DNA from: Prostheceraeus crozeri | Lineage: Eukaryota > Platyhelminthes > Polycladida > Euryleptidae | Direction of reading: 5' to 3' | Assembly (NCBI GenBank): GCA_907163375.1 | Contig: CAJQUW010000909.1 | Coordinates: 496,001-560,000 of the forward strand | Length of the DNA: 64,000 nt | Shown here: piece by piece, positions 1 through 64,000 of the stretch | How positions within the stretch are numbered: position 1 is the first letter of the stretch | How the letters are laid out: each line of letters starts with the position of its first letter | The notes under the pieces: model-generated | Databases searched by the model: none | What the model was told of the DNA's origin: nothing | Seen by the model: only the letters and a program-made list of their open reading frames with translations | Made by a program: the position numbers and the translations under genes

Positions 1-2695
1 CTATTCAGCAAGTCGTCTATTGAAAGGAAGAGTCTATTTTCTTGACCTCTCCTTGTTTTCAAAGGATTTTTCAAGTGTGGGATGGATTGAACTTCATTGA
101 AGATTAACTTTTTGGTCCATTAAACGAGCTGGTGGATTTAAGAGGACATGTGAGTAGAGACACATCCCAGGATGTGATCATGCAAGATCGGCACGTGACA
201 ACGGTCGATCACAATGATGGACTGATGGGTGATTCATTTTCACTGCTAATGGCGCACCGACAAATGCAAAATGGAGTTATTTTTGCTAAAATGTACTTTG
301 CTGTTTACGGGTACATTTATTACTTTGCCTTCTCCAAAAGACGTTGCTTCTTTACATTAGTAGCCACCCGTAATTTTTCCGTTGGCTTGCCAGACGATCG
401 GTGGAGCTAAAAATACACATACATGTAGATTGGAAGTGTTCAAATGAAAAATGATCGATTATAGAAAGAAAAATTCAGTTCGAGTTAATGTTAAAATACA
501 ACAAAATAGAGCAGAAAATTGATATATTTTCAATATAATGAGGATCACACGTTACAGGCTTAATCAATTCAAGTAAAAAATGAAATGACAAGTTCACACG
601 CAGGAAAATGCGATCTAAAATAACTTTTTAATAAGTTATATAGGGCAAACGTGCCGATAACGTATACAAGATTGTGGAATACTTCAGTTAACGTTCTACA
701 AATCTGGCTTGGAACCGGCAGGGTTTTTGACGGTCGGACCGACAGCCAGTATAGCCAAAACCGGCCGGTGCTAGGCCGGGTATCTGTAACCTACAGGATA
801 ATGCCGACAGCTGGTCAACTCAGACCGCTAGAAATCTTTCGATTTCTTGATCTCTAAATATCATACGATAGGTGTACCGGTACTCCGGATAAACAATAGT
901 TCCTAATGAAGCGCACTGATGCTGGTTTTTATCAATTTCTATCAAATCTTCAATCAAGTCATCAGACAATAATCATATTTTGATAATACATTTTGTACGC
1001 ACTTGGTATATGGACAATTAAGCAGCAATGCGCGTAATAGCTTATTCAAGATATGGAATAGTTTTGCGATGGATAGGTTAGGGAATACGTAATTCTTACA
1101 AAACTTGTTATGCTAGAATATACGATTGTAGAAACTTCACTTGAGACAAAGTAGGGTTTGATCAAATAGATAATACGTGTAAGTTTATGATAAATCTAAT
1201 GAATATTGCTGTGAGCATTCTAATCGATTTTGAGTTGTGACGCTGTCGGAGAACCATTTCGCAATCACAATGATCGCAACAACTTATTCTATGAGCTGTT
1301 CGGAACATTTCTTTGTCGCATTTTGTTATGCTAATAATGGAGAGCAACATTCAAACACAGAAAGAATGAGACATTGATAAACTTGCTTGAGGGATTGTGC
1401 AATTAGTCGAGGAAAGACCTGAGGATTCGTAAAGCCTACATAGCCGCGGACGCGGTGAAGCCAGTTCATTTACTTGCTCAATGTGCTTTTTCTATTTCAA
1501 ATCGGGTTTAAAGCTAGCTCCGAGGATCTCAAATGCACTAACTCGATTGTCGTTGGGACATTCGGAGGAACAGAATCTTTGGTCTTCGGAATCCATAGAA
1601 GCTTGACTATCTCTGAGTGATATTAGGGGAATGAACACCTAATTGAAAATAATGTGTCTCATCACTGGACCTTAGAGTTTTCCAGAGGCGGCTGGAAGTT
1701 GGTTACTCAAGGAACTTTTTGGGTTCTGTTGCATCAGTGGTCACGATGCCATTGAACAATACTAAGCGGGAAGCTATTCCTCATCCAAGAGTCAAGGTAT
1801 TGGCCTGATTGATCGAAGGATCGGCTGAAATCAAGGCAATGACAAAGGTGGAAATTCTGTCACTTTTGGGGCATAGGTAGATTGTGATAATGATTAAAAA
1901 GGAAAATCTAATTTCCTTTATTGTAAACTTAAAGCAGAAAGCATTGAATGTATTCTTGCGACTGAGCACGAACTAGTTTTTCACGATTTCAGAATGAAAT
2001 CTTTTCGCAATCTCAAAACTGCATTTACTTTGTTTAGTTAGTAAATTAATTATTACATTTAGATAAGTTAAATGAAATAACGGTGGATCAAAATACCACT
2101 CAATAGATTCGCCTCTTGTAGAATCCATCTGAAATATCAGCAAAACATCAGTGACTTATGCTGTATTGATATTTCTTCATTTTCAAGTACCATTTCAATG
2201 GTCTCATGTGGTGAATCATAGTCCATCAAGTATCTTAACCACATCCATTGACAAAAAAAATTGCGACATATCCGCGTAGATTACTCAGCTTGCTGACAAT
2301 TTAAAATAAACTGACAGATAGAAGACGCTCTCATTGAAAATTCATGTCACTGATGTAGGCGCCCCTTGTATTCTTTTAATTATACAAATGCTGATAGTCT
2401 TCATCGCTGCTATAACTCCACCATAATCGCAATATCATAAAGTAGCGGTGATTTGATTATTGAAGAAAATCTAATAACCTAGTCCAGTATCTACTTTCTT
2501 CACACCGTCAGTAAGCGTGTTAGATACCGGTTTCCACATTTCTTTCATACGAGAAATAGAATAAGACCAGAAATAACTTACTAATGGATCATAAACAAGC
2601 TGAGTAGCAAGCACTCGAATTAATTCTGACTCCTGTGGCTAATTATTTTCACGCCCACCACAAAATGTTCATACTTGACGGTTTTTTATTTTCAG
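1..2695. other. Intergenic or intronic sequence with no recognised gene
   Basis: No open frame here has recognisable protein similarity; the longest (132-410, 92 codons) matches nothing I know. Because an acceptor and terminal exon follow at 2696, part of this stretch is presumably the last intron, and possibly small undetected exons, of the gene ending at 2893. I could not identify those exons by eye. Confidence 0.5.
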
Positions 2696-2893
2696 GTTGA
2701 CAACCCGGCGTTCCATCTGACCAAGAACGGCGATAGCATACGTCCGAATAAGGATTATCGTATCGTGGTAGGTTACGATGGAAATGGTACTGGAGGTCCT
2801 GTTATGGGCAAACTTATCGTGTCCTGTGCTCGATCTGCCGGACAACCAGGACAACTTCAATGGATTTACTATCTCCGAGGTACCTCGCAATAA
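2696..2893 (+). CDS. Terminal exon of a gene entering from the left; possible ASH/MSP-domain ciliary protein
   Basis: A pyrimidine-rich acceptor (TTTTTTATTTTCAG) ends at 2695, followed by 65 in-frame codons and a TAA at 2891-2893. The peptide begins VDNPAFHLTKNGDSI and ends QLQWIYYLRGTSQ. An extended beta-rich segment with a GKLIVSC strand and a closing W-x-Y-Y-L-R-G is reminiscent of the immunoglobulin-like ASH/MSP repeats of ciliary proteins such as HYDIN, DLEC1 and CFAP47, where a GKL-type strand and a W-x-Y-x-L-x-G strand close the domain. That match is from memory of the fold and is not proven. An AATAAA at 2967-2972, about 75 bases past the stop, supports this being the true 3' end. Upstream exons were not found. 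Confidence 0.5.
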   Translation, partial: VDNPAFHLTKNGDSIRPNKDYRIVVGYDGNGTGGPVMGKLIVSCARSAGQPGQLQWIYYLRGTSQ

Positions 2894-2966
2894 TTCAAGA
2901 AACTGAACAATTCTAGAACTGTGATATTCTTGTGTGATTTCCCTTCCAAACATATCTTATTGAGCC

Positions 2967-2972
2967 AATAAA
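2967..2972 (+). promoter_or_regulatory. Polyadenylation signal AATAAA
   Basis: A canonical AATAAA hexamer lies 74 bases downstream of the stop codon of the 2696-2893 exon, a normal spacing for a short 3' UTR. Confidence 0.55.
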
Positions 2973-3364
2973 TTATCTTTCATATCACCTGCAGTTACTT
3001 TAATGATAATCTGATGAAGAACAGCAAATGTTTGCCACCGTACATTGATATCTAAAAGGAAGTAACAGAACTTGATGGGGACAAATTAACACAGGGTGTT
3101 CAAGCTCTTGCCGAGTTTTTCTTGGTTTTATTCTTCAGCTTCTGTGTTGCATGTGATTAAATCATGTAGATTGCAAGTAAGTTGGGATCTGAAAGTCCAT
3201 TAGATGATTAAGAACATTGTCGTTCAGCTATAGTAACCTCATTTGATAATCAATAATTTGAAATATTAGGACTCTACGAAAGATAAAATCGCAAACACAT
3301 TGTCCGAAGACCGCCAGCAAGTCTGTCGGTTTAAGTTTGATAGAAAATGCCTTAGCCAATTGTC

Positions 3365-4075
3365 ATGTTTTAAGATTTGGAAAAACCAAGCAGAAGTTTT
3401 GAACTTTTTTGATTTTTTTTAATTCTATCTATATTTTTCGGCTATTCATGTGCCATAGCCATTTTCAAGAAAACTGACATGTATACAAAAGAAATTAACA
3501 TCAATGCAAGCAAGTTGTAACATTTGTTTTGGCAAGTGGGCACCCTAAATAGCATAGTATCCCATAGAAGTCAAGTTATCCGTAGATAGATGATGGAAAA
3601 GATATGCAGCCGCACAATATTTTGTTAGACCCCACCCAACCTCCGATATCTACATGTATAATCTGGGGATGCCAATGTCTTCACGACTAAGGAAGGATTC
3701 ACATGAATAAAAAGTCCTTCAACCCTTCACACTCGATGCGACTGTTAATCGTCGGTTTGTGCCTGCGAATAAGCATCGCTTCCTTGAGTCGCAAGTTAGG
3801 TTCGTCCTCCGCTGTATTTAAGATGTTGATCTCAAAAGACTCACATTTACATGTGCCTTTATGCCTATAGACAGATGATTGCTTGACTTCTATGGGATAT
3901 TGCCAAAACAAATTTTTAAACTTGCTTGCATTGATGTTAATTTCTTTTGTATACATGTCAGTTTTCTTGAAAATGGCTATGGCACATGAATAGCCGAAAC
4001 ATATAGATAGAATTTAAAAAATCAAATGAGTTCAAAACTTCTGCTTGGCTTTTCCAAATCTTGAAACATGTCTGT
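3365..4075. mobile_element. Fold-back element with arms of about 200 bp flanking a GIY-YIG remnant
   Basis: Sequence from about 3365 to 3590 reappears as its reverse complement at about 3868-4075. Matching landmarks are TTTGGAAAAACCAAGCAG (left) against CTGCTTGGCTTTTCCAAA (right), and the ATGTATACAAAAG / CTTTTGTATACAT pair. Arms differ by scattered substitutions and small indels. The loop of roughly 280 bp, together with the right arm, contains the minus-strand GIY-YIG reading frame. The structure probably arose by inverted duplication of a Penelope-like retroelement end. Confidence 0.7.
3699..3956 (-). pseudogene. C-terminal fragment of a GIY-YIG endonuclease (Penelope-like retroelement)
   Basis: An 85-codon minus-strand frame ends in a segment containing NLRLKEAMLIRRHKPTINSR and then a short tail with DFLF. 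The pattern of an acidic residue in (K/R)EA followed by an I-(K/R)-(K/R)-H-(K/N)-P-x-(I/L)-N motif is characteristic of the C-terminal half of GIY-YIG nucleases carried by Penelope-like and related retroelements; the glutamate is the conserved metal ligand. The GIY and YIG strands and the reverse transcriptase are absent, so this is a truncated remnant. Its N-terminal third lies in the right arm of the fold-back, so the same coding segment is mirrored in the left arm. Confidence 0.6.
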
Positions 4076-7000
4076 TTACCCAGGAATTTAACCAGAGATT
4101 CTGCAATTATTCGAATCACTATTACATTGCATCAGTCGCCTTCCAATTGCTGTACGCTAAATTTTGAACATTCAGGAAGTCATTATCTAATTTACCAACC
4201 TCTGTGATCTATGTCTCAATGGTGTCGGTGTTCACTATGAACAATGTCTAACGCGATAGTTTAGGTCCTAGTCACGCAGACTATATTTGTGTGCGAAAAA
4301 TGTAACTCATTTCGCGCGTGTCACACGTAGCTATCCAACTCTGAAACCTACATGTAAATATATGCCTACTGCTGTGAAATATTTCAGTGTCATGATCAGC
4401 ATCCTTTTCGAATGCTACTCAATATATTTCTACTATATTTCTGTCTAACTTAAATTCTCGACATTGTTTCGACTCCAAGTTGGAATGCACGTGTATTACA
4501 TGAATGTTGCATAATACGAATATAGCTCGAATTTGGGGTCAATGTATCGATATTGGTTTTACACTACCATGGCTTTACTATTTCAAATATGGGTGGAAAA
4601 GGCGTAGTGAAACAAAAGTGAAACACAAAATGCTGACCCTCATGGGGCATCACTTTGGCGATGTAATTAGAGCCTAATGCTGAGTTGTTCTTCTTCCTAA
4701 ATGCATTCACTCTGTGATGCCAACTGACCAATATTTTTTTCGGTGCAGGAATGATCATGAAAAAAGTTGCTGCACGCAGTTGCCAAGTTGTCAATATAAG
4801 TTGCTGTCCGCCAGAGTTCTGTTGTAAATGTTGTTGACCTCACAATCAAATTCATCGTCTGCGGCGGCTGCCAAAGAAGTTTTGTGATTAAATTGCTGAA
4901 TTCTGAGGACATTGTATGCGCAGGCGAACTGGCACTCTGAAATCTTCATGATGAGGCCTATATATAAATTTGTGGTTTTCTAAAACCAATGGAAAAGTCA
5001 TTCAATCAGATCATCATAGAGTTATTATTATTATAGCGCTATATATCCTTAACTATACATGTACATGATATTATATATATATATAATTATATAATTTATG
5101 TATTTAAAATCATTTGTTTTTGAAAAATTCACAGAACTTTTTGTGATGCTGAATAGCGAGGCATGTTGATCCTCAAAGCGGTAGAGATAATTGATATTTC
5201 TTGAATTCATTGAAGCATGTCTACTTATATTCAAGAGACTGGTGCACATGATTTATACAATTGCCTGCATCATACTTCATTTTCGAATATGCCTACTGTC
5301 ATCAACATTGCAAACATGACTTCAACGACGGTTGCTGAATTCAATATTGATTCGTATGATACCAATTACGTTGATGCAGTTTGGCTTTGATGTCATAATT
5401 TACGTCAAAAACGAAACGGATCACAAGGCAATCACAAAGCATATAAATATGATTGAGTTGTGTCAAAATAACATCAATGATTTAGTTGACTTTTCATACC
5501 CGGCGCAGGGGGTACTTCGCTTTTCCTAGGGTGAGAGATCAGTGAGTTCATGAATATTTTACAGAGATGGAAAACAGAGTATGGTTTGTCATTCATCAAT
5601 GAAAGGAAGATGTCAAGTCGAAGAAGATATATTTATAGTTCTTCTTTCATTATTTTGAAACCTTTTTGAAAATGTCACAGAGAATTTATAATTTCTAGAA
5701 ATAATGTCAATATTCGAGGTTTTATGGAATAAAGACGAATAAAAACAGAACATAAACCAAAAATGAGAAATTGTCCGTCTGACGAGAGATGAGACTATTC
5801 ATACAAAAGTAATTAAACATCCATCCTGCAACATATTAGGGTGCGGCGATTGAAGTCGATCGTAACTAGAAGCGACAAGGAAAATTGAAGTTGATGGAAA
5901 TTATGAAAAACCCGAAAATAGGAAAGCACTTTTAATAATACGGCAATCAAGGTAGATAGATGGACTTTCGTCTGTAATTGACTGTTTGTCCTTTTGTGGC
6001 TTGGAAATATTCGAAGAGACACGGAAGCGGAGGAATGCAGTGTGTTGTGCATCCATTGTAGGTGCGGTATTTACGTGGTCATCGGAAGCGTAGATGGAAG
6101 CAAACAAGCTAGCGTGAGTGTTACAGCCAGTCAGCTCATCAAAATCGAAGCGAGTTTAGACTTATGAAATCAGATTCAATTGACACAATAATTGATCAGT
6201 TGAAATTGAATTATTTCAATCCGTCAATTTTTAAGTTATGAATTACATCAGCATATTCGGTAAATCAGATATCAGTGACTCTCAAACGTCTATTCGTGCA
6301 CATATATTAGACAGAAAGAATGCCAGAATCAAATATTTAAGCAAAAAGTAAAAAAAAATTGCGTTAAGACTGTTTCATGAGTAATTGCACAAAATATTAT
6401 CACAATTTCAAACGTGATTTTCTCAGCTAAATTTCGATAGGCTTCATATCAATTGAAACCCCAATTTCTAGAAATCTATTTGACATGCACATGTAATTCA
6501 GTTTCATGTTGTAGTCAGTAGACCCACAAAATAGGTGTGAAGGTTTTCATTGATGTAGGAATTCATTGTGAAGATGATAGTTATTTCAAACAAAAATTAA
6601 CAGACAGCATCATCTATCCATAAGTTTCCTCAAAATGTATGAATTTAAAATTGGTTGCATAAACGGCACACAAATAGTGTGGCAACCTACAACACCAGCA
6701 AAATTAACCATCAAATTATTGCACAAAAGCATCTGACACCTGTACGAATTGAAAAAGAAATTCAATTTCGATATAACGGATACCAACCATGCATAGAATG
6801 TAGTTATTTAACTTCAGATCATTATTCGACAGCTAATGGTCTTCGGCAGACCGTATATTTTATGTCCGGTCAGTTGTGGTCAGTAGACTTAAAAAACGAA
6901 TCATTTGGGTCCTTACGTTAGGTTGCCATTTAAATTGTCCAGTGGATATGCACCCGAGGTACTCATCCCCAAATTTAAAACAACACAGTAACATTCCATA

Positions 7001-7116
7001 AAATCTCTATATGCATTTCAGCTTTCCGGCAAGCATTCACTAATGTGTGGTAGATACTGAGCGCAAGGTTTTCAATCCCGGGATTATCGCAATTTTACGA
7101 GATTCTGAATCCCGGT
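4076..7116. other. Gene-poor spacer
   Basis: About 3 kb without recognisable coding sequence. A short AT-dinucleotide tract occurs near 5070-5095. The open frames here are short, unsupported by splice sites and without known motifs. Confidence 0.5.
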
Positions 7117-7933
7117 GACTCAAAAAAGTTTCTGTATGTAGTGAAAATTTTTATATGAAAAGATTCAGATTTTTGAGGAGATTACGTTCCCGTGGTCCAA
7201 AAAAAATGTTTGAGCATTTTTTAAAAGGCTAAATTTTGCAAATTTATATACTACTGAGATGACGCTTCTATATAAGTAGTATGAAACAAGTTGGCTATCA
7301 AAAGGTATGAGTATTTGCTAGTAAGCATCCTAACTAAGCGGAAATCAAGCTGATTATCAAGGAAACTTAATGAGCGGCATTGTAATGGAAGTCTTCATGA
7401 AAAAAAATCGGGATATTATTCGTACTTTCCTGGCTGAAATTTCAAGTTTTTAAATTCAATTTTCATTGGTATGATTTTATGATTCACTAAATTCATATTT
7501 CATTTCCTGAATCTGAATAGTGATGTGGACCCATTTACACCTTTCAAAGTTAATTGAAATCATTGTCTTTGATTATGTGATTTTGCTCTGCCAGTGGTAG
7601 GTTGCCTGTGATATGATCACGCTTAAAAAAATACTCTTGAGGTTGAGCATGAAAGTAATAGGAACCCAGCGAATTGCTTATTTAACAAACATTAAATCTC
7701 CAAGGCTGTCATGACACTGAGAATCTGTGAAATACCATCATTCTTTCTGCATTACTATCATGATCACTCAATTCCGTAGAAATTTCTTCAAAACTGCAAA
7801 AATTTGCATATCTCACATTTGGTAACAATTACCAACTACACCCCCCCTTGAGTTCATTTAATAAAATCGAAAGTGTATACACATTGGGGATTTGATAAAT
7901 GAAGAGTTACCACCCTACCTAATATACCTATTC
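7117..7933 (+). repeat. Dispersed repeat E1, copy 1
   Basis: About 815 bp that recur in inverted orientation at 41842-42627. Shared landmarks include TTATATGAAAAGATTCAG near the left end, the stretch around GTGATGTGGACCCATTTACA in the middle, and ACCTAATATACC at the right end. Copies differ by many substitutions and small indels, so they are old. No coding capacity, clear terminal repeats or target duplication were found. A non-autonomous transposon is likely. Confidence 0.7.
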
Positions 7934-7956
7934 TATGCTAGAAACACAATTTAAAT

Positions 7957-8165
7957 ACTGAGTTGCATCCTCAGTTGAAAAATGGGAACAGACTTGAGTC
8001 GTCAGCAGGCTTAGTTCTTATCTCTGAACATCGACTTCAACTTTAAATAGGGAGTTACGTCGATGTTGAGAGATGTGAGACAAGCCTGCTGATGACTCCT
8101 GATATTGGATGAATTGACAGCTATTCAAGTCTGTTCCCATTTTTCAACTGAGGATGCAACTCAGT
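7957..8165. mobile_element. Hairpin MITE
   Basis: A 209-bp near-complete palindrome. It opens with ACTGAGTTGCATCCTCAGTT and closes with the exact complement AACTGAGGATGCAACTCAGT; pairing continues inward through GGGAACAGACTTGA and GTC(G/A)TCAGCAGGCTT to a small loop near 8055. The element is flanked on both sides by AAT, which may be a 3-bp target duplication. There is no coding sequence. Confidence 0.75.
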
Positions 8166-8359
8166 AATTAATCATTCTATTTAAACATACTCAGATATGG
8201 CAACCCTCCTTATGTCAACTGTCACAACATTTGGCCAATTTTCGCTCAATATAGCTACACGCATGTATTACATACTACTGTCAAATAACTTTTTTCTGTA
8301 GTACCAGTCGTGAATATTTCTTTTTTATGGTGTGACATGTAACTAAATTATATTTAGTG

Positions 8360-8492
8360 TGAATTTTATGCTGTATGTCGTCGTTTCTTCTTGTCAGGCA
8401 ACATTACCAGGAAGCTAAGTTAGCTCTACTTTATGAACCAAGTTGATAAGCATCAATTCATTCAAATGATATCTTTCGTGCAATTATGTTGA

Positions 8493-8555
<63 letters not shown>

Positions 8556-9005
8556 AACATAACTATTTTTGCGTTCATGAATTATAATGTGTTTTCATTT
8601 CGTATTGATAATATGCTTAATTTCAAAATTACATCATGCATAATTGTTGATGTTTGAATACTTCTTGATTATTTATGAAATGCCTTAGACTTACTTGTAT
8701 TAAAATCGAATTCAGTATTGAAAGTATGACTCTCGAATGTCACTATCTCACTACTTACAAAACAGTAGTAACATTTTGGTGTGATCTTTATTGACAAAAG
8801 GCCTTACTTATGTCAAGATACATTGGACATGATTTATACTTTCTTTTAACATTGTGCTGGTATGGCTTTAGTATGCAACGCATACCACATTTGAAATAAC
8901 ATACGAAAAGCATACAAATACATACCAAGATGATACAGAAATATACCAAAAAATTATTTTGGTATGCATCCTTCGTATGTGATTGGTATTGAGCGATTTA
9001 CAGGG
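8360..9005 (+). repeat. Dispersed repeat E2, copy 1
   Basis: Same-strand homologue of 44245-44735. Landmarks are CAAACATAACTATTTTTGC, TTAAAATCGAATTCAGTATT, ACAAAACAGTAGTAA and a terminal part with ATACCAAAAAAT and TTTTGGTATGCAT. It contains the AT microsatellite, which is contracted in the other copy. No coding capacity. Boundaries are approximate. Confidence 0.6.
8496..8553. repeat. (AT)n microsatellite
   Basis: An uninterrupted AT dinucleotide run of about 58 bp within repeat E2. The homologous position at 44370 has only a few units, showing expansion in this copy or contraction in the other. Confidence 0.95.
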
Positions 9006-9605
9006 TAGTTTTAAATCTTAGATCCCTGTTTGTGGTACAATGAAGAAAGATATGTATATTTATGAAGAAGGCAGAAAACATGTCACTTCAGCACAATTAT
9101 TTTGATATGCAACTCATTCTCATCTGATAGCACACTTTTGACTTTTAGTGAATGTCTGGGTCACTGCAGTCCACTTGTTATTTTTACCAGCATGCTCATT
9201 CAAACATTAAAACATGTTAAACATTTAAACATTGAAGTATCTGCAGTCTTTGAACTCGTCAAACGAACATTTATGTAAATTTTGTTCATGTCTACTTTGA
9301 GATTCACATGACTGATAAATGTCGGAAAAGATCCAAAACCATGATTAAGATCATTATGAATAGCATTAGATCATCAATCATTCAGATTTGATTAATGTCA
9401 CACCGATAAATCGAAGAGAAATAGATGTTATCGAAGTTTTTCAATGAGTGACAAATGATAGCAACCAAATTCCTCGCGTACTTTAGAGGTCAGCTCTGTA
9501 TATAACTTGATGCAGGTCCACTGATTGGCAATAATTCTTTCCGATCGACAAGAGTATTGACCCATTCTTGACGTCTCTGGATATAGCACTTCTGTTTTCT
9601 CTAAA

Positions 9606-11552
9606 ATGGAGGATATCAGCTCAAAGAAGGAGGATGTTGAACCTGAAGAAGAATACATAAAACCGCCTCGCATTCTCATTATTGAACCAATTTTTATACT
9701 TTTCTGTTTTTCCGGAGTTTTGCAAATGCCAATGGTCGGTCAGTATACATACTACGCAGTTGGTGTGCATTATAACCTCACGCCATCAATCGGTCAGTCA
9801 GCATTTCAATGTTCTGCAAATGCATCCTCTGGAAGTGAAAAACAGACTGTCGATCAGCTTCAACAAATGACGACAACGTGGAACCTTTACATGAATTTGG
9901 CCGAAAATGTTCCGAGTCTTTTGCTTACACCAGTCTACTCGTCTATGTCTGATAAATATGGTCGAAAAATTCCACTTCTGATTTGCTCGACCTTTGGTTT
10001 GTTGCGCGCAGTGGTCCTTTTTTTGGTGATGCTTTTCACTTGGCCTATGGAAGTCTTACTTTTTTCCAGTCTTCTGTATGGATTGGGAGGAGGAATTGGA
10101 GGACTATTTGCTGTTTCATATAGTTACCTGGCAGATATTACAGCTCCAGATCAGCGTGCTTTTCGATTTACAATTATAGATTTTCTCTATGGAGCTGGTG
10201 TTGCTATCATGGTTTCAGTGGAAGGAGTATGGTTGAAACATCAGTTTTACACATGGCCTGAAGGCTTTGTTGTAGTGTTTTCAGTTGTGCTTATTGCCTA
10301 CATTTTTTTCTTTGTTCCAGATTTGCAGCGTAAAAAACGCAAAGAGCATCCTCAGAAGTCAGTTGCTCAGCAGTTTGCAAGCGTTGCTAAAGTGTTCACA
10401 GCAAAAGGTCGTCCTACTCTTGCGATGGTCTTAATTATTCTTTCCCTCATTTGCTATAGCGTCCAGACTTTTACAACCGCAGTAGAGACAAATTATCAAC
10501 TTGGGTTTCCTTTTTGCTGGGATTCTGTGAATATTGGCCTTAATGTTGCAATTAAAGCAGCATCTTATAACATCGGTAGCTTGATCTGCGCTCTATTTTT
10601 CAACAAATTTTTGAAAATGGATCCTTTAGTGGCCGCTATTATTGGCATGATTACCAGCGGCGGTTCTCGAATAATGATCGGTCTTGCACAAAATACCGCT
10701 ATGTTGTTCGCAGGTAAGTGAAGATTGTTTTCTGGCAATTGCGTTTGTAGACAACTGAATATCCTCCTACATAGCCTCTCATTTTTCAGTTTTGAGATGA
10801 GCAAAACTGTTTCATGGAAACATTTGTTTCCCGATGCTTGAGTTATGAATAAGCTTAGAACAAGTACAAACCAGTTGTTGAGGTCAGATTGGGGACTAAG
10901 AAAATATGAACGTTTCAACAATCTGTTGAAATTGCAAAAATCAGTAGAATTTGCATTAAGTAATTTAGTATCTGCGCGGACGCTTATTAGCAAAAGTGAT
11001 GTAAGCAAACAAGAAGAAAATATTGCAAAATGATAATACTGAATCCCACGTGATAAAGAAACACAAAGATGCTACAAGTATTTAAGAGGGTCTTTAAGAG
11101 GGGGTTTCTTCGATTTTAGGAGGTGCTGGTTTACAATGCATGAATTATCTTCATGAATTTCATGTTTTTGCTCACTTCTTCTATAGACATATAATTTATA
11201 AGTCTTTCTGTAGAAGAAGTGAGCAAAATTTAGGTAGAGGTTCCACTCACTGGCACTATAAGTAAAGATATTTATTGTTTTTTACGTTTAAGTATAAGTT
11301 TATAACTATAACTTTTATAAAGAGGTTTATAAGTTGCAAATCCTCCTAGATTCTAGAATATCATTTCGCCAATACTTGCAGTTGACTCTCATACTTACCC
11401 TGTGCGTCTCTATGAAAAATCTAGTGAAGCTCTTAAAAACTAAACCAAAGCAGAAAACAAAACATTGTAACAAAACTTGAAAGTCCTGAAAAAATTCAAA
11501 GCAATAACAGCGCCATCCACAAATCTCTGAAAGATTGGCGACACCTCGCCAA

Positions 11553-11603
<51 letters not shown>

Positions 11604-14600
11604 AACAGAAAGGAGCTCATATTTTAGCTGGCAATCACAGCATCACAAAAGAACATTATCAACAGCCCTATAAGTCAGCAAAATTGCTTACAGCTTTTGT
11701 AACATCGTACTCTTGCTTACGTTTCTTTCCCAGGATGTCCCTTTTTTACGAAATGAATGGGATCTTAAGAATTTAGTTCATCGTCCATAGCTGAATGTTG
11801 AATACCTTTTGCTCATTTTTAATGCATTTCATTGTATTAACTAATTTTTTTATGCCTCTAATCTTCCAGCTGGGGCGATTGACATTTTCAGCGTGATACC
11901 ACTGACAATGTTTCGTACTTTCTTATCTATGCAAGTCACAACGGAAGAACAAGGTAAGAAAGGAGATTTTTGTTGAAAACACTTTTTATATAACTGCTTT
12001 GCCTTTAGGTTCGATGGCTGCCAGTATATTCTTCGTGGAAATGGGTTGCGGTTTGTTTGGAGTTTCACTTACTACCTTGATATATCGACAAACAGTAGCA
12101 TGGTATCCTGGCTTTGTTTTCTTACTATTGTCCGGTTTCTCCATTCTAACAATTATTCTGATCCTGTAAGTTCTTGTAAATAGTGTGCTGTTCGATTTGC
12201 TCAAGCACAAGTTCTGTCTAACTAAAGCCGAATGGCCTATTTCGTAGAGACATCCTCCGCGAATTTCAAAAAGAATGCGGAGAGAATTCCATCTTGAAGC
12301 GCCCTGTGTAAAGCAAGGTTGTTGAATCATAACTTTTCCGTTTTCACGGAAAATGTATAGAAATTTTATCGGAAATCATGGTAAAACCATATTTCATTTG
12401 AATTTCACCAAGGATTGAGTTAAATAATAATAATATCTTTATTGCTTCACATAGTTACAGTCGGTGAAAGCATTACAAAAGCACAAGAATACAAAATTTT
12501 ATAAATGATCAACGAACGCGTTCAGTTTTTGCGAATGGTGGACGCAAAGTGCACTGAGAACGAATTAGTCGACAGTGATGTGGTTGGAACATAACAGACA
12601 AGGGGTGAGAAGACGACCCCTCAATTGATGAAATCATTTTGTAACACATCTTTGTGGCAACTTCGATGAATGAAGGAAACTCATTCGAATTGATAATCCT
12701 AAACACTCGCTTCTCCAAGCGCATTATTTTATTAAATCTATAGTCAGGTGGATTGCAATAAACTGGATAAGCAAATAAAAATATGGAGCGAATAAAAGCT
12801 CCATCCCATATGATCTGTACATAAGGGTAGCAGGGCAACCCGATCTCTTAAGATTGTACATGACGTAAAGTCTCTTCCTCGCTTTCATAACCAAATCATC
12901 CAAATACAAATTCCACTTCATGTCAGTAGAAAAACTAACGCCTAGAATGCGAATGTATGAGACCTGACACAAGGCATTACCATCTGGAAAATAAACATCA
13001 GACAAAACCAGATTCTTTTTTGTTACAATGTCCATTACAAAACACTTATTTTTATTGAGAGGCAAGCCAATATCGGAGGACCATCTATCAATGCTATTAA
13101 GCTCTTGCTGGAGATTATCTTCAGAGCTGTCTCGAATAAAATGAAGGAAGGTAACATCATCGGCATAGCGCACCATGATGGTATTCCAACAAACAGCAGA
13201 AAGCAAATCAGTAGCCAAGCAGAACAATACTGGCCCAATTACACTTCCTTGAGGGACACCACTTGGTGCACAACTCCAATCAGATGTCACACCACCGATA
13301 AATTTTACTCGCTGTCTTCGACAAGACAAGAAACTATACACCCATCTGACTACAAAATTAGGCAAATCAAACTTGACACAAGCTGAAACAATAGTAGAGT
13401 GCAGCAATTTATCAAAAGCCTTAGAAAAATCAGTTGTCACAATTCTAACAGCGCATGTGCATTAAAGTGATGCATGTCTTATGATTAGCTTGGGTCTCTT
13501 ATTCTTTATCAAAAATGGGCTTAAAAAATAATTCCCATTAATGTCAATGGATTGAAAATTGAGTGCCAGGAAATATCTTTCAAAAAAAGAACTTCAATGT
13601 GAATTTCAATTGAAAGCACTGTACATTCATTTTAAAAAAAGGCACTTGATTAATTGACTTGTAAACTTGAAATAAACAAAAACAATTAATGAAATGTTGG
13701 CGCAATACTGACTTCGATCTACTTTTGTACGCGTTCTATACAATTCATGTAATCTTACGTCGCAAAGTGCATCTCTAAATGAAGCACTTAAATGCAAAAC
13801 ATTTAGCATGCTTCGTAATTACAATTTTTTTTAAACACTGTTCTGTTGGTCATGTTAATGACTTGTTGCGAGGTTTATCGAACAGGAGCAACAACTTTGC
13901 GATAGCTTCAACAAAAAACACCACGTAAATTGCAGAATTAGATTGTTTAAGCGCATCACTTTGCTAGAAATGCAAACTGACTCAAGGCGATGGCACATGC
14001 AGGAACTTATAGTGTACTAAGTGGGCAAAAAAGACATTTCAATACCTTGCAGAGATAGAAAAAATAGTCGTGCGTCGCTTGCGGATTGCTGTGAATCCCT
14101 TCAAAATGCTCCGATTGCCACGATTCCTTCAGATTTGAAGAATTCAAATCATTGCGCAAAAGTTTTCTCGATAATGTTGGGCCCTTCCGATGATTATTAA
14201 AAAAGTATCAGGCGCACGAAAATCTTTCACAAACTTCTGTGTAGAACTGGACATCGACTGTGTCTCCTTGATATGTGATCCGGTTGATAACAGTCACTGT
14301 AGCTTCACTCAATTTGGCGTGTTTAATGTTGAACTGGCTGCTCATTATTCGATTGTTATGGTACTATGTCAGCGGATTGTGCCATCTCATTAACGCTACA
14401 TGTTCCAATGTTCCCTTTCTAGTCAAACAGGAGTATAAACGAGCTCTCTTATTTGTGCTCAAAACTAAAAGCTGACTAAGCGATATAGCCTAATTAACCG
14501 GCGACAGTGGACAACACACCGTTGACATCATGACATTTTAATTTCTCTATCTACAGTGCCAAATACGCTACAGCGATGAAGCGACATGAAAAATGTCAGA

Positions 14601-15069
14601 CGATGCTGCAAGCTGAGGCATTGAAGCTTTATAGCTGAGGCGCATTTAGCCGTTTCTAGTATAAGACATCAATTTTGATTTGCATGTGTTATTATCATTA
14701 TCATACATGACATAAGGAGAAACAAATGACACCATAGATGGAAGCACCATTGCAATCGTTATAGCAGATATCTATGTACATGTACATATTGGAGCAGTTT
14801 TCCCTACAAATATTGCAAATTGTCAGGTTAATGATTTACATAGAACACTTTCCCATGAGGTTGATGATATTTTTTATTAGATGATCAATTTAATTACTAA
14901 AATCTACATGTAATCTGATAAACCTTGTATTTACTCATTTTAAATTTCTTGTAATTTCAGGTTGACACTCTACTTGATGAAACGTCACCGAAAAAAGAAT
15001 GCGGCAGATACTTTATCAGAGGGAAAAATAACTTACGTCAACAATGCAATGGATGAAATAACAAGCTGA
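9606..15069 (+). CDS. MFS transporter, SLC46 (proton-coupled folate transporter-like) family; four exons
   Basis: My splice model is exons 9606-10713, 11870-11953, 12009-12165 and 14961-15069, which join in frame to 485 codons, close to the usual 450-470 residues of SLC46 proteins. Donors are CAG|GTAAGT, AAG|GTAAGA and CCT|GTAAGT; acceptors are TTCCAG, CTTTAG and TTTCAG. The first helix lies near residues 24-45, an N-glycosylation site (NASS) is in the first extracellular loop, MFS motif A (SDKYGRK) is at 115-121, and SYSYLADITAPDQR near 171-184 is the SLC46-type segment after helix 4. Exon 2 gives AIDIFSVIPLTMFRT and exon 3 a GCGLFGV helix. The C-terminal tail is basic then acidic and cytosolic. 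SLC46 members carry folate, heme-related or muropeptide-type substrates across plasma or lysosomal membranes, usually with protons; the substrate here cannot be told. Intron 3 has accumulated a LINE and a MITE. Confidence 0.88.
11166..11228. repeat. Perfect-stem hairpin in intron 1 of the SLC46 gene
   Basis: TTTTGCTCACTTCTTCTA at 11166-11183 is perfectly complementary to 11211-11228, with further pairing of AGAC/GTCT inside. In the transcript this gives an 18-bp uninterrupted stem. No flanking duplication was recognised. Confidence 0.7.
11557..11598. repeat. (GA)n microsatellite
   Basis: A run of GA dinucleotides, about 20 units, in intron 1 of the SLC46 gene. It also creates the spurious serine-leucine repeat frame on the opposite strand. 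Confidence 0.9.
12420..13450 (-). pseudogene. 5'-truncated LINE (CR1/L2-type) reverse transcriptase inside intron 3 of the SLC46 gene
   Basis: On the minus strand the frame contains TDFSKAFDK, the RT motif SGVPQGSVIGPVLF, the catalytic box VRYADDVTFL, and then LPLNKNKC, LGVSFSTDMKW and the C-terminal LEKRVFRII and HPL segments. A frameshift near 12810 moves the reading from the 238-codon frame into the frame that continues to 12509. The endonuclease and the first part of RT are missing, so it is 5'-truncated, as is usual for target-primed insertions. The 3' end on this strand finishes in an (ATT)n tract near 12425-12437, typical of CR1/L2 tails. It lies antisense to the host gene. Confidence 0.85.
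13931..14457 (+). mobile_element. hAT-type MITE family C, copy 1 (intron 3 of the SLC46 gene)
   Basis: About 527 bp, homologous along its whole length to 15522-16043 and 51511-52029. It starts with GCAGAATTAGATTGTTTAA and ends near CTCTTATTTGTG, degenerate forms of the family ends CACAGAATTAGA and TCTAATTCTGTG. Target duplication is not recognisable in this oldest-looking copy. No coding capacity. Confidence 0.75.
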
Positions 15070-15521
15070 CATTTTTTGTGATTTATGGAGACATAAGTGA
15101 TGATGCTATAAAACGCCAAGGAGATCTGCACATCGAGGCTACGACAGGAGGGAATTCGCTCATTTTAATAGACAGATTTAAACGCTATCTATGGTACTAT
15201 TCCATGTAATTCATAGTCTTTTGCAGTAATGAATTAGTGTGGGTACAGTATGTAGTGAACTATTACTATAAAATTCAATGAAGAAGTCATAAAAACAGCA
15301 AACAAACGATGATGCATTCTTGCAGCATTTAGAGAGAAAACTATATATGATATATCGATTGCATTGATTTATTTATAAACTTATTATGTGACATAAAAAG
15401 TATGATAGTATCATAGATATCTAAAGACTCGGACTTTGTGCAATGTGCAAAGCCTGATTCTAACCCAATGAAGATGAAACTCATACCGATTTCTACATCA
15501 ATCAGTGGACACTGATGCCGT

Positions 15522-16043
15522 CACAGAATTAGATTGTTTAATCGTATCACTTTGCTAGAAGTGCAAGCTGATTCAAACAAATGGCACATGCAGGAACTTA
15601 ATAAGTAGGCAAAAAGAAATTTTTAATACCTTATAGAGATAGGAAAAATAGTCGTGCGTCGCTTGCGGATTGCTCTGAATTCCTTCAAAATGCTCCAATC
15701 GCCACGAATCCGTCAGATTCGAAGAATTCAGATCATTGCGCAAAAGTTTTCTCGATATTGTTAGGTCCTCCGATCACTTTAAAGAAAGTTAGCAGGCGCA
15801 CGAAAAAACGTTCACAAACTTCTCTATAGAACTGGACATCGACTGTGTCTCTTTGCTGTGTGATCCGGTTGATAACAGTCACTTAAACCTCGCACAATTT
15901 GGCGTGTTTAATGTTGAACTGGCTGCTCATTGTTCGATTGCTATGGTATTTAGTCAGGAGATTGTGCCATTTCATTTACGTTACATGTTCCAATGTTTCC
16001 CTTCTGGTGAAACAGCAGAAGAGGCGACCTGTCTTATTCTGTG
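15522..16043 (+). mobile_element. hAT-type MITE family C, copy 2
   Basis: A 522-bp copy bounded by CACAGAATTAGA and its inverse TCTTATTCTGTG. It is flanked by GATGCCGT on the left and GATGCCGC on the right, a 7-of-8 match to an 8-bp target duplication, which points to hAT (or P-like) transposition. It lies about 450 bp downstream of the SLC46 stop codon. Confidence 0.8.
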
Positions 16044-16051
16044 GATGCCGC

Positions 16052-18352
16052 AGTTGGTATTATTGTCCGCTGAATTTCTTTGAAATTGCATTGGGTTGAA
16101 AACTGTATTATTGTCCGGAAGAGGCATTCTATGTCAAATCTTCATAGAAATTATGCAATAGTCAGAATTTTAGAGCAAAGCTTCTCGGATATCCATACAA
16201 AAAATATAGACTATCACTTCTGAATAATTGCTTGTAGACATCGCCATAGATCTCATCTTCATTGGGTTAGAATACCAATAATATCCACTTCTATCGGACA
16301 TGCAAAATTCCTCGGACACCAGCTTGTCCTCGGAATCTCACTGTAAACGGTCACCTTCTAGAATCGAAGAAACCTGCATCCTAAAGCGCCAAACACCAGA
16401 ATTTTAGGAGGTCGTCCCAAGTCTTAAAGTCCATCCACTGAAATAGGCAATTACCCTGCCGTCTTAGCACAGATCTCTTTGTCAAACACTATGTAGTTAA
16501 TATAATTGTCGTATGCGTATCAATCGTCTTTCAAATTAATACTGGCATCAAATGGAAGGCTTTCAAGAAGACAGAGGACCGTCATCACTGTCGCAATCAG
16601 GTTTTGTCTTTTGTTAGTGCCGCTCTGGACGCTAATCCCATTTTTCCATGATTCAGAACAACTCGACAAAAGATGTCATTCTTCTGTGCACTTATCTCTG
16701 TTAAAGAGCGGTCTCCATGAAATTGCTAGATGTTTTGCATGATTTCTATTCATTTGTGACATGCCAATGTAACTTTCTGATTTTTAATTGATAAAGTAAA
16801 CACTTTTAATGACCAAGCATGAATTTTGGATTGGCTAATTGCAAAAGCTTCCTATAATTTCGTCCATTTCCGATATTTCCATAGATTTTTCTATAACAGA
16901 TGCTCCCTCATAAAAAACAAAAAAAATCAATGCTAGATTTCTGTTGTGAGGTTACATAGTCTCAATACTTGTTTATATCAATAAAATAGTACTTACTTTT
17001 ACGTACTACTAACAATAAGTTCATAAGTAGAAAGTGTTAGTTGACATTTATTTTTTATCGTTGTGCCAACACGTCTGTCGACCTCTGCCATAGGTTCTCC
17101 ATCATCGGCTGATGGCAGCTGAAGAAGAGATAGCCAATTCAGTAAGAAACACACGTTTTCAGGGGCTGGTGAAGGATTTGAATAGCTTCACGGATTGTTC
17201 TGTTGCATACAAAGAGGCAATTTAATGATTTCTTTTTATTCCAAAACAAAGAATAGAAGTATAAAGTATTGCACCGAATTTTTAAATTGTATATTGTTTT
17301 CTATGATCCATTGCAATTAATGCATAGAATAGTCTTACGATGTTTTCAGAAATTAGGCAAAAGTTGCAATTGTTTTAGAACACGCTTTGTCGTTAAAATT
17401 TCTGCAATTAAAATTGATATATCGGTATATATTTTATAGGCTTTAACACAACAGAAGTTCTGTTGCACTCTCTGGTGGATAAATGCAAGCCATTTCCAAG
17501 CAAAAAGAAAAACTGAGGCTAAATGTAAGATCCATTTAAATAGAATTAGAGCTTTTATTTGTCTTGCAGGAAAGGTGTGCGACTTTATACATCATGTAGT
17601 ATATTTACAGAATGTAACCTGTTAGAAATGTGCTAGACTTAGGCTAAAACTTACAACAAAGTATACTCATTCGATTTTCACACGCATTCATGCCAGAAAT
17701 ATTTGTTGGCCGATGAGCATGGAACTATAGTTGAAATAAAACTATCAAATTAAAGTTAACAGGCGGAAAACCGATGTACATAACTTCAATAGGTTAGTAA
17801 CGCAAATGAAAGATTGAGTTGGGGTTTGGGAGGATGGGTTATCATGTTCCCTTCTTGAGGCCGGTGCAATACCTGCCCCAAACACGTGCCGGTGTCCCTC
17901 CCGCAAATCAGCTGCATTTTCTACTTACATTTTATTTAATTTCAACAATATTTTGCATTTTGTGGATTCAGAGTCGAAGTCACGGAGTCCTATCATTTGG
18001 CGTGAGTCGGATCAGGAAAATCTTAGATAAAGGGAATCTACACAAATCGGGGCAAGGAAGCAATTCGGAGATGTACTCATGAATTTTCACTCTCAACATT
18101 GACACGTCGACATTCTAGTTCTCAGGTGTTTATGATATTACAGATTGTAAGTTCGCCTGGGCGTTGACTAGAACGATGTCCACAAAGTTGAACAAATTAG
18201 ACAATTGATTCCTGGGCAGCCATAGACGTTGAATTTGGTCCTGCAGCAACCCAACATTACCCAAACGTACTTGCAACATCCAGAATGGTCGAAGCTGAAC
18301 CTGAAGCTGGTTGAGTTATGACTGCATGGCTTTCCGTGCGGCTGGTGATCAT
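16052..18352. other. Spacer without recognised features
   Basis: About 2.3 kb with no coding sequence I can support. A short open frame near 17819-18082 has no splice support, no motif and unconvincing composition. Confidence 0.5.
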
Positions 18353-18372
18353 TTAACCCTTTCGATGCCATC

Positions 18373-18541
18373 GACGATATATTCGTCCGGGACTGTCATC
18401 AATTTTACTGCCCCATGCTTTAGCAATAGAAGGCCATCTTGCTGCCATTGACGAAATATTCGTCAGTATTCAGCGATATTTTCTATGCCACTCAATATCA
18501 GGATACTTGTTTTTTGCAATGCCAATGACGAAATATTCGTC
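18373..18541. repeat. Left cluster of three 15-bp palindromes (piggyBac subterminal)
   Basis: GACGATATATTCGTC at 18373-18387 and GACGAAATATTCGTC at 18450-18464 and 18527-18541. Each is preceded by GCCA plus 2-3 bases, so the repeating unit is broader than the palindrome. Spacing is exactly 77 bp between successive units (18373, 18450, 18527). Likely transposase binding sites, by analogy with the subterminal repeats that piggyBac transposases bind. Confidence 0.8.
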
Positions 18542-18829
18542 ACTGCTAAATATGAGCTCAGTGACAATACAATGTGTAATAGAATGTTTCCTCAGTGCCA
18601 GAGAATTGCAGAAAAAGCAAGAATTTTAGAACAAATATATCTACTTGCTTATTCACAACATGTACTGCCGACATACAGTAAATAAGTGCATGGTAATCAT
18701 CATTGAATACTATACCTCGTACCAATGAGACAAACATTACTACTTGTATTTCATTACATGTGATTACGAATAGTTCAATCGCATGCGTGGCAAAGTTCAA
18801 AGCAAGGCACAATACACAAGGGAATGGAA

Positions 18830-19379
18830 TTACAATTTATCTTTGCAGATTTTCTTCGATGTACAAACGGCACATCGTCGAAAGGTGCTCTTGTTTTCCT
18901 TTTGTGAAGGAATTAGTTTCGGATAATGAGCAACCTTGAATTGAAGCCGTATAGGTGTATCACCGGTGAAAGATCTTGAAGGTCGTCTCACTGAGCTCAT
19001 AGAAGTCAATTGATTGATAAGGTTAAGTAAAAATTGTTTCTTTGACACATTGTGATCAGATGAAAAAACCACGAATGAGTTATGAATTACAAAATCAAGG
19101 AGCATAAAATAGAGCTTTTTGTACCACTTTGTCGACTTTCTGACTATCGTATAAGTGTCAATAACCTGCGCCAGTTTTGAAAAAGTATCGGAATGCAGCA
19201 AGCTCACTATCAAATTTTTCGTCGATCCCAGGATGAGCAGTGAACGGAAATGAAGGACGTAGCTCTACATTATCGGACCATGTACCAGTAAATTCGTCTT
19301 CTTCACTATCACTCTCGTCGTGTGAAACAGAAAACTCCGAGAGATTGCTTTCCAAATCACTTTCGTCAGTACCAGACAC
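18830..19379 (-). pseudogene. Internally deleted piggyBac transposase
   Basis: The N-terminal frame (19379-19158) is acidic and contains FTAHPGIDEKFDSELAAFRYF, the start of the DDE_Tnp_1_7 domain. The next frame (19213-18830) contains VRKSTKWYKKLYFMLLDF and ends in a Cys-rich segment (RRCAVCTSKKICKDKL), the C-terminal part of the family. The roughly 350 residues carrying the catalytic aspartates are missing, and the two parts join near 19195 with a one-base frame difference. The copy cannot make an active enzyme. It could only be moved by a related transposase acting on the intact ends. Confidence 0.85.
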
Positions 19380-21665
19380 AGATTTAGAGAGGGAACAGAT
19401 GAACTATTTACACAACTGCGTGAAGCCCGTAAACACAGGACGGGAGAGACACTGATGTGCGATAGACAGGCAAGAAACAAATCGCGATATGATTACAGCG
19501 ATAACTTTCGCAGGGTAAACATACTTGAAAACTATCATTGTCATGTTGTCAAATGATTTCTTTGTCAACAAAGTAAGCAAACTCAATGAATTGTATCACA
19601 TACTTATCAATTAGTGAATAAAGTACCCAAGATATTGAACCTCTTTTAGATCAATTCAACATTTAATTTTAATTCCTATTCATCGCATAATGATTTTGTT
19701 TTAGATGAGGATGTATCCATGCTCCAAGTTTTGATCAGACACTAGACCTAAAAAATAAGAAATATAGGAATTTTTCAAAAGATATTGAAGAAATATAAGA
19801 TTTTCCAGCAAATTATCGGAAAGTATAGGATTTACCTCATGCAAAGTAAGAAAATAAAATTTGTTTTATTGAAAAATTATTGATCCTTACAAAGATCAAC
19901 AAAATTTATTAAATTTGTTTTCCAAATGATAAGTCAAAATGAATGGCTAGCTCAATTATGTTCTTAATTGGCCGATGCCATTTTGAATAATCCCCAAAAC
20001 ATAGGAGAACTTATTGAGGTTATCTATGTATGAGAAAAAGAAATAAACAGGAATGGTGCAATTGATGTTAGTATATGAAACTAATTCTGGAATGTTAACA
20101 AATTATCCATAGAAAATAAACTCGATGTAAAAACCACAGTGGAAACATGCATCTTCTGTCTGTATAATAGCAACTCTCCTCCGTCTGAGTTAGCAATAAG
20201 TTGGTTTCATAAAATGAACTACAATCGATTTGGTAACAAAAATTTATAAGCAATCAACAATAATTACAAAATGTTGGTAACAGATAAACTATAGGAATAA
20301 AAAATATCTACAGAATAATTATTGATAAAAACAGTTGATCAAATATTAGAATATATTATTGAAAGTCAGGAAAGGAAATCGTGTATTGATACAACTTGGT
20401 GGGAACATAAATTTCGTTTAGACTATTGTTTCAATTCAATCCCTAGATTTCCCGTGTTTGTAGGCAGATATCATAGGTATAATATATAAACTGATAAATG
20501 ATCAAGAATTTAGTAAATTTCTTAAATGCTGTATGAACAGACAGACAAATTATGAAAAGCGATAGGTTAAATTAATAAAACTAAGAAGCTTATTCGATAT
20601 CTAGAAGTATCATTCAGGATGGCCAACGTTTGGGTTTCATTGAAGTCATCGTATATGTACTTTATCATTCAAATTCATTTATACACACTAAGCTTTCAGT
20701 TTTTATTCATTTATCTCAGAAAAATTCGGTATGGAGATGTATACAATCAGGAAAGTTCAAATCATGAACCTCCTTTAAAAAAGGTAGATTTTAAGATGAG
20801 TTGAACTTTAAAAACATTGAGTTTCTTTCTTTTTGTCCAACTTTCTCTGTTTTATCTGTTTTTTTTTCAATTTAGAGTGAACGACCGTTAACTTTTCGTG
20901 AGCCGTTTCCAGCACTGATTGGGCCACGCTCACATCCAAAAACTCTATCATTGAATGTTTTCTTCAATTTTTCGTTGCCGATTTGAAGTATAACGCTAGC
21001 CGTTCGAATCTCTGTTCGTACACTGAGGAACACAGCATGAAGTCATCATTGCTTTGGAATTATCTTGAAAAAATAACAGGTCAGATTTAGCACAGCTCAC
21101 TTATTGCGATATCTGAAGTAAACATCTGTAACGACTAACGAGTTATCATTTCATTAAATCTAAATTCCCTCTAAGCAACCCTACGGAATTGCTGTAGAAT
21201 GATGCATGTTGACATTAATTTATCTCAAAATAGACTTAGCATACAGATATGTCACATACATGAGCATAATCATCAAATTGTCAAAAATGTGAGATATTAT
21301 CGCCTCAACGCGATAAGCATCCGTTCTGACCAACACATTTCTTGCCTGTCTATCGCAAATTGTCATCAAAGTAAACACCGATCGACGGGCTTCAACGCCG
21401 TCAGCGTGAATTGCGGAAAGCAGTTCATCTGTTCCTCTCTAAATCTGTGGTACCAGACGACATTAGGACGAAAATGATTTCAAATACGGTGTCTAGGGTA
21501 AGGAGAGAGTCTATTTACATGTAGGTCATATCTAAAAATAGGAATGATATCAAACCAGGTATCGAATGAAAGCTCTCACCACAACGCAGTTCACTGTGCT
21601 GACGAAACAGCATGTTATTGACCTCGTTAAAAAATATTCAGGATCGAAGCACTTTAAACGCCAAT

Positions 21666-21875
21666 GACGAGAATATCGTCATTGGCAATTGGTTGCAAAT
21701 TTACTGCAGACGAAATATTCGTCTTTGGCACTAAGAGAAAGTATAAATGAAATTACCTGGCACATGAAAATCATTTAGTTAGTGACGAAATATTCGTCAT
21801 CGGCAGACACAAGCCAATCTATTCCAATCATCAATGGCAGAGAGTGATGGTGATATTATTGACGAATATTTCGTC
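21666..21875. repeat. Right cluster of four 15-bp palindromes (piggyBac subterminal)
   Basis: GACGAGAATATCGTC at 21666-21680, GACGAAATATTCGTC at 21709-21723 and 21784-21798, and GACGAATATTTCGTC at 21861-21875. They are flanked by TGGCA/TGCCA-like sequence. The last copy is the reverse complement of the consensus core, matching its position in the opposite terminus. Confidence 0.8.
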
Positions 21876-22210
21876 TATGGCAATAAACATAGCCATCAAT
21901 TCCAAATACATGTGGCATCGAAAGGGTTAAGATTGTACATTGTCAGTTCGCTTATTGAGGGAAATTGTTCATGTATAGCAGGGTAGTACTGTAATGTTCA
22001 AGCAGTTCAGTGAATTTTAGTGTTTGGTAGATATTTTCGTAGAATTGCGCTCCGGTATCAGTTTCTTTTTATCACTGATTAAGTTAGTGGAAAGATCTTT
22101 TAGTGAGTTAATCAAGATCTAGTTAGTGGAACACAGTGAATTTTCTAATTGAAGTCTGATGGTTTTTCAAAAAATATACTCTCCTCATCTATTCTCTATT
22201 ATTTTTAAAA

Positions 22211-25200
22211 GGTCCGTGCAGGGGCGTAAATAAGGTAGTGTGTGAGGGGGGGCGGCGAAAACTTTTTTTCCGATGAAAGATCGAAAATTCACTGACTTTC
22301 AGGAGAGATTATTTCGATAAAATGAATGAACATCGAATGACTTTTTGAAATGTGAAATTATTTTAAAGGTGTTATCATGGCGTGAATAATAAGGGGGCAA
22401 TATTGAGTTTGAAATACCACATTATCTCTTTGAAATACTGTTAACATTCTACTTGATTCGTCTATCACATAGAGATCCAACGAATTAATTTAGATAGGCT
22501 ATTATGATGAAGGAAAAACAAACATACGCACGCAATTCAATCAAATGTTAATATTTCGGGGTTTCTGAGACCAGGAAGCCAACAGATCATCAATATTGAG
22601 GTTGTCAGTCAGATCTTTCTCAATTGAAATGGCCAGAAGATGCTCTAATCTGTCATCAGACATGGTTGAGCGCACTAATGTCTTCACAAGCTTTAATTTT
22701 GAGAAGGTTCTCTCATCTGAGGCAACGGTCACGCCTGCAGTCAGTGCGAAGCGAAACAATCTGTTTGTGAGGGGATAAATCCGTTTGCGAGTAAAGCACT
22801 CCTTGGCAATGTCGGATAGCGATTTGTTCGATGAATTGAATCCCTAAAAATATAAATGATATTGTTGATCAAGAAAATGCATATTTAGCAAAATAAACTC
22901 ACCGCATGTTTTAAAAATTAAATGAATGTGGACAACTCTGCTTGATATGCATCAGGATGGGTTTCGTTAGCAAATGGGGGCATGAGGCGAATGAAATTGT
23001 TGATATCATCAATTTTGGGATCTGTAGAAATGGAGGCCGTTGGTGGGAGAAGGGTGTATAATGGTTTGATGACAGACAAATGGCGGGTCAGAATATCTCC
23101 ATAGCTGTTGATTTGGACATCTAGCAATAGCAGGAATTCTCGCCGGTAGAACGAATGAATCGTCTCATGAAGGGTGTTTTCCGGATTCTCATCCAACCGT
23201 TTGGGCGGTTTGCGGTATCGATGAAATCTGAAATAGTCCGATTATATATTTGATAGCCGTAAATATTTCTAACATTTTGCAGTTTGGATATAGCTTAAGA
23301 ATATAATTTTCTACTTTATCAGAAATCTTGATTAAAGAGTTCATATGCAGCCTTATGCTGAAATTCTGCTTGTGCGGTAGGATTTTTATCTGAGTGTTTC
23401 ATGATCTCACCTTTTGAAATGTGAATCAATGTCATCATCAAGAAATTGTGATGCAAACTTGATTCCAGCATCAATCTGGTCATTCATGGCTTGTTCATCA
23501 CTTCTGATACGTTTCAGTCCTTCGACCGTTGCTTTTATCAGCTCGACAACATCGATTGCATTTAGTTCTTCTTTTTGTAGCTGATCTGTCATACATTTGG
23601 TCTTGTACATAATATTCTTCATGAACATCATTGATTGGAAAAGTCCAGGTTTATGATCTTCTTGAGCAATTCGTTTGAGGAAGAATTATGAGGATTGGGA
23701 AGGTCCTTAAGAGCCTGGATTATCACACCGAATGATTTCCAAACTGCAGTGATCGACTCAGCTCGACTGCTCCAGCGAGTTTTTGATAAGTTCCTCAGTT
23801 TGAGAGGGTTGACAATTTGCTCTAACTCTATTTTCTCTTCAAGTACAGCCATTCTTTTAGTACTGTCAGTGAAGAATACATACAGAGATTCTAATGCGTT
23901 ATAGAATGACGAAATGATACTGCTTGCATCACAGCTATGTTCTACTACAGTATTGGAGCGATGTGCAAAGCATGGGACGTACGGAATCTGTCTACCTAAC
24001 AATTCTCCCATTTTTTGCTGTGCTCCTTTAGATTTGCCAGACATAGACGATGTGAAGTCACATGACTGAAAACATAAATTTTCAGAGCTTACACCACGAC
24101 TGGAATATACTTCCAAAACTTCACTAGCGGTTCCAGCACCAGTTTTGTCTTCAGCTACCCGCAAACCTGTCAATCTTTCTTGGATAATCCCATCCGAGTC
24201 GATATAGCGCGTAGTGACCGCCAACCTGTCCTTGTGAGAAACGTCAGGAGTGTGGTTGGCTATGGTCGAAAACATACCTGCTTCTTCTATCTCATCGGAT
24301 ATCTTTTTAAAGACCTCTCTAAAGACCTCTTAAAGACCCCTCTCTTTCTAAAGACTCATGTAGGTGACATGATATGGTCGCATCCTACTGCTTGACAGCC
24401 ACTCTCTCATGATTGGGCAATGACGAGATATGAGTTTCGTAATTTGTACGAAATTTCCATCATCATCATTTCCCGACCCCCTGAATGCAATACCCTCTCT
24501 CGCCAATGTAATCGTGACATCCAGCAGGATTTTGATGACAGTTTGGTTGTTTAATCTGTCCTCTTCCATTTGAAGCTGGTGTGCTCTAAGAGTCTTATCC
24601 AGCAACACTTCCACATTGTTTCTTTTGCTCAAAAAATGAGCATAGCTTTCAATGGCATTTCTATGATACGTGGATGAGAAATGAGACGCTAGTTTCCCAG
24701 GATTGTCTTTTCCTCGACTTTTCATCTTATCCCATGACAAAATTCCAGTGTCAAACCACGCTCTATGACCACGACTTTCATTACTATCTGGTTTTGGGGT
24801 GACAGAGAACAGACGAAACAAAAAGCTTTATCTTTTGCCACACTATATTCAAGATGTGGGTAGGATTCATACCATCTAGGACTGAAGCTGTTCTGTTTTG
24901 ATGTTGGTATGGATGGACTCTTCGGATATGAGCCCAGTTTAGGTTGACAGGGACCCAAATTGATGAGAAATTGGCGTGCCGCATCAGTGCGGATAATACC
25001 ACGATTACCAGGATCATGATCCGGTTTCGACGGAAGTATCTCAACAACTACTGGCAGTTTACTGTTCTCTAACTCACTTAGCTGCCGAGTTGCAATTTTA
25101 CTCAGTTTCGTTACAGAGTCGCTTAAGCTTTCTGCCAAAGAATTGATACTAATTAAGATGTGTTCAGGGTTAGGAATATCGTCTTGCTTTATCTTATTAA

Positions 25201-26498
25201 GCAACTGCTCGCATTCTGACAGATGCCTTACAACTGCACTAATATGTGCTGCCGATTCAAGCCAAGAAAGCTTGCTACTCGTTTCATTTTGAACAGGGGC
25301 ATCACAATCAATATCCATAGCTTTCTCTGCAGATTTAGGAGAATCATTTTCTGATAGTGCTATAGACTGTGTATTAGCTTCATTTGCAATTTCCTGCACT
25401 GCAGTGGTTGCCGGTATGTGATCTTCACTGGTACTGAAGATTGAAGAAGTTCGCTTTTGAGATTTGAAAAACGGATTTTCTGGAGCTCCAACTGTTTTGA
25501 AAGGTATTCCTCTTCTGGAGTCTACATGGTCTTTATGGTATTTGAGATTATGCTGAGTTTTGTAATCACTATCAAAAATTTGATCGCATCCAGGAACTAG
25601 GCATTGCAATTTGCACCTTTTGGGCTTTTTGGTCGACATCAAAATGCTAAAAAATGAAGGAAAAGTTACATGTATTCAAAATTCAGTCTTACAATTTATG
25701 ATAAGACAATAAGTGTCGGTGATGTTACAGCAATTGTTACTTCCGTAGCTTCTATAATTCAGTGCTTCATTTTCTAAAAAATACCTTCTTTCATCAATTA
25801 TGAAATAGTGGAAATGTGCACATAATGATACACTTAAGCGCCATCGTCTCTCATAACAACAAATTAACGGGTTATTTCTGACGAATGCAACAGGCGCGTT
25901 CTAAGGATAATTTTTTCTTGTCTCTAAGTACATTTTAGCTCGAAATATACCTAAAACGTTATAGTCGATGCATGATCGATGATTTTTTAGGCCTATATGA
26001 CTTATGTTTATACAAATCTGAGCTTTGTGAAGAATTGGAAGTAGCCTCGCTTTTCCATTCAGTCTTTGCTCTTTTCATCTAGTTTCTTGACTTTCAAGCT
26101 CTTCCGCTTTGTGTATAGAGTGCTCTATGCTCTCATCCTCAAATACAATCATTGCAATGTTAAATGTGGTAACATAGACGTGAACTGATTTCAAAATTGA
26201 TTTTTCAAATTAATGATTTCAAAACTGATTTCGGATTTGACATTCTTGCAGGGAACATCAAAGTGTGTGCATTATAAGCTTAGTGTGAGTGTCTTCGAAA
26301 GTGTATTTCTGAATAACTATTTCAACAAATTTAATCCTACCTTGAAAAATGACGTTAATCCTACAAATGAAAATGACGTTATACCGATGAATTTAAGGCA
26401 TAATTTCCGACAATTACCAATTTTCCGACAGAAAATAGCCGAGAGGGGGTGTCACACCCCCCCCCCCAACCCCCCTCAATTTACGCCCCTGGTCCGTG
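22211..26498 (-). mobile_element. hAT transposon (ZMYM1/DUF4371-like) with 8-bp target duplication
   Basis: The direct repeat GGTCCGTG stands at 22211-22218 and 26491-26498. Between them the element begins CAGGGGCGTAAA and ends TTTACGCCCCT, the classic hAT-type terminus CAGGGGCG in inverted orientation, one terminal base short on the right. Size is about 4.27 kb. G-rich and C-rich tracts lie just inside both ends (22236-22255 and 26445-26476). The minus strand encodes the decayed transposase at 22541-25642. Confidence 0.9.
22541..25642 (-). pseudogene. hAT transposase, TTF/DUF4371/dimerisation type, multi-exon and decayed
   Basis: The reading starts at 25642 with a C-x4-C...H-x4-H zinc-finger-like N-terminus. 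It then has the TTF-type segment RWYESYPHLEYSV with FCFVC, the DUF4371 part (ILSWDKMKSRGKD, LAREGIAFRGSG), the RNase H-like region (TPDVS, CFQSCDFTSSMSGKSKGAQQ, CFAHRSNTVV, KTRWSSRAE) and the C-terminal hAT dimerisation domain (SDERTFSKLKLVKTLVRSTM). Two introns are visible: 23410-23228 (AAAG|GTGAG to TTTCAG) and 22902-22844 (GCG|GTGAG to TTTTAG); both join conserved sequence in frame. Damage includes a frameshift near 24810, stops near 24340 and 24325, another break near 23630, and a stop near 22916. Domesticated relatives in vertebrates are ZMYM1-like, but the damage here makes a functional gene unlikely. Confidence 0.85.
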
Positions 26499-27015
26499 AG
26501 TACAAAGCTGACTGTCTTGATAAATACAAAGTAGAGGCATATTTTGCTTATAAAAAACGCCGAATATCTATGCTGCTGTTGTGTCACGGCGGAAGACAGT
26601 TACCAACAATTATATCTCCGAATGAAACTGATATCGGATGAACATAACAGCAAGTGACGACTTTCTGGCGTGCTAGTATCCAAAGTTGGACTAATTAGAA
26701 CCAAAACTCTATTTGGCAATCTTGATTCATCAAAACAAGGCTTCGTTTGTCGCATTCTCCTGTCTATTACACCGATGAGATTCCTATATTATTATAGCAG
26801 ACTTCTGTTCAATAATTACTCATTAATTTTCACTCCTCAGAGGGTCAAACATAAAATCATTTCCACAGTCAACCAAGTCAATTAGATCAAACTTCTTCAA
26901 GAGAAAAGCAACAACGCTGTTTATGTTTTTGAATTTCTCTTAAAATATATCAAAAATAGCAATCTGCTACCTCCTTGATTGAAAACAGTGGTCTTTAAAA
27001 GTATGACAAGTGAAA
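26499..27015. other. Spacer between hAT element and segmental duplication
   Basis: About 500 bp without recognisable features. Confidence 0.5.
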
Positions 27016-27149
27016 ACATAGATCCAATGATCTGAATTTTACAAGATACATTTCTGAGCAACAAAATATTGATTGTTTTAATCATACTTGTTCAAAATTA
27101 ATCAGCTGTCCTCAAATTCCATGAATTTTACTCAAGAAAAAAACATAAG

Positions 27150-27386
27150 ATGATGGAAATAGAAAATTGTATGATTTGCGAAAAGCAACTAAATTCTGAT
27201 TACCAGATTTTACTAATAGGAGAAAGTGGATTTCGTTGGAGTAAATACGCAGACGCAAGTGAGAGGGAGTTGACCTGTCAACTGTTACTGGTCAAAAAGT
27301 GCACTCTAAATGCTATCAAAGTGCATCTGATTCCTACTTATTCTCAGTTAGACAGTGTCGCTCTCAAAAGTGCTCCAGTACAATGA
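27150..27386 (+). CDS. Unassigned short open frame in duplication copy A
   Basis: A 78-codon frame beginning MMEIENCMICEKQLNSD, nearly identical in copy B (38054-38335, where the frame runs 15 codons longer). An early C-x2-C pair and a stretch with a hydrophobic G-E-x-G turn look like the start of a treble-clef or zinc-knuckle protein of the kind found in repeat-derived genes. I cannot name a family. Conservation between copies reflects their recent duplication and is not evidence of selection. Confidence 0.25.
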   Translation: MMEIENCMICEKQLNSDYQILLIGESGFRWSKYADASERELTCQLLLVKKCTLNAIKVHLIPTYSQLDSVALKSAPVQ

Positions 27387-27697
27387 TTCATTGACCTCAC
27401 CCTTGTTTTGTTAAACTTGTTAATTGTGTGATAGGCAATTTAGATCGAACTTATTCAAGTGTCCTTGACAGCATTGAAGTAGTTGATTATTTTTATTCTC
27501 ATCATCAGCTATAAATTATCCACTGTGATTTCTATCTTATCTCGCTTGTAATGAGGACACTTAAAAACAATGAAATCTTTCAACTGAGGCAGCTGTGTGC
27601 GTTCGGTCATAAAATTTGATTGTAATATAAAAGGAATATTTCTCTAAATTTACTGACAACCAATCGTATTGCATGCAACTTGGAGCACAACTGCAAT

Positions 27698-27814
27698 CAC
27701 AGAATTAGATTGTTTAAACGTATCACTTTGCTAGAAGTGCAAACTGATTCAAAACGATGGCACATGCAGGAACTTACAAGGTGGGCAAACAGAAATTTAT
27801 AATGCCTTGCAGAG
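27698..27814 (+). mobile_element. 5' fragment of MITE family C (duplication copy A)
   Basis: Begins CACAGAATTAGATTGTTTAA and matches the first 117 bp of the full copies, breaking off after CCTTGCAGAG. The rest of the element is absent, so the truncation predates the segmental duplication, which carries the same fragment at 38734. Confidence 0.8.
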
Positions 27815-27833
27815 TCGTCATCGTTTAGGTACC

Positions 27834-27847
27834 GTTGTCATGGCAAC
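27834..27847. promoter_or_regulatory. X-box-like motif (RFX-type site), copy A
   Basis: GTTGTCATGGCAAC fits the RFX/DAF-19 X-box consensus GTHNYYATRRNAAC at every position. It is set in an 18-bp imperfect palindrome. There is no recognised ciliary gene next to it, so function is unproven. The same site is in copy B at 38870. Confidence 0.4.
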
Positions 27848-28474
27848 GGATGTCCACGACGTGGCATTGTATTCAGTGAGCATTTTATTCATGACTTCTG
27901 GTTTGTCCTGCATACTTTGCGATTTTAATGAACAATTGAGATACAATTTAGTGCTCAATAGGCATATTCAGTACACGAAGATGTAGACAGTGTTGTAGCA
28001 TAAGAGCTTTCTAATGCGCTTGTTGACATTCTGATGTCGAGGGTTCTGCACGCAGTAACCGAAATATTGACAAACCAAATAATTTAGAACTATTGAAGTC
28101 AAGTTGGCTATACATATGCGAGAATTACGTGCATGTACATTATCAAAAACCTCTTGATATTGTGAATCGTACAATCTATATACTGAAGTGCTTTAATCAG
28201 CAGACTTAGGGGTAAAATGAGCAAGGAGATCTAGATTGCTACAGGAGTTGAAAACTATTTCAAACACACGCATAATGTGAAAAGCTCCGGTTAAGTGGGA
28301 AACGAAGCAAGTCAAGTTATAAGTAAGGGGGTGGACAATCGATCCCCGCTAATTGCCTTAATGTCGGTGGTCACAATTGTGACGTGTTATATTTATTCAT
28401 TGATTATTATTGCCTTGACAACTGATGTGTGGTGGTGAGTTTTTCTTCCGGCCATAATTGACACAGTCGCGTAA

Positions 28475-28548
28475 GTGGCTCGTAGCTCAGTTGGTTAGAG
28501 CACAGGTCTAGTTAACCTTGGTCGTAGGTTCGAATCCTACTAGCCGCA
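28475..28548 (+). tRNA. tRNA-like gene, copy A (nearest tRNA-Thr, anticodon AGT)
   Basis: A perfect A box (TAGCTCAGTTGG), perfect B box (GGTTCGAATCC), a D arm GCTC/GAGC, a five-pair T arm GTAGG/CCTAC and an anticodon loop CTAGTTA giving AGT. A Pol III terminator TTTT lies five bases after the presumed discriminator A. The sequence GGCTCGTAGCT...GTCTAGT resembles animal tRNA-Thr(AGT). Weak points are a mismatched pair in both the acceptor and anticodon stems, and an extra base between acceptor and D stems. A pseudo-tRNA or SINE head is possible; the promoter looks intact either way. Confidence 0.6.
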
Positions 28549-29689
28549 CATCTTTTAAATGGCAATTTGATCCATCGTTTATTTTTAATTTCATTGTTGT
28601 TAATTGCATTCACAAAACCCCTAAAACACTGGTACAGAATTATTGGCAAACATTGAATTGGTGACTCCAACATCATCGATCAAGCGTCTTTCTTGCCTTC
28701 TCATGCTGCATATGTGCCTTATCATGCATGTACGCCATATGTCTTGCCTTACCATGATGCATGTACAGCATGCTAATCTGTTGTGTTAGGCGTCTTTAAA
28801 TTCAAAAGCAGTTCTTGAATAGTGCTCCCATTAGCTGCAACAGCTATAGTTCCGTTAAACGCCACACCGTTCATCGCACTTTTGAAATAATACAGAGGAA
28901 GCCAAAATGCAGATATACACACTTAAATTTAAGCTAAATCCTTAGCTAAATCTAAATAGCATACACAGCAACTTAAAGTTAGGAGCTTTAAATCTAAACT
29001 TAAATCCTTTAATTCGCTAAATCAGTAGGAATTAACACAAGGCCAAAGCTTTTTCTACAAGAGAAAATGAGTAATGTTCGACTTATCTGGCACATTGAAA
29101 CGCATTTTGGAATTTACACAATATAGGTACGCTCTCTCACCGGTAAGCTAGTGAAGGAACGTGAGTCTCGAAATCATCAATAATTCTCATTAGGTACACT
29201 ACACTGTCAGTCAATCAGTAAATAATTATTGGATAACATAGTGACATATATAATAACAATCTTCTAAGATAACAGACTAATCTTCCAAGTTTATTGCAAG
29301 ATTCTTATAAATCTTGCAAAGACTTGACAGTGGATCTTACAAGAAACTTGGAAGATTTGTGAGTTTCGATTCACTGGGAATTGACATCTCAGACTCATAG
29401 GGATTCAAGTTCGGAGTGGAGCAGGAGAATGTGGCGCCGCTCAGCTAGAGAGAAGCAAATCCTAATGCAGGTGGGATATCACCGGTTGACCCGACATGGC
29501 CAGCAAGCAGGTGCTCTCGAAGAATAATCAATTCCCTTGGCCGATTGGTTAAGACAACAAACAGCTGATTGCTCAGCTTGATGATTACAATTAATCGATT
29601 GCTGAGCCTGAACAATTGCAGTTTATTTATTGCTGAACCTGATGATTACAATTAATTGATTATCCGCAATCTCTATATCGTACATCTTC

Positions 29690-30453
29690 AACAGATGCAT
29701 TAAAGAAGCTGACTTAGCAATGCTTTGTAAAACAGCTAATGTGATCCCCGTCCTAAAAAAGAAACCTCCAAACATAAAAGAATTACGACCAATTTCTCTG
29801 CTGGCAATGCCTGAGAGGATTTTAGTAAGAAGAATGGGTATCTGAATTCCTTTCAAGGTATGATAAGTCTCAATTTGCTTAGAGACCAAAAGGATCTACA
29901 GCTGGTATTCTGATTGAGATTGAGAACTTCATTTCTGATAATCTACAAAAGCGGACATCAGAGGCTTGCTATTTACTGACTGTAAATATATTGAAAGGAT
30001 TTGACCGTGTCCTGCATGAGATTTTGCTTGAAAAGATGGACAATGACGGTTTCAGTGAATTTATCAGAGTTTTTATCAGCAACAATCTTAAGTCTCAAAA
30101 ACTTAGAATAAAATGGCGATTACAGTTCGTATGCGGCAGTTGATAGTGGAATTCCTCAAGGGTCATCGCTAGGCTTCTTGATCTTTAGCTATATTGTGTC
30201 TGACATGAGAATAAGATCTGTGAATGAGACTCTACTTGTCAAATATGCAGACGATTCCAAGGTTGAAGCCCAATCTCCAGTGATCAATTCATATCAGGAA
30301 ATCATAGAATGGAGAAACAGAAATCAAATGAAAATCAAGACTGCAAAATGTCGACAAATGTTCGTATCTGGAACTGGAGCATTAGATGGAACAACTTTCA
30401 AAGTCCCTGATATACCAATCAAAGAAACGTTAAAATTCTTGGAATTGCAGTAA
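29690..30453 (+). pseudogene. Dead LINE reverse transcriptase fragment, duplication copy A
   Basis: Across shifting frames one can read the conserved series KTANVIPVLKKK, ELRPISLLAMPERILVRRM, LTVNILKGFDRVLHEILL, SGIPQGSSLGFLIFSYIVSD, LLVKYADDSKV and the thumb entry MKIKTAKCRQMFVSG. The YADD catalytic box is intact, but there are several stops and frameshifts between motifs, and no endonuclease or 3' tail was found. Type is non-LTR (LINE-like). Confidence 0.75.
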
Positions 30454-30506
30454 TACCCCGATTTACGTAGGGGATGCGCTCCTGAAAATCATTGTGTAAA
30501 TCGGGG
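30454..30506. repeat. Short palindromic repeat, copy A
   Basis: ACCCCGATTTACGTAGGGG at the left and GTAAATCGGGGC at the right form an imperfect hairpin of about 50 bp that immediately follows the reverse transcriptase remnant. It may be a MITE remnant. It is repeated in copy B at 41520-41572. Confidence 0.5.
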
Positions 30507-31356
30507 CAAAGAGTCGATAGGAAATAAGAAGATGCGTTCTGCAGCTCAACATAAATAAGAGATTTGTCAAGCTACACTCTACTTTCGTTTCCAAGGCTCG
30601 AAATAAAACTAATGTTTAGGATAGAAAAATTACATAATACATGTATATTTGTATAGCCTGCGCATGCATCCCGATAACATGTATAGAGTGTACACTCATG
30701 AACGACTGTATGAAGGTACATACTGCATCAGAAAATATTCACACAACTATTAACAAGATATTAGGCATACAGTAGGTAAATCATAAGGCTAAAATTTACC
30801 TGCGAAAACGCACCCTAAAAATGTCACTGATAAAAAGCTAACTAAAGAAGGTAATAATATCAGCGAAAATGTCGCAGATGTATTATAGCGTATTTTCGCA
30901 GGTTCTATCACCTCGCTCATGTTTCTTCGCGATTCAGATTTAAGTTATATCTAATCTTAATGTCCAAATTTATCAGTACTATGTATTACTTAATTTCGCA
31001 CTCCCGCCAAAATTGTATTTAACCGCTAGATATTGCTAAATCAAATATACACGTATATGTAGTTGTAAATGAACTTTGTTATTGAAGTAAGATGCAAGAT
31101 CTGCAGCAATTGTCCCATGTAATTAGTTGAATAGAACATAAACTGGAATGCGTAAATCTTTATTGATTATCGGCCTACTGAAAAATTGAGCAAGTCCATC
31201 ATTCCATCGTGGCTGGAGTAACATGTCATCGTCAGGATGTAAAGCTATTTGCGTTGAAAAGAGAAGAAACACCCAAAATGAAGCTGTTACACTCGCTATG
31301 CGCTACATCATCAAAACTTGATAACAAAATTAGCTTAGAAAGAAATGTCTTCAAAA

Positions 31357-31950
31357 TTGCACACTCTATACGTGATATTGTAAGTTGAATTTCTCAATAA
31401 ATGGTTACAAAACATAATTATCAAAATATTCTTGGAAAAAATCTAGACTATAAAATTGCACACGCTAAACATGACATCAACATTGAATTTCTTATAAAGT
31501 GGATACAAAACTTAATAACAAAATAAGCCTAGAAAAGAATCCAAACTTGAAAATTGTGCACGCTAAACATGATATCGACATGGAATTTCTTATAAAGTGG
31601 TCACAAAACTTAATAACAAAATATGCTTACTAATGATATAGAACTCAAAATTGTACACTGAACAAGATATTATATGTAGAATTTCTTAAAAATAACTTAA
31701 GAAAAGAATTTCTTACAGTAGAGTAATATTGAAAAAATCTAAATTTCTTAAATTGTACACTCTGTGCACGACATTGACATTGAATCTTTAAAAAAAGTGG
31801 TTACAAAATTTTGGTTGTTAAACTTATTAACAAAATAAGCTTAGAAAGAATAATCAAAACTATAGATTTGTACATTGCAAATTGTACGTTGAATGTCTTA
31901 AAAAGCAATTACAAAAGGTTGGTAGTTTAATAACGCAATAACAGCATACA
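31357..31950. repeat. Degenerate tandem array, unit about 98 bp, about six copies
   Basis: The marker TTG(C/T)ACAC recurs at 31357, 31456, 31554, 31651 and 31753, and more weakly near 31867, followed each time by an (A/G)CATTGAATTTCTTA-like segment and ACAAAACTTAATAACAAAAT. Steps are 99, 98, 97 and 102 bp. Units are strongly diverged. Confidence 0.75.
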
Positions 31951-31995
31951 ATATGAATCTAAAAATTTGAGGAAACGAAGTGAGGGGTCGTGCAT

Positions 31996-32238
31996 TTACA
32001 TAAAAGATTTTACCAAATTCTTAATGTTTGGTGACTTGAACGACCGTCTCAAGCCAACCAGTCCTTCCAAGCATTCCAGAACATTCTCTCGTTTGGCCGA
32101 ATAATTTAGATTGAAACATTGGTACGAACCAACAAGCACTGAGACAGTTTCTGTGAAATTGGCCGCAGATATCTTAACCCCATTGAGGAAGACATTGAGC
32201 TCCGGACTTGTCGGGATTCCACCAATGAATGTCGATTC
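31996..32238 (-). CDS. Candidate terminal exon of an unidentified minus-strand gene (LamG-like segment?)
   Basis: On the minus strand an acceptor (CATTTTCAG) ends at 32239, followed by an open frame to a TAA at 31996. The peptide starts ESTFIGGIPTSPELNVFLNG, continues through VKISAANFTETVSVLV and has two cysteines. The pattern F-I-G-G-(I/L)-P followed by a short N-G-x-(I/V) turn recalls the later strands of laminin G domains, but this is only a resemblance. A second piece with the same beginning lies at 34694-34857 on the same strand, which argues for a real, locally duplicated exon. Upstream exons were not found. Confidence 0.4.
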   Translation of the reverse strand, partial: ESTFIGGIPTSPELNVFLNGVKISAANFTETVSVLVGSYQCFNLNYSAKRENVLECLEGLVGLRRSFKSPNIKNLVKSFM

Positions 32239-32897
32239 CTGAAAATGATATATACTTAGACACATGTTTGTAGGCATAATAAAAGCATATATACATGTAT
32301 ATATAGAAAAATTTGAATAAATGCATAAAGATGTATTTTTATAATAATAACTGAGGTTTATCACGGGCTTTGTGTCTATGTGCGGGATTTACCTGTCGGG
32401 GCTCCAGGATTCATTTTCAATAGATACCAATGTTCAAGGCATAAAATAGCAATTAAGATCATCTGCAAAATTTTGTAATTATGACAAAGTTTATTGCAAT
32501 TATTTTGTAGCGTATTTTATGAAAAAGCGGAATTAATGGAATAACTAAGCAGAATGAAGATCTATGTCAAATTACTGAAATGTAATCTTGAAGTCTAATT
32601 ATATACCTGTGTAAAACGTATAGCGTCCTTAAAATGAAGATATGGCTATGGAACATATTATTTAGTAACTGTCTGAAAATTGAAATCTATCCAATCATGT
32701 AACCTTATGTTTATTTGCTTCGTATGATATATGAGAATCGATTGATGCATTGCAGTATGACTACTATTACTGGCTGCAATAAGTCTATAAAATGAATAAC
32801 TGAAACAAATAATAGGCTATGTGTAGGTAATAGTGATTACGGTCAACCGCGGTTAACGATCAGCAACAGTTGATAAAAATCCCACGGTTACGATTAA

Positions 32898-33086
32898 GGC
32901 CTCAGCCACGCCGCGAACTTTTCCAAGCTTTTCCGAGCAAAGCGTTTTGGAGCTTTTATGAAGTCATCATTGTAGCTTTTGTAGGTGGCCACACTGCGAG
33001 CAAAGCAAACCAGAGCAATTATAGCTTGCGGACATACGTTTGCTCGAGACGCTCGCGTTTGTCTAGCTTTCAGTGTGGCTAAGGCC
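32898..33086. mobile_element. Small MITE-like element
   Basis: The inverted pair GGCCTCAGCCAC (32898-32909) and GTGGCTAAGGCC (33075-33086) bounds 189 bp, with internal GAGCAAA/TTTGCTC pairing. There is no coding sequence and the target duplication is unclear. Confidence 0.45.
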
Positions 33087-33526
33087 AAAAGGTGTCACGG
33101 CTACGGCGGTTACGGCTAAAGCGTTTACCATCTACGGTTCATCACGGTTGCGTTATTGCGATTCGCAATCACCTCATCAGTTACTATAGTATACTATAAT
33201 TTGATTCGAGAGACAAATTAATAAAATAACTGTTGTATATTGTGTTATCATTCTGATCATCTCATCGTAAAGCGTATGAGAATCTCTCATTGTCACTCCT
33301 TATCAATAGACTTATCATTTCTTTTGTTACACCATGTAGACCATATCATAGCAGTAACGAAGTGTATGGCAAACTGCAAACTACATGCAATATAAATGTA
33401 TCGTAATCACACGTAGTATCTTATATCGCGATTAATATGAGCCGTCTCCAGAATGTATGAAAGGCCTGTAAGAAAAAGATAGCTTAATCCTACACTGTAA
33501 ACTGTAAGGCACGAAATTTCCCTTGA

Positions 33527-33631
33527 ATTAGGCACGAAACTTAGGCATCAATTCTAACCAACACAAGGCACGAGCGGGCACAAGTGGGCACGAAGCCTTG
33601 GCGCCTAAGTTCGTGCCCACTGGTGCCTAAT
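33527..33631. repeat. Imperfect inverted repeat with GGCACGA motifs
   Basis: ATTAGGCACGAAAC at 33527 pairs imperfectly with the segment ending GGTGCCTAAT at 33631. A perfect inner stem is GTGGGCACGAA (33584-33594) with TTCGTGCCCAC (33610-33620). The heptamer GGCACGA is repeated several times around it. Likely a short hairpin element. Confidence 0.5.
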
Positions 33632-34693
33632 TTTTCTCTTCGCGAAATACAGCTTCTACATGCTCTTGGTATTAGTAGTAAAATCCCTACCCTTATTTAT
33701 ATATCGTAAAATTCTCTTCCGTTAATTATTCTGAATTAAAAGAAAGAAAAAGTTTCTATAATTCGATCATGCATATATTAAATTTCAAATGAATAAGAAG
33801 CAAAATATTGGATTTCTAGTATGCACAAAGGGAATTACTTTTTGAGAATCTGAACAATTCAACATCGATGCAAAGTACCATCAGATTTCATGAGCATTTA
33901 AAACTATAAAACATGCTTCTCGAAAAGTCTGAATAATTCATATAACATGATTTGAGTATACTTGGCAAAATTCCAGGACATATGCCGGTTACATAAAAAT
34001 CAAAACGTTCAGAAATTTTTTTCTACATTTACAAAGCGTGCCGTCTGAAACAGAGCGAGTCAAAAAAGCATACAGTGAAAGGCATTGAGTAAGTTAAAAA
34101 GTTTTTTTGAAGCAAAATTGTTAATAAATTATCATGTCATGGAAAACTTAGTTACGGAAATTCTTGAAAACTGTCTTATTCCAACGAAGTTTCAAAGTGA
34201 CAATTGTCAAAATATGTTTTATAGAAATGTACAATAAAGCTTTGAAGCTCACAGTTTTTAGTTGCATTTCAAATCATTCAAATCAACACGAAAAAGAGTT
34301 TGGACAATATTCGAGGGAATGCTTAGAGCACAAGGCCGTCAATTGTATGCAGAGTCCCTCATAATGATTGAGTATTTATATTGCTACCATAGGTGCATAA
34401 AAAACAAAGCTAAGGCGATTGACAACGAATGGATGAACAAACTAATTGCAACGTGCATCCTATACAGATAATAGAAATGTCACAAAATTAGTTTCGCAGC
34501 ATGAAAACATTGAACATGTTTGTCTTGAAGTCCAGTAGGGATGACGATCAAACATCATAATGGGTTAGTAAATTCCAATCGACAATGACTCTCTGGGAGA
34601 ATGCATGTTCACGAAACTGAACCCTTAAAAATTTTGAAAACGCTTCAAGTCACAACCGCAAGTCCGCAAGTTGAAGAAAGTACCGGAATCACA

Positions 34694-34857
34694 GACAGTC
34701 AGTCGATGATATCAAGTCGTAGACGTTGAGGGGTTGGAATTCTAAGGATTCGTAGACGGTCTTCGTAGGGAATGCCCGTATATTGGCGCCATCAATATCA
34801 AGAATGACCCCATTTAGCGAGGGGCTGAAGATATTCCACCAATATGTATTAATTCCT
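34694..34857 (-). pseudogene. Paralogue of the 31996-32238 exon, frame-broken
   Basis: After a minus-strand acceptor (CTATTTTCAG, ending at 34858) the sequence reads ELIHIGGISSAP in one frame and, after a one-base shift, LNGVILDIDGANIR and TVYESLEFQPLNVYDL to a TGA at 34694-34696. The alignment with ESTFIGGIPTSPE / FLNGVKISAAN in the other copy is clear at the start. The frame break suggests a pseudogene or a sequence error. Confidence 0.4.
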
Positions 34858-34984
34858 GAAAATAGAGAGGAGCTTGTAAAAATAGACTAGTCTTTTATTT
34901 ACAATTGCTGTTCATAACTGAAGATGGCAAAATCCCACACAATTGAATGTAAGTCATGTACACACATAAGCATCAAGGATTGTC

Positions 34985-35765
34985 AAAATTAATTGACCCC
35001 AATTACTTTTTAATTAATTGGAGCCAATTGATTGATTGGTTGATAAACCAATTTTACTTAATTAATTAATTGGCTAGAATAAAGAATTTCAATTAATTGA
35101 TTGATATTTTTCCAATTCGTATTGATTGCTGCATTTTCCAATTGCAGCCAATTAATTGTTATCTGTTAGTAGCCGAGATTAAATATCTAATTTCGCCTCT
35201 GCAGTATTTTACTTTTCACAATTTACAATTATAGTAAGCATTTCAGGTTGGCAAGCAGCAACAACGTTAAGAGTCATTAGTAGCCACAATTAAATTCATG
35301 TTTGTTTCAACCAGAGTAGACCAAGCAGCTCTGAAATGCAGGCGAAATTTCTCTACTCAATCGTCACTGATAAAAACAATGGAGAGAATCACGAACGCAT
35401 GTAAAAACTATGTGCCAAAGGCATGAGAGCGAATCTAAGGAAATTATCGCTTGTCTGATTGGTCTGACTAAGCAGTATTAAAAAATATAAGAGATTGTTT
35501 ATTGCTGTGTAACTTGTATATAGTTAAACAAATCTTGGATCAAGTAAATTAATAATTAATGCTTTCAAGTTGCAGAGGCTGCTAGAATTTTGGATTCCAT
35601 TTTCAATATTGATTCGCTCACAATTCCAACTACAATCATTTGATTGATACATTTTCCAACTTCAATTGGTTAATTGGTTCACTATTTCCATTCCAATTAA
35701 TTGATTGATATATTTTTCAATTTCAATCAATTGATTTCCTTGTCCAATTAAATTGCAATAAATTA
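34985..35765. repeat. AT-rich zone with CAATTAATTGATT-type repeats
   Basis: Two patches (34985-35165 and 35640-35765) are dominated by degenerate repeats of AATTAATTGATTGAT with TTCCAATT. They are self-complementary and non-coding, and would be hard to align or assemble. Confidence 0.6.
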
Positions 35766-36207
35766 TTGAAATCTCTGAAAAGTATTGATGAATGACTATG
35801 ATATTACTGAAAGTCCTTCACTATAGACTAGGAAGCATCGGACTGAGGGCTTTCTATCAGCTTAGCTATCATCTACTATTAGATTCAAACATTTCTTCAA
35901 GCAAGGTGAATAGAAGAAAAGAGGAAATTACAAGATGCAGTTGGAATCATGTGACACAGTGAGACATTTACAACAGTTGAATACATCTACAACTAAAGAA
36001 TGCACCATCATGGTTCAGCTGTCTGTTCAGATTGTGTTTTTATGAACACTGCCTAAATAATATTTGAAACAAAGCTGTTTGTTAGAGACTTGAGCTAGGA
36101 TTTTCTTATTTCAGGAATACAACTCAATTTATTGTCAGATCAAACTGTCTGCAGATAATTTCAGCTATCTCTACCATTGATTAAACTGCCAGTGTAGCTG
36201 GAATTCT

Positions 36208-36345
36208 GAAGTGTTCAGTATCCTAACCAAAGCCTTTAATAGCTTCGATTTAAATATGATGGAGGCTTTGTACATAAAAAAGTCTAATCCTGATCTGAAA
36301 AGACAGTTGAACCATGATGAGGCCTACATAGCCTTCGATATATGG
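36208..36345 (+). pseudogene. GIY-YIG endonuclease C-terminal fragment (Penelope-like)
   Basis: The plus-strand frame reads FSILTKAFNSFDLNMMEALYIKKSNPD. An aromatic or leucine-rich helix ending in (M/L)EA-x-Y-I-K-K, a proline two or three residues later and a run into L-x-x-Q matches the region around the catalytic glutamate of retroelement GIY-YIG nucleases. Only about 45 residues are left. This is a separate fragment from the one at 3699-3956 and of a different subtype. Confidence 0.45.
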
Positions 36346-36814
36346 ACTTCACTCTTAGACTGCATATACTTGCCTTTAACATATATCCTCTGCTTCATGA
36401 CATATACGTAGGCCTACAGCATTTTTTTCTAATGCCAGCTGCTTTGCTTAAAAATTTACCAAAATATTACATGATGCTTTTTGAATGTTCATTCTGACAT
36501 GACACCGGCGCTTTGGCCTTGCGATGGAGTGTTTGCTCTGTGTCCGCGTGAACTTGGTTCAAACTTTGGTCGGATCAAACCTAAGACTTAAAACAGGTGC
36601 ACTCTTCATTCTTGCTAAATACTCAGCTCTCAGAGAATCAGAGTGGGATAAATGACAACTTGGCAACATTGATGAAAGGCTTCGTGCCTAATGTGCCTCC
36701 GAGTATAAATACAGTTCAGTTATTTAATGACGATATCATATTTCGAAAATTTGGACAAAAGCCGTCGCTCGTTCAGACATGGAACGTCAACGTCTGTCAG
36801 TGAGGGAGATTCTT

Positions 36815-37390
36815 CATTCATTTGGAATTTCAAAAAATAGATGACTGAAAAATGACGCTTCCTTGATTACGACAAATAATTTAAATGGATGCACTTGAGA
36901 TAAAATCCCGACATGTTTTGTCCTGTGTACAGTGTCAATGGTGCTAGCGGTTGATAGAGAATTCAAATTTATCATTGTCAGTATCAGTAAATAACGACGC
37001 TGTGTTGTTTTGGGTATTAAGTTAATCAAGCTATAACTAAACCGCCGTCATGAACAGATCTGATGAGTTGCCTCTACAAAGCAATATATGGTAAATTTGT
37101 ATAATTCTCTAACAACTGCCAGCACAGGGATCGCAATTCACCTGAGGAAAAAACGCAGAATCGGGAAAAACCGGGCCTTGAATGCATAAATTTGAAATAT
37201 TTACATCAGACAAATTTCGTGAAAAACGGAAAAGCCGTAATATTGCGATCCCTGCACCAGCACCATTGACACTACACAGGATGAAACATGTTCAGATTTT
37301 ATCTTAATCACAACAATTTGAATTACTAGTCGTAACCAAAGGAGCGATATTTTTCAGTCATTTATTCTTTGAAATTCAAAAATACATGGA
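36815..37390. mobile_element. Fold-back element with a MITE inserted in its right arm
   Basis: The left arm (about 36815-36975) is the reverse complement of the right arm (about 37092-37390) once the MITE at 37125-37254 is removed. Landmarks are the pair CAATGGTGCTAGC / (GC)CAGCACCATTG, the pair ACATGTTTTGTCCTGTGTA / ACACAGGATGAAACATG, and the GACTGAAAAATGACGC / GCGATATTTTTCAGTC pair. The loop is about 115 bp. Arms are diverged but unambiguous. Confidence 0.75.
37117..37262. mobile_element. 130-bp hAT-like MITE with 8-bp target duplication
   Basis: The element at 37125-37254 starts CAGGGATCGCAATT and ends ATATTGCGATCCCTG, so its termini are inverted copies. It is flanked by TGCCAGCA (37117-37124) and CACCAGCA (37255-37262), an 8-bp duplication with two mismatches. 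The left arm of the surrounding fold-back has the same target only once (CGCTAGCA in complement), which confirms the insertion boundaries. Confidence 0.8.
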
Positions 37391-37919
37391 ATTGATTCCA
37401 AAGCGGCACGCAAGTGGATATAGGATAGGAGCTGTCAGTCAATTAGAAATGAAAAATATAGATTTGATCATCTGTAATAGCAATAAATGCTGATTAAAAG
37501 AATTTCAGTGCATGAATTGTATCACTGAACTTTTGCTTGAATCTTTGCATTAATTTGACTTCAATCGTTTTACTAGTGCATAGCTAGCTTATCAAAATTT
37601 ATTTGACTTAAATCACCTTGTTAGTGTCTGTCTACAGTATCTGTAATATTTGTTAACGGAAATGTATTTTGTGTTTATTCATCCATAATAATTTGTCGCT
37701 GTAGTACCAACTCAACCAAAGCTAGTACCAACTTTCTAAAAAGGGCTCACACTGAATTGAAAGCCAAGCATTCCAATAATACATGTAAGCAACCCATCTT
37801 TGTCATCCTTATTCGGATAGGCCTATGCATGAAATAAACGGCGCGATCGTTTCTTAACCGAGACTTCGACGTGTTGGTATTGGTCTGAATATATTTGATG
37901 CTGCTATTAACATGAGCGT
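37391..37919. other. Spacer before duplication copy B
   Basis: About 530 bp without recognised features. Confidence 0.5.
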
Positions 37920-38053
37920 ACATAGATCCAATGATCTGAATTTTACAAGATACATTTGTGAGCAACAAAATATTGATTGCTTTAATCATACTTGTTCAAA
38001 ATTAATCAGCTGTCCTCAAATTCCATGAATTTTACTCAAGAAAAAAACATAAG

Positions 38054-38335
38054 ATGATGGAAATAGAAAATTGTATGATTTGCGAAAAGCAACTAAATTC
38101 TGATTACCAGATTTTACTAATAGGAGAAAGTGGATTTCGTTGGAGTAAATACGCAGACGCAAGTGAGAGTGAGTTGACCTGTCAACTGTTCCTGGTCAAA
38201 AAGTGCACTCTGAATGCTATCAAAGTGCATCTGATTCCTACTTATTCTCAGTTAGACAGTGTCGCTCTCAAAAGTGCTCCAGTACAATGCTTCATTGACC
38301 TCACCCTTGTTTTGTTAAACTTGTTAATTATGTAA
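38054..38335 (+). CDS. Unassigned short open frame in duplication copy B
   Basis: Same frame as 27150-27386, with substitutions R-to-S at residue 39 and L-to-F at 46, and a lost stop that extends it to 93 codons. No family recognised. Confidence 0.25.
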   Translation: MMEIENCMICEKQLNSDYQILLIGESGFRWSKYADASESELTCQLFLVKKCTLNAIKVHLIPTYSQLDSVALKSAPVQCFIDLTLVLLNLLIM

Positions 38336-38733
38336 TAGACAATTTAGATCGAACTTATTCAAGTGTCCTTGACAGCATTGAAGTAGTTGATTATTTTTAT
38401 TCTCATCATCAGCCATAAATTATCCAGTGTTATTTCTATCTTATCTCGCTTGTAATGAGGACACTTAAAAACAATGAAATCTGCCAATCAGTGAAAACTG
38501 GAATTTATCAGCAGGACACATGGAGCCTTCAGTAGAAAGGATGTTTAGTTTATTTGTGGGTAGCTGAAGCAGACGCTGACCATTGCCTAATTTCTCACTA
38601 ATGCAACATTCTCTTTCAACTGAGGCAGCTGTGTGCGTTCGATCATAAAATTTGATTGTTATATAAAAGGAATATTTCTCTAAATTTACTGACAACCAAT
38701 CGTATTGCATGCAACTTGGAGCACAACTGCAAT

Positions 38734-38850
38734 CACAGAATTAGATTGTTTAAACGTATCACTTTGCTAGAAGTGCAAACTGATTCAAAACCATGGCACA
38801 TGCAGGAACTTACAAGGTGGGCAAACAGAAATTTATAATGCCTTGCAGAG
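38734..38850 (+). mobile_element. 5' fragment of MITE family C (duplication copy B)
   Basis: Same truncated 117-bp fragment as at 27698-27814, breaking off at the same base. Confidence 0.8.
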
Positions 38851-38869
38851 TCGTCATCGTTTAGGTACC

Positions 38870-38883
38870 GTTGTCATGGCAAC
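38870..38883. promoter_or_regulatory. X-box-like motif (RFX-type site), copy B
   Basis: GTTGTCATGGCAAC, unchanged from copy A and fitting the X-box consensus at every position. Function unproven. Confidence 0.4.
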
Positions 38884-39537
38884 GGATGTCCACGACGTGG
38901 CATTGTTTTCAATGAGCATTTTATTCATGACTTCTGGTTTGTCCTGCATACTTTGCGATTTTAATGAACAATTGAGATACAATTTAGTGCTCAATAGGCA
39001 TATTCAGTACACGAAGATGTAGACAGTGTTGTAGCATAAGAGCTTTCTAATGCGCATGTTGACATTCTGATGTCGAGGGTTCTGCACGCAGTAACCGAAA
39101 TATTGACAAATCAAATAATTTAGAACTATTGAAGTCAAGTAGGCTCTTGTCAATATCAATCATGTTTTAATACATATTTTTTATAATGTACGTGCATGTA
39201 CATTATCAAAAACCTCTTGATATTGTGAATCGTACAATCTATATACTGAAGTGCTTTAATCAGCAGACTTAGGGGTAAAATGAGCAAGGAGATCTAGATT
39301 GCTACAGGAGTTGAAAACTATTTCAAACACACGCATAATGTGAAAAGCTCCGGTTAAGTGGGAAACGAAGCAAGTCAAGTTATAAGTAAGGGGGTGGACA
39401 ATCGATCCCCGCTAATTGCCTTAATGTCGGTGGTCACAATTGTGACGTGTTATATTTATTCATTGATTATTATTGCCTTGACAACTGATGTGTGGTGGTG
39501 AGTTTTTCTTCCGGCCATAATTGACACAGTCGCGTAA

Positions 39538-39611
39538 GTGGCTCGTAGCTCAGTTGGTTAGAGCACAGGTCTAGTTAACCTTGGTCGTAGGTTCGAATCC
39601 TACTAGCCGCA
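39538..39611 (+). tRNA. tRNA-like gene, copy B (nearest tRNA-Thr, anticodon AGT)
   Basis: Identical over its 74 bases to the copy at 28475-28548, with the same boxes, the same anticodon loop and a TTTT terminator at 39616-39619. Confidence 0.6.
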
Positions 39612-40755
39612 CATCTTTTAAATGGCAATTTGATCCATCGTTTATTTTTAATTTCATTGTTGTTAATTGCATTCACAAAACCCCTAAAACACTGGTACAG
39701 AATTATTGGCAAACATTGAATTGGTGACTCCGACATCATCGATCAAGCGTCTTTCTTGCCTTCTCATGCTGCATGTGTGCCTTATCATGATGCATGTACG
39801 CCATATGTCTTGCTTTACCATGATGCATGTACAGCATGCTAATCTGTTGTGTTAGGCGTCTTTAAATTCAAAAGCAGTTCTTGAATAGTGCTCCCATTAG
39901 CTGCAACAGCTATAGTTCTGTTAAACGCCACACCGTTCACCGCACTTTTGAAATAATACAGAGGAAGCCAAAATGCAGATATACACACTTAAATTTAAGC
40001 TAAATCCTTAGCTAAATCTAAATAGCATACACAGCAACTTAAAGTTAGGAGCTTTAAATCTAAACTTAAATCCTTTAATTCGCTAAATCAGTAGGAATTA
40101 ACACAAGGCCAAAGCTTTTTCTACAAGAGAAAATGAGTAATGTTCGACTTATCTGGCACATTGAAACGCATTTTGGAATTTACACAATATAGGTACGCTC
40201 TCTCACCGGTAAGCTAGTGAAGGAACGTGAGTCTCGAAATCATCAATAATTCTCATTAGGTACACTACACTGTCAATCAATCAGTGAATAATTATTGGAT
40301 AACATAGTGACATATATAATAACAATCTTCTAAGATAACAGACTAATCTTCCAAGTTTATTGTAAGATTCTTATAAATCTTGCAAAGACTTGACAGTGGA
40401 TCTTACAAGAAACTTGGAAGATTTGTAAGTTTCGATTCACTGGGAATTGACATCTCAGACTCATAGGGATTCAAGTTCGGAGTGGAGCAGGAGAATGTGG
40501 CGCCGCTCAGCTAGAGAGAAGCAAATCCTAATGCAGGTGGAATATCACCGGTTGACCCGACATGGCCAGCAAGCAGGGGCTCTCGAAGAATAATCAATTC
40601 CCTTGGCCGATTGATTAAAACAACAAACAGCTGATTGCTCAGCTTGATGATTACAATTAATCGATTGCTGATCCTGAACAATTGCAGTTTATTTATTGCT
40701 GAACCTGATGATTACAATTAATTGATTATCCGCAATCTCTATATCGCACATCTTC

Positions 40756-41519
40756 AACAGATGCATTAAGGAAGCTGACTTAGCAATGCTTTGTAAAACA
40801 GCTAATGTGATCCCCGTCCTAAAAAAGAAACCTCCAAACATAAAAGAATTACGACCAATTTCTCTGCTGGCAATGCCTGAGAGGATTTTAGTAAGAAGAA
40901 TGGGTATCTGAATTCCTTTCAAGGTATGATAAGTCTCAATTTGCTTAGAGACCAAAAGGATCTACAGCTGGTATTCTGATTGAGATTGAGAACTTCATTT
41001 CTGATAATCTACAAAAGCGGACATCAGAGGCTTGCTATTTACTGACTGTAAATATGTTGAAAGAATTTGACCGTGTCCTGCATGAAATTTTGCTTGAAAA
41101 GATGGACAATGACGGTTTCAGTGAATTTATCAGAGTTTTTATCAGCAACTATCTTAAGTCTCAAAAACTTAGAATAAAATGGCGATTACAGTTCGTATGC
41201 GGCAGTTGATAGTGGAATTCCTCAAGGGTCATCGCTAGGCTTCTTGATCTTTAGCTATATTGTGTCTGACATGAGAATAAGATCTGTGAATGAGACTCTA
41301 CTTGTCAAATATGCAGACGATTCCAAGGTTGAAGCCCAATCTCCAGTGATCAATTCATATCAGGAAATCATAGAATGGAGAAACAGAAATCAAATGAAAA
41401 TCAAGACTGCAAAATGTCGACAAATGTTCGTATCTGGAACTGGAGCATTAGATGGAACAACTTTCAAAGTCCCTGATATACCAATCAAAGAAACGTTAAA
41501 ATTCTTGGAATTGCAGTAA
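40756..41519 (+). pseudogene. Dead LINE reverse transcriptase fragment, duplication copy B
   Basis: Homologous to 29690-30453, with the same frame breaks and the same YADD box. The stops are shared, so the gene was dead before the segmental duplication. Confidence 0.75.
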
Positions 41520-41841
41520 TACCCCGATTTACGTAGGGGATGCGCTCCTGAAAATCATTGTGTAAATCGGGGCAAAGAGTCGATAGGAAATAAGAAGATG
41601 CGTTCTGCAGCTCAACATAAATAAGAGATTTGTCAAGCTACACTCTACTTTCGTTTCCAAGGCTCGAAATAAAACTAATGTTTAGGATAGAAAAATTACA
41701 TAATACATGTATATTTGTATAGCCTGCGCATGCATCCCGATAACATGTATAGAGTGTACACTCATGAACGACTGTATGAAGGTACATACTGCATCAGAAA
41801 ATATTCACACAACTATTAACAAGATATTAGGCATACAGTAG

Positions 41842-42627
41842 GTATATTAGGTAGAGTGGTAACTCCGCATTTATTAAATCCACAATGTGTATACAAGTTC
41901 GATTTTATTAAATGAACTAAATGAGATACAGTCGGATTTGTTTCCAAATGTGAGATATACACATTTATGCAGTTTTGAAGAAATTACAACGGAATTGACT
42001 GATCATGATAGACTAAAGCAGAAGGAAATGATGTTATTTTACAGATCGTCCGTATCATGACAGCCTTGAAGAGGTTATGTTTGTTAAGTTGGCAACTCGA
42101 TGACCTGCTATTGCTTTCATGCTCAACGTCAAGAGAATCTTCTTAATTGTAATCATTTATAAGCAACCTGCCACTGGCAGAACAAAATCACTTAATCAAA
42201 GTCAATGATTTCAATTAACTTTGAAAGATGTAAATGGGTCCACATCACTATTCAGATTCAAGAAATGAAATATGATGAAAACAAAAACTTAGTGAATCAT
42301 GAAATCATGCCGGTGAAAATTGAATTAAAAAATTCAAATTTCAGCCAAGAAAGACTTTCATTATAATACAATTCATGAAATTCCCTTGATAATCAGCTTG
42401 ATTTCAGCTTAGTTAGGATGCTTATTATCAAATATTCATTCCTTTTGATATCCAACTTGTTTCATACTACCTATTTAGGAGAGTCATCTCGGTAGTATGT
42501 AAATTGGCAAATTTTGACTTTTTTCAAAAGTGCTCAAATAATTTTTTGGACCACGGGAACGTAATCTCCGCAAAAACTGAATCTTTTCATATAAAAATTT
42601 TCACTGTACACAGATTCTTTTTTGAGC
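41842..42627 (-). repeat. Dispersed repeat E1, copy 2 (inverted)
   Basis: Reverse-complement homologue of 7117-7933, starting GGTATATTAGGTAGAGTGG and ending near CTTTTTTGAGCC. It abuts duplication copy B with no intervening bases. Confidence 0.7.
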
Positions 42628-42734
42628 CAACACTCTATCTATATATCACTACTCTATGATATTATGGGAACTTTTACTACAAATAAACGAGTCTCTCAAG
42701 GTGAAATTCATTTTCAATTTGGTGAAGAAGAGCC

Positions 42735-43135
42735 AAAATGAGGCGGCGGCTTTAAGAAGTCGACAATCTTCGCTTCACGATCCGATTTCCCTCTTTTTCT
42801 GAGGAGCTCTGAATATGGAAGGATAGCATTCTTGATATTGCGAATGATGTTTCAACTTCGATCCTCATTCGGATCAAACTGCAACTTCATGTCAAGTACA
42901 GTTTGGTAGGAGACCATGATCTTGGAAATCATAACAGTGCTCAAAATTTTCTCAACTTGCGTCGCCTTCTTATCATCGCTCTCTTCATGTGTTTTCTCTC
43001 CACGTTCCAAAGCTGTCTGATCGTCATTTGTCAGCACTTGATTATGTTATTCCAGAAGTTCGGCGACGTCGTTGTCATCGACCTCAACGAAGCCGGCCTG
43101 TCTGGCAAGTTGAATTACGTATAGGCGGGGCAGTG
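42735..43135 (-). pseudogene. pogo/Tigger transposase C-terminal fragment
   Basis: On the minus strand the reading is IQLARQAGFVEVDDNDVAELLE, a stop, then HNQVLTNDDQTALERGEKTHEE, and further on ILPYSELLRKRGK and KIVDFLKPPP. An F-x-E-V-(D/E)-x-x-D-(V/I)-x-E-L-L-E segment followed by (E/V)-L-T-N-(D/E) and acidic repeats is the tail found after the DDE domain in Tigger and jerky/TIGD proteins. The DDE core and the DNA-binding domain are missing, and stops occur near 43047 and 42852. Confidence 0.6.
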
Positions 43136-43189
43136 TTTGAATAAAACGAGGTACACTGCAAATCGCTGGATACAAAAATTACATACAAG

Positions 43190-43930
43190 GAAAGGAAAGG
43201 AAAATATATGTATATTTTTCAAAATGAGAATCATAAAGTACAAATGAGAAGGAATGATTATGTCGGTAAGCAAGTCAAATCAGAGTGTCCATTTATGAGT
43301 AGAGTGACAAGAACAGTAAAACAATTCTGCCTTCTGGTAGTTCTAGAAAAAGGTACAGTTACACGACCGTTACGGTGTTGAGGAACGCGGGGAAAAAGAG
43401 GATGAGCAACATCTTGAGTTTTCCAGTACAGGGATTCGAAAGCTCGGAAACGTACAGTGCAAAAATTAGACACATCATTATTACAGCCACAATCCCTCCT
43501 GCAAATAATTCGACGCGATCGTTTAAAAATTCTTTTGATATGTCTACGTGTTTCAAAACTATAAACACCAAAAAGTTGCGTACAATATAATAAAATGCTC
43601 TCTATTGTTGCCTTAAAAACGTACCATAACTCGTCATGACTCAACAATCTTCTTAAAACTTTGAGTGCATACATACGCTTGTTACATAGTGAAACCACGT
43701 TCAGAAAATGAGACTTCCACTTCAAGTCGGAACTCCAGGTTACTCCAAGAATTTTCAATTCGTCTACAATTTTAAATGGAAACGGAAAAAATAGCTGACA
43801 ACTTTTCTTAAGAACACACATAGCTTTTGTTTTACTATCGTTCAACTTTAAACTGTTCGACATGGCCCATTCTTTGATGTAATAAAATTCCTCTGTGACA
43901 ACACCTAAAGAGTCAACAATGTCAGTTCGA
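43190..43930 (-). pseudogene. 5'-truncated LINE reverse transcriptase C-terminal part
   Basis: A minus-strand frame reads (from 43930) VVTEEFYYIKEWAMSNSLKLN, then LKILGVTWSSDLKWKSHFLN, the SILLYCTQLFGVYSF helix and the basic RRHIKRIFKRSRRIICRRD segment, ending near 43258. These are the thumb and C-terminal regions of CR1/L2-type RT, downstream of the catalytic box. The 201-codon stretch has no stop. The 3' side has GGAAA-type repeats near 43190-43203. Confidence 0.75.
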
Positions 43931-44244
43931 GAGACAGGACAAATTTCGCAAATTAAGCATATGCCAAATTCACATACAATTTGAAACTAACATTTGATAC
44001 GCGATTCTCATGTGTTTACAGAGATCTGGCATGTTTTTCATACGAAAGCATACTTACTTTCGTATGTGACTGGTATGTAGCGATACGAACCATTCTATCT
44101 GTGATTGGCTGTTTTATACTGAAATAAGAGTTGTTGGTATGTTTTATATACGAGGCCCGATGCAAATACCTAAGCCAGTAACTTCAGTCATACACACTCT
44201 TATGGATAGCGTGGTATTCATAGCAATTGATCTAGACTCGAATT

Positions 44245-44735
44245 ACTTTGAAATTACTGCCGCATGTCGTTGTTCCTACTTGTCTAATAACATTTTCAAG
44301 ACTTCACGAAATTTGTTGATAAGCATCATTATAATTCGACGATACCTTTCTAACTAACATGTTGACTTATATATCTCAAACATAACTATTTTTGCTTTCA
44401 TGAATTATAGTGTGTTTTTATTTCGGATTGATCATATGCCTGATTTCAAAATTGCATAATGCATAAACGTTGATGGTTATATGCTTATTGATTATTTATA
44501 AAATGCCTTTGACTTGCTTTTATTAAAATCGAATTCAGTATTGTAAGTTTAACTCTTAAATGTAATTATCTTACTACTACAAAACAGTAGTAAGTACTTA
44601 AAGCGATTAACCTTAAAGCGATTTTTATTGACAGAAGGCCGAAAAAATACGAAAATCATACAAATAGATGGAAAAATATATACCAAAAAATATCTTGGTA
44701 TGCATTCTTCGCATGTACTTGGTTTCAAGCGATTT
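44245..44735 (+). repeat. Dispersed repeat E2, copy 2
   Basis: Same-orientation homologue of 8360-9005, shorter by the missing AT expansion and a segment before the terminal TTTTGG-like part. No coding capacity. Confidence 0.6.
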
Positions 44736-45332
44736 ACAGTGTATCGTAGAGAAATATGTATTGCGTATATGCGAGGTTGCGTATACCCGGGAATTACTGT
44801 ACATAATGGAAGACACACATGTATGGAAGATGCAAAAAGGCATCCTCAAGAATATTCGCAATACTTCAAGTTGATTACCGTTAAGTTGATTATCGTCTAA
44901 TTACCGTTGTTCTTCCTACTTTTCACAGCTTGCGCCGCCTCTTGACTTGGCTTCGGTCAACGACTCAATCACTTGGCAGTCCTGTACATTCATAAAGAGT
45001 TAGCGTGGACCTTAGATTTGGAGGATGTATGTAAGGAGTTTATCTTCAAAGACAACCGGTCAAACATTTTTGGACCATAAGGGCGTTTGGGTAAGATTTC
45101 CCCCAAGGCACTGAAATACACAGCATTCATGACGGAATTAATGTTTTCTCTTTTGATACAGCATGCCTCCGCGTAAAGTGGGAAATTGCAGAGACAATAA
45201 AGGGTATTTATGTATATCAATGAACTATGAGCGGCTCTGCCTGATAAACAAGTCAATACTGGAAAGCAATTAGGCTACGTAAGATTTCATAATATATCAT
45301 GGATTGATTTTTAACGATATTTTATCTGAAAA

Positions 45333-45358
45333 TTTGTCGGACCCCCCTAGGAAAATTC
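45333..45358. mobile_element. hAT-like terminus remnant
   Basis: A C-rich stretch (GGACCCCCCTAGG) followed by GCGCCCCTG resembles the C-rich right end and TTTACGCCCCT(G) terminus of the hAT element at 22219-26490. It abuts a LINE fragment on its right. The opposite end was not found. Confidence 0.35.
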
Positions 45359-45389
45359 GCTACTGCGCCCCTGACGTCAACTAAAGGGA

Positions 45390-45850
45390 TATTTTGCCAA
45401 GCCGGAATTCATCAAGATTTATAAGACTTGTGTAAAGAGCATTTTAGAATATTCTTCACCATTATTCGTAGACCTCGAAGAATCAGAGGAACCACTGGTG
45501 ATAATTCAAAGACGATGACATTCAACGATATGCGAAACTAGAAACTGTGAATGTCCTAATTTTCTTCCACTCTCATATCGACGAAAAATTTTAGGCTTCA
45601 GACTATTTCTTCAGCTGATCAATGAAAAATTGCACCCATTGAATCATCTTCGACTGCCGGCTATGAGCAACTCAAAAAGGTTTCGTCTCCCGCAAATCCT
45701 CTCTGCACATCGTGAAAAGTCATTCATTATCTCAATGTCAAAACTCTACAATGATGGCTTCCAGCTCTGATACGCTATCCCTACATTAAAACTCATTTCA
45801 TTTGTTAAGATATTATGCTCTTACTTCAATTGATTCAATTCAATTCAAAG
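45390..45850 (+). pseudogene. 3' fragment of a CR1/L2-type LINE
   Basis: The plus-strand reading includes YKTCVKSILEYSSPLFVDLEE, IQRRAHSTICET (after a frame slip), the PLSYRRKILGFRLFLQLIN segment and KSFIISMSKLYND before a stop near 45770. This is the C-terminal region of CR1/L2-type ORF2. A (TTCAA)n-like tail near 45826-45850 marks its 3' end. Confidence 0.7.
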
Positions 45851-45882
45851 GTTCTTCAATTGAGGACTTATGTCGTTCTGTC

Positions 45883-45959
45883 GCTCGTCGATAGCTCAGT
45901 TGGTAGAGCGTTGGCCTAGAATGCTAGAGGTCGGTGGTTCAAATCCACCAAGACGCGCA
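45883..45959 (+). ncRNA. tRNA-like Pol III unit, copy 1
   Basis: A box TAGCTCAGTTGG, B box GGTTCAAATCC, T arm GGTGG/CCACC, D arm GCTC/GAGC, a 7-base anticodon loop CTAGAAT, and a TTTT terminator at 45964-45967. The acceptor stem pairs only if extended (GCTCGTC with GACGCGC), leaving unpaired GA/AA next to it, so it is not a canonical tRNA. The AGA anticodon would mean serine, but the long variable arm is missing. Most likely a tRNA-derived SINE head or a pseudo-tRNA. Confidence 0.6.
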
Positions 45960-46170
45960 GCTATTTTCCGTCTGTTAAAATTATCATTGCAGCTTTCTTT
46001 GAATACTTGTGTGGACTAAGTCCCCGTTTCAAAGTATAATGCTGGCTTTGAATTACTGATAACTTGCTTCAGTAGTTTGGCTTGACGGTTAATGCTATGT
46101 TGTCTTGGAGGATGAAGCTATCGGATTCTCCTACGCGGGTTCTTCAATTGAAGACTTATGTCGTTCTGTC

Positions 46171-46247
46171 GCTCGTCGATAGCTCAGTTGGTAGAGCGTT
46201 GGCCTAGAATGCCAGAGGTCGGTGGTTCAAATCCACCAAGACGCGCA
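46171..46247 (+). ncRNA. tRNA-like Pol III unit, copy 2
   Basis: Direct repeat of 45883-45959, 288 bp downstream, differing in the anticodon stem (GCCAG in place of GCTAG, which pairs better). A TTTT terminator follows at 46252-46255. Homology extends about 30 bases upstream and about 30 downstream of the tRNA-like part. Confidence 0.6.
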
Positions 46248-46279
46248 GCTATTTTCCGTCTGTTAAAATTCTCATTACT

Positions 46280-47200
46280 TTTGAAACACTTGCTTGCATT
46301 TTCCCACGATTGCTAATATTGTGAAATTTTTCATTCCAATATACGATAATTATTGTTATTTTAATAATACGGGCATTTGGTACACACAAAAATTGAAAAG
46401 TCGGACTCTTGGTACAAAATAGCAGTAACTCGACGAGTAACAACTGTACTAACAGAAATTAATGACGAGATTCCATTTTATGACCTTATTGTCATTCAAT
46501 TAACTCCCCTTTAACATATTCTTAGTTTACCTGCTTAAATCGATATCAAAACATTAGGAAAGTTGATTTTAAGTAAAACAATGATGTTTGCGTGTAGCAG
46601 GTCGGTATAACGAATTCCTTGAGTGACTTTCAGCCTTCTTAGTAGACACGTGCGAAAATATGGTGTTTTTGCAAGTCAACCACATTTAGTACAGCATCAT
46701 TTGTACTAGGAGGCGGCTTTACGATATTTTATGTCACCATAAAGCCTCAGATAGTTGATTTTGATGAAATTGATTAAATTCATGCAGCTAATCCTTTCCA
46801 TTTGTACATTCCTTCAAATTTATCCAAAGCTATCAGAAATAGACCTAAAATGAGTCAAAATTGCTGTACTTATAGAACCAAAAACAGCTGTGGAGATCTC
46901 AAACTTATCATTACTGCTGTGAAAAGTTTGTCATCAATCAGTTTTTGGGGTTCAACTATTAATATAATGACAGCTTTCATTTCGGAAATGGATTTATGTC
47001 GAGTTGTTCATATAGGCCAACCAGTCACGCGAGATCATGTGCGAAAGCAAAATATTCACATTTTGCGATCTTCCAACACATTGCACATCTACGAGCATGA
47101 TGCAAACAATGAATAAATGACTTTCATTTTTATACACCATCGTGGACATGTTCGAAATCATTTTTCATCTAATTACAAAAATTTTGTGATGGAATTTCTA
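46280..47200. other. Spacer
   Basis: About 0.9 kb without supported genes. A 104-codon plus-strand frame at 46802-47116 has no recognised motif and no splice or start context that convinces me. Confidence 0.45.
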
Positions 47201-47202
47201 CA

Positions 47203-47415
47203 CCCTGTGAGACCTGAGGGGGGGGTCCAGTGGACCCCCTTGGCCTATCTGGCATACTTCTACTGATTCAATTGAAATGAAATAACACATGCAGATTCAC
47301 TGTCAGAAATGATGATTTTGTATGGGCTTGAGTGGTTGATATATCGTCAGCGTAAAAAATGAAATAGAAAAATGTGGCTCCGGGGTCCACTGGACCCCCC
47401 CCAGGTCTCTGAGGG
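47203..47415. mobile_element. piggyBac-like MITE with GGGGTCCAGTGGACCCC palindromes
   Basis: The right end reads ...CCAGGTCTCTGAGGG followed by TTAA (47416-47419); the left end reads CCCTGTGAGACCTGAGG, a diverged inverted copy. Seventeen-bp palindromes at 47222-47238 (GGGGTCCAGTGGACCCC) and 47382-47398 (GGGGTCCACTGGACCCC) lie just inside. Ends beginning CCC with TTAA fit piggyBac, although the left TTAA is not preserved (TACA). No coding sequence. Confidence 0.55.
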
Positions 47416-47726
47416 TTAAGCCATTGTTAAACGATCTCTACGTCACTCTACAATAATAGTTCAATTCTTAGAATGAACTATTATGAACTTCTGGGAAGAC
47501 GACCATACAACAGCCTGCCTAAGTACGTAAGTAAGTAAGTAAATAAGCGTTTATTTCTCGTCAATGAAAATCTATACAGAGTGTTACAACTACATTCAAG
47601 TGAACTTCAAGTAATATGAAACAGTAAACATAAAAAATTTGCTGCAAAATCACACAATATGCGTACATGTACATTGAAAGATATGCTAACTATGTTTAAA
47701 AGAGCATTTTATATTATGCTGAATCA

Positions 47727-48886
47727 TTAAAAGGAAAAGGAACGAGCGAATTTTTCTGTTCGAACAATAGGATAGGAATAGTTATTTGAAAGAGCTAATT
47801 TACACGGCAAAAGATCGCTCAACAAATGCTCTGAGTCACTTTCAATTACACTGAACAAATTTTGTGACAATTTAATTCGCCTGCGTTCTAAAACAACATC
47901 ACATTTGTCACATTTTGATAGACCATTGTACATAATGCGATGGGCTCTCTTTTCAACTTTCACAAGCACATTGTTATCCTTTTTATTGAGGCCAACGAAG
48001 ACTGGGAAAGCATAGTCAAAAACTGATCGAATGATTGCCAAATATATGTCATGTAACTTTATAGTGGAAACAAGGGGCTTTAATCGGCGAAGAAGATGTA
48101 AGCGACGACTGGCCTTCATACGCAAGTAATTCACATGATTGTCCCATGTTAATGTGTCATTCAAAACAACACCTAGACATTTTGCCATAGAAACTCGATT
48201 TATAGAAAGTGGCTCATCAAAAAAAATGGGATTTCGGAAAACAAGCATGACATTAGACTTACTGGTATTCAACGTTAACGTATTTAATGAACACCATCGT
48301 GCAACGTTCAAAGTTTCATCTTCAATAGCGCTACGAATACAAGATGCATTACCGTTGGAAAATGGAACAACAATGCTGACATCATCGGCATATTTGACCA
48401 TAGTATTCTCGTCAGATATACAACACAGATATTTTATATACAGACAAAAAAATGAAAGGTCCCAACACTGAACCTTGTGGGACACCCGAGAAATATTGAC
48501 TGAACGAGAGAAGTGCCCATCTATTTTTACAACAACTTTTCTGTGCTCAAAATATGATCAAAGCCAAACAGCAAGTTCGATCGGAAAGTGCATATTCAAC
48601 ATCTTTTCAAATACAATATTGTGATCAACACAGTCAAATGCTCTTGTCAAGTCAAAATTCAGAATTGCACAACCAAATTTTTGCCGATCATCAAAAGCAC
48701 GTAGTAAAGCATCAACTAGCTTAATTAGAGCGGTGGTGGTGGAAGATCCTTTTCGGAAACCATGTTGCTCTCTTCCAAAATTTATGAAAAAAAATTCGGC
48801 ATAGCGGTTAAGAATAATTCGTTCCAGTAGTTTGGAGTCAACTGAAAAAGTTGAAATATATCGTAGTTTTTCTACATCAGGAGGCT
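47727..48886 (-). pseudogene. LINE ORF2, RT second half and C-terminal domain
   Basis: From the insertion point the reading is KPPDVEKLRYISTFSVDSKL, then ERIILNRYAEFF, GFRKGSSTTTALIKLVDALL, FDLTRAFDCVDH, a frameshift in the VPQGS region near 48480, then MVKYADDVSIV with the catalytic aspartates, LNTLTLNTSKSN, AKCLGVVLNDTLTWDNHVN and a C-terminal region with HRIMYNGLSKC. The stretch 48485-47727 is open for 252 codons. Confidence 0.85.
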
Positions 48887-49041
48887 TACACTCGACGACA
48901 AAAAGTTTGCCTCACACTACGTTTTATACTAAAAACATGTAATTATTAAAAACACTTTACTTTAGGGCTCAAATTTAATCCCATAACTTTCCTAATGATG
49001 ATTAATGATGCAAAACAAAAAGATAATTCACAAACATTTTA

Positions 49042-50060
49042 TTAATATTTGGTAGATCCACCTTTACTAGCAATAATTGCTTCAACTCGTGAACTCTTTG
49101 ACTCCACCAATTTTTTGCAAATCTCAGCAATTTCAGTGTCTCTTGCCCGCACATTTAGGAAAGCGTTGATACGTTCCTGCTTATTCTTGCATCCGTGACT
49201 CTTGAGACGCCGTTTGATGATTGCCCACAAGTTCTCTATTGGATTAGCATCCGGTGAACTGGGAGGCCATGACAAAACTCGAACATCCTTCGTGTTGAAA
49301 TGGGCCATGCTTCGCTTACTGGTATGACACGGCGCATTATCCTGTTGTAGCCAGCCATTTCCATCTGGAAAAGACTCCTCCATTTGGGGAACAATTCTGC
49401 GATCGATGATCTCATGCACATAAACTTCGGAATTCATATTCCTCTCCACAATATGGATACTACCGGGTCCGTGCCAGCTAAAGCAGCCCATACCATAGCA
49501 CTTGTGGGATGCTTCGTCGTTCGAATGAAATGGTCTGGGGTCAACTCATGACCGTCGACAACTCTTACATATTGAGGTGCGTCATCCCGTAGTTCAACAA
49601 CTGTTTCATCAGTAAATAAAACTTGTTTCCAGTCATCAGTTGTCCAATGTTGATGATCTCGAGCCCATTACAGTCGATGTTTGATTTGACTATTGTTCAG
49701 GTATGATCTTAGTCCTGGCTTCATTGCTTTGCAACCGATGGTATTGAGAGTGCGTTGCATTGTTCTTATACTACAGTCTCCTGAAGCACCAACTTGGTTT
49801 AATAGATCTGCAGCTGATGATCTTGGACTTGTGACACAAAATCGTTTGATTTGTCGTAACTGTCTTTCATCAAATGTCGTCGGTCGACCACAATTCTGGT
49901 ACAAAGTTTGATAATCCCCGGATTCTTGGTATCGTTGCCACGTTCTGCCGACCGTCTTGTGATCACAGTTTAATCGCCGTGCAATTTCTCGCATTGACAA
50001 TTCGCCATGTTCCATCCACGTAATTATTTGCAGGCGTTTATCGTCATGTGCTTGAGCCAT
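49042..50060 (-). pseudogene. Tc1/mariner transposase, family A copy 1 (DD34E)
   Basis: The N-terminal frame (50060-49668) has paired helix-turn-helix motifs (MREIARRLNCDHKTVGRTWQ). After a stop near 49671 the reading continues through DDWKQVLFTDETVVE (first catalytic Asp). After a frameshift near 49490 it passes into GWLQQDNAPCHTS (second Asp) and SPDANPIENLWAIIKRRL (Glu), with 34 residues between second Asp and Glu. It is inactive because of one stop and one frameshift. The 3' terminus is the outer left end of the composite. Confidence 0.85.
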
Positions 50061-50110
50061 ATTGCTTCGAAATCAATGCTGAAATCACCTTATCGTCTTG
50101 TTTATGTATA

Positions 50111-51280
50111 CTCAGTGACAAAAAGAATGAAACAAGTCCTGATATGAATACCTATGACTTAAACTTGGTTGTACTGTACGTTTGTTTGTTGTTTGTAAAA
50201 GGAGAACTCGAATGCTTTACTCAAAAACATTTAATTTGATACTCATGAATTTAACAACTTAAGTTAGAAACGGGTGTGACCACCGCGAGCATCCAAACAG
50301 GCATCGATTCGTGAGGGCATGGATGAGCACAGTCGCTGGATGAATGCCAGGTCTAAGAGGTTCCACTGCTCGATCAGTCTGTCGGCCAACATCTTCAAAG
50401 ACACTGGTGGGTGGTTGTACCTCTCCCTCACTCTGCGACCAAGTTCATCCCAGCAGTGCTCGATGGGGGAGAGGTCGGGAGAACGTGAGGGCCATTCCAA
50501 GGTTGGGATTCCACTGCTTGCTATCCTGTTCGAGACCACTGAAGCGGGATGGGGCCTTGCGTTGTCATCCTGAAAAATCAATTGATTCGATGTCACTGCT
50601 GGAACCACGACCGGTGTCACGATCTCGTTGACATATCGCTGTCCTGTCAATGTTCCTTTCACTACGATTGCTGGTGTTTTTCCATTGTACCAGATACCGG
50701 TCCAAACCATGACACTACCGCCGCCGTACCGGTCGTGTTCTTTGACGCAACATGGAGCAAATCGTTCACTTGGCAAGCGATGAACACGGATCCGACCATC
50801 GTTGAAATCGAGAGTAAACCTCGATTCATCAGTCCAGAGCACACGTTCCCACTGACTGTCACTCCACGACTGATGACCTTGACACCACGTCACTCGTCTC
50901 CTTCGATGTTCCAGGCTCAGCGGAATTCTCACAGCGGGTCGTCCAGACTGTATACCAGCTTCTCGCAATCTTCGATATGCAGTTCGAACGCTACAGGCAA
51001 CGTTCCCAGCAACCTTCCAGTACACAATTAGCTTCGGGACAGACACAAATCTGTTTCTTTTAGCAGCTAAAACTAAGCGTGCATCTGTCCGCTTGGATGA
51101 TACCCTTGGTCTTCCTGATCCGTTCTTCTTCTCCACATTTCCTTCTGCTTTCCAACGACACCACCACCTCCATACAACGACCCTTGAAATTTTCAATTCT
51201 TTCGCAACAGTTGTAGAACATTGCCCACAACGCATCATCCCAATTGCCATTCCTCTGGTAAAGTTATCGTTACAATAACT
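50111..51280 (-). mobile_element. Tc1 element, family B, nested; 5' end missing
   Basis: The transposase's 3' side ends at 50111 next to a TA, with terminus CTCAGTGACAAAAAGAATG, which resembles the family A terminus CACTCGACGACAAAAAG. No inverted counterpart is found upstream of the transposase; the sequence turns into an AT-only tract at about 51280. This copy therefore has an open transposase but apparently only one end. Confidence 0.65.
50264..51250 (-). CDS. Tc1/mariner transposase, family B, intact reading frame (DD34E)
   Basis: A 328-codon uninterrupted frame, close to the usual 340 residues of Tc1 transposases. It has the N-terminal helix-turn-helix (TTVAKELKISRVVVWRWWCR), a GRPR-like AT hook (GSGRPRVS), a second basic helix region, WTDESRFTL (first Asp), the glycine-rich GGGSVMVW box, FQDDNARPH (second Asp) and SPDLSPIEHCWDELGRR (Glu). 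Exactly 34 residues separate second Asp and Glu. Another in-frame segment precedes the Met (NDNFTRG), which resembles the family N-terminus, so the true start may lie slightly upstream. All catalytic residues are present. Confidence 0.9.
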   Translation of the reverse strand: MAIGMMRCGQCSTTVAKELKISRVVVWRWWCRWKAEGNVEKKNGSGRPRVSSKRTDARLVLAAKRNRFVSVPKLIVYWKVAGNVACSVRTAYRRLREAGIQSGRPAVRIPLSLEHRRRRVTWCQGHQSWSDSQWERVLWTDESRFTLDFNDGRIRVHRLPSERFAPCCVKEHDRYGGGSVMVWTGIWYNGKTPAIVVKGTLTGQRYVNEIVTPVVVPAVTSNQLIFQDDNARPHPASVVSNRIASSGIPTLEWPSRSPDLSPIEHCWDELGRRVRERYNHPPVSLKMLADRLIEQWNLLDLAFIQRLCSSMPSRIDACLDARGGHTRF

Positions 51281-51425
51281 TATTAGTTATTAGTTAAATT
51301 ATTATATTATATTAATTATTATATTATATTATTATATAATATAATTATATTATATAATATATTATATTAAATTAATTATTATATAATATAAATAATTATA
51401 TTAGTTAAATAGTTATAGTTAACAA
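51278..51425. repeat. AT-only palindromic tract
   Basis: About 145 bp made almost only of A and T in self-complementary ATTATATTATA-type strings. It lies where the 5' end of the family B Tc1 should be, and may be a repair or fragile-site scar. Confidence 0.7.
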
Positions 51426-51510
51426 TAACACAAAAGCAGATATCTATGAAAAAATCAATAATTTTGAACAGTTATGAAGATTGAATGAGCTATGGTAAAC
51501 CTGACATAAT

Positions 51511-52029
51511 CACAGAATTAGATTGTTTAATCGTATCACTTTGCTAGAAGTGCAAACTGATTCAAACAGATGGCACATGCAGGAACTTGTTAAGTTGGCA
51601 AAAAGAAATTTTTAATACCTTGCAGAGATAGGAAAAATAGTCGTGCGTCGCTTGCGGATTGCTCTGAATTCCTTCAAACTACTCCGATCGCCACGACTCC
51701 TTCAGATTCGGAGAATTCGGATCATTGCGCAAAAGTTTTCTCGATATGTTTGGCCCTCCGATCATTTTAAAAAAGTTAGCAGGCGCACGAAAAAACGTTC
51801 ACAAACTTCTCTGTAGAACTTGACATCGACTGTGTCTCTTTGCTGTGTGATTCGATTGATAACTTCACTGAAACTTCAGACAATTTGTCGTGTTTAATGT
51901 TGAGCTGGCTGCTCATTGTTCGATTGCTATGGTATTTAGTCAGCAGATTGTGCCATTTCATTAACGTTACATGTTCTAATGTTTCCCTTCTAGTCAAACG
52001 GAAGAAAAGACGACCTGTCTAATTCTGTG
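51511..52029 (+). mobile_element. hAT-type MITE family C, copy 3 (inside the Tc1 composite)
   Basis: A 519-bp copy bounded by CACAGAATTAGA and TCTAATTCTGTG, the best-preserved terminal repeats of the family. It is flanked by GACATAAT (51503-51510) and GACATACT (52030-52037), 7 of 8 matching. Confidence 0.85.
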
Positions 52030-52061
52030 GACATACTACACGATCAAGCATAGATATCGCA

Positions 52062-52556
52062 TATGTCTTCGAGTCATCAGATGGAAGTGGCTGGCTACAG
52101 CAGGATAATGCGCCGTGTCATACCAGTAAGCGAAGCATGGCCCATTTCAACACGAAGGGTGCTCGAGTTTTGTCATGGCCTCCCAGTTCACCGGATGCTA
52201 ATCCAATAGAGAACTTGTGGGCAATCATCAAACGGCGTCTCAAGAGTCACGGATGCAAGAATAAGCAGGAACTTATCAACGCTTTCCTAAATGTGCGGGC
52301 AAGAGACACTGAAATTGCTGAGATTTGCAAAAAATTGGTGGAGTCAAAGAGTTCACGAGTTGGAGCAATTATTGCTAGTAAAGGTGGATCTACCAAATAT
52401 TAATAAAATATTTGTGAATTATCTTTTTGTTTTGCATCATTAATCATCATTAGGAAAGTTATGGGATTAAATTTGAGCCCTAAAGTAAAGTGTTTTTAAT
52501 AATTACATGTTTTTAGTATAAAACGCAGTGTGGGGCAAACTTTTTGTCGTCGAGTG
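52062..52556 (+). pseudogene. Tc1 family A copy 2, 3' part only
   Basis: Plus-strand reading SDGSGWLQQDNAPCHTSKRS leads into VLSWPPSSPDANPIENLW and ends with SKGGSTKY at 52403, then the 3' UTR and terminus. It contains the second Asp and the Glu but lacks the DNA-binding domain and the first Asp. With copy 1 it makes the two arms of the composite. Confidence 0.85.
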
Positions 52557-52558
52557 TA

Positions 52559-53080
52559 GTTTTGGGAAGCGGGACAATAACTGCAGTCTTCCATCTGGAC
52601 GGGAATATCATCTCCTTCAAGGAAGAATTATAAATGGCAGCCAACGGCTTTGAAATGACATCTGCGAGAAGTTTATATAACCGAGTAGGAATATTGTCAA
52701 TGCCAGATGATTTATTGAGAGGCAGCTTTTTCAACATGTTGTATACCTCTTGACTTGTTACTTCATTGAATCAATTCTCATTTAAATTGCCACATGCATT
52801 TATCTTCATCATATCATCAATAGAAGAGAAGCATTGAGCAACTTTATCAGCAATAAGATCAAGAAGATTATCAACACTGCCTTTCTCTCTAATCAAATGA
52901 GAAAAGTCATTTATATTTTTCGGTTTAGTTTGCAAAAGGCAACAATTCCCAGAGTCCATTCGGAGAAGACATTACTTTACTTGCCCTGATCTCTTTAGCA
53001 CGAAGAATTTCTTTTTTCACCTTTTCTTTCAGCTCGTTATATCGTACCCAGTTCTTTGCACGAAAAGCAGCCTACCGCTC
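52559..53080 (-). pseudogene. LINE ORF2, start of the RT domain
   Basis: The reading contains LKKLPLNKSSGIDNIPTRLY, IYNSSLKEMIFPSRWKTAVI and ends VPLPKT at the insertion site. The pattern L-x-x-K-S-x-G-x-D-x-(I/L)-P is motif 0/1 of LINE reverse transcriptases. Stops at about 52770 and 52960 break the linker. Confidence 0.8.
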
Positions 53081-53110
53081 GTGAATAAGATTTTTTGTGA
53101 GTGGTGTCAT

Positions 53111-54004
53111 CTATTCTTTATCATTCTGAGTTATTGGAATGTATTTGAATGGAACAAACTTTTCGATCAAAATGTTCAAACAGTTGATGAAGGCATCCAA
53201 CTTTTGTTCAACACCATCTACACCTTGAGTAACACCACTCCAATCGATTTTACAAGCGTGGTAATACAAAGCATCAATATTCGATTGTCTAAAATCATAA
53301 AGTCTATGATATCGTACACAGTTGGATTGTACATGACTTTGATTCTTAGGAGTGCAGGTTAGCATCAAGTGATCGGACGTACCAAGAGGAGCATCATATT
53401 TTACACCAGTTTCATCATAAATCATGCACAAATCTTTAGATACAAGAATGGGATCAAGGATGGCATTTTTTCTTGTCGACTGAACAATGAGATCAATTAA
53501 ATCTAAATCAAAACACAATGCTTCAATATTGAAAGAATTCAAATCACCAACTACAATTTGATGAAAATGTGGCTTTCTTGTCAGAAAATCGTCGAAAATT
53601 TCCAATATACTGGTATGGATGCTAGAGAGTTCTTCGGAGCTTAAATTAGGAGGTATATACAAGCATAACAGTAGAATATGTAGAGAATTGAACTCTACAA
53701 TCAAATATTCTATGTCGCACCGGAGATTGTACATAGATGTAATATTCAAAAATGGCAAAATTGAATTTACATACACAGCGACTCCTCCATCTCTACGATG
53801 GCAGCGATCATTTCGAATACTCAAATATCCTGGGATATCAATAAGAGCTGAGTCAATCATATCACTTAACCATGTTTCTGTCACACAAATTAAATCAGGA
53901 GATTTCAGTGAAGCAGCAATTTTAAGCTCATCAATTTTCGGTAGCAATGAACGAGCATTTAAAAGAGTAATAGAGGGATAGCGGACACTTGGTAAAAACC
54001 TCAA
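53111..54004 (-). pseudogene. LINE ORF2, AP-type endonuclease domain
   Basis: A 297-codon open stretch with the APE-type motifs in order: LLNARSLLPKIDEL, DLICVTETWLSD (Glu), RRDGGVAVYVNS, VVGDLNSFN (Asp and Asn) and TSDHLMLTC (the C-terminal SDH). It nicks target DNA for target-primed reverse transcription in active relatives. The frame ends at NDKE, where a tryptophan codon seems to have become a stop, so the domain is separated from RT. Confidence 0.85.
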
Positions 54005-54095
54005 TGAAAATTTGAATTTATATTTCCATTTGTCTGCACTTGTACAATCCTTCCTCTCTTAATCACAACGTTTTCACTACGATCTCGTCTGCTTT

Positions 54096-54806
54096 TCAAA
54101 TCAAGACTGAGAGCCTTGCATTTCTCTCTTTCCATCTTTGTTTGGTCAGGATTAATGAAAATATTCGAAAATGATGTTGTATTTCGAAGCTTTCGAGCAT
54201 TTCGAAGAATGTTTCCACGTACATCATCATCAGCACATTTGAATCTGAGAAGACGAGGCTGAGCAGAAGTCGATGCTCGTCCAATACGATGACAAGCTGT
54301 AGCGTCAACTGAAAAATTCCAATAGCCTCACAGATTTTAGCGACGGACTCTTTATCACTTTCAATTCTTGATTCGGCAGAGCCTGATGTTATTTCAGCAA
54401 GACCTGATATAATCAGGAAGCTACGTCTCTTCAAGCGTTCTTGGAACTCATTGCACATATCCTCAATGGTGACAGGATTTGTATTTGCAATTTTGTTGTA
54501 CTCATTTTGCAGAATATCATATTTCTTCTGCAAATCTGTGTGTTTCTCAATCAGCAAGTTCAATTAATCTGATACTGGCTTCAGATGTTTCTGAAGATGA
54601 GTCTCGAATAATGATGATAAAGCATTGCTGTCAAGTGATTCTCTTGTTCTCGTTGGAGAAACCGATAGAGCTCTATTGTTTGTTTGACATTTCAAATGCA
54701 TTATAGCTTTGACCATATCTTTCTTAGTTATTTGTGTCTTCTTTAGAAGGTCAGACTCAGACATAGATATCATTTCATCCAAGGTCACCATTTTTAAAAA
54801 AGTCAA
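54096..54806 (-). pseudogene. LINE ORF1 (coiled coil and RNA-binding-like domain), broken
   Basis: The first frame (54806-54564) is MTFLKMVTLDEMISMSESDL and so on for 80 codons to a TAA; the same frame then continues at 54563 with a heptad-like coiled coil (IEKHTDLQKKYDILQNEYNK). It then has ERLKRRSFLIISGLAE and SDKESVAKICEAIGI, the arrangement of CR1/L2 ORF1 proteins with an RRM-like domain. Downstream of about 54300 the frame seems shifted. Confidence 0.65.
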
Positions 54807-54810
54807 AAAT

Positions 54811-54894
54811 GGTGCACGACGGATTCGAACTCAGTGTACAAAGCTTTACAGTCACACACGATACCGCCAAACCACTAGATCAGTTGAACGCTAG
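54811..54894 (-). promoter_or_regulatory. tRNA-like sequence just upstream of LINE ORF1
   Basis: On the minus strand, directly 5' of the ORF1 ATG, a B-box match GTTCGAATCC follows an A-box-like TAGTGGTTTGGCGG at tRNA-like spacing. The arms do not pair well, so it is not a functional tRNA. It could be an internal Pol III-type promoter in the LINE 5' UTR or an older tRNA-derived insertion. Confidence 0.4.
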
Positions 54895-54899
54895 TGAAA

Positions 54900-57800
54900 T
54901 CAAAGATGATGTAATTCCAGCAAATCGTAAAAGGTGTCGCGTGACGTAGCGAAGTTTTCGATTGAAAATTCCTAGTTGTGACAGTGCCAGAGGCAAGAAT
55001 GAAGACAACTCACGGCTGAATTACACGCTGCTGACGAAATAATCCAGAATTACGAATGATGTGAGCACTTTGGACGAAAACCAGTAGGACAGCGATAGAC
55101 ACGAGGACATGCAGATTCTGATGATATACTATTTGGAGAGATTTCGACGAATAACACCAAAATAAAGGCAAGAATCACTATGTTCGCTGAAAGTAACGAG
55201 AGCAACCGACCACCGCGCACGACCACCGCGCACGACCACCGCGCATGTTCCTAACATGGATCATATAAGTGACCTTAGTGATTTATCAATGTAACTTGCA
55301 CTTTTAAATCGCTAAATCCCTAAATCTTAACACAGGGATACCTATCCTATGGTTTTAGTGATTTAGGAGTTTTGCTGTGTAATTTAGTAAACTTATGTCT
55401 CTGTCAGCATACGACTTTTAACATTCATGTAACTTGTTGAACTAAATTCACGTTGATGATGGATGATAAAATCCGTGCATTTAGTCATTTAGTAGAGTTT
55501 TCACTTGTCTGCATTTGTGAAAACGTTTTTTCCTATCACGCCTCTCACTGATTTTCTTGTTCATTGTAAATCATATCAGCAGATCATTTAACGGTTCCAA
55601 TCTGACGAACAACATTCATATCAACATTACAAACTTTGTAGAATCCCAAACCTCTATATGACCCTGTATTTCACTTAGGTTTTATTTACTCTTTGGTCAT
55701 TGTCTACCTAGAGTCCCAAGATGCTTCACATTGTAAAAGTCATACTGATGAGATTTACAGTTCTATCACCATGATAATTACAGCAAACGTAGAAGTAAAC
55801 ACATGTGAGACATGACATTAATTACATCACTTATTTCTATCCATCATCATTACCTTATGTTTAACATGATACACTTAAATCTTTCATGTCACAAATTTTT
55901 TATCACTTTTGCTTTTTGTTTTAATACTTGGTTTGTGTTACTCAAAGCTTAATAAATTTAACCAACCATTCGTCATAACACATCCGACGAATCCTACCTT
56001 GTACAAAACATCGATATTAAAGCACAAAACTGACTAATGAATGATGTTTGCATATTCCTAGCTTGCATAACAAGAAACTTTCATGCGTTGACTATTATAT
56101 ATTTTCCTAATCAACTCATTACACACCTATTATTCAAATCACTGGAATGCATACAATATATTCAACTCTTCTATTGAACATGTATCAATCACATTTCAGT
56201 TGACTGCATCAAATGTAAAGTGTATAACATAATGAGTATGTAACTATCCCTTATCAACGATATCAAACTTGTCTTATCACCATGAAATTAAGTCCTACAT
56301 TCAAAGTCATTTTATAAGGCAAACATGTGCATGATGTGTTGCATGTATTCTACAGTAAAAGAGATCGTTAATTTGTGTTAAATAAAACCTTAAATCCCTA
56401 AATCCAACCGTAGACAACCGTACCCCTTAGATTATGTACTTTAACAATTTAGCTATATCATTCACAAATGGTTAAGTTAATAAATGTAATATACATTAAC
56501 GGTTAACATTAACTTGTGTTATATGAAACCCTAAATCCCTAAATCCAACCGTAGGTAACCCTACCCCTCGGATTATGGACTTTAGGAATGTATCCATGTC
56601 ATTGACGTGTTATAAACTTGTACGACAATCAAACTTCACTTTCACAAACTTGTGTCGCGGTAAAACTATTTGACAACACTAATGCTTACATTTCATGACA
56701 CTTGTGTTTCATTAAACATCATGATCAAACTTTCTAACTATACATCAACCTGTGTCGCAGTAAAATGGTTACTTGCGCGTACGAAACTGTGAGAGTACAC
56801 AGTGACGAATTGTCAACTTGAGAATCCTTTCAGTCGCCCACGATGATCCTTCCGGTGTGATAGCAATGAGTTGTGTAGGAATCAGCTAGGTGGGAGGTCT
56901 GAGATGACGATAAGTTCCTGCATCCTTGGACAGATGCGATAGAACATTCAGTGTGTTTATACGGGTGCCAGAGATAGCGTTATCATTCATCTTTGTGTTC
57001 TACTCTATCTACCGAGTGGAGCAGCGCCACAAAAGGGCGACAGAGTGCGCTCGTGATTCTTTGTGTGCACAGGAGCGTTATATGACATCTGTTTCACTGA
57101 TAGGTTTTATGATAAACATTTTTAGCTGCTTTTGAATGGCAGCGTGTTGAATATTGCAAGCATGGTTAAATGTCAATCCGTGTGTCATTTTCACATCGTC
57201 TGTATTCGCACAGAAAATCACTTGATGCAGGTTTCAATGTTGATTCTATTATCAACGCACGATTCGTTTAGGAATGAGACACGTATTCATTTGTCAAGTA
57301 CATGAAAAGCAAACTTTGATTGTAGCCTGTAATGCTCATGGACAGTCCTAATGTAATGTTCGCTGTTTCATACTCATGAAAAAATTCCACTGACGCATCA
57401 CTCAGTCTTGATCATCCAATGACATACCATGTTTTGCTGTTTCCTACTGATGAGCGTGTTCATTACACAGACGTGTTCATTTTGTGAGTTCAATGGTCGA
57501 GTCGTTGAACTGCATCTAAGACTTATGCGTTTCTACAGATTTCTAAACTTTAAACGCGACTGCAATCTATGAAAGTTTTATCATCATAAAGTTGTTGTCA
57601 TAAAGTTTTTTACACCACGGTTCATGTTTACGAATTTCATTTGAATGTCAGAAAGTTGAAGGTAGACTATATGTTCATCTGTCTATGATGAGTGTAAACG
57701 TTCTCGCTACACAGTTCTCCTTTATTTCCCGCATAATAGTTGTGACACTTCTGTGTTTCACTTAATCTAGCAGGTTGATTTTTATCTCACGAAAGTTTTG

Positions 57801-58265
57801 AATGTTTCCTAACTCATATGCATTCGACTTACAACGCTACCTGTTATGTGTATACTTCTATGCTGTCGATGTAGAGTGCAAACACGTTTAGCACTGTCTT
57901 TATTTACAAAACAGTCTACACACGCATTCAATTTGATAAAGGCAAACAACACATTTAGTAAATCTGGTACGCTAACGAGTGTGACTGCAGAAACATTTCA
58001 TAAAACTTTTTTCAACGTTCGCTAAGTTTCACAACAGCCTGTCAAAGACTTCTTACAAACCTTATTTCAACATTTGCGTTTAGACTTTTAAGCGAACATG
58101 TGCTTCACGTATTCTACACGACCGGTTAATGCATGTGATATAAATCCCTAAATCCAACCGTAGAGGAGCCTAGCCTTAGATTATGGACTTTAGAACCCAC
58201 GCGATTCAATGTCATGGAACTAGCTCTCACACACTCAACGTTTTGACAAGACTTTACCCGGTTTT
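54900..58265. other. Gene-poor zone with recurring CCCTAAATCC motifs
   Basis: No supported genes. A three-fold 12-bp tandem (CGCGCACGACCAC) lies at 55208-55246. The phrase AAATCCCTAAATCCAACCG with TAGATTATG(G/T)ACTTTA soon after occurs near 56390, 56530 and 58140, and a weaker form near 55305, showing a dispersed repeat several hundred bases long. Single satellite-like units occur near 56620-56770. Confidence 0.6.
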
Positions 58266-59500
58266 ATAAAACATTCAACACTCTAGTACTTACTATAAGA
58301 CCTTTTAAGACTGTGAAATAATCTACACAGTGCAGTAAAACTTTCTAGTGCTGTGGTGAACACTGTTTTCATATAACATTCTAAACTCTCAGTCTCACTG
58401 CAGTAGAACACTGCTTTTAGTAAGTAAACCTGATGAAGTATTCAGCAATCTAACAGTCATGAAGTTTGAACTTTCTAATAAGGGAACTTTTGGCAACTGT
58501 CTCCAATAAACTTTCTAGCACTGTGAAAGCAAGTTACAAGACAATCTACACTGTGCAGTAAAACCTTTTCGATTAAACTTTCTAGTGCTGTGATGAGTTA
58601 GGTCAGTCATACAACTTCGATGATCAAACTTTACTTTCTCAAACGTGTGTTGTGGTAAAAACTATTTGACTACACCAACGCTAACGTTTTATGACATTTG
58701 TGTTTCATAAAACGCCATGATCAAACTTTATAACTATACATCAACCTGTGTTGCAGTAAAACTATTTGACTACACTAACGCTTGCATTTCATGACACTTG
58801 TGTTTCGTAAAACTTTGATGATCAAACTTTACTTTCTCAAACGTGTGTTGTGGTAAAAACTATTTGACTACACCAACGCTAACGTTTTATGACATTTGTG
58901 TTTCATAAAACGCCATGATCAAACTTTCTAACTATACATCAACCTGTGTTGCAGTAAAACTATTTGACTACACTAACGCTTGCATTTCATGACACTTGTG
59001 TTTCGTAAAACTTTGATGATCAAACTTTACTTTCTCAAACGTGTGTTGTGGTAAAAACTATTTGACTACACCAACGTTAACGTTTTATGACCTTTGTGTT
59101 TCATAAAACGCCATGATCAAACTTTCTAACTATACATCAACCTGTGTTGCAGTAAAACTAATTGACTACACTAAACTTTGCTTTTGCAAACCATGATACA
59201 CTTTCTTTCTGACTAGACTTACGAATAAAACTTCAATGATCAAACTTTACTTTCACAAACGGGTGTCACGGTAAAACTATTTGACTACACTAACGCTTGC
59301 ATTTCATGACACTTGTGTTTCGTAAAACTTTGATGATCAAACTTTATTTTCGCAAACGTGCGTCGCAGTAAAACTATTTGACTACACTAGCGCTAACATT
59401 TTATGACATTTGTGTTTCATAAAACCCCATGATCAAACTTTCTAACTATACATCAACCTGTGTGGCAGTAAAACTTTTGTACAACATGATACACTTTCTG
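58266..59500. repeat. Satellite array, 198-bp dimer of about 99-bp monomers
   Basis: GATGATCAAACTTTACTTTC starts at 58619, 58817 and 59015, a 198-bp period; each period has two related halves that share ATGATCAAACTTT, (G/C)AGTAAAACTATTTGACTA, CACTAACGCT, TTTCATGACA and TTGTGTTTC. The array becomes more diverged to the left (58266-58600, with CTTTCTAGTGCTGTG) and right (to about 59500). Confidence 0.85.
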
Positions 59501-61260
59501 ACGACACTCACAAGAGCTTGTTCACTAGCGAAGAGAGAAATGAGCGTGTGGTTGCGTGTGGCGCATGAATGCCCTCCCATTTCATTCCATTCATCATTTA
59601 GCCTCCATGATAGAGACAAGCAGAACGCATGGCTTATTCTCGCATGGTTGGCCAACTATCGGGAGACAAGTGCAATGGAGATTTTATGAGGTAACCTGTG
59701 GCACATCGCTAAATGTCGCCCTGGCGGTCAGAGTACAACGTTGAGATGAAAGGCAACCACTTGGAAACATGACGCAGAGAGGTTTCACAAGGATTACCAT
59801 TGCCCACGTCCCGTGCAGTACTCATCGCTACGGACTTCACCGCCGTCTCGAAAGAACACCCACCAACAGGAAGTATGACACCGAAAATCTCCGTAACTTA
59901 CATCGTCAATGACTTGATAGCCAGATATGAAAACCGGTGGAGTTATTTACAAGAGGAAACATCCCAAGTCGTTGCTTTGTTCAGCTTGATAGCAAGCCGT
60001 GATTCACCAGCGTTTTGCAATGGAGATAATTAGATGCCACCCATGAAAAGATAGCTACGTCTCAACCGATTGGCGTTCAAAGTGCTACGTTGAGAACTGT
60101 GTCAAATGCCCAATATGAGTTGCCCAAGCGGTTTCGGTCTAAAATATGACACACTCCCTTGCCACACTTATCACTACGGCATCATCCGCCGTCCCGAAGG
60201 AACACCCTGTCGGTGGAATATTACAGCAAAACTCTCCGTGTCTTGCTCGCTTTCAGTGAAAAGCTGCTTGTATCATGGTAAGACATGAGAAAACTGGCTC
60301 GTACACAATTTGACGTGGAATTTACGATTTTTGTCGTTTCCCATTGCTAACTGTAAGATAATGAAATTTGTACAAGTTTTGAATCATGAAGTACAGTCAT
60401 ATTCCTGATAGCAGATATGAAAAAGCATTACACTTAGTGACGAATTATAGGTTTGAGTGTAGTAAGTGACACTCGATCCCGTCTACAGCCCGAAAGCCTT
60501 GTACCAATCACTAGGGAAGTGAGAGATCTTCCACGATACCCGCTTTTTGCAGCTGAAGACATCATTGTCACTGCCCCGAAGTGGTAACAGCAACACCGAG
60601 CCAAAGGTAGTGATCAGTAGTTGGGATCTAGCCACTCGAAACTTCCTTAGACTTAGTCAAATTTGAAATCTGATAGCAGATTTGAACTCAGCATACTTGA
60701 AAACCTCAGACCACATGTTAAAACATAGAAAAACTGAAAATTGAGAATTTTTAAACAATTCCGCATTGTGCTACTCATACTACTTTTAAAAAATTTTATC
60801 AGTAGTAAAGACACTATCAAACTCTATCACACAAACTTTGAAGTAAGAAGATAGCTTGCATACTTCAAAAGATAGAGTCATTTGAAACCCCGATATCGGG
60901 AGCTCTGAGCGACGACCGTCGCTTACCTCTTCTTTCGAAAAAGTGATCAGACTTACGTTGCAGGGTATTATATATGCAAAGTCGAAAACTTAAAATGGCT
61001 CTATCTCCAAAAGTATTCATCGTAGCGACATGCGGTTACTTGCAATCGATTTGTCTCACAATTCTATATCAGATGACACCTCATCCATTCTCATTTGACT
61101 ATGGGAAGTGGGTGACTCAACACATGGCCATGTAACATGCCACAAGTGAAAAAATCCTGAGTGTGGGACCTCAAGTGGGAAAATTTTTGAAAAATTTCAA
61201 AGTTCCGAATTTCAACCGGACTCCTATCCCAAAACATTTTTCATCACTTTTTTGCGAGGG
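59500..61260. other. Spacer with a degenerate direct duplication
   Basis: The stretch 59800-59960 resembles 60150-60300: both have ATC(G/A)CTACGG, CCGCCGTC(T/C)CGAA and then GAACACCC and AAA(A/C)TCTCCGT. No open frame is preserved across the copies, so I read it as non-coding or long dead. Confidence 0.45.
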
Positions 61261-61261
61261 G

Positions 61262-61706
61262 GCAGGGGGGCAGGGCGACGAAAACTTTTCTCTCCGAATT
61301 CGCTGGAAACATCCTTCCTAACCCAAACTTTCACGTAGATTCCGAATCTGGCCTCCGTTTTTCCATCCGAGGCCTCCTTCATGTCGAAAAACGACTTTTC
61401 TCATCCCAAAACATCCAACACCTGCCTTTTCCAACTCTGACGTTTTCCTGCCATTTTCCTCCCTAAACCCAGGAAAATAGGACCAAACTGAGCTTTCCAC
61501 TGAATTTTTCTCACTCTTAGCTTTCAAATGAGCTATTGCATGACTTTCTACGATCTCTAACACCAAAGTTGGAAGTTTGACAGGAGGGGGGGGGGGGAGG
61601 GCGACGAAAATTTTTCTCTCCGAATTCGCTGGAAACATCTTTCCTAACCCAAATTTTCACGTAGATTCCGAATCTGGCCTCCGTTTTCCCATCCGAGGCC
61701 TCCCAG
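61262..61706. repeat. Tandem duplication, period about 326 bp, with G-runs
   Basis: A G-rich run, then GGGCGACGAAAA, TCTCCGAATTCGCTGGAAAC and CACGTAGATTCCGAATCTGG, occurs at 61262-61378 and again at 61588-61706. The second copy has a run of ten or more G. Open frames here on the minus strand only reflect the duplication. Confidence 0.8.
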
Positions 61707-61709
61707 GCG

Positions 61710-62595
61710 GCAAAATGGACCTGGTATTGACCGTATTTCGACCATTTTGACCTTCTCAGCCGGTATTTAACCCTAAATGAACACAACGGACTAAAGTAGG
61801 CTAATTAGAGGTTAATATGTCAACCCGATTAACATGTTACAAACCTACTTTTAATATCACTGATGAAAACCGGTCAATGTAAGGATCTTTTTCAGACATG
61901 GTCTATACGCTTAGCCATCGACTTCAAAAGTTGATTTGTGAGACTATATCAGATAACATCATATCATTATGATTTTATAATATAAAATATGTTGCATTTA
62001 TGCCGAAGAAGAATATCAAATACTACAAATTTGATCACAACTTAGGATCTGCATCTTGAAAAGTATGTCAAGTTAACTTTCTTTACCTGAGAGAATAATG
62101 TGATGAATTAGTAACATCCACGTAGAACTTACAATATTGATATTAAAAAATAAATAATGTTGTCTACTCGCTTGGAACAATATTACTGAATTTAATTGGC
62201 TGAACTTATGTAGATCTCTGTAACCATGGAGTTGTGACCTACTTATGTAATTATCGTACACTTTTAAATGGTGATTTCGATGACACCATGAGACTTTCCA
62301 CGAGGATTTGATTCATAACTCTTTGTGATAACTATTTACTGATAAGAAACCATGAATATTGACTACTGGCCCATCATAAATTAAGAGTAGAATAATTATG
62401 CTATGTACTTAGGTGTTAATGTTTTAAATAACTACATCCAGACACGTTATTGATACGCTTTATATATATAATTATGGTCAGATATTAATTTACCGGTAGT
62501 TATTTTCGATGATAGTAGTGTTAGTGGAGCAACTGGTAGTTTCACCTTATGGAATATCTTGGCTTCAATCATAGATCTACTGTCGAATGCCGTTG

Positions 62596-62646
<51 letters not shown>

Positions 62647-64000
62647 TGTTTGCTTTGGTATCGAAGCGTTCATGTTAATATTCCGATAATTTGGAATGTA
62701 AATATAGTATATATATAACATTCAAATTTAATTCTCGCCAAGACCAATACGTCCATTACAGAATTAAATCCCTATAACTGTTATGAAATATTTTGTATAT
62801 TTGAGTTTTCTTGAATTTGGTAATTTGAATGTATTATTTGCGATAAAGACCTGGCATGGATATGTTTGTGAGGTTTAGTTGAACCGTCAGTATCCATACA
62901 TTTTAAGCGTACTATACACGGAAGACTTTTACAAGACCAGGCAGGGAGCGCAAGATAGCGCGCTGGAACAAAAACACTTGGATTTTGCACGAGGGCGCGC
63001 CGGGATTCCTTGTTATTGCCTATCGCTACAGTAGTCGTTCATTCCGGATCATCATCGTTTTTCTTTTATGTTTGATTTGTTAATTGAAATTGTTATGAAC
63101 TTGATAAAAAGTAATTAATTCTTAAATTCTTGTTTTACAATATTTTCAGGGATAAGATTTGTCCGCCGATAGGTGGTTTTCCGCCAGGGCCCCTTAACAG
63201 CATTCTCATCCCTCTATTTGGCATGATAAATCATAAAATATTCATTTGCCTTCCTCAAACGTCGACACCAGACTGCCTGATTGTCATCTTAACATAAGGA
63301 CACGCCGGATTGTGCGCCTGAAATTCAAGCAGGCTCGCACCGCGTGGTGGCTTCCCAGTATAAAATAAACCACTATATCACGGCGCGCCGATAAGTGTTC
63401 TATTCTTCGAAAATTTTGGAATTAATCTAGGTAATCATGTAAAGAATCAAGTCGAGCCAGATTGTCCCTTGTTACGAACCACATAACATAAAATGAACTA
63501 TTGAACCAGTTGCATAATTTCGGCTCTGAAGTTAGCAATAAGTATTTAAAAATCTTGAATATATAGACCTAGTTAAGATAACCGTAACATAGGCATAATT
63601 CGTTATCAGGGATAAACTGTCTTATTTATATATAAGTAGGCTTCTATTACTAGTATTGTCATAGCCTAATTTTTTCTTTTGTTATTTACTGTTAACATAT
63701 ATATTAGATCATAAGTATTGAATATCGACAGATAATAACTGCAAAATGATATTTTCGTCTTGTAGGTGTTCAGTTCACATTTTAAATAAATAGGCCTACA
63801 TCGAAACACGTTATTGACATGATGACTTGTTTGTACGGTTGTTGTTTAGCAAGTAGGCCTAATACGGTACTGGTTTTATGATGAAAATGGACTCAAGTTA
63901 TAGTCTATTAGAGCCTATTCAAATTATAGTCGAGCGGGGTAAAAAAACGGGACAAATTCGATAAACACTTAACGGTATATATCTCGGTGAATATAATTCC
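61710..64000. other. Right-end spacer
   Basis: No supported gene. An acceptor-like TTTACAATATTTTCAG ends at 63149 and is followed by a 50-codon open stretch to a TAA at 63294. I have no protein match or polyadenylation evidence for it, so I list it only as a possibility. Confidence 0.4.
62599..62642. repeat. (AT)n microsatellite
   Basis: About 44 bp of uninterrupted AT dinucleotides. Confidence 0.95.

Follow-up and report, generated by a model that had tools for sequence, protein, structure and literature searches.

A Tc1 element inserted in a LINE

The window, a 64,000-nucleotide stretch of Prostheceraeus crozeri DNA, contains a block of mobile sequence inserted in a LINE (Table 1). The element proper occupies positions 48889-52556 between two TA dinucleotides, and the LINE sequence to its left matches RVT_1 at 7e-12. 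Excision of the element together with one TA restores the LINE frame ...VPLPKT-KPPDVEKLRYIS..., which bears out a preliminary description of a single TA duplication around the block. That description had also recognised both outer ends as the 3' terminus of one Tc1 family in opposite orientation, and the alignment agrees: one Tc1 3' end is present twice, inverted, and the arms with their TAs (48887-49367 and 52078-52558) are 98% complementary over 481 nt. Arms of about 490 bp had been given with breakpoints at 49385 and 52062; the arms stand, while the breakpoints lie at 49367 and 52078 and the length is 479 bp. As for how divergence is spread along the arms, a question already raised there, nine mismatches are scattered over their length (offsets 26, 33, 149, 196, 286, 397, 400, 459 and 472) and identity then stops sharply, 23 of the next 33 positions past the inner ends being different. 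Chance pairing of the arms is excluded, as many loci carry this pair.

Table 1. Features of the insertion, in order of position in the window
Feature	Positions	Strand	Remark
Target-site duplication TA, left copy	48887-48888	.	With one TA kept, the LINE is back in frame
3' arm (TIR, 479 nt)	48889-49367	-	Inverted-arm alignment
Tc1-A transposase gene, broken in the window copy (in-frame stop, frame change)	49042-50060	-	
Nested Tc1-B, short-TIR, 5'-truncated	50109-51270	-	Intact 328-aa ORF at 50264-51250
AT-rich low-complexity tract replacing the lost Tc1-B 5' end	51271-51416	.	Length differs in contig C6250
Tc1-A 5' noncoding region, resumed	51417-51510	.	Copy L010 has the region without both inserts
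hAT-like MITE (putative), 519 bp	51511-52029	.	Ends CACAGAATTAGA...TCTAATTCTGTG
Rest of the Tc1-A 5' noncoding region	52030-52077	.	52030-52037 is the right MITE duplication
5' arm (TIR, 479 nt), inverted 3'-end copy replacing the sisters' short 5' terminus	52078-52556	+	
Target-site duplication TA, right copy	52557-52558	.	LINE-frame join

The 3' arm consists of 153 nt of noncoding sequence, the stop codon and the last 107 codons of the Tc1-A transposase gene, which include the second Asp and the Glu of DD34E, two of the three catalytic residues. Members of the Tc1 group (IS630-Tc1-mariner, DD34E) are recognised by HTH domains, a DDE_3 domain, DD34E spacing and a TA target-site duplication. 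An intact transposase ORF of 339 aa is found in another copy (L011, contig C28), where it matches HTH_Tnp_Tc3_2 (1e-10) and DDE_3 (1.3e-17), and D241 and E276, with 34 residues between them, are invariant in 14 aligned transposases. By domains, spacing and TA duplication, Tc1-A is accordingly classed as a predicted member of this group. The solved structure closest to the family profile is that of Sleeping Beauty SB100X (chain 5cr4_A, 7.4e-49). When viral contigs were scanned with the same profile, 23 stretches matched and none encoded a relative.

A second Tc1 and a possible MITE had been noted inside the block, and both were found. Tc1-B lacks ~240 bp at its 5' end; 40 of 1623 candidates were scored, and of the 39 places listed besides this one, 38 have alignments that reach 51270 and one reaches 51271. 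Copy L059 is ~1404 bp long with 27-bp TIRs and is 85% identical. The remaining insert has 12-bp inverted ends and an 8-bp duplication, GACATAAT on the left (51503-51510, the last eight bases of the resumed Tc1-A stretch) and GACATACT on the right, the left copy in contig C6250 being GACATACT. An 8-bp target duplication and short TIRs beginning CA are typical of hAT-like MITEs, and the duplication and ends of 51511-52029 place it as a putative member of that class, without a linked transposase. The window has related copies elsewhere, one at 13934-14457 and one at 15521-16045.

Two-armed copies across the genome

Of 30 contigs retrieved by their arm matches, 22 have the arm-body-arm arrangement; counting each of three pairs of contigs with common flanks as one site gives 20 of 27 sites. 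The typical two-armed element is ~1.84 kb long with 479-bp TIRs. TA is present on both sides in seven of nine copies whose ends were inspected (one of the seven, C6250, is the window's own site), the remaining two being truncated at one end; five further copies were read on the 5' side only, and four have an arm there. The inner limit of the 5' arm is at arm position 479-481 in 21 of the 22 two-armed contigs, the exception (C7856) having a deletion there. The same 5' noncoding stretch follows, and the flanks are unrelated except in the three contig pairs. Tc1-A is a family dispersed with TA duplications, and its TIRs hold the distal third of the transposase gene. Its dispersed copies with unrelated flanks provide indirect evidence for transposition by the putative encoded transposase. 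The earlier idea that DNA between two outward-facing 3' ends is moved gains from these copies, since dispersed, TA-flanked, two-armed elements imply as much.

By these comparisons, the two-armed structure is older than the window insertion. The preliminary description had offered as an alternative that a normal Tc1-A insertion was rearranged at the LINE locus by inverted duplication. The window copy's two arms do adjoin in a tree from which C6250 is omitted, but the inner end of the 5' arm shared by the 21 contigs, with the same noncoding stretch behind it, speaks against this alternative, and its probability is minimal. Nor do we give more than a negligible chance to the arm pairs being assembly artefacts of inverted repeats. 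The genome is in 14165 contigs, with separate contigs for the same region, as such artefacts would lead one to expect; against this, arm, body and junction are the same in contigs with different flanks, TA lies on both sides in most of the inspected copies, and the arm substitutions are partly private to single copies.

Variant forms of the family are also present. Copy L038 has inverted arms extended to ~750 bp, and two copies (L018 and L019) are palindromic; all three have TA on both sides. The search for the palindrome centre scored 40 of 106 candidates and found it at a minimum of two full places and one partial one. One contig in the genome resembles an unfinished repair.

The preliminary description had taken as its simplest reading that everything in the 3.7-kb block, a second Tc1 and possibly a MITE included, had been moved as one by a transposase using the two outer 3' ends. 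The ends are structurally competent, TA flanks the block, and a search for the same internal order elsewhere recovered contig C6250, which has it too. However, C6250 contains the same LINE insertion and matches window positions 44067-64000 collinearly at 95-99%, with no match to the left of 44067; it may therefore stem from a local duplication and not be the other haplotype. There is no sign of the block moving as a unit because this sole other match found has the same LINE flanks and ~20 kb of collinear sequence. Apart from C6250, Tc1-B and the MITE are absent at these positions from the family copies examined. The other contigs listed for Tc1-B are likewise absent among the Tc1-A contigs found (40 of 1623 candidates scored, a set that did not include C6250 and in which L059 alone, besides the window, was read through). 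Each genome search scored 40 candidates, so that a composite elsewhere could have been missed. Absence of another composite, with a simple Tc1-A insertion at this site in relatives, had been taken as the mark of a block formed in place; no independent composite appeared among the candidates scored, and the simple element proved to be two-armed itself. Movement of the whole composite is very unlikely. On present evidence the nested pieces did not travel with the Tc1-A element, and most likely both landed inside this copy where it already sat.

Probable replacement of the 5' end

Four of eight listed sister loci in the same genome were read (in one of them, L051, some of the 3' region is missing). 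They are ~80% identical to the long-TIR family and have short TIRs, with self-inverted ends of 36, 26 and 24 bp by BLAST in three and a short matching terminus seen by eye in the fourth (L049). All four share a 5' terminal stretch (~75 bp in L050) with no counterpart in the long-TIR family. Given the sisters' short TIRs and their different 5' terminus, the long-TIR family appears to have lost its former 5' end to an inverted copy of its own 3' end, and the two sources share ~2 bp (CA) where they join. By the same comparison, the two-3'-ended structure arose earlier, in the family ancestor, and not at the window locus. Long TIRs could instead be ancestral and lost by the sisters, and other Tc1 families do have long TIRs (Bari2 and Bari3; PMC8834629). 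The 107 transposase codons in the arm, which make one arm a secondary copy of the gene end, and the 5' stretch common to the sisters speak against this, and we consider it unlikely.

We propose with a probability of about 0.88 that the block is a single Tc1/DD34E copy of a ~1.84-kb family with 479-bp TIRs, whose 5' end had been replaced earlier and which received the nested pieces later. In the ancestor a double-strand break, most likely an excision gap, would have been repaired from the wrong (3') terminus as template, leaving an inverted 3' end at the 5' side. With a transposase-recognised terminus at both ends, the product could have remained mobile and spread. Tc1-B and the MITE would then have arrived in the window copy, interrupting its 5' noncoding region. 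We infer wrong-template gap repair from its products, and the same end state could come from template switching of another kind or from exchange between copies.

The closest apparent parallel for the origin of the long arm is TIR recruitment in Galileo, a P-element superfamily transposon of Drosophila mojavensis and D. willistoni, whose very long TIRs are described in PMC3573991 as growing by uptake of internal sequence. The proposal made there in 2013 is that one TIR is repaired from the other as template, with a copied tract exceeding the TIR. As in Galileo, a TIR has been lengthened by inverted internal sequence, here a 479-bp arm with codons compared with the short TIRs of the sisters, and L038 resembles a further step of growth. 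In Tc1-A, unlike Galileo, the standard element has a 479-bp TIR holding 107 codons, one copy has an intact ORF, and the same genome contains a short-TIR sister lineage. Identity with Galileo itself is ruled out, since the transposase matches Tc1-type domains and Sleeping Beauty and not the P superfamily. The Bari elements, Tc1 transposons of Drosophila, include short-TIR Bari1 and long-TIR Bari2 and Bari3, with TIRs of 253 bp in Bari2 and long TIRs reported to bracket the coding region in Bari3 (PMC8834629 and PMC4120734). Tc1-A relatives similarly include short- and long-TIR members; by these descriptions, Tc1-A differs in that its TIR enters the gene and the replaced 5' end is recognisable in sisters.

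Sleeping Beauty has long TIRs with internal direct repeats, the IR/DR arrangement, in which the outer terminus is directly repeated inside the TIR; we know of no coding sequence in them. In the 479-bp Tc1-A arm no convincing internal direct repeat was found: arm position 126 agrees with GACAAAAAG at 8 of 9 bases, but the top 24-mer match does not exceed that of shuffled sequence, as 972 of 1000 shuffles reach it. Among the titles and abstract openings listed, with subscription journals mostly outside the coverage, we found no Tc1 element with its gene end in the TIRs, although one may have been published before.

TIR recruitment of the Galileo kind is already known, and the present case is a variant in a Tc1 element with transposase codons in its TIRs. 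The route from short to long TIRs in transposons has mostly been deduced from end products. Here a single genome contains the short-TIR sisters and the long-TIR family, whose junction can be read, together with a further-grown arm, palindromes and an apparent unfinished repair, which makes wrong-arm repair testable within one species.

Similarity between the arms of one copy

The two arms of a copy differ by 1.10%, compared with 2.28% in shuffled pairings (18 copies, omitting C6250 and C2176, which are from the sites of C735 and C10558, and also C13877), and none of 50000 shuffles was as low. In a tree omitting C6250 and C2176, a copy's own two arms are neighbours in 15 of 19 copies, with support of 0.72-0.97. 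Variants private to a single copy occur in both arms in 38 cases and in one arm in 67, and ranking by raw distance puts an arm's own partner strictly first in only 8 of 19 copies; this set omitted C6250 and C13877 and kept both C10558 and C2176. Arms with fewer than ~440 aligned bases were excluded from all four analyses.

The same wrong-arm repair is probably still acting, because arms are alike within copies, L038 has the longer arms and palindromic derivatives exist. We put even odds on a broader reading, in which a Tc1 lineage would have become two-3'-ended by one repair event with loss of its original 5' terminus. The spare distal catalytic codons in the 5' arm would be kept alike by arm-to-arm conversion, and gene end and terminus would evolve as one sequence, either able to overwrite the other. 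When tested, the arm codons gave no sign of purifying selection: N:S is 84:20 for 27 3' arms and 81:19 for 21 5' arms, compared with a ratio of 3.56 if every possible single change is counted, contigs of one site being kept as separate rows. Stops number nine in the 3' arms and seven in the 5' arms, and frameshifted rows four and six.

The window's 5' arm is closer to the 3' arm of C6250 (1.25%) than to its own partner (1.87%). One alignment column has a majority base that differs between the 5' and 3' arm classes, and over the outer 159 columns in 13 copies the 5' arms are mutually closer (0.94%) than the 3' arms (1.71%).

Two facing arms in the window and across the genome

The block interrupting the LINE in the window is bounded by facing Tc1 arms, as the preliminary description held, and these are 98% complementary across 481 nt, TAs counted. 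The nine mismatches are dispersed along the arm, and directly past the inner ends identity drops abruptly (mismatch at 23 of 33 positions). These ends lie at 49367 and 52078; the breakpoints first proposed, 49385 and 52062, are 16–18 bp too far inward. The single TA duplication claimed for the block was confirmed, as excision of the block with one TA rejoins the interrupted LINE reading frame, which is that of a reverse transcriptase.

A left-arm search of the 2.05-Gb P. crozeri genome returned at least 43 matches (best 40 of 161 candidates), many of which, among the matches listed, form facing pairs ∼1.84 kb apart. Around these matches 30 contigs were read, the window's contig counted, and arm, body and facing arm were present in 22, some with a nested insertion or trimmed arm. 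The 5′ arm was reduced to 51–52 bp in two (C2433, C8211), one had extended arms (C13877), two were palindromes (C4180, C148), one held a single arm with part of the centre of these palindromes (C6267) and two were truncated in the body (C2876, C9181). Flanks are common to the contig pairs C735/C6250 (the window's site), C28/C9181 and C10558/C2176, each pair being haplotypes or duplicates of one site; the 30 contigs therefore represent 27 sites, 20 of them two-armed. Among further copies seen at the 5′ side alone, the arm was present in four of five; contig C7484 ends within the arm, so that just the inner 106 bp are visible, and in C8991 no 5′ arm was found in the 1.3 kb examined. Length including TAs is exactly 1841 bp in six copies and near this value in most others. 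C28 carries an intact transposase ORF of 339 aa, the sole one of this length among 15 loci checked, and C7659 one of 334 aa.

Features of the window block and of related Tc1-A loci
Feature	Locus (contig)	Positions	Remarks
Facing arms	window	48887-49367; 52078-52558	TAs counted
Flanking TA	window	48887-48888; 52557-52558	
Tc1-B (first interruption)	window		intact 328-aa ORF
MITE (second interruption)	window		519 bp; 12-bp inverted ends; 8-bp duplication, hAT type
Extra insert	L017 (C6250)	4631-7662	3.0 kb; ends CAAGGAC...GTCCTTG; 7-bp duplication ACCTGAC; absent from window's contig
Stretch without window match	C6250	∼22871-26540	∼3.7 kb; opposite window 53491-53499
Nested mariner	L025 (C10558)	1921-3658	351-aa ORF, Transposase_1; absent from partner contig C2176
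Nested other Tc1-like element	L033; also L046/L021 (C14036)	2139-3762 (L033)	end CAGTCCGTTTCATAAAA
Extended-arm copy	L038 (C13877)	1001-2937	inverted 3′ side ∼750 bp; TA at both ends
Palindromic derivative	L018	1001-1961	two facing 3′ arms; complete
Palindromic derivative	L019	1001-1780	two facing 3′ arms; complete; centre as L018
Palindrome centre, partial	L035	6520-7001	centre as L018, L019
Truncated copy	L024 (C9181)	1001-1950	against L011 (C28): arm and body 1-366, ∼12 nt, left flank (88 bp), single-TA junction to right flank

Short-TIR sisters and the origin of the two 3′ ends

A genome search with the Tc1-A body yielded, besides close copies, at least eight loci at 78–83% identity (best 40 of 85 candidates), of which four were read. 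Three of the four have the ordinary Tc1 build, and L051 additionally lacks part of the 3′ region. Their ends are self-inverted over 36 bp (L050), 26 bp (L051) and 24 bp (L052); L049 has a short matching terminus, judged by eye. The 5′ noncoding region of the sisters aligns with the long-TIR family until TCATCA and then runs to the short terminus, whereas the long-TIR family instead continues with its inverted 3′ end, beginning GATGGAA; the CA at the junction is common to both sources. By this alignment, the long-TIR family therefore had its 5′ end exchanged for its own 3′ end, copied in inverted orientation. Since the arm holds gene sequence and the sisters have a common terminus, the change would have run from short to long TIR, as far as four sister loci indicate. 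Each arm contains 107 transposase codons and the stop codon, beside 153 noncoding nt. Two residues of the DD34E triad, its Glu and its second Asp, are encoded there; the triad was assigned from invariant residues of the aligned sequences.

In the accounts cited, Galileo recruits internal sequence into its TIRs, with a repair mechanism proposed (PMC3573991), and a nearly complete copy has 69 bp of the ORF end within the TIRs (PMC4168063), the same kind of change as in Tc1-A. The Tc1 family Bari is likewise described with short-TIR and long-TIR members (PMC8834629, PMC4120734), as found in P. crozeri. Relatives of the Tc1-A transposase in the protein collection, compared as proteins, are up to 82% identical. 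To these the present analysis adds a Tc1 family that, in its normal and dispersed form, contains a third of the transposase gene at each end; sisters with short TIRs share its genome, and the junction can be read.

Likeness of arms and derivative copies

The mean arm difference inside a copy is 1.10% (18 copies) compared with 2.28% in shuffled pairings, none of which was as low in 50000, and distances between copies are similar for all arm combinations (3′-3′ 2.31%, 5′-5′ 2.33%, 5′-3′ 2.35%). In a tree, a copy's own two arms adjoin in 15 of 19 copies. The arms thus exchange sequence, or are rendered similar during some stage of transposition or of repair. Among variants private to one copy in the 19-copy run, 38 are shared by its two arms and 67 are confined to a single arm. 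Ranked by raw distance, an arm's strictly nearest neighbour is its partner in 8 of 19 copies. Against the simple picture, however, the 5′ arm of the window copy is nearer to the 3′ arm of C6250 than to the 3′ arm of the same copy, and over the outer 159 columns 5′ arms are mutually closer than 3′ arms. The arm codons gave no sign of purifying selection.

The arms of L038 take in ∼270 bp extra of the transposase gene. L018 and L019 have the same centre and TA at both ends in unrelated flanks; the palindrome has therefore most probably been mobilized in one piece. C9181 matches C28 on either side, and its layout looks like that expected of unfinished gap repair that switched to an empty homologue. 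Repair using the wrong arm as template would account for all of these: the alike arms, the extended L038, the palindromes and C9181.

Insertions nested in Tc1-A copies

Compared with the copy L010, the 5′ noncoding region of the window copy is broken twice. The Tc1-B family is large (1623 candidates, the best 40 scored), and its copy L059 is ∼1404 bp with 27-bp TIRs; the window Tc1-B lacks ∼240 bp at its 5′ end, where an AT-rich tract adjoins. The duplication around the window MITE has one mismatch between its copies, and the left duplication in C6250 is identical to the window's right copy. Neither insertion occurs at these positions in any other copy examined save C6250.

It had been proposed that the composite moved as one unit with the second Tc1 and possibly the MITE. 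The Tc1-A copy of C6250 contains both, but it lies at the same LINE site: its LINE flanks are the same, and it is collinear with window 44067–64000 at 95–99% identity, with no match leftward of 44067. Judged from this collinearity, C6250 is a local duplicate of the window's site or else its other haplotype, and not an independent jump, and it alone among the copies examined has the same internal order.

Nesting within Tc1-A was also found at other loci. C5119 and C14036 carry one copy each of a further Tc1-like element, which in one case interrupts the body of the host Tc1-A copy and in the other its 5′ arm. Further MITE copies lie in the window at 13934–14457 (∼86% identity to that of C6250) and 15521–16045 (∼92%). 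Overlapping self-similar matches at 58607–59486 suggest a tandem array with units of roughly 200 bp.
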